Positions 1-64,000 of a stretch of 64,000 nucleotides of DNA are shown here, one piece after another (within the stretch, counting starts at the first letter, position 1; every line of letters begins with the position of its first letter). Below the pieces are notes generated by a model. It saw only the letters and a list, made by a program, of their open reading frames with translations. It ran no database searches and had not been told where the DNA came from. Source of the DNA: Paraescarpia echinospica (taxonomy: Eukaryota; Annelida; Polychaeta; Sabellida; Siboglinidae); the NCBI GenBank assembly GCA_020002185.1, contig CM034533.1, forward strand, positions 74,896,976 through 74,960,975, given 5' to 3'. A program made the translations under genes and the position numbers.

Positions 1-187
1 ACAAACATACGTCATAGTGGTGTTCATTCCGTGTCATTCCTAGTATCTAAAAATCCAAAGAAGCACATTGTTTCAAATATCTAACTAAACTTTACTTATA
101 GTTGGCAGCCATATGTGTGTAATGTGTGTGCAATAAAGAACTGGATTAAGCTGACGGAGTCTGGTCAGTACAACAGGACATTACGGG

Positions 188-664
<477 letters not shown>

Positions 665-1030
665 GCGTGCGCGGGTGCACATATTATGTATGCATGCATT
701 CATCATAATTACGCGCTCGCATGCACATATTAGAAGTTGTATTTCTGAGCTAGTTGGTAACAAGATGACCAGGTCAGAGAGTACTTAACTGACCTATGGA
801 GTAGTGTAGTAGTAGTGTATGCATCACTGATGATTCCGAAAACGCTCTATGCTATTAACTTGTGCATATGTGAATATGTATATCAATATGTACATGAAAA
901 TCAACCTGTTTGAATTAATTTTTTTAGATGTCCAATATGCGTGAGATTTACATGCAGCCACGTGACAGCATGAGAGGGAAATGCCAAGAAATCAAACGCA
1001 TGAGACCTGGTAGCACTGATACATAAATAC
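665..1030. other. Unassigned sequence
   Basis: Mostly unique-looking AT-rich sequence between two dinucleotide tracts. I see no exon, RNA gene or repeat in it. Confidence 0.5.
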
Positions 1031-1258
1031 ACACATGATCACACACACATACACGCACTCACACAAACACATACACACTAACACACACACACACAGGCAA
1101 ACACACACACACAAACACACACTCACACACACTCACACACACTCACACACATACACACACTCACACACACACACATATACTCACACACACACACCTGCAC
1201 ACACATATATACTCACACACAGACACACACACAAACACACATTCATACATTCACACCA
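1031..1258. repeat. (CA)n microsatellite with cacact/cacaaa interruptions
   Basis: Short CA-rich motifs of 6-10 bp in tandem. It has the opposite strand sense from the TG tract at 188-664, so the two could pair as an inverted repeat in single-stranded DNA. Confidence 0.93.
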
Positions 1259-1778
1259 AACACAGTCAAATTTACACAGTTACTACACATCTGAGTTATT
1301 GCCTGTAAAATGGAAAGGTCGAGTACCTGCAGATTTGTAGGATAATCATAGTCTGTTTTTTTCTGGTCTGTTTCCTGGAAAATCACATAAGAATATTCTG
1401 AGTGGAGGCCTGGGTGTGCATGTATTAATTTCTTATAAAACAGAAGTATTCCAAGGTAGCAAAGACAGATTCAGTACTAAACCATCAAGAGAGCGACCAG
1501 TCACAATTCTCTAACATAAGCTCAGTTATTTGACTGGTGTTAAATAGACAACCATCGCAGTAACTACAAAACATCATTTGGTTCGTTCCCACAAATATAA
1601 CAACACTGCGAAGTTAAACTAATTCTGTGAACCTTGTACTAATAATCTACAGTACAAACAACAAGAACAACAAGAATATGTTCTTATCAAACAAAACATA
1701 AATAGATATTAATAAATGAGAACATCAATTCTACTTTAAACTGTTGCTTGCAGTTTGCCAGTAAAGAAAGTGCCATAC

Positions 1779-1823
1779 CATTTGGGTCACATAGTCATAG
1801 TATTGTTTTTCGTTCTTGACGTC
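1779..1823 (-). CDS. Modular gene exon 13, last in window (DVKNEKQYYDYVTQM)
   Basis: 15 codons, phase 0. Acceptor tttgttatccag|GACGTC; donor CAAATG|GTATGG. Three tyrosines in a row-like cluster (YYDYV). There is no duplicate to support it, so it is weaker than the others. Further exons must lie left of position 1. Confidence 0.45.
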
Positions 1824-4800
1824 CTGGATAACAAAAATTCAAGATACACATCAATATGATAAAACGAAGAAATGTATATAATGTTATGAAACATGGGGAA
1901 TATGAGCAATTATAGTGCTCACAGTACTCTAAAAAGTGACATAATGTATTTCTCTATGTTGCAGGGAAAATTGATTGTGCAGTTGTATTGTTCAAACTAA
2001 TGCCCTTTATAGTTATTATTTTCATGCATGACATGCACATAATAATATGATTGTAATGAGTATTTTTGTGCTTTGTTTTCATGTTGGTATACCGCCTGTA
2101 TCAGCATGCCTATTGCCTATGGAATGTTGTTTGTAATGAGATATCAGTTTGAAATAAACTTATCTTAAACTGGAATATTAACTTAATTCAAGATTTTTGA
2201 ACACTCCCATTTTCACAGCCTGCTTGATCTCAGACGTGTCAATAATTTACGCTTATATGACACTTACTGTAAATACTTGATGATGTCAACATACAAATGT
2301 TGGTGTATACCATCAAGTTTGTTAAAACAACTAATATGACCTAATACGTATGTATACATAGTTTCAAATGAATCTGTCTGTCAGAGACAGAGAGCACCAG
2401 ACTAGACATGTGGGAAACGAGACTGCAAGAAATTCCAGCAGTCGTCAAAATGGGTCTACGACCAGCTGAATACCTACCAGCAGGGTCTGACCAACCTTGG
2501 CTCTGCTGGCGATCATTTAACCACCTGCACACCAGAGTCGGTCGCGCAAAAACAACCATGAAGAAGTGGGGCTACATTGATGAGATGCAGTCAACAGAAT
2601 GTGACTGCGGAGAAGAACAGACATTGCCCCACCTACTCTGCTGCCAACTGCTGGACGAGCCATGTACACGAAAAACTGGCCATCGTCACGGACTGGGCAA
2701 AAATATGCGCCAAGAAATGGCAACACATCGTGTGAAGGAAACGACAAGAAGGTGATATTGCACACTGTCCGTGTCTATGACTGCGGTCATTCAAGACAGT
2801 TGATATTGAACACTGTCTGTGTCTATGACTGCGGTCATTCAAGACAGCTGATATTCCACACTGTCCGTGTCTATGACTGCGGTCATTCAAGACAGTTGAA
2901 ATTGCACACTGTCTATGACTGCGGTCATTCAAGACAGCTGATATTCCACACTGTCCGTGTCTATGATTGCGGTCATTCAAGACAGTTGATATTGCACACT
3001 GTCCGTGTCTATGACTGCGGTCATTCAAGACAGTTGATATTGCACACTGTCCGTGTCTATCACTGCAGTCATTCAAGACAGTTGATATTCTACACTGTCC
3101 GTGTCTATGACTGCGGTCATTCAAGACAGTTGATATTGCACACTGTCCGTGTCTATGACTGTGGTCATTCAAGACAGCTGATATTGCACACTGTCCGTGT
3201 CTATGACTGTGGTCATTCAAGACAGCTGATATTGCACACTGTCCGTGTCTATGACTGTGGTCATTCAAGACAGCTGATATTGCACACTGTCCATGTCTAT
3301 GACTGCGGTCATTCAAGACAGCTGATATTCCACACTGTCCGTGTCTATGACTGCGGTCATTCAAGACAGTTGATATTGCACACTGTCCGTGTCTATAACA
3401 GCGGTCATTCAAGACAGTTGATATTGCACACTGTCCGTGTCTATGATTGCGGTCATTCAAGACAGTTGATATTGCACACTGTCAGTGTCTATGACTGTGG
3501 TCATTCAAGACAGCTGATATTGCACACTGTCCGTGTCTATGACTGCGGTCATTCAAGACAGTTGATATTGCACACTGTCAGTGTCTATGACTGCGGTCAT
3601 TCAAGACAGTTGATATTGCACACTGTCCGTGTCTATGACTGCGGTCATTCAAGACAGTTGATATTGCACACTGTCAGTGTCTATGACTGCGGTCATTCAA
3701 GACAGTTGATATTGCACACTGTCAGTGTCTATGACTGCGGTCATTCAAGACAGTTGATATTGCACACTGTCAGTGTCTATGACTGCGGTCATTCAAGACA
3801 GTTGATATTGCACACTGTCCGTGTCTATGACTGCGGTCATTCAAGACAGTTGATATTGCACACTGTCAGTGTCTATGACTGCGGTCATTCAAGACAGTTG
3901 ATATTGCACACTGTCAGTGTCTATGACTGCGGTCATTCAAGACAGTTGATATTGCACACTGTCCGTGTCTATAACAGCGGTCATTCAAGACAGTTGATAT
4001 TGCACACTGTCAGTGTCTATGACTGCGGTCATTCAAGACAGTTGATATTGCACACTGTCCGTGTCTATAACAGCGGTCATTCAAGACAGTTGATATTGCA
4101 CACTGTCAGTGTCTATGACTGCGGTCATTCAAGACAGTTGATATTGCACACTGTCCGTGTCTATAACAGCGGTCATTCAAGACAGTTGATATTGCACACT
4201 GTCAGTGTCTATGACTGCGGTCATTCAAGACAGTTGATATTGCACACTGTCCGTGTCTATAACAGCGGTCATTCAAGACAGTTGATATTGCACGCTGTCA
4301 GTGTCTATGACTGCGGTCATTCAAGACAGTTGATATTGCACACTGTCAGTGTCTATGACTGTGGTCATTCAAGACAGTGAATCACATTCTATGGTACTGC
4401 ATTATATTTATTCCATATCTTATTTTTAAACAAATACTAACTTAATAATACAATTGCCTACCTCTGAATCTGAGGGACACACGTATCCATCAACGCCAAT
4501 GTCATCCAATTTCTCAACTGGATCCTGTAAAATGGTTACACAGATTGTTATGTCTAACTAGATATTGTAGCGTTCTTACACACCGCATAGTGTACTAGTG
4601 TATACCCCTAACCTATAATGGGACTAACACAAATACCATTAGGGTATATACAATGTAGGGCTACGCCCACCTAGTTAGTGACTAACAGTAACATCGATAG
4701 CGATAAAGCAACCGTATCCAGCAGACAGTATCATGTATGTGTAATAAACATACAGTATCATGTATGTGTAATAAACATACAGTATCATGTATGTGTAATA

Positions 4801-7800
4801 AACATACAGTATCATGTATGTGTAATAAACATACAGTATCATGTATGTGTAATAAACATACAGTATCATGTATGTGTAATAAACATACAGTATCATGTAT
4901 GTGTAATAAACATACAGTATCATGTATGTGTAATAAACATACAGTATCATGTATGTGTAATAAACATACAGTATCATGTATGTGTAATAAACATACTGTA
5001 TCATGTATGTGTAATAAACATACAGTATCATGTATGTGTAATAAACGGATATCGCTAAATACAATTGAGTTGTCACTCTTATATAATGTGGGGACAACAC
5101 AATAGATATCACAATGGAGTTGTCACTCTTACATAATGTGGGGACAACACAACATATACCACAATTGAGTTGTCACTTATATAATATGGGGACAACACAA
5201 CAAAGATCACAATGGACTTGTCACTCTTACATAGTGTGGGGACAACACAACAGATAGCACAATGGAGTTGTCACTCTTATATAATGTGGGGACAACACAA
5301 CAGATAGCACAATGGAGTTGTCACTCTTATATAATGTGGGGACAACACAACAGATAGCACAATGGAGTTGTCACTCTTATATAATGTGGGGACAACACAA
5401 CAGATAGCACAATGGAGTTGTCACTCTTATATAATGTGGGGACAACACAACAGATAGCACAATGGAGTTGTCACTCTTATATAATGTGGGGACAACACAA
5501 CAGATAGCACAATGGAGTTGTCACTCTTATATAATGTGGGGACAACACAACAGATAGCACAATGGAGTTGTCACTCTTATATAATGTGGGGACAACACAA
5601 CAGATAGCACAATGGAGTTGTCACTCTTATATAATGTGGGGACAACACAACAGATAGCACAATGGAGTTGTCACTCTTATATAATGTGGGGACAACACAA
5701 CAGATAGCACAATGGAGTTGTCACTCTTATATAATGTGGGGACAACACAACAGATAGCACAATGGAGTTGTCACTCTTATATAATGTGGGGACAACACAA
5801 CAGATAGCACAATGGAGTTGTCACTCTTATATAATGTGGGGACAACACAACAGATAGCACAATGGAGTTGTCACTCTTATATAATGTGGGGACAACACAA
5901 CAGATAGCACAATGGAGTTGTCACTCTTATATAATGTGGGGACAACACAACAGATAGCACAATGGAGTTGTCACTCTTAATAATGTGGGGACAACACAAC
6001 AGATAGCACAATGGAGTTGTCACTCTTATATAATGTGGGGACAACACAACAGATAGCACAATGGAGTTGTCACTCTTATATAATGTGGGGACAACACAAC
6101 AGATAGCACAATGGAGTTGTCACTCTTACATAATGTGGGGACAACATAACAGATATCACAATGGAGTTGTCACTCTTACATAATGTGGGGACAACACAAC
6201 AGATAGCACAATGGAGTTGTCACTCTTATATAATGTGGGGACAACACAACAGATAGCACAATGGAGTTGTCACTCTTATATAATGTGGGGACAACACAAC
6301 AGATAGCACAATGGAGTTGTCACTCTTATATAATGTGGGGACAACACAACAGATAGCACAATGGAGTTGTCACTCTTATATAATGTGGGGACAACACAAC
6401 AGATAGCACAATGGAGTTGTCACTCTTATATAATGTGGGGACAACACAACATATAGCACAATGGAGTTGTCACTCTTATATAATGTGGGGACAACACAAC
6501 AGATAGCACAATGGAGTTGTCACTCTTATATAATGTGGGGACAACACAACAGATAGCACAATGGAGTTGTCACTCTTACATAATGTGGGGACAACACAAC
6601 AGATAGCACAATGGAGTTGTCACTCTTATATAATGTGGGGACAACACAACAGATATCACAATTGAGTTGTCACTCTTATATAATATGGGGACAACATAAC
6701 AGATATCACAATTGAGTTGTCACTCTTATATAATGTGGGGACAACATAACAGATATCACAATTGAGTTGTCACTCTTATATAATATGGGGACAACATAAC
6801 AGATATCACAATTGAATTGTCACTCTTACATAATGTGGGGACAACATAACAGATATCACAATTGAGTTGTCACTCTTATATAATGTGGGGACGACATTAC
6901 ATATATCACAATGGAGTTGTCACTCTTATATAATATGGGGACAACATAACATATATCACAATGGAGTTGTCACTTTTATATAATGTGGGGACAACAAAAC
7001 AGAAAATAATTGCCAATAGCAGCTGTTTTCTTACAATCTGACTGTTATTTTTACAATTTCAATATTTTGTGGGCGTAACTTTTAAGTTGTATATAGTGTT
7101 TCAAACTGAGTAAATTACAATTTGGTAGGCAGTACATCGTCAATATAAGGTTTATAAAAAAGAGAAACGGGCAGCCTAAATTTAATGCTCAAACATGTAA
7201 ACAAATTACACTTATAGAATCCAACGAAAATCCACTGTAAATCTTATAACTATATCATGAAGTTTGCTAAATACAAGTAATAAGACCAAAGACAACAGTA
7301 AATACCTGCGGTGTGGTATGTTTTGTAACATAGTGATAAGTAGAGGATTTTCTATTCAATTTTCAATAAGGTAATACAGCGTTATTCCAGCTACTTGTGA
7401 AAGTACTGAATTACAGCTGAGTGAACTCCGAGGTTACAGAACTTTACAATGGTCAATTACGAAGTCCTCATCATAAAGGCTCAGTTACATAACTTCGAAA
7501 ATCAGATGCAATTACATTGTTTCATAAATAAATTACAATTACAGTGCTTACAAGCTTAATTACAATGCTACATGAAGGGTTTACAGTGAACTCTAATTAT
7601 TCAGGTTGAATACAACTACTGGTAGATAGTTTTTTTACGGAATATATATGTGTATATATATCAATACTGGTCAGTTTTAATCATTAAATGAAATCCTACA
7701 TTCTTGCTGTTTTGGTTGAATGATGTTACTGTTGTCAGATACAATGGTAAATTACAAATAACAACTTCATAAAAGTGTAATGGCAAATACATTGTTAGAA

Positions 7801-10800
7801 AATTACAACTTGTGCAATTACATTCGAACCCTATCGTGATAGATACAAAGAATAACACATTGAGTAGCATTACAATAACGGAACTACTAGTTAGAATTAC
7901 TGTTGGAACATACCGGAGAGGGAATCAAGTAGCATTACAACAATGGAACTGCTACTTAGAATTACAGTTGGAACATACCAGAGAGGGAATCAAGTAGCAT
8001 TACAACTGAACTGTTACTTAGAATTACTGTTGGAACATACCGTAGAGGGAATCAAGTAGCATTACAACAACAGAAATGTTACTTAGAATTACTGTTGGAA
8101 CATACCGGAGAGGGAATCAAGTAGCATTACAACAACATAACTGCTACTTAGAATTACTGTTGGAACATACCGGAGAGGGAATCAAGTAGCATTACAACAA
8201 CGGAACTGTTACTTAGAATTACTGTTGGAACATAACGGAGAGGGAATCAAGTAGCATTACAACAACGGAACTACTAGTTAGAATTACTGTTGGAACATAC
8301 CGTAGAGGGAATCAAGTAGCATTACAACAACGGAACTGTTACTTAGAATTACTGTTGGAACATACCGTAGAGGGAATCAAGTAGCATTACAACAATGGAA
8401 CTACTAGTTAGAATTACTGTTGGAACAAAACGGAGAGGGAATCAAGTAGCATTACAACAATGGAACTGCTACTTAGAATTACAGTTGGAACATACCAGAG
8501 AGGGAATCAAGTAGCATTACAACAACTGAACTGTTACTTAGAATTACTGTTGGAACATACCGTAGAGGGAATCAAGTAGCATTACAACAACGGAACTGTT
8601 ACTTAGAATTACTGTTGGAACATACCGGAGAGGGAATCAAATAGCATTACAACAACGGAACTGTTACTTAGAATTACTGTTGGAACATACCGGAGAGGGA
8701 ATCAAGTAGCATTACAACAACGGAACTGTTACTTAGAATTACTGTTGGAACATACCGTAGAGGGAATCAAGTAGCATTACAACAACGGAACTACTAGTTA
8801 GAATTACTGTTGGAACAAAACGGAGAGGGAATCAAGTAGCATTACAACAACGGAACTGTTACTTAGAATTACTGTTGGAACATACCGTAGAGGGAATCAA
8901 GTAGCATTACAACAACGGAACTACTAGTTAGAATTACTGTTGGAACAAAACGGAGAGGGAATCAAGTAGCATTACAACAACGGAACTGTTACTTAGAATT
9001 ACTGTTGGAACATACCGGAGAGGGAATCAAGTAGCTTTACAACAACGGAACTGTTACTTAGAATTACTGTTGGAACATACCGGAGAGGGAATCAAGTAGC
9101 ATTACAACAATGGAATTGCTACTTAGAATTACAGTTGGAACATACCGGAGAGGGAATCAAGTAGCATTACAACAACTGAACTGTTACTTAGAATTACTGT
9201 TGGAACATACCGAAGAGGGAATCAAGTAGCATTACAACAACGGAACTGTTACTTAGAATTACTGTTGGAACATACCGGAGAGGGAATCAAGTAGCATTAC
9301 AACAACGGAACTGTTACTTAGAATTACTGTTGGAACATACCGGAGAGGGAATCAAGTAGCATTACAACAACGGATCTGTTACTTAGAATTACTGTTGGAA
9401 CATACCGTAGAGGGAATCAAGTAGCATTACAACAACGGAACTGTTACTTAGAATTACTGTTGGAACATAACGGAGAGGGAATCAAGTAGCATTACAACAA
9501 CAGAACTGTTACATAGAATTACTGTTGGAACATACTGGAGAGGGAATCAAGTAGCATTACAACAACAGAACTACTAGTTAGAATTACTGTTGGAACATAA
9601 CGGAGAGGGAATCAAGTAGCATTACAACAACAGAACTGTTACATAGAATTACTGTTGGAACATACCGGAGAGGGAATCAAGTAGCATTACAACAACAGAA
9701 CTACTAGTTAAAATTACTGTTGGAACATACCGGAGAGGGAATCAAGTAGCATTACAACAACGGAACTGCTACTTAGAATTACTGTTGGAACATACCGGAG
9801 AGGGAATCAAGTAGCATTACAACAACGGAACTGTTACTTAGAATTACTGTTGGAACATACCGGAGAGGGAATCAAATAGCATTACAACAACGGAATTGCT
9901 ACTTAGAATTACTGTTGGAACATACCGGAGAGGGAATCAAGTAGCATTACAACAACGGAACTGTTACTTAGAATTACTGTTGGAACATAACGGAGAGGGA
10001 ATCAAGTAGCATTACAACAACGGAACTGCTACTTAGAATTACTGTTGGAACATACCGTAGAGGGAATCAAGTAGCATTACAACAACGGAACTACTAGTTA
10101 GAATTACTGTTGGAACAAAACGGAGAGGGAATCAAGTAGCATTACAACAACGGAACTGTTACTTAGAATTACTGTTGGAACATACCGTAGAGGGAATCAA
10201 GTAGCATTACAACAACGGAACTACTAGTTAGAATTACTGTTGGAACAAAACGGAGAGGGAATCAAGTAGCATTACAACAACGGAACTGTTACTTAGAATT
10301 ACTGTTGGAACATACCGGAGAGGGAATCAAGTAGCATTACAACAACGGAACTGTTACTTAGAATTAATGTTGGAACATACCGGAGAGGGAATCAAGTAGC
10401 ATTACAACAATGGAATTGCTACTTAGAATTACAGTTGGAACATACCGGAGAGGGAATCAAGTAGCATTACAACAACTGAACTGTTACTTAGAATTACTGT
10501 TGGAACATACCGAAGAGGGAATCAAGTAGCATTACAACAACGGAACTGTTACTTAGAATTACTGTTGGAACATACCGGAGAGGGAATCAAGTAGCATTAC
10601 AACAACGGAACTGTTACTTAGAATTACTGTTGGAACATACCGGAGAGGGAATCAAGTAGCATTACAACAACGGATCTGTTACTTAGAATTACTGTTGGAA
10701 CATACCGTAGAGGGAATCAAGTAGCATTACAACAACGGAACTGTTACTTAGAATTACTGTTGGAACATAACGGAGAGGGAATCAAGTAGCATTACAATAA

Positions 10801-13800
10801 CAGAACTGTTACATAGAATTACTGTTGGAACATACCGGAGAGGGAATCAAGTAGCATTACAACAACAGAACTACTAGTTAGAATTACTGTTGGAACATAA
10901 CGGAGAGGGAATCAAGTAGCATTACAACAACAGAACTGTTACATAGAATTACTGTTGGAACATACCGGAGAGGGAATCAAGTAGCATTACAACAACAGAA
11001 CTACTAGTTAAAATTACTGTTGGAACATACCGGAGAGGGAATCAAGTAGCATTACAACAACGGAACTGCTACTTAGAATTACTGTTGGAACATACCGGAG
11101 AGGGAATCAAGTAGCATTACAACAACGGAACTGTTACTTAGAATTACTGTTGGAACATAGCGTAGAGGGAATCAAGTAGCATTACAACAACGGAACTGTT
11201 ACTTAGAATTACTGTTGGAACATACCGGAGAGGGAATCAAGTAGCATTACAACAACGGAACTGCTACTTAGAATTACTGTTGGAACATACCGGAGAGGGA
11301 ATCAAGTAGCCAGTCTGATCGACCTCACTTTCTGCTGAGTCCTACAAAATAATGAATTAATGCATGTATTTTATGTTCTCACCTCAAGTCAAATAACACT
11401 GTGCGTACAGCAGGGAACCATGAAGCATTCCAAGCATATATCCTTGTGGTTTGAGATATTGTAATTCCTACACAACTTCAGGTAAATTTGTGAATAGCTG
11501 GTGATGGGTTAGCATGAATATATTCTCAAAAGTTATGATCCTCAAATGTTAAATACTAGTGTAATAGGTCATACCCAATTCCAGTGTTACAAATATCGAA
11601 ACAGCTTAAAGTCCTCCTGCTTTGAGACAGTAGTGATCTACACATTGATGAGACCATTACTCTACACTTCAGTAACTTGATATTACACAAATTACTATTA
11701 AAATTGTACTTAAAATGCACATACAATATGTAGAACTTACTGGTACGGGTGTTATGTAGCCAGCTGCAGCTTTTAATTTTCATCAAAATCAACCACATCA
11801 GTTATGTACCGACTGTTGTAATTATAATAATGAACAACACGACAGCAGTAAATCAAGAAATAATTCAACAAAATAACTCTGAACTGTATAAGACTAAAAC
11901 ATAATACAAACAACTAAATTCCAAGCATCTTCTTCCTTTTTACGTTGTATGGAGGTTGCAAAGATGAAAGAAAGAAATTTTATTTAATCCGAAGTTGTCT
12001 TTTCCTAATGTTTTAATAACATTTTCTTAATACATGTACTAGAATAAACTATAATTTGGAGCAACTGTAACATAGAATGAAAGTAAGAGTTATGTCAACA
12101 ATTATGATTCAAGTTGGTACATTGTGCATGGAATTATCAATTTACTGACATCCGAGCTATTCTTGTCAATGCTGTATTCATGGAATACTAATTTACACAT
12201 TAATCTGATTTATACTCTAATCAATTTCCCCATGGTTCCTATCCAAATAATTGTTCATGGGCCGTTTTCAATATTTCATAAAATGCATCAAAAATAATAC
12301 CAGATGTTAAAGCGTTAAATCAGCTAGACGAATTAATTATTAGTGGTGCATTAAAAAACATACTGGTAGAACGTATCCATCATCGGCTGCATGGTTGGTG
12401 TCAAACTCCTGTAAGATGAACCATACATACAATATCATCACTATGCATGACACCAATAACCTATATCAAACAGAGTTTGTGATTACATCTCTCTCAGTGC
12501 TGCTTGTATACAGCTGATATTTGTTCAGCATGCCCAGGCCCTCCAACTGCCAACAGGGACAGTTTCTACATTTTGAGTTTTGTATATCAGGGTTTAATAA
12601 TAATAATAGCAGATCGCTGTTTTTATGTACAAGGCACTGCACAAAGACCTCTCGCCTGTCTATATGCAGAAGCACTTGTTTGTCTACATGCCAGGCAGAT
12701 GTCTTCGGTCTGTGCCGACTCCAAAGCTCTAGATATCCTGAGAACTCGCAGTAGAGCCGGTGACTGTACATTTGCTCACACAGTGGCAGTCAAATGTTTA
12801 AATCTGTCTTGAAGACTCACTTGTTCACTGCAGCGTATATGTAACTGGGACGATTACCAACACTGTTTTACCATAGCTGATTGATGTTTAACATTTATTT
12901 ATTTATCTATTTAGTTATTTTCATATACATTTTAGCCTAATTTATTGATATTTACATTAATCTTAATTTATTTATTAAAATAATAATAATATGATCTTAA
13001 TTATTTTATTTTAATATATGATATTCTATACCACATTCCTTTCTACTTCTACTCTATTTACTGTCTTCATTAGTATTATTATTAGTTCATTTTATCTATG
13101 ATATAACAACTATTGTTTTTATTCAAATGCATTATTTTTAGCATACATTTGTATATCGTTGTAAAGCACTGTGAACAACATTGGATGTGGCACTTAACAA
13201 AATATAATATATTATTATTACTATTATTATTAATCAGTTAGTATTAATTACGTAGGCACAAATATAAAGCTACTTCTATTCTTTTGCCATGTAACTCTTA
13301 TTATTTTATTACACTATCCTAACATATTGCTATAGCTAAATAAACTAAAATATAAAAATTAAGTAAATTATAAAGGTGATTAAGCAAAGTATCCACGGCA
13401 AAATATGTTTAAAAAAATTGAAATTAAATCAAACAAATGCCAGAATTTATATTGATATCAGTAATAATGTTATTCTAAATGCTGAATCTCAAGTTTGTTC
13501 ATTACCTGTGTGACGCTTGTGTTGTCTTGGTCAACGACATTCCTAGCTCTCTCCTCTGGTACCTACACACCAAAACAACAATCAAATAATATAAACTGAT
13601 TCAAGCTAAATCTTATATACAGCTACTAAATTAAAATAATTTGAGAAATTTCTGTGCATGGGATATGTTATTTCATATAAATTTATTACAATCGAATGAC
13701 AATAATGTGTTTCGCCTAAAGATGTCATGGCATAACATCTGTATATTTAATTTCACCAGTGACATCCAGTGGTTTCACTGGATCGTGGATAATAAAAATA

Positions 13801-16800
13801 TGTGTAAACTATAAAATAATAAATACTTTTATATAGAGCTGTAAAGTACTGGTTCATGTCCATTTTGAGGTGTTCCTACATTATAAAACAGTTTGTTCTT
13901 CATTTGTATGAGCACCCACACCTCCGTCCGTTTTGTATGTATTGGGCTGAGATTTTGGATGCGATCTACTGTGCCCATTGAGATGGTTCGTAGATTTAGA
14001 CATTTTTGAAATTCGTCTGGGTGTGGAGAACTTGGGGGGGCTCAATATTTCAAAAGGCTGTACTGCACGAGTACCAGCCGCAGAATTTAATTATGCCATC
14101 TACAAATATGTTGCTGGATGTTTGCAGAAATTTTGAATAGTTTTTAAGTTATTGACATTTAAAAATCCTCAGCGTTTAACATACACCAGGTCATGTAAGA
14201 ATTTTGTCGCGTCAGCCCCGTGAGCGTGTGCTACTTCTCGCAAACACCACACTGCAACAATTCCGTGGAGTTCCAGCCACAGAATTTAACGTTTTTCTAT
14301 ATCATTGTACAGGTAATTATTCCATGTATAAAAGTTTCACTGGGTGTATATATATATATATATATTTATTAATGCGGGCAGGTTGGAAACAATTTGGATG
14401 GGTTTGGGGTGTCTGGAACTCAAATGTTGGACATTTGAGGTTCGGTTTATTTTCAGTGTTCATAATTATGTCGACAATACATTTTTAGATTTCAGGGCAA
14501 TGATTTGAGGATGCATATGATTGCTCTTTTCCCACGGCAACGCCGAGTAACTCAGCTAGTAAACACATAACTGGTAACATAAATTTACATAATATACATA
14601 ATGTACTTAGTTCATGTGTTACACCAACATACTGTACTTATATGGCCTAGAGACCATGACGATGATAGAAATAACAAGAGGGTACAGGTTAGCAAGAACA
14701 ACTAGGTGAGAACATTGGTGGGAATGAAGAGAATAGACAAGAGAAGAATGGGAGTTGAGGAAGGAGGTTGAGGTGAAAGAAAGTTTAAAAAAGCTGGTGA
14801 CGAGTCAGCTATAGTGGGCTGGACACGTGTAGCGAATGGGAGAAGAATAACTTGTGACGCAAATGCCCAGAAAGTGGAAGGTAAAAGGATGTGAGGAAGA
14901 CCAAGACTGTGATGGAAGGATTGTGTAAAGAGAGATCTGGAGGGAGTGGGAGAGGAGTGGAGAATGAGAGTGAAAGAAAGAGGGGAGTGTATAATGAGAG
15001 TGAAAGAGAGGGGAGAGTGGAGAATGAGAGTGAAAGAGAGAGGAGAGTGGAGAATGAGAGTGAAAGAGAGAGAGGAGTGGAGAATGAGAGTGAAAGAGAG
15101 AGGGGAGTGGAGAATGAGAGTGAAAGAGAGAGAGAGAGTGGAGAATGAGAGTGAAAGAGAGAGGGGAGTGGAGAATGAGAGTGAAAGAGAGAGGAGAGTG
15201 GAGAATGAGAGTGAAAGAGAGAGGGGAGTGGAGAATGAGAGTGAAAGAGAGAGGGGAATGGAGAATGAGAGTGAAAGAGAGAGAGGAGAGTGAGAGTGAA
15301 TGGAGAATGAGAGTGAAAGAGAGAGGGGAGTGGAGAATGAGAGTGAAAGAGAGGAGTGGAGAATGAAAGTGAAAGAGAGAGTGGAGTGGAGAATGAGAGT
15401 GAAAGAGAGAGAGAGGAGTGGAGAATGAGAGTGAAAGAGAGAGGGGAGTGGAGAATGAGAGTGAAAGAGAGAGAGGAGGGAGAATGAGAGTGAAAGAGAG
15501 AGAGGATTGGAGAATGAGAGTGAAAGAGAGAGGGGAGTGGAGAATGAGAGTGAAAGAGAGAGAGGAGTGGAGAATGAGAGTGAAAGAGAGAGGGGAGTGG
15601 AGAGGGGTAATCAGAATAATCACATTTTCTTTTAAGTATTTTATACCAACACTTCTAAGAAATAAGCTATTCCATTGGCATCCGTCTTATTTTTCCTATG
15701 TAGATTTTTGCCCAGTGGTGTTTCCGTTTTGTATAATGCGTGCCCTTCGTGAATGCCATGTTTCACGATAAAAAATTCAGGGCAATAATAGGTAAGTACA
15801 TTAACTAAAAAAAGTTAATGATCCGGGGAAAAATAAGTGGTCAGTGATAACCGGGTTAGTGTGTATTTCAAATACTGATATACATATACTCTAGCATGAT
15901 TATAGATATTTTACTAAATAACACAACTGCCCACCTCTGAGAACTCTACATAGCCGTCATCTCCAGGCACTTCCAGTTTTTCTACTGGATCCTGCAAAAC
16001 AAAGAATACAAAAACATGATTATGTTATTTTATATGGAATATGGTTAGAACATTGTACTCTCAATTGAGAGCAACCGTTTTCTAATCCTCTCACTGACGT
16101 CTCAAATCTGGAGCAAATTCATTCAATCTACGCGGCCTCAGTTCATTCAGCTGTATGAATGAGTACCTGGCAATAGTGAATATATCATGTATGTATGTAT
16201 AGCCTCCATGCAATAATTGTAGTGTGGATGGATGTTTCCACATTAATGGAGATGGTAAACAACTGAACATGTCTGACAGGAGGTGAAGTCAGTGGAAAGC
16301 ACTTTGAACAATTACCTTCTTAGCTCTGATGTGGCAAGGGTTGCCACTGTGGTTTTGATTGTCTGTCACCTTTGGAAATATTTAGTCATTTTCATATACA
16401 TTTTAGCCTAATTTATCGATATTAACATTAATCTTAATTTATTTATTAAAATAATAATAATATGATCTTAATTATTTTATTTTAATATATGATATTCTAT
16501 ACCACATTCCTTTCTACTTCTACTCTATTTACTGTCTTCATTAGTATTATTATTAGTTCATTTTATCTATGATATAACAACTATTGTTTTTATTCAAATG
16601 CATTATTTTTAGCATACATTTGTATATCGTTGTAAAGCACTGTGAACAACATTGGATGTGGCACTTAACAAAATATAATATATTATTATTACTATTATTA
16701 TTAATCAGTTAGTATTAATTACGTAGGCACAAATATAAAGCTACTTCTATTCTTTTGCCATGTAACTCTTATTATTTTATTACACTATCCTAACATATTG

Positions 16801-19800
16801 CTATAGCTAAATAAACTAAAATAAAAAAATTAAGTAAATTATAAAGGTGATTAAGCTAAGTATCCACGGCAAAATATGGCAAAAAAAAAGAAATTAAATC
16901 AAACAAATGCCAGAATTTATATTGATATCAGTAATAATGTTATTCTAAATGCTGAATCTCAAGTTTGTTCATTACCTGTGTGACGCTTGTGTTGTCTTGG
17001 TCAACAACATTCCTAGCTCTCTCCTCTGGTCCCTACACACCAAAACAACAATCAAATAATATAATCTAATTCAAGCTACTAAATTAAAATAATTTGAGAA
17101 ATTTCTGTGCATGGGATATGTTATTTCATATAAATTTATTACAATCGAATGACAATAATGTGTTTCGCCTAAAGATGTCATGGCATAACATCTGTATATT
17201 TAATTTCACCAGTGACATCCAGTGGTTTCACTGGATCGTGGATAATAAAAATATGTGTAAACTATAAAATAATAAATACTTTTATATAGAGCTGTAAAGT
17301 ACTGGTTCATGTCCATTTTGAGGTGTTCCTACATTATAAAACAGTTTGTTCTTCATTTGTATGAGCACCCACACCTCCGTCCGTTTTGTATGTATTGGGC
17401 TGAGATTTTGGATGCGATCTACTGTGCCCATTGAGATGGTTCGTAGATTTAGACATTTTTGAAATTCGTCTGGGCGTGGAGAACTTGGGGGGGCTCAATA
17501 TTTCAAAAGGCTGTACTGCACGAGTACCAGCCGCAGAATTTAATTATGCCATCTACAAATATGTTGCTGGATGTTTGCAGAAATTTTGAATAGTTTTTAA
17601 GTTATTGACATTTAAAAATCCTCAGCGTTTAACATACACCAGGTCATGTAAGAATTTTGTCGCGTCAGCCCCGTGAGCGTGTGCTACTTCTCGCAAACAC
17701 CACACTGCAACAATTCCGTGGAGTTCCAGCCACAGAATTTAACGTTTTTCTATATCATTGTACAGGTAATTATTCCATGTATAAAAGTTTCACTGGGTGT
17801 ATATATATATGCAGACAAATGTATTAGTTTTTATGTTATTAATGTTACAGAATCCAGGACGGTAAACCCAGCTACCTGTTGCTGGTTACATCAGCTACTT
17901 GGGTTAGCGCGTGCGATTTATGTCAAAAGGTTGTCCTAACAACTAGACCAGTGACCAGTTACAATTTATTAATGCGGGCAGGTTGGAAACAATTTGGATG
18001 GGTTTGGGGTGTCTGGAACTCAAATGTTGGACATTTGAGGTTCGGTTTATTTTCAGTGTTCATAATTATGTCGACAATACATTTTTAGATTTCAGGGCAA
18101 TGATTTGAGGATGCATATGATTGCTTTTTTCCCCTGGCAACGCCGAGTAACTCAGCTAGTAAACACATAACTGGTAACATAAATTTACATAATATACATA
18201 ATGTACTTAGTTCATGTGTTACACCAACATACTGTACTTATATGGCCTAGAGACCATGACGATGATAGAAATAACAAGAGGGTACAGGTTAGCAAGAACA
18301 ACTAGGTGAGAACATTGGTGGGAATGAAGAGAATAGACAAGAGAAGAATGGGAGAGTTGAAGAAGGAGGTTGAGGTGAAAGAAAGTTTAAAGAAGCTGGT
18401 GACGAGTCAGCTATAGTGGGCTGGACACGTGTAGCGAATGGGAGAAGAATAACTTGTGACGCAAATGCCCAGAAAGTGGAAGGTAAAAGGATGTGAGGAA
18501 GACCAAGACTGTGATGGAAGGATTGTGTAAAGAGAGATCTGGAGGGAGTGGGAGAGGAGTGGAGAATGAGAGTGAAAGAAAGAGGGGAGTGGATAATGAG
18601 AGTGAAAGAGAGGGGAGAGTGGAGAATGAGAGTGAAAGAGAGAGGAGAGTGGAGAATGAGAGTGAAAGAGAGAGAGGAGTGGAGAATGAGAGTGAAAGAG
18701 AGAGGGGAGTGGAGAATGAGAGTGAAAGAGAGAGAGGAGGGAGAATGAGAGTGAAAGAGAGAGAGGATTGGAGAATGAGAGTGAAAGAGAGAGGGGAGTG
18801 GAGAATGAGAGTGAAAGAGAGAGAGGAGTGGAGAATGAGAGTGAAAGAGAGAGAGGAGTGGAGAATGAGAGTGAAAGAGAGAGGAGAGTGGAGAATGAGA
18901 GTGAAAGAGAGAGGAGAGTGGAGAATGAGAGTGAAAGAGTGAGAGGAGTGGAGAATGAGAGTGAAAGAGAGTGGAGAATGAGAGTGAAAGAGTGAGAGGA
19001 GTGGAGAATGAGAGAGAGGGGAGAGTGGAGAATGAGAGTGAAAGAGAGAGGAGGGAGGAATGAGAGGAAAGAGAGAGGGGAGGAGAATGAGAGTGAAAGA
19101 GAGAGAGGGAGGGAGAAATGAGAGTGAAAGAGAGAGGGGAGTGGAGAGTGAGAGTGGAGAATGAGAGTGAAAGAGAGAGGGGATTAGAGAATGAGAGTGA
19201 AAGAGAGAGGGGAGTGGAGAATGGGAGTGAACGATAGAGGGGAGTGGAGAATGAGAGTGAAAGAGAGAGGGGAGTGGAGAATGAGAGTGAAAGAGAGAGG
19301 GGAGTGGAGAATGAGAGTGAAAGAGAGAGAGGAGGGAGAATGAGAGTGAAAGAGAGAGAGGATTGGAGAATGAGAGTGAAAGAGAGAGGGGAGTGGAGAA
19401 TGAGAGTGAAAGAGAGAGAGGAGTGGAGAATGAGAGTGAAAGAGAGAGAGGAGTGGAGAATGGGAGTGAAAGAGAGAGGGGAGTGGAGAATGAGAGTGAA
19501 AGAGAGAGAGGAGTGGAGAATGAGAGTGAAAGAGAGAGAGGAGTGGAGAATGAGAGTGAAAGAGAGAGGGGAGTGGAGAATGAGAGTGAAAGAGAGAGGG
19601 GAGTGGAGAATGAGAGTGAAAGAGAGAGGGGAGTGGAGAATGAAAGTGAAAGAGAGAGGGGAATGGAGAATGGGAGTGAAAGAGTGAGGGGAGTGGAGAG
19701 GGGTAATCAGAATAATCACATTTTCTTTAAGTATTTTATACCAACACTTCTAAGAAATAAGCTATTCCATTGGCATCCGTCTTATTTTTCCAATGTAGAT

Positions 19801-22800
19801 TGTAGATTTTTGCCCAGTGGTGTTTCCGTTTTGTATAATGCGTGCCCTTCGTGAATGCCATGTTTCACGATAAAAAATTCAGGGCAATAGGTAAGTACAT
19901 TAACTAAAAAAAGTTAATGATCCGGGGAAAAATAAGTGGTCAGTGATAACCGGGTTAGTGTGTATTTCAAATACTGATATACATATACTCTAGCTTGATT
20001 ATAGATATTATACTAAATAACACAACTGCCCACCTCTGAGAACTCTACATAGCCGTCATCTCCAGGCACTTCCAGTTTTTCTACTGGATCCTGCAAAACC
20101 AAGAATACAAAAACATGATTATGTTATTTTATATGGAATATGGTTAGAACGTTGTACTCTCAATTGAGAGCAACCGTTTTCTAATCCTCTCACTGACGTC
20201 TCAAATCTGAAGCAAATTCATTCAATCTACGCGGCCTCAGTTCATTCAGCTGTATGAATGAGTACCTGGCAATAGACAATTGTGAATATATCATGTATGT
20301 ATGTATAGCCTCCATGCAATAATTGTAGTGTGGCTGAATGTTTCCACTTTAATGGAGATGGTAAACAACTGAACATGTCTGACAGGAGGTGAAGTCAGTG
20401 GAAAGCACTCTGAACAATTACCTTCTTAGCTCTGATGTGGCAAGGGTTGCCACTGTTGCTTTGATTGTCTGTCACCTTTGGAAATACAACAGAGAATATA
20501 TAACTATTTACAACTGTTACACAGTTAAACATTATCCAATATATATTTACATACATTTTAGTTTAGCAAAACATTTACATTATACTGCGACAAAAAAGGA
20601 TGCAAATCACAACTGCGCCCCCACCCATTGGGTAAATGTGTATTAATAATGCATTTTTATGCCTCAGTCTGATTCCATCCTTGCAGTAGAAACGTGTGAT
20701 GCATGACCACCACCTTCAGCCCAGCAGAAACGGTCTCTCAAGAGAGGTGGTCGCCTATGGCAGGCCAAGACAGTCAAGGGGAACCATCAAAGCTGCCGTC
20801 CAAGACGGGAGGTCTACCATGACAGAGGTTACCTAAAACAGGTTCTATTGTGTCAAAAAAATAACCAGTTTCATCTGTCAATTATCAAGAACCCCATCAT
20901 GTGACATAAAGAAATGTATTAAGCAATTAGTTATCAGAAAAGAACAAAAGTGTTTTTTAGAATACCTCGAGGTGATCTGTAGAGATCGCATCAGCCTCTT
21001 CATCTTTTGATTTCTGGAAACAAATTAAGATACACTAAACCAGGTAAGAAATTTTTACTTTATTATGATATGTGTGACACTTTATTACAGAAACGCAACA
21101 AACGGATTACAATTATTATGTGATTTATGTCATGTGTTTTTTCTGATTTATTTATTCGGTATAAAAATGTAGGCTTGCATAATTTTTTTTATATACAATG
21201 TAAATATACAATACATTAGACAGATTACACAACAAGGTGCAAGTGAAGAAAACATACAGTCATACAAATGTAGACTTGTAACTATATGCAGTACCAGGCC
21301 TGTAGCCAGGGGGGTTCATGGGGTTCACGTAAAAGCTGTTGGATAGTGTTCAAGCATGCCAAGAAAGCCTGATTTGTACATATGTTAAAGGGAGAACCCT
21401 TATCTATTAAGTGATCATCACTGAATGTATGGGAGTCTGGCTGAGGGGTCTGTCTCCAATGCCATATGTGAAAAGGGCAGTCACTAGAGGAATGTGTGTC
21501 AAAGGACCATTGCATCCAATTAGCCATGCAGAAGGACTTACCACTGTCCCAGGGTCTCCTGTTATGTAAACGCATGGGGAAACTAATACACAAGAAGCCA
21601 GTTTTACATCAAACATAAAATGATGAGTCCTATTTAATTGTAGTCACTCAGAGGTGACAGATGCAAACAAAATGCAGGTGAATGAATGGGGTGACAATTA
21701 TGAGCACATAAATTAAGCCATATGAAATAATTAATAAAAAAATTATTATTATTAAACAAGAGGTGCGGCTTTTTCTTTTTCTTGATTAAGGTAACTACTG
21801 ACTGTCAAAGAGGCTATTCTCAACAATCAACAACTTAAGGTGCGTATCGAGTGTATTTCTTACAAGCTGCAAACCCGGTAGACAAACTTATCTGGCTTAA
21901 CCAAAGCAACATTTTCAACTATTGTGCTGGAATGTGAATTTCACTGAATAATTGTATTTAACCAATACAATTATTTATTTATTTGTTTTATTTTTCTTTG
22001 TCAAATTATTTGTCAAATTCAGTTTCACACACCCTTTGCAATGTGCACTGCACAACACCTAGGTCAGCCCCAGAAGGGGCTGTATGGAGAAACAACACCC
22101 AAGACCTAAGACACAATAAAGTTTAGCTTCACCTATTTTAATATGCGAATGCTAATGAGAAATCATGTTGTGTGCCTGTATGGTTGCCAAAATACTGGGC
22201 CTTTATTATCAATTACTATATCCATTTTGTGTTCTGTAAAATGCAGTTTGTGCTTCCTGGAGCCAGTGTGGTGTACAGGATATATGGTACTTGACTGTTT
22301 GACACCTAGAATTTAATTCAAATTCCACAAGAGGACAATAATTTGTTCTAATCTAATTTCAATTTACCGGGCATGTTTTATAAAGGTTTGTTAATTTTCT
22401 AACTTAATTATATTTATGATAAACTATGGAACTATTGCTCATCAGATCATATAAACATAATGTATTAATTGAGTGAAAACCAGATTGTAAATGTCACACT
22501 TTAACTGTTTATTCTGAAAAATAACTTAGACATACACACACATTCCTCGGTGCCTCGTTTATTATATTAATATGAACATATTCAAAACAATTGCACACAC
22601 GGCGAAGGGTTTCAAGCAAATAATTCAGTTATATTAACAATATACTATCACTGCGTGCTGGCTTTTATGAATACAATTGGTGTAAATTAAGCTTAATCAG
22701 GCAACAAAATGGGACCAATCACCACAGACCTCATATGAGTCCCACTTTGTCTGAAAATGCACCCCCAAACCACCTCTCTGTGGGCCTGCTGAGGATGCTA

Positions 22801-25800
22801 ATGTGGTGTTTGTGTATATATAAGATGAAAGAATGTAAGATGAAACCACACGGTCCACCAATCTCACACCCACTTCATTGTTCTTCCAGTTAGAAATGAA
22901 ACCTTCTGCATTATGAGCCCCCACGTGGACATGTGGGGCCCTCTGCATTTTGAAAAAATATACCCCCACATGAACTTGTGGCACCCCCTGGAGTCTGAAT
23001 TGGTCAAATGTGAACCCCCATTGTGAAAGCTGGCTATACTGGCCTGAATACAAATACAGAGTACATTAGTTGGACAGATTACACAACAAGGTGCTAGAGA
23101 AGAAGACAAATAGTCATACAAATGCCTTCACTTACCCTTGATGTGGTTCCATCAACTTTGTCATCAGAGTCTATCTCCATGGCAACGGGTACCTAAGGTA
23201 ATCAGGGAGAGGTAATTATTTAAAACTGTTCACTATGTAATCACGATGTAGTTACTAAATTGCAGTTGTGCACTTATAACATGCTTGGTACATTCAACAC
23301 AATATACTGTAACATGATTAGCTGTTTTTTATTGTACCTATGATACCTGCTTGATTCCTCAGTGTGTGTGTGCGTGTGTGTGCATGTATGCATGTGTGCA
23401 TGTCTGTGTGCGTGTCTGTGCATGCAGGGAATGTTAGTGTCTGAGTCTATGTGTGCATGCATGTATACTGATCGCTTATATAGGTCCAGGGTATCTAGGT
23501 GCTCTATGCCCGATTGCACCTTCTAAGTGCATGGGTCACTTCGTGCTTCAATCCTTGAATACACATGCAAATTGCTGGCAACAGGTTACAGTGAATAGAT
23601 ATTCAGGGTTAAAAAGGTAACCATATCAAAGGGCATATTCTTTGATAAAAATAGAACTACCTCTCACATGTGCCAGTCTCTAGAGGAGCAGCTGCTTAAT
23701 CGGGGCAGTGGGTTGTAAGGTTTAAACAATTTCTGTCAGTTAACAAGATTGCCACCAACAGCATGAACCCCAGGTGGGAAGTGGCCAATGAAGCCTTTGG
23801 CTTTCAAGAGTGCACAATTTTTGTATCTGTAAATTCTAAGATATTTGTAAATTGTTTATAAATAATTAGAGCCACCAGAGAGGAAATTGGCAAGTTTCTT
23901 TATAACTAGTAATAACTGAGTAGTTCACCTACTGTGATTTCGAAATGAAGCCAATTTTTGTCACCCCGCTTTGCCGGTGGTGAACATCGATCCCACTACT
24001 TGGAGTCTATACCAGGGAAGTGAAATGCAACACAGCGTAATAGATCAACTTACAGTTTTGATCTAGAAAAACCCAGATGGGTGCTGTCAACTTTCCCATG
24101 AAATCCAGGAGTCTCCCAGATGTATCTCCCAGTTTCCCTGAATACAGGCAAATTTCCCAGACTTTCCAACAGCACCCCCTCCCATCTTACCCCTCTCATC
24201 GTAACCCCTCCCATCTTACCCCCTCTCATGTTACCCCCTCCCATCTTACCCCATCCCATCTTCGAGACAGCGAACCGGTGAAGTTCCGGTGAAAAATCTC
24301 CAACAGCACCCCCCTGTCTTGTGATGTCAAGATCCGAGACAAGTGACGAGACACCACAAAATGGGAAGCATGGTGAACTGGCTGTGAATCTCCCGGACTT
24401 CAATTAAAACAAGTTGGCAGATATAATGCTGCATTACCTGCTGCTAAGACCTACTGCTCTCTACTTCATGGTTTGTGTATTATTTGATTGTTTATATATT
24501 CATTATTGATTTGTTTAATAAATTTTAATGTATTCTAACTAGCTCATTTCAATTGAACAACTGTCCCACAAGACTGTGTTATAAAAGTACTTGGCAATGC
24601 TATATGTAATTATATAAGCATTATTGTGTACTGTATGTTTGTGTGTATATATAAAACATATAAGTATCATAAGCCAGTTACCTAATTCTACCTTGGCATG
24701 TGCAGATGACGTACGTGGTTATGAGAATTGTAACGCTACCTTGGCATATGCAGGTGACGTACATGGTTACGAGAATTGTAATGCTGCAATGCAGAATTAA
24801 TAAACTTTCTTTAAATATATGGAAAACTCATACAATGACCTTTAATAATACAAATAGCATACACAGAGGGATAATTACATTTACATAGACGGTCTAAAAA
24901 TTGACACTGTAAACAAGATAAAGTTTCTGGGTCTATTTATAAATACCATCTTGAACTGGATCGCTCACATTAAATATGTATCAAATAATATATCTAAGAA
25001 TATTGGTATTATAAAAAAGGTGATGAACAAATTAGATAAAAGCCTATTGGTAAATCTATATTACATGTTTACAGACCTGCCTACCCCAAAAACTTCCTGT
25101 CAGTAATCCATCTTCCCATTTACACTGATTTTCAGGAATATAGGCCTGCTGCCAGTAATAGTTCAGAACCGTGTCATTGTCACAAAAAGAACACCACTGT
25201 CAGTAATACTTTAATACTGTGACGATACTTGCACCCAAAACATAATTGTCTCTAATAAACTATGAGGTGTTTTGAAGCGTTCATTTAACAAGGTAAGGTA
25301 GATGTTCATAACCAGCATTGATGGAAATCAAACGTGATGAAGCATAACTGTAATGTAAATGAGTCTATTATGAACATTGTAATTCTGATTTTATGTAAAT
25401 TTTAAAAACAGCATGCCGACTACAAAAAACTTGACAAATTATAACAATGCATCGTCATTGTCTATTTGTGGTGTCATTAGGATTAATATTAGTAGCCAGT
25501 ATACCTAGGGCCAGGCTATAGACTATACAGTATAGTAGCTTGACTAGATCAAAGACAAAGTCATGCCGGGGGACGGCAAAACCATTACGTTACGCTAGTC
25601 ATCGACATCGTCTAGACTAGACTCTAGTCTACTGAACTCTAGTAAATGATAGACTAAACTCATTAAATACACTTAGTCTTAGTATAGTCAGTTGGCCTAA
25701 CACTACAAGTACAACACCCACTACTCTGTCACTAGTACTAGTCTAACGACGTAGTCAATACCTGCAATTATCCCGGCGGCACCAGGCAGCGTCAGTGACC

Positions 25801-27892
25801 ATGTGAAATAGGAAAATAAATTTCGCGTATTCGGCAGTATGTAAAGCCCACCCCCCTTCTTTAAACTTGACAATATGGGCCGTGTATGCGTGCATGCTGT
25901 TATAAACGTTTGCAATACACGTTTCTTCTTGGCTGGTAGTGGTGCCGTTTCAATCCCCGGCATCATTTCGTGCCACGTTAGTCGTTTGAGAGCCATGAGC
26001 GCGGACATGCAAATTTGTCATAACGCTGTTTCCTATTGGTCAGATTACGACCAGAAGCAGTGAATGAAAAACCATGTCACAATAGGCAGCGTGTATATAT
26101 GCTGCCACCTGTTGAATAAAGTAAAGCTAAATTTGAGGAGTACAGAAGTGATTGACGATCATTGTGACAACGAAAGAATCCGTAATATTTTCATCCCTCG
26201 CCGTAATACCGTAATTTTAGGTGTATTTCCGGAATGATTCCGGACAATCCGGAATGGTAGGCAGGTCTGTGTTTATCTACCCATATATTACCTATTGTTG
26301 TATTGTTTGGGGAAGGGCCCTGAGTATATATCTAGCTAAAATATATATATTGCAAAAAAGAATGTTGCGCATAATTAGTCATGTAGGATTTTTTGATCAC
26401 ACAGAACCTTTATTTATATCTTTACAGATAATGAATATCTATCAGATAAATAAATACTTATGCTATATTCTAATGTTCAAGCACAATAAGGGTATGTTAC
26501 CAGATGTATTTAATGATATATTTATTTAGCAAATAAATACACATAAATACAGTACAAGGCAGAAAATAGCATATGAAATACCATATTGCAAAATTAATTG
26601 CAGACAGTTATCTTTAGACTGTGTTGGTACTAAAATTTGGAACAGTTTTATTATAAATAAGTTTCTACAATATTGTGCAACTTTACATATCTTCAAAAAA
26701 AGGTCAAACGTCTGCTTCTGCATAATCAGTAATGTAGATTCTAGTTTCTACATTGAATCTATTGTTATGTTATGATGTACTTTGCTATATTTGTATTACA
26801 CATTTATTAAAAGACAATTTATCACCAGCATATGTGCATTGACTGTGTCATTTCATTGGTACATTTGTAATGTACTGTTAATGAATTAGTCAGAATATCA
26901 TGATGGTAATTGTTCTCTTTCACACATTATGATTTACTTATAACTTGAGCACATGAATAAGGAATATAAGCAAAATATGTTGCTTCATTCCAATTGTTGC
27001 ATAATGTATATTTATAATATTTGTACTGTCCTGAACACTGTGTAACAATAAAGGTTATTACTATTCTTTCTCTTCCATTATACGACGTTATTTTGTTAAT
27101 GATTCTATCAGATTTTTGAGGATGCGACCACTGCATAGTGAGTCCACGACAGGTTTTTTCCATTTTCCTACATGGGATCTTTTACTTCCCCCGGTATAGA
27201 CACCAGATAGAAGGGACCAATCATTAATAGTGTCTCTTCTGAAAGACACAGGCAATGTATGATGAACGAAACTGCCTAAGTTTTGACACGGTTGCCGAAC
27301 CCGTCCTGAACCACTGCCTGGCGGCACCAGGATTTGAACTATTGTCCCTCTGAATGACAGTCCGGCTCTCTAACTGCTTGACCACGTACTCTGATAATGG
27401 AGTAAGTACTATAAAGGTAAGTTCTTATACAGCGCAGTATCCAGTCCTCAGGACTGCTCAAAGCGCTTTATACTTTACTCCCTGGCAGACCTGTTCAATC
27501 AAACACCATTTTGACTTCTCTGGGAAGCATACAGCTATGCTGCAGTTAATGCACGAAGACTATTCGTACACAAATATAAACCACTGTCTATAGCCAGATA
27601 CTCATTAATTCAGCTGAGTGAACTGAAGCAATGTAGGGTAAATGAACTTGCCCGAGGTTCGACACAGCCGCACAGGATTCGAACCCATGTTCTCTCAAAC
27701 GAGAGACCGGAGCTCTTACCCTATGCTACTGTTCTCTATGGGCCCCTCGTGTAGTCGGATACTGTCACTATGTATAAGGTCACATTAGTCAACTGTGGAT
27801 CTACAAACGGTTGTCAACAAACACTTATCAATGATTAGAACGTGATAACCCACCTGTGAAGCCGTCAGCTCATCGACTAGTATCTGTGACAT
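1779..27892 (-). CDS. Unrecognised modular gene: acidic protein of small phase-0 exons with repeated tyrosine (YxxP-type) motifs
   Basis: I do not recognise this gene. Thirteen minus-strand exons (27892-27854, 23192-23136, 21013-20966, 20475-20422, 20090-20034, 17032-16976, 16369-16316, 15991-15935, 13562-13506, 12408-12364, 11341-11291, 4524-4462, 1823-1779) have AG/GT borders, are multiples of three, start and end in phase 0 and are all open, giving 228 residues; the 3' end lies left of position 1. The first exon supplies ATG with no signal peptide, so the product looks cytosolic or nuclear. It is Asp/Glu/Ser-rich with no evident folded domain. Five modules carry (D/T)GY(V/L), three as YxxP (YVLP, YLIP, YVCP), resembling phosphotyrosine sites bound by Crk- or PLC-gamma-type SH2 domains; this function is inference. 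Exon duplication built part of it. The alternative is that some exons are chance splice-like matches, but thirteen in one phase argues against that. Confidence 0.6.
1824..2390. other. Intron sequence, nothing recognised
   Basis: AT-rich intron of the modular gene (between exons 12 and 13). No repeat or coding signal seen. Confidence 0.5.
2408..2755 (+). pseudogene. LINE 3' remnant (end of a reverse-transcriptase ORF)
   Basis: An open plus-strand stretch ends a non-LTR retrotransposon polyprotein: a WRSFNHLHTRVGRAKTT-like segment followed by KKWGY and a cysteine-histidine motif, CDCGEEQTLPHLLCC (C-x-C-x7-H-x4-C spacing). This pattern is common at the C-terminus of Jockey/R1/RTE-type LINE ORF2 proteins. 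The upstream polymerase domain is absent, so this is a 5'-truncated copy. It lies antisense in an intron of the modular gene and runs directly into the 48-bp array. Confidence 0.75.
2753..4380. repeat. 48-bp minisatellite, about 34 units
   Basis: Units have the core cactgtccgtgtctatgact followed by gcggtcattcaagacagttg and a short linker; one unit lacks 6 bp near 2915. Variants (ccgtg/cagtg, gactgc/aacagc) alternate in the right half, giving a two-unit super-repeat. Because 48 is divisible by 3, long reading frames are open on both strands; I regard these as fortuitous. Confidence 0.97.
4462..4524 (-). CDS. Modular gene exon 12, YVCP tyrosine module
   Basis: 21 codons, phase 0: begins DPVEKLDDIGVDGY and ends GYVCPSDSE. 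Acceptor attttacag|GATCCA; donor TCAGAG|GTAGGC. It is a diverged relative of exons 5 and 8 and fits YxxP. The intron between it and exon 11 is 6.8 kb and mostly tandem repeats. Confidence 0.55.
4728..5046. repeat. 27-bp minisatellite, about 12 units
   Basis: Unit cagtatcatgtatgtgtaat plus aaacata, nearly identical throughout, with a single a/t variant near 4997. Contains a short palindromic core (catgtatg/cata). Open on both strands by periodicity. Confidence 0.97.
5055..7002. repeat. 50-bp minisatellite, about 39 units
   Basis: Unit cacaatggagttgtcactct followed by tatataatgtggggacaaca and caacagatag. Central units are near-identical and edge units diverge, the normal decay pattern for an array turning over at its centre. 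Every unit holds an inverted pair, GTTGTC ... GACAAC, around an AT-rich 20-bp loop. Confidence 0.97.
7003..7840. other. AT-rich spacer between arrays
   Basis: Intron sequence with a short (TA)n run near 7650. A splice-like pair near 7305-7352 was examined and not accepted as an exon. Confidence 0.5.
7841..11341 (-). repeat. 65-bp junction-spanning minisatellite, about 53 units, each with a 5' splice site
   Basis: Minus-strand unit: GCTACTTGATTCCCTCTCCG then GTATGTTCCAACAGTAATTC and an intron tail. The first 20 bases equal the end of exon 11, and GTATGT is its donor, so the true exon-intron junction (11291/11290) is the terminal member of the array. A 20-unit block is repeated at an offset of exactly 1300 bp (for example the variant attacaacaatggaattgct at 9101 and 10401). 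Confidence 0.95.
11291..11341 (-). CDS. Modular gene exon 11, YLIP tyrosine module, seed of the 65-bp array
   Basis: 17 codons, phase 0 (DSAESEVDQTGYLIPSP). Acceptor tattttgtag|GACTCA; donor TCTCCG|GTATGT. The YLIP core is the same as the phosphotyrosine motif around EGFR Tyr992, which recruits PLC-gamma. The final 20 bases of the exon, coding the Tyr to the last Pro, plus the donor are present in every unit of the 65-bp array that fills the next intron. Confidence 0.6.
11342..12363. other. Intron, AT-rich
   Basis: Intron between exons 10 and 11 of the modular gene. Nothing recognised. Confidence 0.5.
12364..12408 (-). CDS. Modular gene exon 10, YVLP tyrosine module
   Basis: 15 codons, phase 0 (EFDTNHAADDGYVLP). 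Acceptor catcttacag|GAGTTT; donor CTACCA|GTATGT. YVLP fits the YxxP pattern; acidic residues lie upstream of the Tyr, as is common for tyrosine-kinase substrates. Confidence 0.5.
12770..13230 (+). pseudogene. LINE 3' end fragment with ATT-rich tail
   Basis: A plus-strand stretch reads FKSVLKTHLFTAAYM near 12795-12842 (one frame), typical of the last residues of CR1/L2-type ORF2. It is followed by a 3' UTR ending tgtaaagcactgtgaacaac and an (att)n tail at 13205-13235. The tail part is duplicated at 16380-16710. Confidence 0.6.
13506..13562 (-). CDS. Modular gene exon 9 (VPEERARNVVDQDNTSVTQ)
   Basis: 19 codons, phase 0. Acceptor gtgtgtag|GTACCA; donor ACACAG|GTAATG. Left-hand duplicate of exon 6. 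Confidence 0.55.
13910..14560 (+). mobile_element. Possible non-autonomous Helitron-like element (left duplicate)
   Basis: The right end reads ccacggcaacgccgagtaac followed by tcagctagt: a small GC stem-loop shortly before CTAGT, as at Helitron 3' ends. The left end (TC) was not defined. The same block lies at 17379-18161 in the right duplicate. It may instead be another TE family with a similar end. Confidence 0.35.
14946..15605. repeat. 30-bp purine minisatellite, about 22 units
   Basis: Unit gagtggagaatgagagtgaa plus agagagaggg: almost pure purine on the plus strand, so it is able to form triplex (H-DNA). Shared by duplication with 18544-19702. Confidence 0.96.
15935..15991 (-). CDS. Modular gene exon 8, duplicate tyrosine module (DPVEKLEVPGDDGYVEFSE)
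   Basis: 19 codons with the same predicted peptide as exon 5, and intact acceptor and donor. Left-hand copy of the tandem duplication. Confidence 0.55.
16035..16245 (+). mobile_element. SINE fragment
   Basis: Contains cattcagctgtatgaatgag then tacctgg, the reverse complement of the core seen in the SINE at 41520-41765 (ggtactcattcatacagctg). A degenerate tRNA-like head (ggttagaacattgtactctc) lies at its left. Duplicated at 20135-20275. Confidence 0.5.
16316..16369 (-). CDS. Modular gene exon 7, duplicate of exon 4 (VTDNQNHSGNPCHIRAKK)
   Basis: 18 codons, phase 0, same donor as exon 4; Ser-Asn is replaced by Asn-His. The duplication breakpoint falls about 10 bp upstream of the acceptor. The pyrimidine tract of exon 4 is therefore replaced here by other sequence, which may weaken the acceptor, and the exon could be skipped. 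Confidence 0.4.
16976..17032 (-). CDS. Modular gene exon 6 (GPEERARNVVDQDNTSVTQ)
   Basis: 19 codons, phase 0. Acceptor gtgtgtag|GGACCA; donor ACACAG|GTAATG. It differs from its duplicate, exon 9, by Val to Gly at the first residue and a silent change in Val. Lies in the right-hand copy of the tandem duplication. Confidence 0.55.
18544..19702. repeat. 30-bp purine minisatellite, expanded duplicate, about 38 units
   Basis: Same unit as at 14946-15605 with a disordered centre (18990-19160) where units are shortened or rearranged and two regular flanks. A block starting gagagagaggagggagaatg recurs near 18726 and 19324, suggesting internal block duplication about 600 bp apart. Confidence 0.96.
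20034..20090 (-). CDS. Modular gene exon 5, tyrosine module (DPVEKLEVPGDDGYVEFSE)
   Basis: 19 codons, phase 0. Acceptor gttttgcag|GATCCA; donor TCAGAG|GTGGGC. The same peptide is encoded by exon 8, and exon 12 has a diverged relative sharing the DPVEKL start and the DGYV core. Retention of frame and both splice sites in three copies supports it being coding. Confidence 0.6.
20422..20475 (-). CDS. Modular gene exon 4 (VTDNQSNSGNPCHIRAKK)
   Basis: 18 codons, phase 0. I chose the acceptor gtatttccaaag|GTGACAG, which follows a pyrimidine-rich tract and keeps phase 0. The alternative acceptor gtgacag|ACAATC would give a 47-bp exon and bring a stop into frame in the next exon. Donor AAGAAG|GTAATT. 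Duplicated as exon 7 in the neighbouring tandem copy. Confidence 0.5.
20966..21013 (-). CDS. Modular gene exon 3 (KSKDEEADAISTDHLE)
   Basis: 16 codons, phase 0. Acceptor gtttccag|AAATCA; donor CTCGAG|GTATTC. Highly charged, no tyrosine. Confidence 0.5.
21215..23124. repeat. Intron segment with duplicated flanks and inverted ends
   Basis: cagattacacaacaaggtgc ... gtcatacaaatg occurs at 21219-21268 and again at 23075-23124. Just inside, caggcctgtagccag (21297 on) faces ctggctatactggcctg (about 23029-23045) as imperfect inverted repeats. This looks like a TE that either inserted in, or was carried with, a local duplication. No transposase is recognisable between them. Confidence 0.5.
23136..23192 (-). 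CDS. Modular gene exon 2 (VPVAMEIDSDDKVDGTTSR)
   Basis: 19 codons, phase 0. Acceptor ccttag|GTACCC; donor AAGG|GTAAG. The residues are acidic and Ser/Thr-rich. The opening VP recalls exon 9 (VPEERARN), so these may be distant copies of one module. A copy of the intron sequence that adjoins this exon lies at 21215-21268. Confidence 0.5.
23350..23460. repeat. Short degenerate (TG)n tract
   Basis: tgtgtgtgtgcgtgtgtgtg and related imperfect motifs. Confidence 0.85.
24062..24420. repeat. Interspersed repeat with an internal pyrimidine-rich minisatellite
   Basis: The block is bounded by wording typical of dispersed repeats (ccagatgggtgctgtcaact ... gaatctcccggacttcaatt), with six to seven copies of a 10-17 bp motif, ccatcttacccc/ctc, at 24180-24255. 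The family is not identified. Confidence 0.5.
24690..25070 (+). pseudogene. LINE reverse-transcriptase fragment, left half (interrupted)
   Basis: Frames with several breaks read NKLSLNIWKTHTMTF, then IKFLGLFINTILNW and IGIIKKVMNKLDK, the region after the polymerase active site in LINE ORF2 proteins. It stops at the TIR element at 25071 and resumes at 26271. Confidence 0.7.
25071..26270. mobile_element. 1.2-kb non-autonomous DNA transposon with 15-bp terminal inverted repeats
   Basis: acagacctgcctacc at 25071-25085 is the exact reverse complement of ggtaggcaggtctgt at 26256-26270. tgttta is present at both borders (25066-25071 and 26270-26275), so the target-site duplication is about 6 bp with the element then read as cagacc...ggtctg. 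Removing the element and one tgttta restores a continuous LINE reading across the site. No transposase is seen. The right part is unusually CpG-rich for this window. Confidence 0.85.
26032..26120 (+). promoter_or_regulatory. Promoter-like module inside the TIR element
   Basis: A CCAAT-type box (cctattggtcag), then tatatatgctgcc about 55 bp later, then gaataaag. The order recalls an LTR (U3 box, TATA, poly(A) signal), but no LTR ends, primer-binding site or gag/pol are seen. Confidence 0.25.
26271..27060 (+). pseudogene. LINE reverse-transcriptase fragment, right half
   Basis: Reads PYITYCCIVWGRA, then LQKRMLRIISHVGFFDHTEP and INKYLCYILMFKHNKGMLPD, the conserved C-terminal region of many LINE ORF2 proteins, followed by a weaker IWNSFIINKFLQ stretch. 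The 3' tail is near acaataaaggttattacta (27047). It is the continuation of 24690-25070. Confidence 0.78.
27105..27400 (-). mobile_element. tRNA-derived SINE
   Basis: On the minus strand the head reads gtggtcaagcagttagagag followed 33 bp later by a B-box, agttcaaatcctgg, at 27327-27340: the A/B-box layout of a tRNA-like pol III promoter. Confidence 0.6.
27425..27745 (-). mobile_element. tRNA-derived SINE with shared core
   Basis: The minus-strand head has gtagcatagggtaagagctc and the B-box gggttcgaatcctgtg (27673-27688). The body contains the core ctcattaattcagctgagtg on the plus strand, shared with the SINE at 41520-41765, and ends in caaagcgctttatactttac. It lies just upstream of the first exon of the modular gene. 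Confidence 0.7.
27854..27892 (-). CDS. First coding exon of the modular gene (MSQILVDELTASQ)
   Basis: ATG plus 12 codons, ending TCACAG|GTGGGT. The upstream sequence (minus strand: ggattatactccaac before ATG) has no obvious acceptor within a short distance, so I read it as 5' UTR plus start codon rather than an internal exon. The 13 residues are hydrophilic, so there is no N-terminal signal peptide. Next exon: 4.7 kb downstream. Confidence 0.5.
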
Positions 27893-28315
27893 GTTGGAGT
27901 ATAATCCATTGACTGTTTATGTTGTGGGAGTCGGAAACTAACACACTCCTCTCAACCAACACATATACACATCTCCTCCCTGGAGCAGTGTTGTTGCAGC
28001 CAATGGTGGATAAGCCACACATATAGCTCGATTACTTCCTTGTTGCTAGCAAGTGCTTCTAACCTACACCTGCTTGGTGACAGGTAACATATGAATGTGT
28101 CCAGTCATGCGCGTCGACCAACTTGTGTGTTCAATCAACCAAGTTCAAAGACTACAAAACAATCTATTTGGTGTGATACATTTGAGAAGCCCCACTAAAG
28201 TAGGTGAGTTGTAGTTACCACAATTCCACACATGCTATTTGATAAGGGATCATCTACAAATTATGTATGCATAAAATCTTGGAAAATTACCTCCAAGTGT
28301 GCACACCACACACAC
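27893..28315. other. Upstream region of the modular gene
   Basis: Should contain the 5' UTR and promoter of the minus-strand gene. No clear TATA or initiator can be assigned. A donor-like GGAG|GTAATT lies on the minus strand at about 28291, and could mark an upstream non-coding exon, but no transcript evidence exists. Confidence 0.3.
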
Positions 28316-28319
28316 CAGG

Positions 28320-28800
28320 TCCGAATCAGGTATAACCCCAGTATGCCTCAGGTATAACCCCCTCTCCCAGTATGCCTCAGGTATAACCCGCTCTCCCTAA
28401 AATCTTCTGGTCTGACTTCCTATCCCTTTATACAAATCTGGTTTGTCTCCCTCCCCCTAAATTTGTGAGGTCTAACCCCCTCCCCTAAAGGACCTCCTCT
28501 CCTATGAACAGATCAGGTTTGTCCCCCTACATGCATCCGGGCCAACCCCCTTCCCCTAAACACATCAAGTCAGACACCCTTCCCATCAGGACACAGACAC
28601 CATCAGGTCCACCTACACATCATCCGGACCAAACCTCAGACACCCTTCCCCTAAACACATCAGGTCAGATCAGACCCCCCCTAAACACAACCTCAGGCCA
28701 GACCCCTTCCCCTAAACACATCAGACCAGACACCTTACCCTAAACACATCAGGTCAGACCCCCTTCCCCTAAACACATCAGGTCAGACCCCCTTCCCTGT
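28320..28800. repeat. C-rich degenerate minisatellite, about 28-bp units
   Basis: Repeats of taaacacatcaggtcagacc followed by cccttccc, diverging to the left (caggtataaccccctctccc). Confidence 0.85.
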
Positions 28801-29282
28801 ACACATTACACCTAACATGATTACAGTACTCGGTGACCTTGTCTCTGAGTTCCCATGTATGCAGCGTATATGTGTAATTTATAGATGATCAATGTAACTT
28901 TTTGTATCTGAATAGATAGTGTTGTTACCACAAAATGACATCTATGTAACTGCCTGTTACCAACATACAGCTACTATCCTTTTTACTTCAATTTTGATGT
29001 GCACTAAACTGAATATTCCCAAAATCGTATTTCACTTTACCGTAGCTAAAAGAGCTGTTATCATATTATAGAAGACATTAACAACTAATACGGTTGCAAC
29101 GAACAGTTAGTTTCCTGTCCATTAGACCACCTGCCCGGTGTTCCTTTTACAATGCAATTCTAAATGAGCACCTGGGGCAAACCTGGCATTAGTTGACAAA
29201 AGAAAACATCAGTTGACTGCTATAGGCCTACAGATACAACTTGTCTGAAACTAGACCTGTCACTGTTCACTCACCCATGTTG

Positions 29283-30082
29283 TAATGTAATACCCTCTTT
29301 GTAGCTATACTGTAGTAGGTGTATGGAGTGTGGGGGTTATATAATGTAATACCCTCTGTGTAGCTATACAGTAGTAAGTGTATGAGGGTTATATAATGTA
29401 ATACCCTCTGTGGAGCTACTAGCTATACTGTAGTAGGTGTATGGAGTATGGGGATTATATAATGTAATGCCCTGTGTAGCTATACTGTAGTAGGTGTATG
29501 GAGTGTGGGGGTTATATAATGTAATATCCTCTGTGTAGCTATACTGTAGTAGGTGTATGGAGTATGGGGGTTATATAATGTAATACCCTCTGTGTAGCTA
29601 TACTGTAGTAGGTGTATGGAGTGTGGGGGTTATATAATGTAATACCCTCTGTGTAGCTATAGAGTAGTAGGTGTATGGAGTATGGGGGTTATATAATGTA
29701 ATACCCTGTGTAGCTATACTGTAGGTGTATGGAGTGTGGGGTTATATAATGTAATACCCTCTGTGTAGCTATACTGTAGTAGGTGTATGAAGGTTATATA
29801 ATGTAATACCCTCTATGTAGCTATAGAGTAGTAGGTGTATGGAGTGTGGGGGTTATATAATGTAATACCCTGTGTAGCTATACTGTAGGTGTATGGAGTG
29901 TGGGGTTATATAATGTAATACCCTCTGTGTAGCTATACTGTAGTAGGTGTATGGAGGTTATATAATGTAATACCCTCTATGTAGCTATACTGTAGTAGAT
30001 GTATGGAATGTGAGGGTAATATAAAGTAATACCCTCTGTGTAGCTATACTGTAGTAGGTGTATGGAGTGTGGGGTTATATCA
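29283..30082. repeat. About 59-bp minisatellite, about 14 units
   Basis: Unit ttatataatgtaataccctc, tgtgtagctatactgtagta, ggtgtatggagtgtgggg; units vary in length through small deletions. Confidence 0.93.
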
Positions 30083-30375
30083 CAATATTCATCAAACTGC
30101 AATAATACTTGACATAATAAACATCAGTTTAGTAATCAATTGAATGATTGCTGGTACTTGTTTGATACAATTACCCCCCCCCCCAACTAGGTAAATAAAG
30201 TTACCATCACTATGAAGCTGATCTACAAACACCTACAGAAATACCAGCAATAGAAAGGGAATGTAGATAGAAAACAGACAAGATCAAAGATGACATCTTC
30301 CTGATCCTGGGGATACTGACTACATCAATATCCATGATATATCGACCTTCTGAAATGTTGATTTCTTGGTTGCAG

Positions 30376-33112
30376 GATCATCCAGTCATACACAACATTA
30401 TCCAGTCATACACAGCATTATCCATTCATACACAACATTATCCAGTCATACACAGCATTATCCATTCATACACAACATTATCCAGTCATACACAGCATTA
30501 TCCAGTCATACACAACATTATCCAGTCATACACAACATTATCCAGTCATGCACAGCATTATCCAGTCATACACATTATCCAGTCATGCACAGCATTATCC
30601 AGTCATACACAACATTATCCAGTCATGCACAACATTATCCAGTCATACACAACATTATCCAGTCATACACAACATTATCCAGTCATGCACAACATTATCC
30701 AGTCATACACAACATTATCCAGTCATACACAGCATTATGCAGTCATACACAACATTATCCAGTCATACCCAACATTATCCAGTCATACACAACATTATCC
30801 AGTCATACACAACATTATCCAGTCATACACAACATTATCCAGTCATACACAGCATTATCCAGTTATACACAACATTATCCAGTCATATACAGCATTATCC
30901 AGTCATACACAGCATTATCCAGTTATACACAACATTATCCAGTCATATACAGCATTATCCAGTCATACACAACATTATCCAGTAATACACAACATTATCC
31001 AGTCATACACAGCATTATCCAGTAATACACAGCATTATCCAGTCATGCACAGCATTATCCAGTAATACACAACATTATCCAGTCATACACAACATTATCC
31101 AGTCATGCACAGCATTATCCAGTAATACACAACATTATCCAGTCATACACAACATTATCCAGTCATGCACAACATTATCCAGTCATACACAACATTATCC
31201 AGTCATGCACAACATTATCCAGTCATGCACAACATTATCTAGTCATACACAGCATTATCCAGTCATACACAACATTATCCAGTCATACACAACATTATCC
31301 AGTCATGCACAACATTATCCAGTCATGCACAGCATTATCCAATCATACACATTATCCAGTCATGCACAGCATTATCCAGTCATACACAACATTATCCAGT
31401 CATAAACAGCATTATCCAGTGATACACAACATTATCCAGTCATGCACAGCATTATCCAGTCATACACAACATTATCCAGTCATACACAACATTATCCAGT
31501 CATACACAACATTATCCAGTCATACACAGCATTATCCAGTCATACACAACATTATCCAGTCATACACAGCATTATCCAGTCATACACAACATTATCCAGT
31601 CATGCACAGCATTATCCAGTCATACACAGCATTATCCAGTCATACTCGGCATTATCCAGTCATACACAGCATTATCCAGTCATACACAACATTATCCAGC
31701 CATTCACAGCATTATCCAGTCATACACAGCATTGTCCAGTCATACACAACATTATCCAGTCATACACAGCATTATCCAGTCATGCACAGCATTATCCAGC
31801 CATTCACAGCATTATCCAGTCATACACAGCATTGTCCAGTCATACACAACATTATCCAGTCATACACAACATTATCCAGTAATACACAACATTATCCAGT
31901 CATGCACAGCATTATCCAGTAATACACATTATCCAGTCATACACAACATTATCCAGTCATGCACAGCATTATCCAGTAATACACAACATTATCCAGTCAT
32001 ACACAACATTATCCAGTCATGCACAACATTATCTAGTCATACACAGCATTATCCAGTCATACACAACATTATCCAGTCATACACAACATTATCCAGTCAT
32101 GCACAACATTATCCAGTCATGCACAGCATTATCCAATCATACACATTATCCAGTCATGCACAGCATTATCCAGTCATACACAACATTATCCAGTCATAAA
32201 CAGCATTATCCAGTCATACACAACATTATCCAGTCATGCACAGCATTATCCAGTCATGCACAACATTATCCAGTCATACACAACATTATCCAGTCATACA
32301 CAGCATTATCCAGTCATACACAGCATTATCCAGTCATACACAGCATTATCCAGTCATACTCGGCATTATCCAGTCATACACAGCATTATCCAGTCATACA
32401 CAACATTATCCAGCCATTCACAGCATTATCCAGTCATACACAGCATTGTCCAGTCATACACAACATTATCCAGTCATACACAGCATTATCCAGTCATGCA
32501 CAGCATTATCCAGCCATTCACAGCATTATCCAGTCATACACAGCATTGTCCAGTCATACACAACATTATCCAGTCATACACAACATTATCCAGTCATACA
32601 CAACATTGTCCAGTCATACACAACATTATCCAGTCATGCACAGCATTATCCAGTCATACACAACATTATCCAGTAATACACAACATTATCCAGTCATGCA
32701 CAACATTATCCAGTCATACACAACATTATCCAGTCATACACAACATTATCTAGTCATACACAACATTATCCAGTCATACACAACATTATCCAGTCATACA
32801 CAACATTATCTAGTCATACACAACATTATCTAGTCATACACAGCATTATCCAGTCATACACAACATTATCCAGTCATACACAACATTATCCAGTCATACA
32901 CAACATTATCTAGTCATACACAACATTATCTAGTCATACACAACATTATCCAGTCATACACAACATTATCTAGTCATACACAACATTATCCAGTAATACA
33001 CAACATTATCCAGTCATACACAACATTATCCAGTAATACACAACATTATCCAGTCATACACAGCATTATCCAGTCATACACAACATTATCCAGTCATACA
33101 CAGCATTATCCA
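30376..33112. repeat. 20-bp minisatellite, about 136 units
   Basis: Unit cacaacattatccagtcata with recurring variants (cacagc, catgcac, agtaat, tctagt). A block including a truncated unit, aatcatacacattatcc, recurs at 31341 and 32135, an offset of 794 bp, so a large block duplication is embedded. Long open frames on the plus strand are caused by the period and have no coding character. Confidence 0.97.
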
Positions 33113-33304
33113 CTTGACATTCAAAAACATAGGATCTCAGAGCGACCCTCAACTCAGTAGCTTGGGAGCAGAACAAATTATTTCTAGTTGATAACATACA
33201 ATCTACTGAGGATAATGCACCATGCTGGACAGCAATGAAATCACAGTAAATCCTCATGATCTGGGCTGGATGATTTATATTTCCTACACAAAGAATTCAC
33301 AATA

Positions 33305-33493
33305 CAGTGGAACCTCATTATTAAGGTTATCCTTGGGACTTGGCAAAAGTGGCCTGATTAGTGAGGTGACCTTATTAGTGGGACTAATTTCCAATACTTT
33401 ACTGTATATGGAACAGATTTGGGACTATCATAGGGTGACCTTAATTGGGAGGTAGCTGTATTACTGAGGTGACCATAAAGCAAGGTTCGACTG
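33305..33493. mobile_element. 189-bp MITE, pogo/Tigger-like ends
   Basis: Left end cagtggaacct and right end aggttcgactg are imperfect inverted repeats (CAGTSGAACCT), flanked by TA on both sides (33303-33304 and 33494-33495). The internal gaggtgacc motifs repeat. Ends and TA target site match the Tc1/mariner superfamily, pogo group. Confidence 0.7.
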
Positions 33494-33956
33494 TACTAAT
33501 TTCTTAAATGTCAGTCCATGAGGTCTATAACTGTGTGTCATATTTATGCATACAAATAACCTACAACATTCAAATTGCAATACTTTCATGTACACACGAA
33601 GCCATGCAAAATAAATCAACAGTATTTGTATTTAAAAAAACTATTTTGTTATTGTTATACTGAATTATATATTTTATTATTTCACATAATGCATTTCTTT
33701 ACATCACATGGATATTCCTAACTTTAAAAATCTCACTCTCACAAAGTCCTAATAAATGGTACATATAACTAGTGTTATAATCAGAGAGAGAGACAAGAAC
33801 ATTATTAATCAATATTAAGTTATTGTTACTCTGAATAATATTATACTGCAACTATGATGTATGCAGTATTTCACCTGAATGAATAAATACAGCTGTCTAT
33901 TTGTTTATAATCATGTTCCTGAATCAACTTGTATCTCTGTGTGAAAAAGTCCTAGT

Positions 33957-34712
33957 TCACAAGTGATGGTTCAAAGACTGATATGAGAGTCATGAAAGAG
34001 TATACAAGTGATGGTTCAAAGACTGGTATGAGAGTCATGAAAGAGTATACAAGTGATGGTTCAAAGACTGATATGAGAGTCATGAAAGAGTATACAAGTG
34101 ATGGTTCAAAGACTGATATGAGTCATGAAAGAGTATACAAGTGATGGTTCAAAGACTGATATGAGTCATGAAAGAGTATACAAGTGACGGTTCAAAGACT
34201 GATATGAGTCATGAAAGAGTATACAAGTGATGGTTCAAAGACTGATATGAGAGTCATGAAAGAGTATACAAGTGATGGTTCAAAGACTGATATGAGAGTC
34301 ATGAAAGAGTATACAAGTGACGGTTCAAAGACTGATATGAGTCATGAAAGAGTATACAAGTGATGGTTCAAAGACTGATATGAGAGTCATGAAAGAGTAT
34401 ACAAGTGATGGTTCAAAGACTGATATGAGTCATGAAAGAGTATACAAGTGATGGTTCAAAGACTGATATGAGTCATGAAAGAGTATACAAGTGACGGTTC
34501 AAAGACTGATATGAGAATCATGAAAGAGTATACAAGTGATGGTTCAAAGACTGATAAGAGAGTCATGAAAGAGTATACAAGTGATGGTTCAAAGACTGAT
34601 ATGAGAGTCATGAAAGAGTATACAAGTGACGGTTCAAAGACTGATATGAGTCATGAAAGAGTATACAAGTGATGGTTCAAAGACTGATATGAGAGTCATG
34701 AAAGAGTATACA
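33957..34712. repeat. 46/42-bp minisatellite, about 17 units
   Basis: Unit agtgatggttcaaagactga followed by tatgagagtcatgaaagagt and ataca. Two length classes differ by presence or absence of agag after atg. Confidence 0.96.
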
Positions 34713-35160
34713 ACACGTGTAACATGGTAACAATTTAACAATATCTGTAACAATATCACGTATTAACATCAGCAAAAACATCACCTTCCAACTCAGCCGT
34801 TATCACCGGGGTCAAGGCACACATGGAGTACACATGCCCTTAGCAACATCAGTCGCTTGCACTGGTAGATGAAATAGTTACAGCAACCTTGTCTATTCTG
34901 TTACCCGCAATCATCTGTTCACGCCACGGATGGTAAGTGTTAGCAGTTCAGTGAATCAGTTTTAGTTTGTTCCATTTGTGGTCTTGATTGTGGCAACAAG
35001 ACATCAAGGAGCACCAGGAACTTGCAGTTAGTTCTTCCTGCCTCTGCTATAGCTGGTGTTTACTATTTTGAAAGTTTTGTATACAGTTTGAATGTTCTGA
35101 GGGTGAAACATTCAAACGTTGCTTATTAATTGCAATTTGGCGGACACTACTATCAACATA
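34713..35160. other. Intergenic, nothing assigned
   Basis: Between the 46/42-bp array and the presumed ACOX1-like poly(A) site. No open exon with good splice sites was found. Confidence 0.45.
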
Positions 35161-35166
35161 TTTATT
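35161..35166 (-). promoter_or_regulatory. Candidate poly(A) signal of the ACOX1-like gene
   Basis: AATAAA on the minus strand about 270 bp downstream of the TAG stop, within AT-rich sequence. It is the first canonical hexamer I found after the stop. Position fits a short 3' UTR; no transcript evidence is available. Confidence 0.4.
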
Positions 35167-35434
35167 CTAGTGTTAAGAACATTGTATTATTAATACTAAT
35201 AAAAGGAACAGACAAGGTAAGTTTAAATGAAGACAAACAGAGGTAAACTCCTGTGTTAAATATTAGGTTTGATTTTTGTCAATGAACAATATAGCAATCT
35301 AGCAATAATTTCATTTTATACTTCTATAAGGCATTCATATTGACAAAGTACACATTTTCCAACAAAACATTTCGCTTGATGCCGCCCGTTTAAGTTGTTC
35401 AGTTGGTTCCCTAATCTTGCGGCTCTGTCAGTCG

Positions 35435-35500
35435 CTACAGCTTGGACTTCTTGGCAGCTTGCATCATCGGGTAGAGATGCTCATGAAAGGATGGATGCAC
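35435..35500 (-). CDS. ACOX1: ACOX1-like terminal exon with SKL peroxisome signal and stop
   Basis: 21 codons plus TAG. The acceptor is cgtgttttcag|GTGCAT. The peptide is VHPSFHEHLYPMMQAAKKSKL, lining up with the end of ACOX1 (VHESY...SKL). The final Ser-Lys-Leu is the canonical PTS1 that directs import into peroxisomes, and the Lys-Lys before it is favourable for the signal. The exon follows a 5.4-kb intron that holds the 40-bp array and a dead CR1 element. Confidence 0.92.
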   Translation of the reverse strand: MHPSFHEHLYPMMQAAKKSKL

Positions 35501-38500
35501 CTGAAAACACGAGCTCTGTAAGAACACGTTTGTAAAACTGCTGGAACACGCAAGACTTTAAACTACCTTCAACAATCTACAAAAAAACTAGTTTTTTTCA
35601 AGTGTGCTTAATTTCAACAAGGACACTTTTCTATGAACACATATTTTATTGATTTATTATATTTTGTCAGTAATATATTTATTTATCTATCTTTAAATGT
35701 TATGTATCTATTTGAATAATCACCAATATGAATGAGAATTCACCTATATAAATCAAACCATAAATTTTGAGGCTATATTTGAAATTGGTGGTGCAGAAAA
35801 ATTGATAAACAAGTGGAATTACTGATTGATAAGTATTATTCTTGCCTTAATATTACTCATAAAGTTGTAAGTTGTAAACAAGATTTAACAAACCTGATTA
35901 TGTGGTAGAATATATAGGAGATAAAGTAACAACCATCAAACTACTTACATAAGGTAATATCTGTGTAAGCCAGTACTTGCTATATATTTTGATTAGGTAG
36001 CATTGTTGTTAAAATTAAGCAAGGGCGATAGTCGGGCGGCGTAACCTAAATAAATAAAGCAGCCTAACGTAACATAATTGATTGTATTTAAATTAGGTCA
36101 CTACCGGTAATGTTAGCGTTCGTGATAGAATAAATAGTTGGCTGTGTAACTGAAATCTGTAACATAAAGTGTGCTGTAGTAGACAGGAAACAATCTTTAT
36201 CAAGACTAACTTAGTTAAGATATTAAATAAATTCTGATAGGGATATGGCGCCTTGCACGCGGCAAGTCAAGGCAAAGCAACACTTGGTGTGCGATCACTG
36301 CCACAGCTGGGTAGATTTTGCATTGTCCGGTTGTGGGAAGTCATGGGCAGAAACCATGGAGGAAGGATTCACCTTTCAGTGCATTGGGTGTTGGAAGGTG
36401 GAGTGTCTGCAGAAGGAGATAGTTAAGTTGACAGATATTGTGAAGGGAATGGAGATGGGAATTAGCAAGGAGGCAGGTCGAATGGAGAGAGACGACAGGG
36501 GGAGAGGTGAGAATACTGCAAGACTGAAGGAGAATAGCAGTGGCAAGAAAACGGAGGAAAGGAGATTGAGAGGAGGGAAGGTGATTGGAGGGGAAGAAAT
36601 TGGAAAATTGACAACAGAAAACGTGACAAGTGTGAAGGTGACAGGGAAGAAAGTGACCGTAGAGAAGGAGGGAGGGAAGATGGGACAGGAGAGGAGAGAA
36701 GAAAATGAGATGGGACGAAAGATGAAGGGACGAAAGGAAGTGAGAGCAAATGTGATAGAAGAGAAGCCGATAAAAGGGATGCTGACAGGAGGAAAGGTGA
36801 CAAGAGAAAAAGCGACAGGAAAGAATGGATCGGAAGAGAATGTGACAGGAGAGAAGACGGCAGGGGAAAAGACAACAACCAGACAGATGCAAACCAGAGA
36901 AGGAGCTACTCTGAGGCTGTAATTGAGGAGAAAAAGAGGAAAGAGAGGGTGTTTATGGGCGAATCCATTATGTGAAAGACGGACAAGACACTAAGCGAGG
37001 GGAAGGACGTCATTGTTTGTCTACTGGGGGCTAGGATAGAACATGTGACTGACAGGGTAGAGAAGGTATTGGGACATGGCAAGGGAGGGTCTATACTGGT
37101 ACATGTAGGAACAAATAATGCAGACAGGGAGGGAACAACTGGGATAGTACAGAAGTATAGACAGTTAGTGAGGAAGCTAAAGAAGACAAGACAGATAATT
37201 CTGTCAGGAATTTTGCCAGTAATGGGAGGAAGGGGGGCAAGCTATAGAAACTGCAACAGGATGGCAATCAATGCACTAGTTGAGCAGATGTGTGAAGAAG
37301 AGGGGGTGGGATTCACAGATTTATGGGGATACTTTGTTGGGAGGGAAGATATGTACATGAGAGATGGCCTCCATCTTAGTGGAAAGGGGGCAGCAGTTTT
37401 CTCAGAGAACTTGCTGCGATCTGTTGAAAGTGGGACAGGTTGCATATATTTAAACTAGATTCGCAGGGGGGACTCACAGAAAAGCCTGAAACTGGAGGCA
37501 TAGATAAAGACAGCACAAAAAAATTAGCAAAGTGCAGTCTGGAAAACTCTTCTGAAGCTGGATATAAATGTGTTTGTTTTGCAAAGAACTATAGACCAGT
37601 GAGTTTAACATCAGTGATTTGCAAATTATTAGAAAAACTAATTAAATATCACATGGTGCATTTTCTTGTTAAACATAACTTGATAAACCCATCTCAACAT
37701 GGGTTTTTTAAAGCAAGGTCATGCTTAACAATTATGTTATGTTTTTTGGAAGACATCACTAAGTGGGTAGATGAGGGATCACCAGTAGATATCGTCTACT
37801 TAGGTTTTCAAAAAGCTTTCGACAAAGTACCACATGAAAGATTACTGCTTAAACTAAAGGCCCATGGCATAGGAAATGGTATAATAAACTGAATAGAAAA
37901 ATGGCTGATTGACAGAAGACAACGTGTAATAGTTGATGGGGAGGCTTCAAACTGGAAATCGGTATTGAGTGGGGTACCACAGGGATCAGTACTAGGACCT
38001 ATATTATTCTTAATATATGTAAACGATTTGGATGATGAAATAACAAGCAAGGTGTTGAAATTTGCGGATGATACAAAAGTGTTTAGAAGGATTAAAAGTG
38101 ATGGAGATAGACAACATTTACAAGATGATCTTGACAAGTTGATAAAGTGGTCTGAAAAGTGGCAAATGCTGTTCAATTTTGGGAAATGTAAATGCCTCCA
38201 CACAGGACATGGGAACGAAGAGGTAGAATATACAATGGGGGGTACTGTACTAAGTACTACTGTAAAAGAAAAGGACTTAGGGTTAACCATTAGTGCTGAT
38301 ATGAAGGTTTCAGAGCAGTGCGGAATTGCAGCTTGAAAGGGAAATCAAATCCTTCGATTAATTAGGCGAAACATAACGTATAAGAAAAAAGAGCTAATAA
38401 TACCGCTGTACAAAATAATAGTTAGGTCTCATTTATAATATTGTATTCAAGCATGGAGGCCATATCGCAGGAAGGACATAGATATGCTAGAAAGAGTGCA

Positions 38501-41500
38501 GAGGAGAGCAACTAAAATGATACCAAAACTGAGGGATCTTAGTTACGAAATGCCTAAAAAAAATGCAGCTTAACAACACTAGAGACCAGGAGATTGAGAG
38601 GAGATCAGATAGAAGTGTTTAAAATAATGAATGGTTATGAAAATATTGATAGAAATATTTGTTTCTCAGTTAAGAAAGATAGGACTAGAGGACATGCATT
38701 TAGACTATTTGTGATAGTTGCGTTCATCACTATGGATAAGTGTTTATTCCACCAAATGTACATCATGTTTTCACTCGTGTAATAACCCGCAACCTGCCGA
38801 AGAAATTCACCAATGAGCATCTGCTATGACAGCAGATCCCAGTGTAAAGAAACAGATGGATTTAGTAAGGAACATGACAGAGAAACAGACTCCACCAAAC
38901 AATGGCAATGAAACATGAAAGAAGAACTAGATGTTGCTGGGCACAGCAGCAACAAGAGTGGAAGATGAGATCTAGTGCGAGCTTTATGCACCACACCAAG
39001 GCACAAAGAGAACATTGAGGGGTGAATGTTTTACAAGTTCTCACCTGAGTCTCATTGAGGGGTTAATGTTGTACAAGTTCTCACCTGAGTCTCATTGAGG
39101 GGTTAATGTTGTACAAGTTCTCACCTGAGTCTCATTGAGGGGTTAATGTTGTACAAGTTCTCATCCGAGTCTCACTGAGGGGTTAATGTTGTACAAGTTC
39201 TCACCTGAGTCTCATTGAGGGGTTAATGTTGTACAAGTTCTCACCTGAGTCTCATTGAAGGGCGACTGTTGTACAAGTTCTCACCTGAGTCTCATTGAGG
39301 GGTTAATGTTGTACAAGTTCTCATCTGAGTCTCAATGAGGGGTGAACGTTGTACAAGTTCTCACATGAGTCTCATTGAAGGGCGACTGTTGTACAAGTTC
39401 TCACCAGAGTCTCATTGAAGGGCGACTGTTGTACAAGTTCTCATCTGAGTCTCATTGAGGGGTGAACGTTGTACAAGTTCTCACCTGAGTCTCATTGAGG
39501 GGCAACTGTTGTACAAGTTCTCACCTGAGTCTCATTGAAGGGTGAATGTTGTACAAGTTCTCACCTGAGTCTCATTGAGGGGCAACTGTTTTACAAGTTC
39601 TCACCTGAGTCTCATTGAAGGGTGAATGTTGTACAAGTTCTCATCTGAGTCTCATTGAGGGGCAAGTTTTGTACAAGTATCACCTGAGTCTCATTAAGGG
39701 GTTAATGTTTTACAAGTTCTCACCGGAGTCTCATTGAGGGGTTAATGTTTTACAAGTTCTCACCTGAGTCTCATTGAAGGGTGAATGTTGTACAAGTTCT
39801 CACCTGAGTCTCATTGAGGGGCAAGTTTTGTACAAGTTCTCACCTGAGTCTCATTGAGGGGTGAATGTTGTATAAGTTCTCACCTGAGTCTCATTGAGGG
39901 GCAAGTGTTGTACAAGTTCTCACCTGAGTCTCATTGAGGGGTGAATGTTGTACAAGTTCTCACCTGAGTCTCATTGAGGGGCAAGTGTTGTACAAGTTCT
40001 CATCTGAGTCTCATTGAGGGGTTAATGTTTTACAAGTTCTCACCTGAGTCTCATTGAAGGGTGAATGTTGTACAAGTTCTCACCTGAGTCTCATTGAGGG
40101 GCAAGTGTTGTACAAGTTCTCACCTGAGTCTCATTGAGGGTTAATGTTTTACAAGTTCTCACCTGAGTCTTATTGAGGGGCAAGTGTTGTACAAGTATCA
40201 CCTGAGTCTCATTGAGGGGTGAACGTTGTACAAGTTCTCACCTGAGTCTCATTGAAGGGTGAATGTTGTACAAGTTCTGACCTGAGTCTCATTGAGGGGC
40301 AAGTGTTGTACAAGTTCTCACCTGAGTCTCATTGAGGGGTTAATGTTTTACAAGTTCTCACCTGAGTCTCAATGAGGGGCAAGTGTTGTACAAGTTCTCA
40401 CCTGAGTCTCATTGAGGGGCAAGTGTTTTACAAGTTCTCACCTGAGTCTCATTGAGGGGCAAGTGTTGTACAAGTTCTCACCTGAGTCTCATTGAGGGGT
40501 GAACGTTGTACAAGTTCTCACCTGAGTCTCATTGAGGGGCAAGTGTTGTACAAGTTCTCACCTGAGTCTCATTGAGGGGTTAATGTTTTACAAGTTCTCA
40601 CCTGAGTCTCATTGAAGGGTGAATGTTGTACAAGTTCTCACCTGAGTCTCATTGAGGGGCAAGTGTTGTACAAGTTCTCACCTGAGTCTCTTTGAGGGGT
40701 TAATGTTTTACAAGTTCTCACCTGAGTCTCATTGAAGGGTGAATGTTGTACAAGTTCTGACCTGAGTCTCATTGAGGGGCAAGTGTTGTACAAGTTCTCA
40801 CCTGAGTCTCATTGAGGGGTTAATGTTGTACAAGTTCTCACCTGAGTCGCATTGAGGGGTTAATGTTGTACAAGTTCTCACCTGAGTCTCATTGAGGGGT
40901 TAATGTTTTACAAGTTCTCACCTGAGTCGCATTGAGGGGTGATAGTTGCGCCCATTGGTACAAGTTCTCGTACACCTGGCCATCGTAGCGACCCAGCACG
41001 CTGCCGAGAATGTGGTCGGAGATGTCGAATGCATCGACGAGAGCAACTGCATTGGGGCGAATCTTTGCAAGGAGACGGAGCATCTGGTCGTTGACAAGCT
41101 CCAGCTGTGTGGAGCTCATGAAGCCGTTCTGTCAAGAGACACACATTGCACAAGACTGAACTAGGTTGGCAGTCAAACAACATGGTCCTCTTAGAGCCTG
41201 TCTTGGGCCACCACCACCCAGCCAAAGTGGCCTCTCTAGACAGGTGACCTCCCATAACAGGTGTGTAATGAGAATAACAAGCTGTACGCGTCTGATGGAT
41301 AATGGGTTCTATCTGCACTGTGTATATTGATTTGTTGAATAATCTTCCATTCACTCATTCTTTACTAACTGTTATAGTAGTCAACATGAAATTATTGTAT
41401 ATTATTCCAATTTCCAGCTTTCTAGTCAGTTATTTTGAAGCCTGTAATGATCAAATTTTGGCTGTCTGTATGTTATGGGGGTAAAACAGTGATCACATGA

Positions 41501-44500
41501 CCAATTTAAGAGTCAGTTGGGTACATTGGACAGTTGGATGTTCTCTGGAAGCATCCAGTCTCGCTGCAATTAATGTGAGACGACTACTCGCATACAAACA
41601 TCCACCACTGTTTATAGCTAGGTACTCATTCATACAGCTGGGTTAACTCGGGCAATTTAGAGTGAACGAACTCGCCCAAGGTTCGACACCACAGCACAGG
41701 ATTCAAACCCGGGTTCTCTCGGTTGAGAGTCCAAAGCTCTATCCACTGCACTACAGCGCTCCACAAGGAGATTAGATCGAGAGGCAACAGAAGTGAGTGT
41801 GCTACTTACCTCCAGAAACTCCCCTGAGTTTGTTGTGACTCCGTAGGTGGCATACAACAGACACAGCTGTTGTAGAAGAAGCACTACATCAGCATTGACT
41901 TCAGCTTGTTGAATTCTTTGTGCGAATGTCTTCAGTACAAAGTTGTGAGAGTGTGCCTGTAAACAACAACATCACTAATCAGTATAAGTTGTGAGAGTGT
42001 GCCTGTAAACAACAACATCACTAATCAGTATAAGTTGTGAGAGTGTGCCTGTAAACAACAACAACATCACTAATCAGTATAAGTTATGAGAGTGTGCCTG
42101 TAAATAACAACATCACTAATCAGTATAAGCTGTGAGAGTGTGCCTGTAAACAACAACAACATCACTAATCAATATAAGTTGTGAGAGTGTGCCTGTAAAT
42201 AGCAACATCACTAATCAGTATAAGTTGTGAGTGTGCCTGTAAATAACAACATCACTAATCAGTATAAGTTGTGAGAGTGTGCCTGTAAACAACAACAACA
42301 TCACTAATCAGTATAAGTTGTGAGAGTGTGCATGTATATAACAACAACATCACTAATCAGTATAAGTTGTGAGAGTGTGCCTGTAAACAACATCACTAAT
42401 CAGTATAAGTTGTGAGAGTGTGCCTGTAAACAACAACATCACTAATCAGTATAAGTTGTCAGAGTGTGCCTGTAAACAACAACAACATCACTAATCAGTA
42501 TAAGTTGAGAGTGTGCCTGTAAACAACATCACTAATCAGTATAAGTTGTGAGACTGTGCCTGTAAACAACAACATCACTAATCAGTATAAGTTGTCAGAG
42601 TGTGCCTGTAAACAACAACAACATCACTAATCAGTATAAGTTGTGAGAGTGTGCCTGTAAACAACATCACTAATCAGTATAAGTTGTGAGAGTGTGCCTG
42701 TAAACAACAACATCACCAATCAGTATAAGTTGTCAGAGTGTGCCTGTAAACAACAACAACATCACTAATCAGTATAAGTTGTGAGAGTGTGCCTGTAAAC
42801 AACAACAACATCACTAATCAGTATAAGTTGTGAGAGTGTGCCTGTAAATAACAACATCACTAATCAGTATAAGTTGTGAGAGTGTGCCTGTAATTAACAA
42901 CATCATTAATCAGTATAAGTTATGAGTGTGAATGTAAATAACAACATCACTAATCAGTATAAGTTGTGAGACTGTGCCTGTAAATAACAACATCACTAAT
43001 CAGTATAAGTTGTGAGAGTGTGCCTGTAAATAACAACATCACTAATCAGTATAAGTTGTGAGAGTGTGCCTGTAAACAACAACATCACTAATCAGTATAA
43101 GTTGTGAGAGTGTGCCTGTAAATAACAACATCACTAATCAGTATAAGTTGTGAGACTGTGCCTGTAAATAACAACATCACTAATCAGTATAAGTTGTGAG
43201 ACTGTGCCTGTAAATAACAACATCACTAATCAGTATAAGTTGTGAGTGTGCCTGTAAATAACAACATCACTAATCAGTATAAGTTGTGAGAGTGTGCCTG
43301 TAAATAACAACATCACTAATCAGTATAAGTTGTGAGACTGTGCCTGTAAATAACAACATCACTAATCAGTATAAGTTGTGAGAGTGTGCCTGTAAATAAC
43401 AACATCACTAATCAGTATAAGTTGTGAGAGTGTGCCTGTAAATAACAACATCACTAATCAGTATAAGTTGTGAGAGTGTGCCTGTAATTAACAACATCAC
43501 TAATCAGTATAAGTTGTGAGAGTGTGCCTGTAAATAACAACATCACTAATCAGTATAAGTTGTGAGAGTGTGCCTGTAATTAACAACATCACTAATCAGT
43601 ATAAGTTGTGAGTGTGCCTGTAAATAACAACATCACTAATCAGTATAAGTTGTGAGACTGTGCCTGTAAATAACAACATCACTAATCAGTATAAGTTGTG
43701 AGAGTGTGCCTGTAAATAACAACATCACTAATCAGTATAAGTTGTGAGAGTGTGCCTGTAAATAACAACATCACTAATCAGTATAAGTTGTGAGACTGTG
43801 CCTGTAAATAACAACATCACTAATCAGTATAAGTTGTGAGAGTGTGCCTGTAAATAACAACATCACTAATCAGTATAAGTTGTGAGAGTGTGCCTGTAAA
43901 TAACAACATCACTAATCAATATAAGTTGTGAGACTGTGCCTGTAAATAACAACATCACTAATCAGTATAAGTTGTGAGAGTGTGCCTGTAAATAACAACA
44001 TCACTAATCAGTATAAGTTGTGAGAGTGTGCCTGTAATTAACAACATCATTAATCAGTATAAATTATGAGTGTGCCTGTAAATAACAACATCACTAATCA
44101 GTATAAGTTGTGAGACTGTGCCTGTAAATAACAACATCACTAATCAGTATAAGTTGTGAGAGTGTGCCTGTAAATAACAACATCACTAATCAGTATAAGT
44201 TGTGAGAGTGTGCCTGTAAATAACAACATCACTAATCAGTATAAGTTGTGAGAGTGTGCATGTATATAACAACAACATCACTAATCAGTATAAGTTGTGA
44301 GAGTGTGCATGTAAATAACAACAACATCACTAATCAGTATAAGTTGTGAGAGTGTGCCTGTAAATAACAACATCACTAATCAGTATAAGTTGTGAGAGTG
44401 TGCCTGTAAACAACAACAACATCACTAATCAGTATAAGTTATTTTACTGGAAATTGGTATAGTAACAATTGTTTTTTCTGATCAAAATAAAATACTGTAA

Positions 44501-47500
44501 GAATATTCAAAACAAGTAAAAAACCTGGAAGAATTAATTTTTATAATTTGTCAGTTTCTACTTTTCTTTATAGTTGTTTCAAGCATTCAACAATATTCTA
44601 TTCACTGACTGGTTTGAATATACTCTGGTTACAATGTTATGGTCTTATTAGGGAACATTACTGCCAAGTCAATCTTTTTGTGCTGGAACCGAGGGTGGTC
44701 ATTGCCAGGGTGCTTGTCGTCCTCAGGGACTGACATTAACAAACTGATGCAATCGCCATACATAATAACGGACATTAACGTGATCTCCGAGTCACGAGGA
44801 ATACAGTCCCCAATGTTGAGAGCCAGGTTTTTACACCAAATATACCATGCCTGCCCGTCCGGGTTTTGAACTCAAAGTGGTGGCATGCCAGGCGGATGTG
44901 CCAACCACGACATCACTGTACTCAAAGTGGTGGCATGCCAGGCGGATGTGCCAACCACTACATCACTGTACTCAAAGTGGTGGCATGCCAGGCGGATGTG
45001 CCAACCACTACATCACTGTACTCAAAGTGGTGGCATGCCAGGCGGATGTGTCAACCACTACATCACTGTACTCAAAGTGGTGGCATGCCAGGCGGATGTG
45101 CCAACCACTACATCACTGTACTCAAAGTGGTGGCATGCCAGGCGGATGTGTCAACCACTACATCACTCTACTCAAAGTGGTGGCATGCCAGGCGGATGTG
45201 TCAACCACTACATCACTCTACTCAAAGTGGTGACATGCCAGGCGGATGTGTCAACCATTACATCACTCTACTCAAAGTGGTGGCATGCCAGGCAGATGTG
45301 TCAACCACTACATCACTCTACTCAAAGTGGTGGCATGCCAGGCGGATGTGCCAACCACTACATCACTCTACTCAAAGTGGTGGCATGTCAGGCGGATGTG
45401 TCAACCACTACATCACTCTACTCAAAGTGGTGGCATGCCAGGCGGATGTGCCAACCACTACATCACTCTACTCAAAGTGGTGGCATGCCAGGCGGATGTG
45501 CTAACCACTACATCACTCTACTCAAAGTGGTGGCATGCCAGGCGGATGTGTCAACCACAACATCACTCTACTAAAAGTGGTGGCATGCCAGACGGATGTG
45601 CCAACCACAACATCACTCTACTAAAAGTGGTGGCATGCCAGACGGATGTGCCAACCACCACATCACTGTACTCAAAGTGGTGGCATGCCAGGCGGATGTG
45701 CCAACCACCACATCACTGTACTCAAAGTGGTGACATGCCAGGCGGATGTGCCAACCACTACATCATTGTACTCAAAGTGGTGGCATGCCAGGCGGATGTG
45801 CCAACCACTACATCGTCAGTAAGTTCAGACAGAACACTCTTGACAAAACCAGAGTGCTTAGAGTACTTCCATCCTTACCTTGGCTGCGAGCACAAGGTGT
45901 ACACCAGCCTTGTTCCAAGCATTGTAGTCAGCATCTCCAGCTTGTAGGCATCTCTCATACATCCTGGCTGCCTTCTGCACTGCTCTGAAACAGACAGTGT
46001 GCAATGAGGACAGCTTGTCTTTGAGCAGTCCAGTGTTATACACTGTGCGAACCAGATGCTAAATGTGATCTGGACGGTTAAACTAATATCACATAAATTG
46101 TGAGAGAAACTATTAACAGCGGAGTGTCTGAGGAAATGACTGCAAAGTAGCAGAATTAAACAACATTTGGAGAATAAATACCACAAGATCAGAGTCAATA
46201 AACCCAGACGGAAAAAAAAAACACCTTCGAAAGAACAATTAACAATTTACAAAAAAATCTCATTACAGTAGTCCCTCTCTTCAACAGACCCTCTGACGAG
46301 TGGACACCCAGTTTGTCAATGTACAGACCGTTCTGCCATGTTAATGTCCCTCTGATGAGGGGACACCTCGTGTACGCGGACAGGATATTTTGGTTATATG
46401 TCCCTCCTAAGACGGACAGTATTCATTAATTCAAATTTTTTGCCGAATTTGTTTAGAAAATGGCGGACATACAGCTCGGTGAGTGTCAATGGTAACACCA
46501 AGTACACGTGTACCCATAACAACGAGCTTGTCGTCCTTGCTGTAATCACTGTTTGTCCAAACTACTTAGAGTTCCTTTGATTACTGTCTGTAAACTTTAA
46601 GCTGAGTGAATGTGGAGGAAGGTATTGTTAATTTTGAGCTGTTATCAATCACGTTTGCCAGCGGTGATGCCATGATGGCTTCCCCATTCCTGCCTCCAGC
46701 CCCAGTCAGGGCTGCTGCTGCCTTTTCATCTTGTAAATTGCAATTAAGATTCACAAATACAATGAATAAAAGGTTCACCTCAATTATTTTCAATGTAGCC
46801 CAACATTGAGCCTAAACTGAGGTGAACTAATAAAGAAGCATCATCACATTATGCTGCGCTACGCCAAACGGCAAACATTACAGTACTAGTGCCTGAAAAA
46901 GATGAACTGGTCGCCAGTGTATGAAACGGTGCAACACATTATCAAGTGACGTACAATTTGTGCATTAATGAATCTTTCGAAATTGAATGAAAACTGTTGT
47001 GAAACAATTAATGATTGTACCCTCAGTGCCAGCATAGAAAGGTCGGCTTGGCGATAATGTTCTGAAAAAGGCTGACTAGTTGAATGAGACCTCATAAGAT
47101 CATAACATTGTAACCACACAATATACAGACTAGTCAGTTAATAGAACGTTGCCGAGTGCTGGAAACAACTAGAACTAGAACTAGAAGAGAGGGACTACTG
47201 TACATTTAAAATAACTCATTACATTTACTCATTATTACTCATTTACTGTCAAACAATTATGATATAATCATTACCATTATAACCATCAAAACTTTGATGA
47301 CATCCACTGACACACCCGTCTCACCAATTGTACCTGTATACTCTCCATTCGTAAGACTTCAGGAGTGCGTCAATTGTCACTGGGCTTGTGACACAACACC
47401 TGTCATCACACACCTGTGACAGGTAGGCCATTGAGCCACTCAGTGTGACACCTTTCTGTACTCGCAGCAACGCTTTCACCAGAGACCTGAAAACAGACGT

Positions 47501-50500
47501 ATAATTAATATAGTTTATTTCAACAAACAATCCACATATACACATCATGATTAAAACTGAAATATATCTGTAGGTATAGACAGACACGCATTAAAAATAC
47601 TAAACAGCATATATTAATATGCAAAGGATGAGTGAAAATGGACAAGTTAAATAATAATATAGGCAGTGACGAGTAATAAAAATAATGAAAATAATGTAGA
47701 GTACAAAATTATTTAAATAATAAAAAATATAAATATGACATGGACAGCTCACAAAGTAACAACATGCTGTCACATATCTCATGTCAAGCAAGAATGAACT
47801 CAACAAATAAAAGTGGTTCTACATTGTGTGACATTCTATGGACATCGTTAAAACAATCCACAAGATGGCAGCAATAAAAGATGGCATTAAACTGGAGTGT
47901 AACTTAAAAATATCCAAATGCCATCCAAAGTTGGGAGGCTCCAACATTAATGAAGTGTCTAAAAATGAGGCCAAATGACATGTATGGATGAATTCTGATT
48001 CTAGCTCCATACAGTGGAGTGATGTGATGTGCCTAGGTCTCTCTTCTGCTTCCTCCTTTCGACACCTAGGCATATCACTCAAGTCTATTCCACCTTTTTG
48101 ATGATACTTTTCAACAATCATTCTTCTGCAATTTCACCTACTCTTGCCTGTTCACCCTGCCATAAAAAAGATATCAAGATTGCCTTTTAGGACATGATCG
48201 GCTCCTGAGGAAGCCATTCACATCAATCGCAGCCATTGCTGGCCAGTTTTGGTTTTTTTTAAATAAAAAACCAGTCATTTGAGCCATTGATTTAATACTG
48301 CTCCATCTGGTTTGTTTCACTACCAGTTGTGACAATAATAGTCATTAATGTGGGACTCTAGATTTAGAACTATTAGTTAATGTAGTGGCCAGTTGGCCGC
48401 CTCTAAAATTCCACCAGTCTTATCAGTTGTAATTACCCATGTTGGCCAGTCATCTGCCAGTCTTGAAGATGGGTCTCTGGCTAAGCCCATTTGATTCTAA
48501 GAGGTATATACTGTTTCAACGACATTGGTTATACATTCACTGGTAATGGCTATCAGTGTGCGGTGTTCTCCTCCCACACTGAATGTACAGCACCGTGTTC
48601 TTACCTTCCACACTGAACATACAGCAATGTGTTCTCACCTTCCACACCGAATGTACAGCACCGTGTTCTTACCTTCCACACTGAACGTACAGCATTGTGT
48701 TCTTACCTTCCACACTGAATGTACAGCACCGTGTTCTTACCTTCCACACTGAATGTACAGCAATGTGTTCTCACCTTCCACACTGAACGTACAGCATCGT
48801 GTTCTTACCTTCCACACTGAACGTACAGCATTGTGTTCTTACCTTCCACACTGAATGTACAGCACCGTGTTCTTACCTTCCACACTGAATGTACAGCACC
48901 GTGTTCTTACCTTCCACACTGAACGTACAGCATTGTGTTCTTACCTTCCACACTGAATGTACAGCACCGTGTTCTCACCTTCCACACTGAACGTACAGCA
49001 TCGTGTTCTTACCTTCCACACTGAATGTACAGCACCGTGTTCTTACCTTCCACACTGAACGTACAGCATTGTGTTCTCACCTTCCACACTGAATGTACAG
49101 CATCATGTTCTTACCTTCCACACTGAACTTACAGCAATGTGTTCTTACCTTCCACACTGAATGTACAGCACCATGTTCTCACATTCCACACTGAATGTAC
49201 AGCATTGTGTTCTCACATTCCACATTGAATGTACAGCATTGCGTTCTCACCTTCCACACTGAACGTACAGCAATGCGTTCTCACCTTCCACACTGAATGT
49301 ACAGCACTGTGTTCTCACTTCCCACACTGAATGTACAGCACTGTGTTCTCACTTCCCACACTAAATGTACAGCACCGTTTTCTCACCTTCTACACTGAAT
49401 GTACAGCAATGTGTTCTCATCTTCCACACTGAATGTACAGCAATGTGTCCTCATCTTCCACACGGAATGTACAGCAATGTATTATCATGTTCCACAGTGA
49501 ATGTACAGCATTGTGTTCTCACGTTCCACATTGAATGTACATCAATATATTCTCATGTTCCACACTGAATGTACAGCACTGTGTTCTCACCTTCCACACT
49601 GAATGTACAGCAGAGTTCTCACCTTCCACAATGAATGTACAGCATCTTGTTCTCACCTCCCACACTGAATGTACAGCATCGTGTTCTCACCTCCCACACT
49701 GAATGTACAGCATCGTGTTCTCACCTTCTACACTGAATGTACAGCATCGTGTTCTCACCTCCCACACTGAATGTACAGCACTGTGTTTTCACCTTTCACA
49801 CTGAATGTACAGCAACATGTTCTCACCACCCACAATGAATGTACAGCACCGTCTTCTCACCTTCCACACTGAATGTACAGCAATGAGTTCTCACCTTCCA
49901 CACTGAATGTACAGCAATGAGTTCTCACCTTCCACACTGAATGTACAGCAATGAGTTCTCACCTTCCACACTGAATGTACAACAATGAGTTCTCACCTTC
50001 CACAGTGAATGTACAGCATCGTGTTCTCACCTACCACACTGAATGTACAGCACGTGTTTTCACCTTTCACACTGAATGTACAGCACCGTGTTCTCACCTC
50101 CCACACTGAATGTACAGCAACGGGTTCTCACCTTCCACACTGAATGTACAGCACGTGTTTTCACCTTTCACACTGAATGTACAGCAGTGTTCTCACCTCC
50201 CACACTGAATGTACAGCACTGTGTTCTCACCTCCCACACTGAATGTACAGCACCGTGTTCTCACCTCCCACACTGAATGTACAGCACTGTGTTCTCACCT
50301 CCCACACTGAATGTACAGCACCGGGTTCTCACCTTCCACACTGAATGTATTGCACTGCGTTCTCACCTTCCACACTGAATGTACAGCATTGTGTTCTCAC
50401 CTTCCACACTGAATGTACTGCACCGTGTTCTCACCTCCCACACTGAATGTACAGCACTGTGTTCTCACCTCCCACACTGAATGAACAGCACCGTGTTCTC

Positions 50501-53500
50501 ACCTCCCACACTGAATGTACAGCACTGTGTTCTCACCTCCCACACTGAATGTACAGCACCGGGTTCTCACCTTCCACACTGAATGTACTGCACTGCGTTC
50601 TCACCTTCCACACTGAATGTACTGCACTGCGTTCTCACCTTCCACACTGAATGTACAGCATCGTGTTCTCACCTCCCACACTGAATGTACAACATCGTGT
50701 TCTCACCTTCCACACTGAATGTACTGCAATGTGTTCTCACCTTCCACACTGAATGTACAGCAATGAGTTCTCACCTTCCACACTGAATGTACAGCATTGT
50801 GTTCTCACCTTCCACACTGAATGTACAGCACTGTGTTTTCACCTTTTAAACTGAATGTACAGCACCGTGTTCTCAACTTCCACACTAATATACAGCAATG
50901 TGTTCTCACCTTCCACACTGAATGTACAGCATTGTGTTCTCACCTTCCACACTGAATGTACAGCATCATGTTCTTACCTTCCACACTGAACTTACAGCAA
51001 TGTGTTCTTACCTTCCACACTGAATGTACAGCACCATGTTCTCACATTCCACACTGAATGTACAGCATTGTGTTCTCACATTCCACACTGAATGTACAGC
51101 ATTGCGTTCTCACCTTCCACACTGAACGTACAGCAATGCGTTCTCACCTTCCACACTGAATGTACAGCACTGTGTTCTCACTTCCCACACTGAATGTACA
51201 GCACTGTGTTCTCACTTCCCACACTAAATGTACAGCACCGTTTTCTCACCTTCTACACTGAATGTACAGCAATGTGTTCTCATCTTCCACACTGAATGTA
51301 CAGCAATGTGTCCTCATCTTCCACACTGAATGTACAGCAATGTATTATCATGTTTCACAGTGAATGTACAGCATTGTGTTCTCACGTTCCACATTGAATG
51401 TACATCAATATATTCTCGTTCCACACTGAATGTACAGCACTGTGTTCTCACCTTCCACACTGAATGTACAGCAGAGTTCTCACCTTCCACACTGAATGTA
51501 CAGCATTTTGTTCTCACCTCCCACACTGAATGTACTGCACTGTGTTCTCACCTCCCACACTGAATGTACAGCACTGTGTTCTCACCTCCCACACTGAATG
51601 TACAGCACCGGGTTCTCACCTTCCACACTGAATGTACTGCACTGCGTTCTCACCTTCCACACTGAATGTACTGCACTGCGTTCTCACCTTCCACACTGAA
51701 TGTACAGCATCGTGTTCTCACCTCCCACACTGAATGTACAACATCGTGTTCTCACCTTCCACACTGAATGTACTGCAATGTGTTCTCACCTTCCACACTG
51801 AATGTACAGCAATGAGTTCTCACCTTCCACACTGAATGTACAGCATTGTGTTCTCACCTTCCACACTGAATGTACAGCACTGTGTTTTCACCTTTTAAAC
51901 TGAATGTACAGCACCGTGTTCTCAACTTCCACACTAATATACAGCAATGTGTTCTCACCTTCCACACTGAATGTACAGCATTGTGTTCTCACCTTCCACA
52001 CTGAATGTACAGCATCATGTTCTTACCTTCCACACTGAACTTACAGCAATGTGTTCTTACCTTCCACACTGAATGTACAGCACCATGTTCTCACATTCCA
52101 CACTGAATGTACAGCATTGTGTTCTCACATTCCACACTGAATGTACAGCATTGCGTTCTCACCTTCCACACTGAACGTACAGCAATGCGTTCTCACCTTC
52201 CACACTGAATGTACAGCACTGTGTTCTCACTTCCCACACTGAATGTACAGCACTGTGTTCTCACTTCCCACACTAAATGTACAGCACCGTTTTCTCACCT
52301 TCTACACTGAATGTACAGCAATGTGTTCTCATCTTCCACACTGAATGTACAGCAATGTGTCCTCATCTTCCACACTGAATGTACAGCAATGTATTATCAT
52401 GTTTCACAGTGAATGTACAGCATTGTGTTCTCACGTTCCACATTGAATGTACATCAATATATTCTCGTTCCACACTGAATGTACAGCACTGTGTTCTCAC
52501 CTTCCACACTGAATGTACAGCAGAGTTCTCACCTTCCACACTGAATGTACAGCATTTTGTTCTCACCTCCCACACTGAATGTACAGCATCGTGTTCTCAC
52601 CTCCCACACTGAATGTACAGCATCGTGTTCTCACCTTCTACACTGAATGTACAGCATCGTGTTCTCACCTCCCACACTGAATGTACAGCACTGTGTTTTC
52701 ACCTTTCACACTGAATGTACAGCAACATGTTCTCACCACCCACACTGAATGTACAGCACCGTTTTCTCACCTTCCACACTGAATGTACAGCAATGAGTTC
52801 TCACCTTCCACACTGAATGTACAGCAATGAGTTCTCACCTTCCACACTGAATGTACAGCAATGAGTTCTCACCTTCCACACTGAATGTACAACAATGAGT
52901 TCTCACCTTCCACAGTGAATGTACAGCATCATGTTCTCACCTTCCACACTGAATGTACAGCACGTGTTTTCACCTTTCACACTGAATGTACAGCACCGTG
53001 TTCTCACCTCCCACACTGAATGTACAGCAACGGGTTCTCACCTTCCACACTGAATGTACAGCACGTGTTTTCACCTTTCACACTGAATGTACAGCACAGT
53101 GTTCTCACCTCCCACACTGAATGTACAGCATTGTGTTCTCACCTCCCATACTGAATGTACAGCACCGTGTTCTCACCTCCCACACTGAATGTACAGCACT
53201 GTGTTCTCACCTCCCACACTGAATGTACAGCACCGGGTTCTCACCTTCCACACTGAATGTACTGCACTGCGTTCTCACCTTCCACACTGAATGTACAGCA
53301 TTGTGTTCTCACCTTCCACACTGAATGTACAGCACCGTGTTCTCACCTCCCACACTGAATGTACAGCACTGTGTTCTCACCTCCCACACTGAATGTACAG
53401 CACCGTGTTCTCACCTCCCACACTGAATGTACAGCACTGTGTTCTCACCTCCCACACTGAATGTACAGCACCGGGTTCTCACCTTCCACACTGAATGTAC

Positions 53501-56500
53501 TGCACTGCGTTCTCACCTTCCACACTGAATGTACTGCACTGCGTTCTCACCTTCCACACTGAATGTACAGCATTGTGTTCTCACCTTCCACACTGAATGT
53601 ACAGCACGTGTTTTCACCTTTCACACTGAATGTACAGCACCGTGTTCTCACCTCCCACACTGAATGTACAGCACTGTGTTCTCACCTCCCACACTGAATG
53701 TACAGCACCGGGTTCTCACCTTCCACACTGAATGTACTGCATTGCGTTCTCACCTTCCACACTGAATGTACTGCACTGCGTTCTCACCTTCCACACTGAA
53801 TGTACAGCACCGTGTTCTCACCTTCCTCACTAATATACAGCATTGTGTTCTCACCTTCCACACTGAATGTACAGCGCTGTGTTCTCACCTTCCACACTGA
53901 ATGTACAGCACCTTGTTCTCACCTTCCACACTAATATACAGCAATGTGTCCTCATCTTCCACACTGAATGTACAGCAATGTATTCTCATGTTCCACAGTG
54001 AATGTACAGCACTGTGTTCTCACTTCCCACGCTAAATGTACAGCACCGTTTTCTCACCTTCTACACTGAATGTACAGCAATGTGTTCTCATCTTCCACAC
54101 TGAATGTACAGCAATGTGTCCTCATCTTCCACACTGAATGTACAGCAATGTGTCCTCATCTTCCACACTGAATGTACAGCATTGTGTTCTCACGTTCCAC
54201 ATTGAATGTACATCAATATATTCTCATGTTCCACAGTGAATGTACAGCATTGTGTTCTCACCTTCCACACTGAATGTACATCAATATATTCTCATGTTCC
54301 ACAGTGAATGTACAGCATTGTGTTCTCACGTTCCACATTGAATGTACATCAATATATTCTCATGTTCCACAGTGAATGTACAGCACTGTGTTCTCACCTT
54401 CCACACTGAATGTACAGCAATGAGTTCTCACCATCCATGCTGAATGTACAGCATCGTGTTCTCACCTCCCACACTGAATGTACAGCATCGTGTTCTCACC
54501 TTCCACACTGAATGTACAGCATCGTGTACTCACCTCCCACACTGAATGTACAGAACCATGTTCTCACCTTCCACACTGAATGTACAGCACTGTGTTCTCA
54601 CTTCCCACACTGAATGTACAGCAATGTGTTCTCACATTCCACACTGAATGTATAGCAATGTGTCCTCATCTTCCACACTGAATGTACAGCAATGTATTCT
54701 CATGTTCCACAGTGAATGTACAGCATTGTGTTCTCATGTTATACATTGAATGTACATCAATATATTCTCATTTTCCACACTGAATGTACAGCACTGTGTT
54801 CTCACCTTCCACACTGAATGTACAGCAATGAGTTCTCACCTTCCACACTGAATGTACAGCAATGAGTTCTCACCTTCCACACTGAATGTACATCAATGAG
54901 TTCTCACCTTCCACACTGAATGTACAGCATCGTGTTCTCACCTTCCACACTGAATGTACAGCATCGTGTTCTCACCTCTCACACTTAATGTACAGCATCG
55001 TGTTCTCACCTTCCACACTGAATGTACAGCATCGTGTTCTCACCTTCCACACTGAATGTACAGCATCGTATACTCACCTCCCACACTGAATGTACAGAAC
55101 CATGTTCTCACCTTATACACTGAATGTACAGCACTGTGTTCTCACTTCCCACACTGAATGTACAGCATTGTGTTCTCACCTTCCACATTGAATGTACATC
55201 AATATATTCTCATTTTCCACACTGAATGTACATCACTGTGTTCTCACCTTCCACACTGAATGTACTGCAATGTGTTCTCACCTTCCACACTGAATGTACA
55301 GCAATGAGTTCTCACCTTCCACACTGAATGTACAGCATTGTGTTCTCACCTTCCACACTGAATGTACAGCACTGTGTTTTCACCTTTTAAACTGAATGTA
55401 CAGCACCGTGTTCTCAACTTCCACACTAATATACAGCAATGTGTTCTCACCTTCCACACTGAATGTACAGCATTGTGTTCTCACCTTCCACACTGAATGT
55501 ACAGCACTGTGTTCTCACCTCCCACACTGAATGTACTGCACTGTGTTCTCACCTCCCACACTGAATGTACAGGAATGTGTTCTCACCTCCCACACTGAAT
55601 GTACTGCTCTGTGTTCTCACCTCCCACACTGAATGTACAGCACCATGTTCTCACCTTCCACACTGAAAGTACAGCAATGTGTTCTCACCTTCCACATTGA
55701 ATGTACAGCTCTGTGTTCTCACTTCCCACACTGAATTTACAGCACCGTGTTCTCACTTTCCACACTAATATACTGCAATGTGTTCTCACCTCCCACACTG
55801 AATGTATAGCACCGTGTTCTTACCTTCCACACTGAATGTACAGCACCGTGTTCTCACCTTCCACACTGAATGTACAGCACCGTGTTCTCACCTTCCACAC
55901 TGTATGTACTGCAATGTGTTCTCACCTCCCACACTGAACGTACAACACCATGTTCTCACCTTCCACACTGAATGTACTGCACTGTGTTCTCACCTCCCAC
56001 ACTGAATGTACAGCAATGTGTTCTCACCTCCCACACTGAATGTACATCACCATGTTCTCACCTTCCACACTGAATGTACTGCACTGTGTTCTCACTTCCC
56101 ACACTGAATGTACAGCACCATGTTCTCACCTTCCACACTGAAAGTACAGCAACGTGTTCTCACCTTCCACATTGAATGTACAGCTCTGTGTTCTCACTTC
56201 CCACACTGAATTTACAGCACCGTGTTCTCACTTTCCACACTAATATACTGCAATGTGTTCTCACCTCCCACACTGAATGTATAGCACCGTGTTCTTACCT
56301 TCCACACTGAATGTACAGCACCGTGTTCTCACCTTCCACACTGAATGTACAGCACCGTGTTCTCACCTTCCACACTGTATGTACTGCAATGTGTTCTCAC
56401 CTCCCACACTGAACGTACAACACCATGTTCTCACCTTCCACACTGAATGTACTGCACTGTGTTCTCACCTCCCACACTGAATGTACAGCAATGTGTTCTC

Positions 56501-59500
56501 ACCTCCCACACTGAATGTACAGCACCATGTTCTCACCTTCCACACTGAATGTACTGCACTGTGTTCTCACTTCCCACACTGAATGTACTGCACTGTGTTC
56601 TCACCTCCCACACTGAATGTACAGGAATGTGTTCTCACCTCCCACACTGAATGTACAACACTGTGTTCTCACCTCTCACACTGAATGTACTGCACTGTGT
56701 TCTCACCTCCCACACTGAATGTACAGCAATGTGTTCTCACCTCCCACACTGAATGTACAGCACCATGTTCTCTCCTTCCACACTGAATGTACTGCACTGT
56801 GTTCTCACCTCCCACACTGAATGTACTGCACTGTGTTCTCACCTCCCACACTGAATGTACTGCACTGTGTTCTCACCTCCCACACTGAATGTACAGCACC
56901 ATGTTCTCACCTTCCACACTGAATGTACTGCACTGTGTTCTCACCTCCCACACTGAACGTACAGCAATGTGTTCTCAACTCACACACTGAATGTACTGCT
57001 CTGTGTTCTCACCTCCCACACTGAAAGTACAGCAATGTGTTCTCACCTTCCACACTGAATGTACAGCAATGTATTCTCATGTTCCACAGTGAATGTACAG
57101 CATTGTGTTCTCATGTTATACATTGAATGTACATCAATATATTCTCATTTTCCACACTGAATGTACAGCACTGTGTTCTCACCTTCCACACTGAATGTAC
57201 AGCAATGAGTTCTCACCTTCCACACTGAATGTACAGCAATGAGTTCTCACCTTCCACACTGAATGTACATCAATGAGTTCTCACCTTCCACACTGAATGT
57301 ACAGCATCGTGTTCTCACCTTCCACACTGAATGTACAGCATCGTGTTCTCACCTTCCACACTGAATGTACAGCATCGTGTTCTCACCTCTCACACTTAAT
57401 GTACAGCATCGTGTTCTCACCTTCCACACTGAATGTACAGCATCGTGTTCTCACCTTCCACACTGAATGTACAGCATCGTATACTCACCTCCCACACTGA
57501 ATGTACAGAACCATGTTCTCACCTTATACACTGAATGTACAGCACTGTGTTCTCACTTCCCACACTGAATGTACAGCATTGTGTTCTCACCTTCCACATT
57601 GAATGTACATCAATATATTCTCATTTTCCACACTGAATGTACATCACTGTGTTCTCACCTTCCACACTGAATGTACTGCAATGTGTTCTCACCTTCCACA
57701 CTGAATGTACAGCAATGAGTTCTCACCTTCCACACTGAATGTACAGCATTGTGTTCTCACCTTCCACACTGAATGTACAGCACTGTGTTTTCACCTTTTA
57801 AACTGAATGTACAGCACCGTGTTCTCAACTTCCACACTAATATACAGCAATGTGTTCTCACCTTCCACACTGAATGTACAGCATTGTGTTCTCACCTTCC
57901 ACACTGAATGTACAGCACTGTGTTCTCACCTCCCACACTGAATGTACAGGAATGTGTTCTCACCTCCCACACTGAATGTACTGCTCTGTGTTCTCACCTC
58001 CCACACTGAATGTACAGCACCATGTTCTCACCTTCCACACTGAAAGTACAGCAATGTGTTCTCACCTTCCACATTGAATGTACAGCTCTGTGTTATCACT
58101 TCCCACACTGAATTTACAGCACCGTGTTCTCACTTTCCACACTAATATACTGCAATGTGTTCTCACCTCCCACACTGAATGTATAGCACCGTGTTCTTAC
58201 CTTCCACACTGAATGTACAGCACCGTGTTCTCACCTTCCACACTGAATGTACAGCACCGTGTTCTCACCTTCCACACTGTATGTACTGCAATGTGTTCTC
58301 ACCTCCCACACTGAACGTACAACACCATGTTCTCACCTTCCACACTGAATGTACTGCACTGTGTTCTCACCTCCCACACTGAATGTACAGCAATGTGTTC
58401 TCACCTCCCACACTGAATGTACATCACCATGTTCTCACCTTCCACACTGAATGTACTGCACTGTGTTCTCACTTCCCACACTGAATGTACTGCACTGTGT
58501 TCTCACCTCCCACACTGAATGTACAGGAATGTGTTCTCACCTCCCACACTGAATGTACAACACTGTGTTCTCACCTCTCACACTGAATGTACTGCACTGT
58601 GTTCTCACCTCCCACACTGAATGTACAGCAATGTGTTCTCACCTCCCACACTGAATGTACAGCACCATGTTCTCTCCTTCCACACTGAATGTACTGCACT
58701 GTGTTCTCACCTCCCACACTGAATGTACTGCACTGTGTTCTCACCTCCCACACTGAATGTACTGCACTGTGTTCTCACCTCCCACACTGAATGTACAGCA
58801 CCATGTTCTCACCTTCCACACTGAATGTACTGCACTGTGTTCTCACCTCCCACACTGAACGTACAGCAATGTGTTCTCAACTCACACACTGAATGTACAA
58901 CACTGTGTTCTCACCTCCCACACTGAATGTACTGCACTGTGTTCTCACCTCCCACACTGAATGTACAGCACCATGTTCTCACCTTCCACACTGAATGTAC
59001 TGCACTGTGTTCTCACCTCCCACACTGAACGTACAGCAATGTGTTCTCAACTCACACACTGAATGTACAACACTGTGTTCTCACCTCCCACACTGAATGT
59101 ACTGCACTGTGTTCTCACCTCCCACACTGAATGTACAGCACCATGTTCTCACCTTCCACACTGAATGTACTGCACTGTGTTCTCACCTCCCACACTGAAT
59201 GTACTACACTGTGTTCTCACCTCCCACACTGAATGTACAGGAATGTGTTCTCTCCTCCCACACTGAATGTACAGCAATGTGTTCTCACCTCCCACATTGA
59301 ATGTAGAGCACCGTGTTCTCGCCCTCATACGTACAGGCGGGCACAGCATGGGCATAGATCTTGGGCAGCCCACTGGCCTGGGAGAAGCCGTGGCCCCCAC
59401 AGGCCAAGCGACATGTCTCCAGCGACCACATCATGAGGTCTGTGGTGAACGCCTTCAGCCCACACGAGAGGCTGTGGATCTGGAAGGAAGAGATCAAGCA

Positions 59501-61579
59501 AATGAAGCACAGCTGCTTTAAGACACAAAGTATGATTCTGTTGCTGTGAAATTATGTTATATAGTTTACAGAACTTAATGCAGTCACATGACTTAGTACA
59601 CCGTAAGACTCGTAACATACATGTGTGAGGATTTCCTTGTTACATGAATTATATAGAGAGTGCAAGACTTGGAACTCTCAGAAGCAAGTATCCTGTTCCA
59701 CCAGAGTTTCAGGGCGTCGCATGGATGAATGTAGAGGGGGTGTTCAGGGTGGCGCATGGATGAACGTAGAGGGGGTGTTCAGGGTGGCATATGGATGAAC
59801 GTAGAGGGGGTGTTCAGGGTGGCGCATGGATGAACATAGAGGGGGTGTTCAGGGTGGCACATGGATGAATGTAGAGGGGGTGTTCAGGGTGGCGCATGGA
59901 TGAACGTAGAGGGGGTGTTCAGAGTGGCACATGGATGAACGTAGAGGGGGTGTTCAGGGTGGCACATGGATGAACGTAGAGGGGGTGATGGGACAAGACA
60001 TATCTGTGATGCTGAATGGGAAAGTGTTTAGTTCATACGTCACACCAGCACACCTATATAGCTTATAGACCAGACATACATATATAGCCTATAGACCAGA
60101 CATACCTATATAGCCTAGAGACCATGGCAATGACATACCTATATAGCCTAGAGACCATGGCAATGACATACCTATATAGCCTAGAGACCATGGCAATGAC
60201 ATACCTATATAGCCTAGAGACCATGGCAATGACATACCTATATAGCCTAGAGACCATGGCAATGACATACCTATATAGCCTAGAGACCATGGCAATGACA
60301 TACCTATATAGCCTAGAGACCATGGCAATGACATGCCTAGCAATGACACACCTATATAGGGTAGACACCATGGTAATGACATACCTATATAGCCTAGAGA
60401 CCATGGCAATGACATACCTATATAGCCTAGAGACCATGGCAATGACATACCTATATAGCCTAGAGACCATGGCAATGACATACCTATATAGCCTAGACAC
60501 CATGGCAATGACATACCTATATAGCCTAGAGACCATGGCAATGACACACCTATATAGCCTAGACACCATGGCAATGCCATACCTATATAGCCTAGAGACC
60601 ATGGCAATGACACACCTATATAGCCTAGACACCATGGCAATGACATACCTATATAGCCTAGAGACTGTGGCAATGACACACCTATATAGCCTAGACACCA
60701 TGGCAATGACATACCTATATAGCCTAGAGACCATGACAATGACATACCTATATAGCCTAGAGACGATGGCAATGACATACCTATATAGCCTGGAGACCAT
60801 GGCAATGACATACCTATATAGCCTGGAGACCATGGCAATGACATACCTATATAGCCTAGATACCATGGCAATGACATACCTATATAGCCTAGAGATCATG
60901 GCAATTCCATACCTACACAGCCTAGAGACCATAGCAATGACATACCTATATAGCCTAGAGACCATGACAATGACATACCTATATAGCCTAGATACCATGG
61001 CAATGACATACCTATATAGCCTAGATACCATGGCAATGATATACCTATATAGCCTAGATACCATGGCAATGACATACCTATATAGCCTAGATACCATGGC
61101 AATGACATACCTATATAGCCTAGATACCATGGCAATGATATACCTATATAACCTAGATACCATGGCAATGACATACCTATATAGCCTAGAGACCATGGCA
61201 ATGATATACCTATATAGCCTAGAGACCATGGCAATGACATACCTATATAACCTAGAGACCATGGCAATGACATACCTATATAGCCTAGAGACCATGGCAA
61301 TGACATACCTATATAGCCTAGAGACCATGGCAATGACATACCTATATAGCCTGGAGACCATGGCAATGACATACCTATATAGCCTAGAGACCATGGCAAT
61401 GACATACCTATATAGCCTAGAGACCATGGCAATGACATACCTATATAGCCTAGAGAACATGGCAATGACAGAAAAAACAAGAGAAAGTACAAATTTGTGG
61501 AAAATGACAGAAAAAAGAAACATCAACAATTCAGGATCATTATAAAGGCCATCCTCCTCCAGATAACAGTGAGAAACAG

Positions 61580-61620
<41 letters not shown>

Positions 61621-62994
61621 AGTGAACAGAATGCACCAATTCTAAACAATCTAGGAAACCAGACGCAGAAGTAGCCGTGTTGAGTTTGCCTACCTCAACC
61701 TGAAGCTATACATTGTTCCTGCTGGATGTCATAGTTTGCCTACCTCCACCAAAAGTTGTACATTACCCTGCTGGATGTCATACTTTGCTTACCTGAGCCA
61801 GAAGTTCTACATTACCCTGCTGGATGTCATAGTTTGCCTACCTCTACCAAAAGTTCTACATTACCCTGCTGGATGTCATAGTTTGCCTACCTCTACCAAA
61901 AGTTGTACATTACCCTGCTGGATGTCATACTTTGCTTACCTGAGCCAGAAGTTCTACATTACCCTGCTGGATGTCATAGTTTGCCTACCTCCACCAAAAG
62001 TTGTACATTACCCTGCTGGATGTCATACTTTGCTTACCTGAGCCAGAAGTTCTACATTACCCTGCTGGATGTCATAGTTTGCCTACCTCCACCAAAAGTT
62101 CTACATTACCCTGCTGGATGTCATACTTTGCTTTTACCTGAGCCAGAAGTTCTACATTACCCCTGCTGGATGCCGTCATAGTTTGCCTAATTTCTCTACC
62201 AAAAGTTCTGGCTACATTACCCCGTTGATGTCATAGGTTTGCCTACCTCTACCAAAGTTGTACATTACCCGTTGATGTCATACTTTGCTTACCTGAGCCA
62301 GAAGTTCTACATTACCCTGCTGGATGTCATAGTTTGCCTACCTCTACCAAAAGTTGTACATTACCCTGCTGGATGTCATACTTTGCTTACCTGAGCCAGA
62401 AGTTCTACATTACCCTGCTGGATGTCATAGTTTGCCTACCTCCACCAAAAGTTGTACATTACCCTGCTGGATGTCATACTTTGCTTACCTGAGCCAGAAG
62501 TTCTACATTACCCTGCTGGATGTCATAGTTTGCCTACCTCGGCCAGAAGTTCTACATTACCCTGCTGGATGTCATAGTTTGCCTACCTGAGCCAGAAGTT
62601 CTACATTAATCTGCTGGATGTCAGAGTTTGCCTACCTCGGCCAGAAGTTCTACATTACCCTGCTGGATAACATAGTTTGCCTACCTCAGCCAGAAGTTCT
62701 ACATTGCCCTGCTGAATAACATAGTTTGCCTACCTCGGCCAGAAGTTCTACATTGCCCTGCTGAATAACATAGTTTGCCTACCTCGGCCAGAAGTTCTAC
62801 ATTACCCTGTTGGATAACATAGTTTGCCTACCTCAGCCAGAAGTTCTACATTGCCCTGCTGAATGTCGTAGTTGAAACGGAAGTAAAGGTCTCTCAGATG
62901 GAGACCAACGGCAGAGACAGCATAGGCCTCCGCGAGAACGGGAAACAACTTGTACTGCTGCGTCACGTAGTCGAGAATCTGAGGCTCTACACCA
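35435..62994 (-). CDS. ACOX1: Peroxisomal acyl-CoA oxidase 1-like gene, seven 3' exons (5' part outside window)
   Basis: Acyl-CoA oxidase catalyses the first, H2O2-producing step of peroxisomal fatty-acid beta-oxidation, using FAD to make trans-2-enoyl-CoA. Exons on the minus strand: 62994-62832, 59479-59289, 47486-47334, 45984-45879, 41956-41810, 41128-40922 and 35500-35435. All have AG/GT borders and join in phase, giving about 341 residues against roughly 660 for the animal enzyme, so the N-terminal half lies beyond 64000. In order the product shows EPQILDY..TQQYKLFP, CGGHGFS, TYEGENTV (its first Glu matches the catalytic base of the family), LCLLYATYG, ALVDAFDISDHILGSVLGRYDG, and a C-terminal SKL (PTS1). 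ACOX1 fits better than ACOX2 or ACOX3 because of the DAFD..LGSVLGRYDG and QILDY segments. Four of six introns carry minisatellites anchored on a splice junction. No frameshift or stop is seen in any exon, so the gene is probably functional. Confidence 0.93.
35501..36240. other. Last ACOX intron, AT-rich part and probable CR1 5' UTR
   Basis: AT-rich to about 36000, then sequence leading into the CR1 ORF1 start at 36245. The exact 5' end of the element is not defined. Confidence 0.45.
36245..38790 (+). pseudogene. Degenerate CR1-like non-LTR retrotransposon
   Basis: ORF1 opens at 36245 with a cysteine-rich PHD-like start (VCDHCHSWVDF..SGCGKSW..FQCIGC), then a long Lys/Glu-rich low-complexity stretch. 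An esterase/SGNH-hydrolase domain follows (SILVHVGTNNADREGTTG, QIILSGILPV, DLWGYFVG, RDGLHLSGKGA), ending at 37458. Its catalytic GDS block is GES followed by a stop near 36973. Reverse transcriptase follows immediately (NYRPVSLTSVICKLLEKLI, QKAFDKVPHERLL, GVPQGSVLGPILFLIYVNDL, KFADDTKVF) with stops and frameshifts. The apurinic endonuclease that should precede RT is missing, so an internal deletion has joined ORF1 to mid-ORF2. It lies antisense in the last intron of the ACOX1-like gene. Confidence 0.88.
39013..40971 (-). repeat. 40-bp junction-spanning minisatellite, about 48 units, each with a 5' splice site
   Basis: Minus-strand unit: CCCCTCAATGAGACTCAG|GTGAGAACTTGTACAACATTAA (bar marks the donor). 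The real exon F end reads CCCCTCAATGCGACTCAG|GTGAGAAC, so the functional junction at 40922/40921 is the first member. The unit corresponds to the last 50 bp of exon F shortened by about 10 bp. Confidence 0.96.
40922..41128 (-). CDS. ACOX1: ACOX1-like exon F (LGSVLGRYDG)
   Basis: 207 bp, 69 codons, phase 0. The acceptor is ctcttgacag|AACGGC and the donor GCGACTCAG|GTGAGAAC. The peptide begins NGFMSSTQLELVNDQMLR and continues through ALVDAFDISDHILGSVLGRY to YENLYQWAQLSPLNATQ, the strongest ACOX1 match in the window. Its 3' end is the likely seed of the 40-bp array in the following intron. The donor GTGAGAACTTGT resembles the exon's own coding sequence ACGAGAACTTGT (codons Tyr-Glu-Asn-Leu). Confidence 0.97.
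41520..41765 (-). mobile_element. tRNA-derived SINE in intron E-F
   Basis: The minus-strand head reads agcgctgtagtgcagtggat agagctttgg, then B-box gggtttgaatcctgtg (41695-41710). The core ggtactcattcatacagctg is shared with the SINEs at 27425 and 16035. Confidence 0.75.
41810..41956 (-). CDS. ACOX1: ACOX1-like exon E
   Basis: 147 bp, 49 codons, phase 0 at both ends. The acceptor is tgtttacag|GCACAC and the donor CTGGAG|GTAAGT. The peptide begins AHSHNFVLKTFAQRIQQAE and ends LCLLYATYGVTTNSGEFLE, a close match to the ACOX1 LCLLYSLYGISQNAGDFLQ region. The first 17 bases of this exon and its acceptor are repeated in each unit of the 46-bp array lying immediately upstream in transcript order. Confidence 0.95.
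41941..44442 (-). repeat. 46-bp junction-spanning minisatellite, about 54 units, each with a 3' splice site
   Basis: Minus-strand unit: TAGTGATGTTGTTATTTACAG|GCACACTCTCACAACTT. The part after the bar is the first 17 bases of exon E, and the part before it is the polypyrimidine tract and AG acceptor. The functional acceptor (41957/41956) is the last unit in transcript order. Length variants come from caa or gag loss. Confidence 0.96.
44443..44830. other. Intron D-E, unassigned part
   Basis: AT-rich on the left; from about 44640 (ggtcttattagggaacatta) more GC-rich and TE-like. Nothing identified. Confidence 0.4.
44840..45815. repeat. 50-bp minisatellite, about 19 units, seeded in a SINE-like sequence
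   Basis: Unit tggcatgccaggcggatgtg, ccaaccactacatcactgta, ctcaaagtgg. The left edge reads cccgtccgggttttgaactc, resembling a B-box of a tRNA-derived SINE, so the array probably grew out of a SINE head. Open in all plus frames by periodicity. Confidence 0.92.
45879..45984 (-). CDS. ACOX1: ACOX1-like exon D
   Basis: 106 bp: one base finishing the split Arg codon, then 35 codons ending AAG|GTAAGG. The acceptor is tctgtttcag. The peptide is AVQKAARMYERCLQ..NAWNKAGVHLVLAAK, matching the ACOX1 helix with the WN..SVDLVRASEAH pattern. It joins in phase to exon E (AHSHNFVLKTF). The intron to exon C is only 1.35 kb and holds a TIR element. Confidence 0.9.
46266..47200. mobile_element. 935-bp TIR element, pogo/Tigger-like
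   Basis: CAGTAGTCCCTCTCTTC at 46266-46282 is exactly repeated inverted at 47184-47200, with TA on both flanks (46264-46265, 47201-47202). The interior has the ggacac/gtccctc motifs common in such MITEs but no recognisable transposase. It sits in the short intron between ACOX exons C and D. Confidence 0.85.
47334..47486 (-). CDS. ACOX1: ACOX1-like exon C
   Basis: 153 bp in phase 2 at both ends. The acceptor is tgttttcag|G and the donor TACAG|GTACAA. The joined codon AG+G gives Arg, then SLVKALLRVQKGVTLSGSMAYLSQ and SPVTIDALLKSYEWRVY. It aligns with the ACOX1 stretch that starts RFLMKSY and ends in the AYKLRAAR helix, but is less conserved than its neighbours, as usual for this linker. It is separated from exon B by an intron of about 11.8 kb made almost entirely of the 34-bp array. 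Confidence 0.9.
47487..48560. other. Intron B-C, non-array part, with a possible transposase remnant
   Basis: Mostly AT-rich. On the minus strand at about 48060-48121 a short stretch reads VEKYHQKGGIDLSDM, reminiscent of the GGVDLSD block of piggyBac-type transposases; too short for a firm call. Confidence 0.25.
48562..59322 (-). repeat. 34-bp junction-spanning minisatellite, about 315 units (10.7 kb), each with a 5' splice site
   Basis: Minus-strand unit: GTGAGAACACGGTGCTGTAC followed by ATTCAGTGTGGAAG (or GGGAG), then the next GTGAGAAC. The last 34 bp of ACOX exon B are the first unit (29/34 identical to the adjoining intronic unit). Large internal duplications have offsets of 1049 bp (51314/52363), 475 bp (55802/56277) and 1902 bp (56277/58179). 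Confidence 0.97.
59289..59479 (-). CDS. ACOX1: ACOX1-like exon B (CGGHGFS and catalytic-Glu motif)
   Basis: 191 bp, 63 codons plus two bases (AG), completed by G of exon C. The acceptor is ttccttccag and the donor is GGGAG|GTGAGAAC. The peptide runs IHSLSCGLKAFTTDLM, ETCRLACGGHGFSQASGLPK, then ACTYEGENTVLYIQCG. The Glu of YEG corresponds by family knowledge to the general base that abstracts the alpha proton (Glu421 in rat ACOX). The last 34 bp of this exon are the apparent seed of the 10.7-kb, 34-bp array that begins at the donor: exon and first intron unit agree at 29 of 34 positions. Confidence 0.95.
59480..59690. other. Intron A-B, unassigned part
   Basis: Unique-looking sequence upstream of exon B; includes its branch and acceptor region (ctgcttcatttgcttgatct...ccttccag on the minus strand). 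Confidence 0.5.
59705..59990. repeat. 35-bp minisatellite, about 8 units
   Basis: Unit gtagagggggtgttcagggt followed by ggcgcatggatgaac. Confidence 0.96.
60051..61456. repeat. 33-bp minisatellite, about 42 units
   Basis: Unit accatggcaatgacatacct followed by atatagcctagag. On the transcribed (minus) strand each unit contains TATAG|GTATGTCA, a consensus-like 5' splice site, but no exon edge matches it here. Several hundred codons are open on both strands owing to the 33-bp period. Confidence 0.97.
61587..61618. repeat. (AT)n microsatellite
   Basis: About 30 bp of pure alternating AT. Confidence 0.95.
61684..62880 (-). repeat. 49-bp junction-spanning minisatellite, about 23 units, each with a 5' splice site
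   Basis: Minus-strand unit: CAGGGTAATGTAGAACTTCTGGC + CGAG|GTAGGCAAACTATG. The end of ACOX exon A (CAGGGCAATGTAGAACTTCT, GGCTGAG) is the first member. Units alternate between ccaccaaaagtt and gagccagaagtt types in the left half. Units at 62140-62275 are irregular with many small indels. Confidence 0.95.
62832..62994 (-). CDS. ACOX1: ACOX1-like exon A (EPQILDY segment)
   Basis: 163 bp: one base that completes a codon split with the upstream exon, then 54 codons. The acceptor is ttttgcag at 62995-63002 and the donor is GAG|GTAGGC. The peptide starts GVEPQILDYVTQQYKLFPV and ends NYDIQQGNVELLAE, matching the helical domain that follows the beta domain in ACOX1. The last roughly 40 bp of the exon reappear in every unit of the 49-bp array that fills the start of the next intron. 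This is the most 5' exon of the gene inside the window. Confidence 0.93.
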
Positions 62995-63420
62995 CTGCAA
63001 AATGGCAGAGGTGGGAAATGCTTAGCCAATGGGATACCAGAAGGGTAGCCCTCCAGTAAATACTGTCCTGGGAACACATCAAGATACAGGTAAAAACCAA
63101 GACCACAGGGAAAATTCTTGAAGGGTTGTATTTTAAACTGTATTTCAATAAAAAAAACACTGCGCTATCAAGATAATGAGATTATAATCAATGGTGGACA
63201 GTGGCAGTATACTTTTAACTTTAAAAGGCAACACAAATTATACTAAAATATACTGTGTTTTACTTATGCCTACCACCCTATATGCCCTACCTCTGGCACA
63301 TCCCATGTTCAAGCGATCTTTAAAACTGCACCATATTCACTACCTCCATACAACATAATTATTGGTATATTGACGTTGGCCATAAAAAGGAAGAACAAGA
63401 AGCTACAGTTGTGTTGCCGC
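62995..63420. other. Start of the intron upstream of ACOX exon A
   Basis: Intron sequence, AT-rich, with nothing recognised besides the acceptor tract at 62995-63010. Confidence 0.5.
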
Positions 63421-63421
63421 A

Positions 63422-64000
63422 CCCTCACCATCCATTACATGCTGCACACTCACCAACCTTTACATGCTGCACACTCACCAACCATTACATGCTGCACACT
63501 CACCAATCATCACATGCTGCACACTCACCAACCATTACATGATGCACACTCACCAACCATTACATGCTGCACACTCACCAACCTTTACATGCTGCACACT
63601 CACCAACCATTACATGCTGCACATTCACCAACCATTACATGATGCACACTCACCAACCATTACATGATGCACACTCACCAACCTTTACATGCTGCACACT
63701 CACCAACCATTACATGCCGCACACTCACCAACCATTACATGCTGCACATTCACCAACCATTACATGCTGTACATTCACCAATCATTACATGCCGCACACT
63801 CACCAACCATTACATGCTGCACATTCACCAACCATTACATGCTGTACATTCACCAACCATTACATGCTGCACATTCACCAACCATTACATGCTGCACACT
63901 CACCAACCATTACATGCTGCACACTCACCAACCATTACATGCTGTACATTCACCAACCATTACATGCTGCACATTCCCCAAACATTACATGCTGCACACT
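63422..64000. repeat. 25-bp minisatellite, at least 23 units, truncated by the window edge
   Basis: Unit accattacatgctgcacact followed by cacca. On the minus strand each unit contains GGTTG|GTGAGTGTG, a good 5' splice-site match, in the intron that precedes exon A. By analogy with the other ACOX introns this may be another exon-end array. Confidence 0.95.

Follow-up and report, generated by a model that had tools for sequence, protein, structure and literature searches.

The window, that is, the whole stretch of 64,000 nucleotides analysed, carries on its minus strand exons 8 to 14 of a peroxisomal acyl-CoA oxidase (ACOX) gene; the 25 kb that follow on the contig hold its 5′ half. The complete gene spans 53.2 kb and has 14 exons separated by 13 GT-AG introns; the encoded protein of the model starts with Met, ends in SKL and is 668 residues long. 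The window exons were joined in frame and the last exon was located by tblastn using relatives. Of the seven open frames around the exons, three contain Pfam ACOX domains and four do not. The best PDB match of the full protein is the acyl-CoA oxidase 1is2 (residues 10–660), which we take to be the rat enzyme. Glu421 of 1is2, presumably the catalytic base, aligns with E431 of the model. Full-length homology, the catalytic Glu within YEGEN and a C-terminal SKL, the marks of an ACOX1, were all found, and the gene had been correctly recognized as an ACOX in the preliminary description. Among the longer open frames scanned outside the ACOX exons, 3 of 20 contain Pfam domains, which are taken as one retroelement, and the remaining 17 contain none; further genes may lie within 1–35 kb. 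The exons in the window are:

62832..62994, minus strand, exon 8 (exon A)
59289..59479, minus strand, exon 9 (exon B); the last 38 bases, from the catalytic Glu codon on, match the array that follows
47334..47486, minus strand, exon 10 (exon C); joined in frame to exon 9 (IQCGR|SLVK)
45879..45984, minus strand, exon 11 (exon D)
41810..41956, minus strand, exon 12 (exon E)
40922..41128, minus strand, exon 13 (exon F)
35435..35500, minus strand, exon 14, the last; ends in AKKSKL and a stop (peroxisomal targeting signal)

The array following exon 9

The junction of exons 9 and 10, as previously assigned, is right. The intron between them begins with a tandem array:

48563..59288, minus strand, donor-side array of intron 9 (array 9); 34-bp unit, 317 units, GT at 276 of 316 junctions

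The first base of the array directly follows exon 9. TRF calls the repeat at 48563–59320 (period 34, 317.2 copies, 88% matches); its intronic part of 10,726 bp was parsed into 317 units, the final one partial, close to the 315 or so copies over 10.7 kb described before. Among the 293 full-length units, 104 are distinct and the mean identity to the consensus is 0.922. The earlier count of 29 identical positions between the last 34 bases of exon 9 and the first 34 bases of the intron was reproduced. By exon-edge alignment the match extends over 38 bases at the end of exon 9 with a score of 26, while the highest of 1000 shuffles of the same exon edge is 13. The array had been placed after the region encoding the catalytic Glu; it does adjoin the exon, yet the Glu codon itself is the first codon among the 38 copied bases. 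A genome search of the assembly located exon 9 only once.

The units differ from one another. It had been claimed that each of them regenerates GGGAG|GTGAGAAC, but the exact sequence is present at 76 places only, the true junction counted in. AGGTGAGAAC is matched at 203 places, again including the true junction, and AG|GT is retained at 242 of the 316 junctions. Long exact repeats lie within the array (1043 bp at an offset of 1049, 637 bp at 2411 and 474 bp at 1902), and part of its growth seems to be recent, provided that the assembly is correct there. Exact repeats on the kilobase scale are also where assemblers err, so that the length or position of the array could be wrong. Such an artefact is hardly probable at all, given the 104 distinct units, the presence of four arrays in one gene, and comparable structures at three chaperonin exons, located on two further contigs, as described below.

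Exon-edge arrays elsewhere in the gene and genome

Array 9 is real and not the only one of its kind. Three further edges in ACOX carry arrays of this kind, one of them on the acceptor side, and some chaperonin exons are alike; a precedent also exists in published accounts of amphioxus genes. The further ACOX arrays, referred to by the number of the intron, are:

61683..62831, minus strand, donor side of intron 8; 24 units of 49 bp, repeating the final 42 bp of exon 8 and then GTAGGCA
41957..44440, minus strand, acceptor side of intron 11; 54 units of 46 bp, repeating TTTACAG|GCACACTCTCACAACTT (the acceptor and the beginning of exon 12)
39013..40921, minus strand, donor side of intron 13; 48 units of 40 bp, repeating the end of exon 13 with its donor

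The edge scores of arrays 8, 13 and 11 are 36, 22 and 20, and the maxima of 1000 shuffles are 18, 14 and 15, respectively. AG|GT is retained at 22 of 23 junctions in array 8 and at 39 of 47 in array 13, and TTACAG at 49 of 53 in array 11. Array 8 has 18 full-length units, of which 10 are distinct, and the match of array 13 spans 48 bases of exon 13, with gaps. The other four arrays in or reaching the window have edge scores of 7–11, inside the shuffle range. The array at 59708–59987 is borderline: the best of its scores against 14 edges is 11, a value that 5 of 1000 shuffles equalled.

Each exon-edge array touches one intron end only, and some 0.5 to 3.5 kb of each of the four introns lies outside its array. 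In introns 9 and 13 the array matches 38 and 48 bases of the exon, so that most of the intron half of the donor as it now stands is a copy of upstream coding sequence. Copied coding sequence among the first intron bases is also what would be seen if the arrays marked introns born from tandem duplication of exonic AGGT segments, as in the model of Rogers (cited in PMC3087553), in which, as outlined there, exon sequence is likewise duplicated into new splice signals. That model differs from the ACOX case, where an array touches one intron end and, for this reason, would lengthen an intron rather than create one. Intron birth was rejected with the duplicated copies lying at one end and not at both. 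With the non-array intron that remains, and with a score of 10, inside the shuffle range, between the array 9 consensus and the start of exon 10, intron gain is a quite unlikely source of the arrays.

Across all 14 exons the ACOX gene holds 15 arrays totalling about 27.4 kb (TRF rows with scores of at least 100, four overlapping rows at 60044–61470 being merged). Four of the 15 overlap an exon and the other 11 touch none. The remaining arrays score 6–13 against all 28 exon ends, a comparison made without a shuffle control. If arrays were seeded at random over collapsed introns, 0.45–0.60 exon-overlapping arrays would be expected, and the probability of at least four is 0.0006–0.002; the test is post hoc because the finding itself led to the ACOX gene.

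Matches to the chaperonin family (PF00118) in the same assembly served as a second sample. There are 52 matches, of which 50 were taken with 1.5-kb flanks; four matches of a second C9 copy, of which L022 and L033 belong to these 50, were excluded, and 48 were tested. Internal stops are found in 11 of the 52, and L006 and L007 lie in long intronless open frames; some of the matches, which apart from the C9 copy were retained, may be pseudogenes. Adding the 14 ACOX exons brings the sample to 62 exon matches from one oxidase gene and the chaperonin genes of one assembly, tested against 1.5-kb flanks at a cut-off score of at least 17. Part of the exon is copied into the flank in 7 of the 62, four in ACOX and three among the 48 chaperonin matches, and in all seven one end of the best copy coincides with an edge of the exon match, the copy lying on that side. 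In ACOX this edge is the splice junction. In the chaperonin cases it is the boundary of the profile match, which we read as running past the junction by 1 (L038), 3 (L026) and 9 bases (L027).

The three chaperonin cases lie on two contigs other than that of ACOX. On the acceptor side, TTTCAG|ATCATGGTAGAACACCC is repeated about 7 times in a 54-bp unit at L027, and TCTGTAG|GTGGCATGTGG 3.8 times in a 65-bp unit at L038. On the donor side, the exon end and donor of L026 recur as one long copy, plus one partial copy seen by eye. A control that paired exons with flanks from different loci gave 15 pairs out of 473 that passed the cut-off; it is not clean, as at least 5 of the 12 pairs printed are neighbouring exons with overlapping stretches, the others scoring 17–21. 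An earlier test on 44 exon loci gave 6 matches, with 5 of 300 control pairs over the cut-off.

Two other chaperonin loci carry arrays. At L035 another acceptor array lies at the neighbouring exon, with an overlap of about 14 bp. Entered as an extra 63rd row, that exon scored under the cut-off, the overlap being too short for the test. The array at L012 starts at intron base 2 and holds no exon sequence.

Decoy splice sites

With exon edges and their splice signals copied up to about 300 times, the cell must choose the right site among similar decoys. The frame is left open by none of the donor decoys of array 9 (0/276), array 8 (0/22) and array 13 (0/42), nor by any of the 49 acceptor decoys of array 11. 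The first stop after a decoy donor comes 1, 9 and 10 codons on in arrays 9, 8 and 13, respectively, the array 9 decoys being followed directly by TGA. In array 11 the distance is 7 codons for 44 decoys out of 49 and 3 to 24 codons for the others. For array 9 it had been proposed either that splicing reliably uses the first donor or that the donors are interchangeable, with the outermost alone giving an open frame. The point on the open frame is borne out, and interchangeable donors are ruled out at the level of the mRNA.

By calculated U1 pairing many decoys rival the real donor. Compared with the exon 9 donor, 3 of the array 9 decoys are better, 79 equal and 234 worse; in array 8, 7 of 23 are better and 14 equal; in array 13 none is better and 35 of 47 are equal. 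The mean conservation of splice columns and of other columns is 0.931 and 0.920 in array 9, 0.949 and 0.941 in array 13, and 0.986 and 0.986 in array 11. Because the splice columns of these three arrays are about as variable as the rest, their decoys are read as neutral, and no sign of selection on the decoy signals was found in them. The splice columns of array 8, an array with few distinct units, show full conservation (1.000 vs 0.926 elsewhere), a possible sign of selection.

These figures bear on whether the arrays have a function. The roughly 276 GT sites of array 9 might serve as a landing strip for U1 snRNP that guards a long intron against premature cleavage, or as a throttle acting through poison splicing. 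The retention of GT at 276 of 316 junctions, the 79 decoys that equal and the 3 that surpass the real donor in calculated U1 pairing, and the invariant splice columns of array 8 are consistent with such a role. Nevertheless, a functional donor array is unlikely: the donor columns of arrays 9 and 13 vary about as much as the others, the acceptor array in the same gene would require a different function, and the 11 other ACOX arrays touch no exon.

Alternatively, the units could be recursive or dual-specific splice sites through which the intron is removed stepwise. Tandem dual-specific sites are described in polyubiquitin (PMC10809524), and some array 8 units and most array 13 units read CAG|GTAAGC or CAG|GTGAGA. 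The array 9 units, however, have no clear pyrimidine tract before AAG|GT (consensus, by eye). Moreover, 34 bases are too short for a normal intron, and stepwise removal is very improbable.

The position of the right site differs between the two kinds of array. In the donor arrays it is the first to be transcribed and the farthest from the acceptor, whereas in acceptor array 11 it is the last to be transcribed and the farthest from the donor. Because of this difference, order of synthesis and shortest intron each fail as a rule, and shortest exon fits. Nearness to the exon would be the only simple rule we see that suits donor and acceptor arrays alike.

Origin of the arrays and relation to known systems

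The arrays are likely to have arisen by neutral tandem duplication across exon-intron junctions, tolerated through exon definition that selects the exon-proximal site. A short tandem duplication over a junction would copy the end or the start of the exon together with the splice signal, and would be tolerated because the outermost copy still yields the old mRNA. In introns 9 and 13 the duplication may have ended at the junction, so that the start of the copy became the new donor and the old donor was moved downstream, presumably in this order. Slippage, unequal exchange and block duplication could then expand the array inside the intron, its copies not being under selection. The spliceosome would keep the protein intact through the exon-proximal copy, most simply by exon definition, the pairing of sites over the shortest exon; use of any other copy would lead to a premature stop. 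A downstream 5′ splice site has been described as helping to recruit factors to the upstream acceptor (PMC8724738). From the sequence we infer the splice sites actually used, the order of events, and exon definition as the rule.

The closest known structures appear to be the mirages of amphioxus, tandem repeats over exon-intron boundaries that were named in Adh3 and later found in the globins BflGb6 and BflGb9 and in PGBD5; regular splicing is reported to be undisturbed by them in Adh3 and the globins (PMC3087553, PMC3902484). As far as the published passages describe them, mirages share with the four ACOX arrays a repeat unit that spans the boundary and holds exon sequence, the retention of AG/GT in many but not all units, and the involvement of either the 5′ or the 3′ intron boundary (three donor-side and one acceptor-side in ACOX). 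The ACOX arrays are far larger, array 9 having 317 units over 10.7 kb compared with 6 and 3 units in the BflGb6 haplotypes described. Four occur in one gene, and the host groups with annelids, unlike the cephalochordate hosts of mirages. Another mark of mirages is instability of length between alleles or somatic cells; in array 9 the exact repeats on the kilobase scale suggest recent change, and the single copy of exon 9 in the assembly offers no second allele for comparison. The literature searched, consisting of titles, abstracts and passages with few subscription papers, yielded no case of exon-edge repeats outside cephalochordates. Polyubiquitin (UBC) arrays also have tandem AG|GT at unit borders, yet their units are described as coding and variably included (PMC10809524), whereas the ACOX decoys tested all lead to a stop. 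Large tandem minisatellites are reported in earthworm metallothionein introns, for instance intron 1; they resemble the ACOX arrays as large arrays in annelid introns, but differ in not being described, in the passages available, as copies of exon edges (PMC12783039). Similarly, a 27-bp minisatellite in an abalone intron is not described as an exon copy in the account available.

The affinity of the gene was examined with protein matches. Identity is at most 55% among the 120 matches listed, with Capitella at 54% and Branchiostoma at 48–50%. A first tree, built from the C-terminal half, did not resolve the position of ACOX. In the full-length tree, built from 24 rows that we selected from the protein matches and the window gene, ACOX groups with Paralvinella, Capitella and further rows (support 97/93), and its placement among annelids, which relies on this group, is provisional. 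The AU test rejects a clade of ACOX with the two Branchiostoma rows (p=0.005), and amphioxus as host is rejected by this test and by the identity values. Placing the window gene in one clade with the named annelids, molluscs, nemerteans and brachiopod is rejected too (p 0.0003), which says little because further rows grouping with annelids were left outside that clade.

A bolder reading, that exon edges are hot spots of minisatellite birth in this genome, with the arrays of up to about 300 competing splice sites either kept in check by strict exon definition or even serving as U1 landing strips to shield long introns, is possible but rather doubtful. If true, splice sites would seed the growth of introns independently in a second lineage. 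The ACOX gene offers a natural competition experiment, with 276 GT after one right donor and 49 AG before one right acceptor in one gene. Our analysis suggests duplication across an exon edge as a general route of intron growth, and widens its range from amphioxus to a probable annelid.

Repeats and a retroelement within ACOX introns

Two further elements lie within introns of ACOX, the acyl-CoA oxidase gene on the minus strand:
36976–38336, plus strand, intron 13: broken non-LTR retroelement
44870–45814, intron 11: array of 19 copies of a 50-bp unit

The retroelement retains GDSL-like and reverse transcriptase pieces, each in its own open frame. By eye only, the 50-bp units seem to have been copied from one portion of a tRNA-like SINE, the rest of which apparently lies at the far end of the array.

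Other arrays in the window

Repeats with open frames, or with a motif resembling a splice signal, are as follows:
2745–4378: 34 copies of a 48-bp unit; a 591-codon frame, coding or due to chance, is open on the plus strand
14950–15603 and 18552–19699: two arrays of a purine-rich 30-bp unit, about 3.6 kb apart
60044–61470: array of a 33-bp unit containing ATATAG|GTATGT

Open frames of equal length adjoin both 30-bp arrays, as if a larger segment had been duplicated. The motif of the 33-bp unit is donor-like; comparison of this array with the ACOX exon edges gave no match above chance.

Arrays beside chaperonin exons

Two loci matching the chaperonin family (PF00118) in the same assembly also carry arrays (coordinates local to each locus):
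L012, 1706–3173: 11.7 copies of a 126-bp unit, beginning at intron base 2 after a chaperonin exon
L035, 575–1114: array of a 59-bp unit, repeating TTTTGCAG|GGCACTGTGTTGAT

By their match scores, which are equal or nearly so, two copies of one chaperonin gene lie about 83 kb apart in the searched assembly G000, at roughly 12.29 and 12.37 Mb of its contig C9. The L012 array contains no exon sequence, and no GT occurs at the corresponding place in the copies seen. The sequence repeated in L035 is apparently the acceptor together with the first bases of a neighbouring chaperonin exon.
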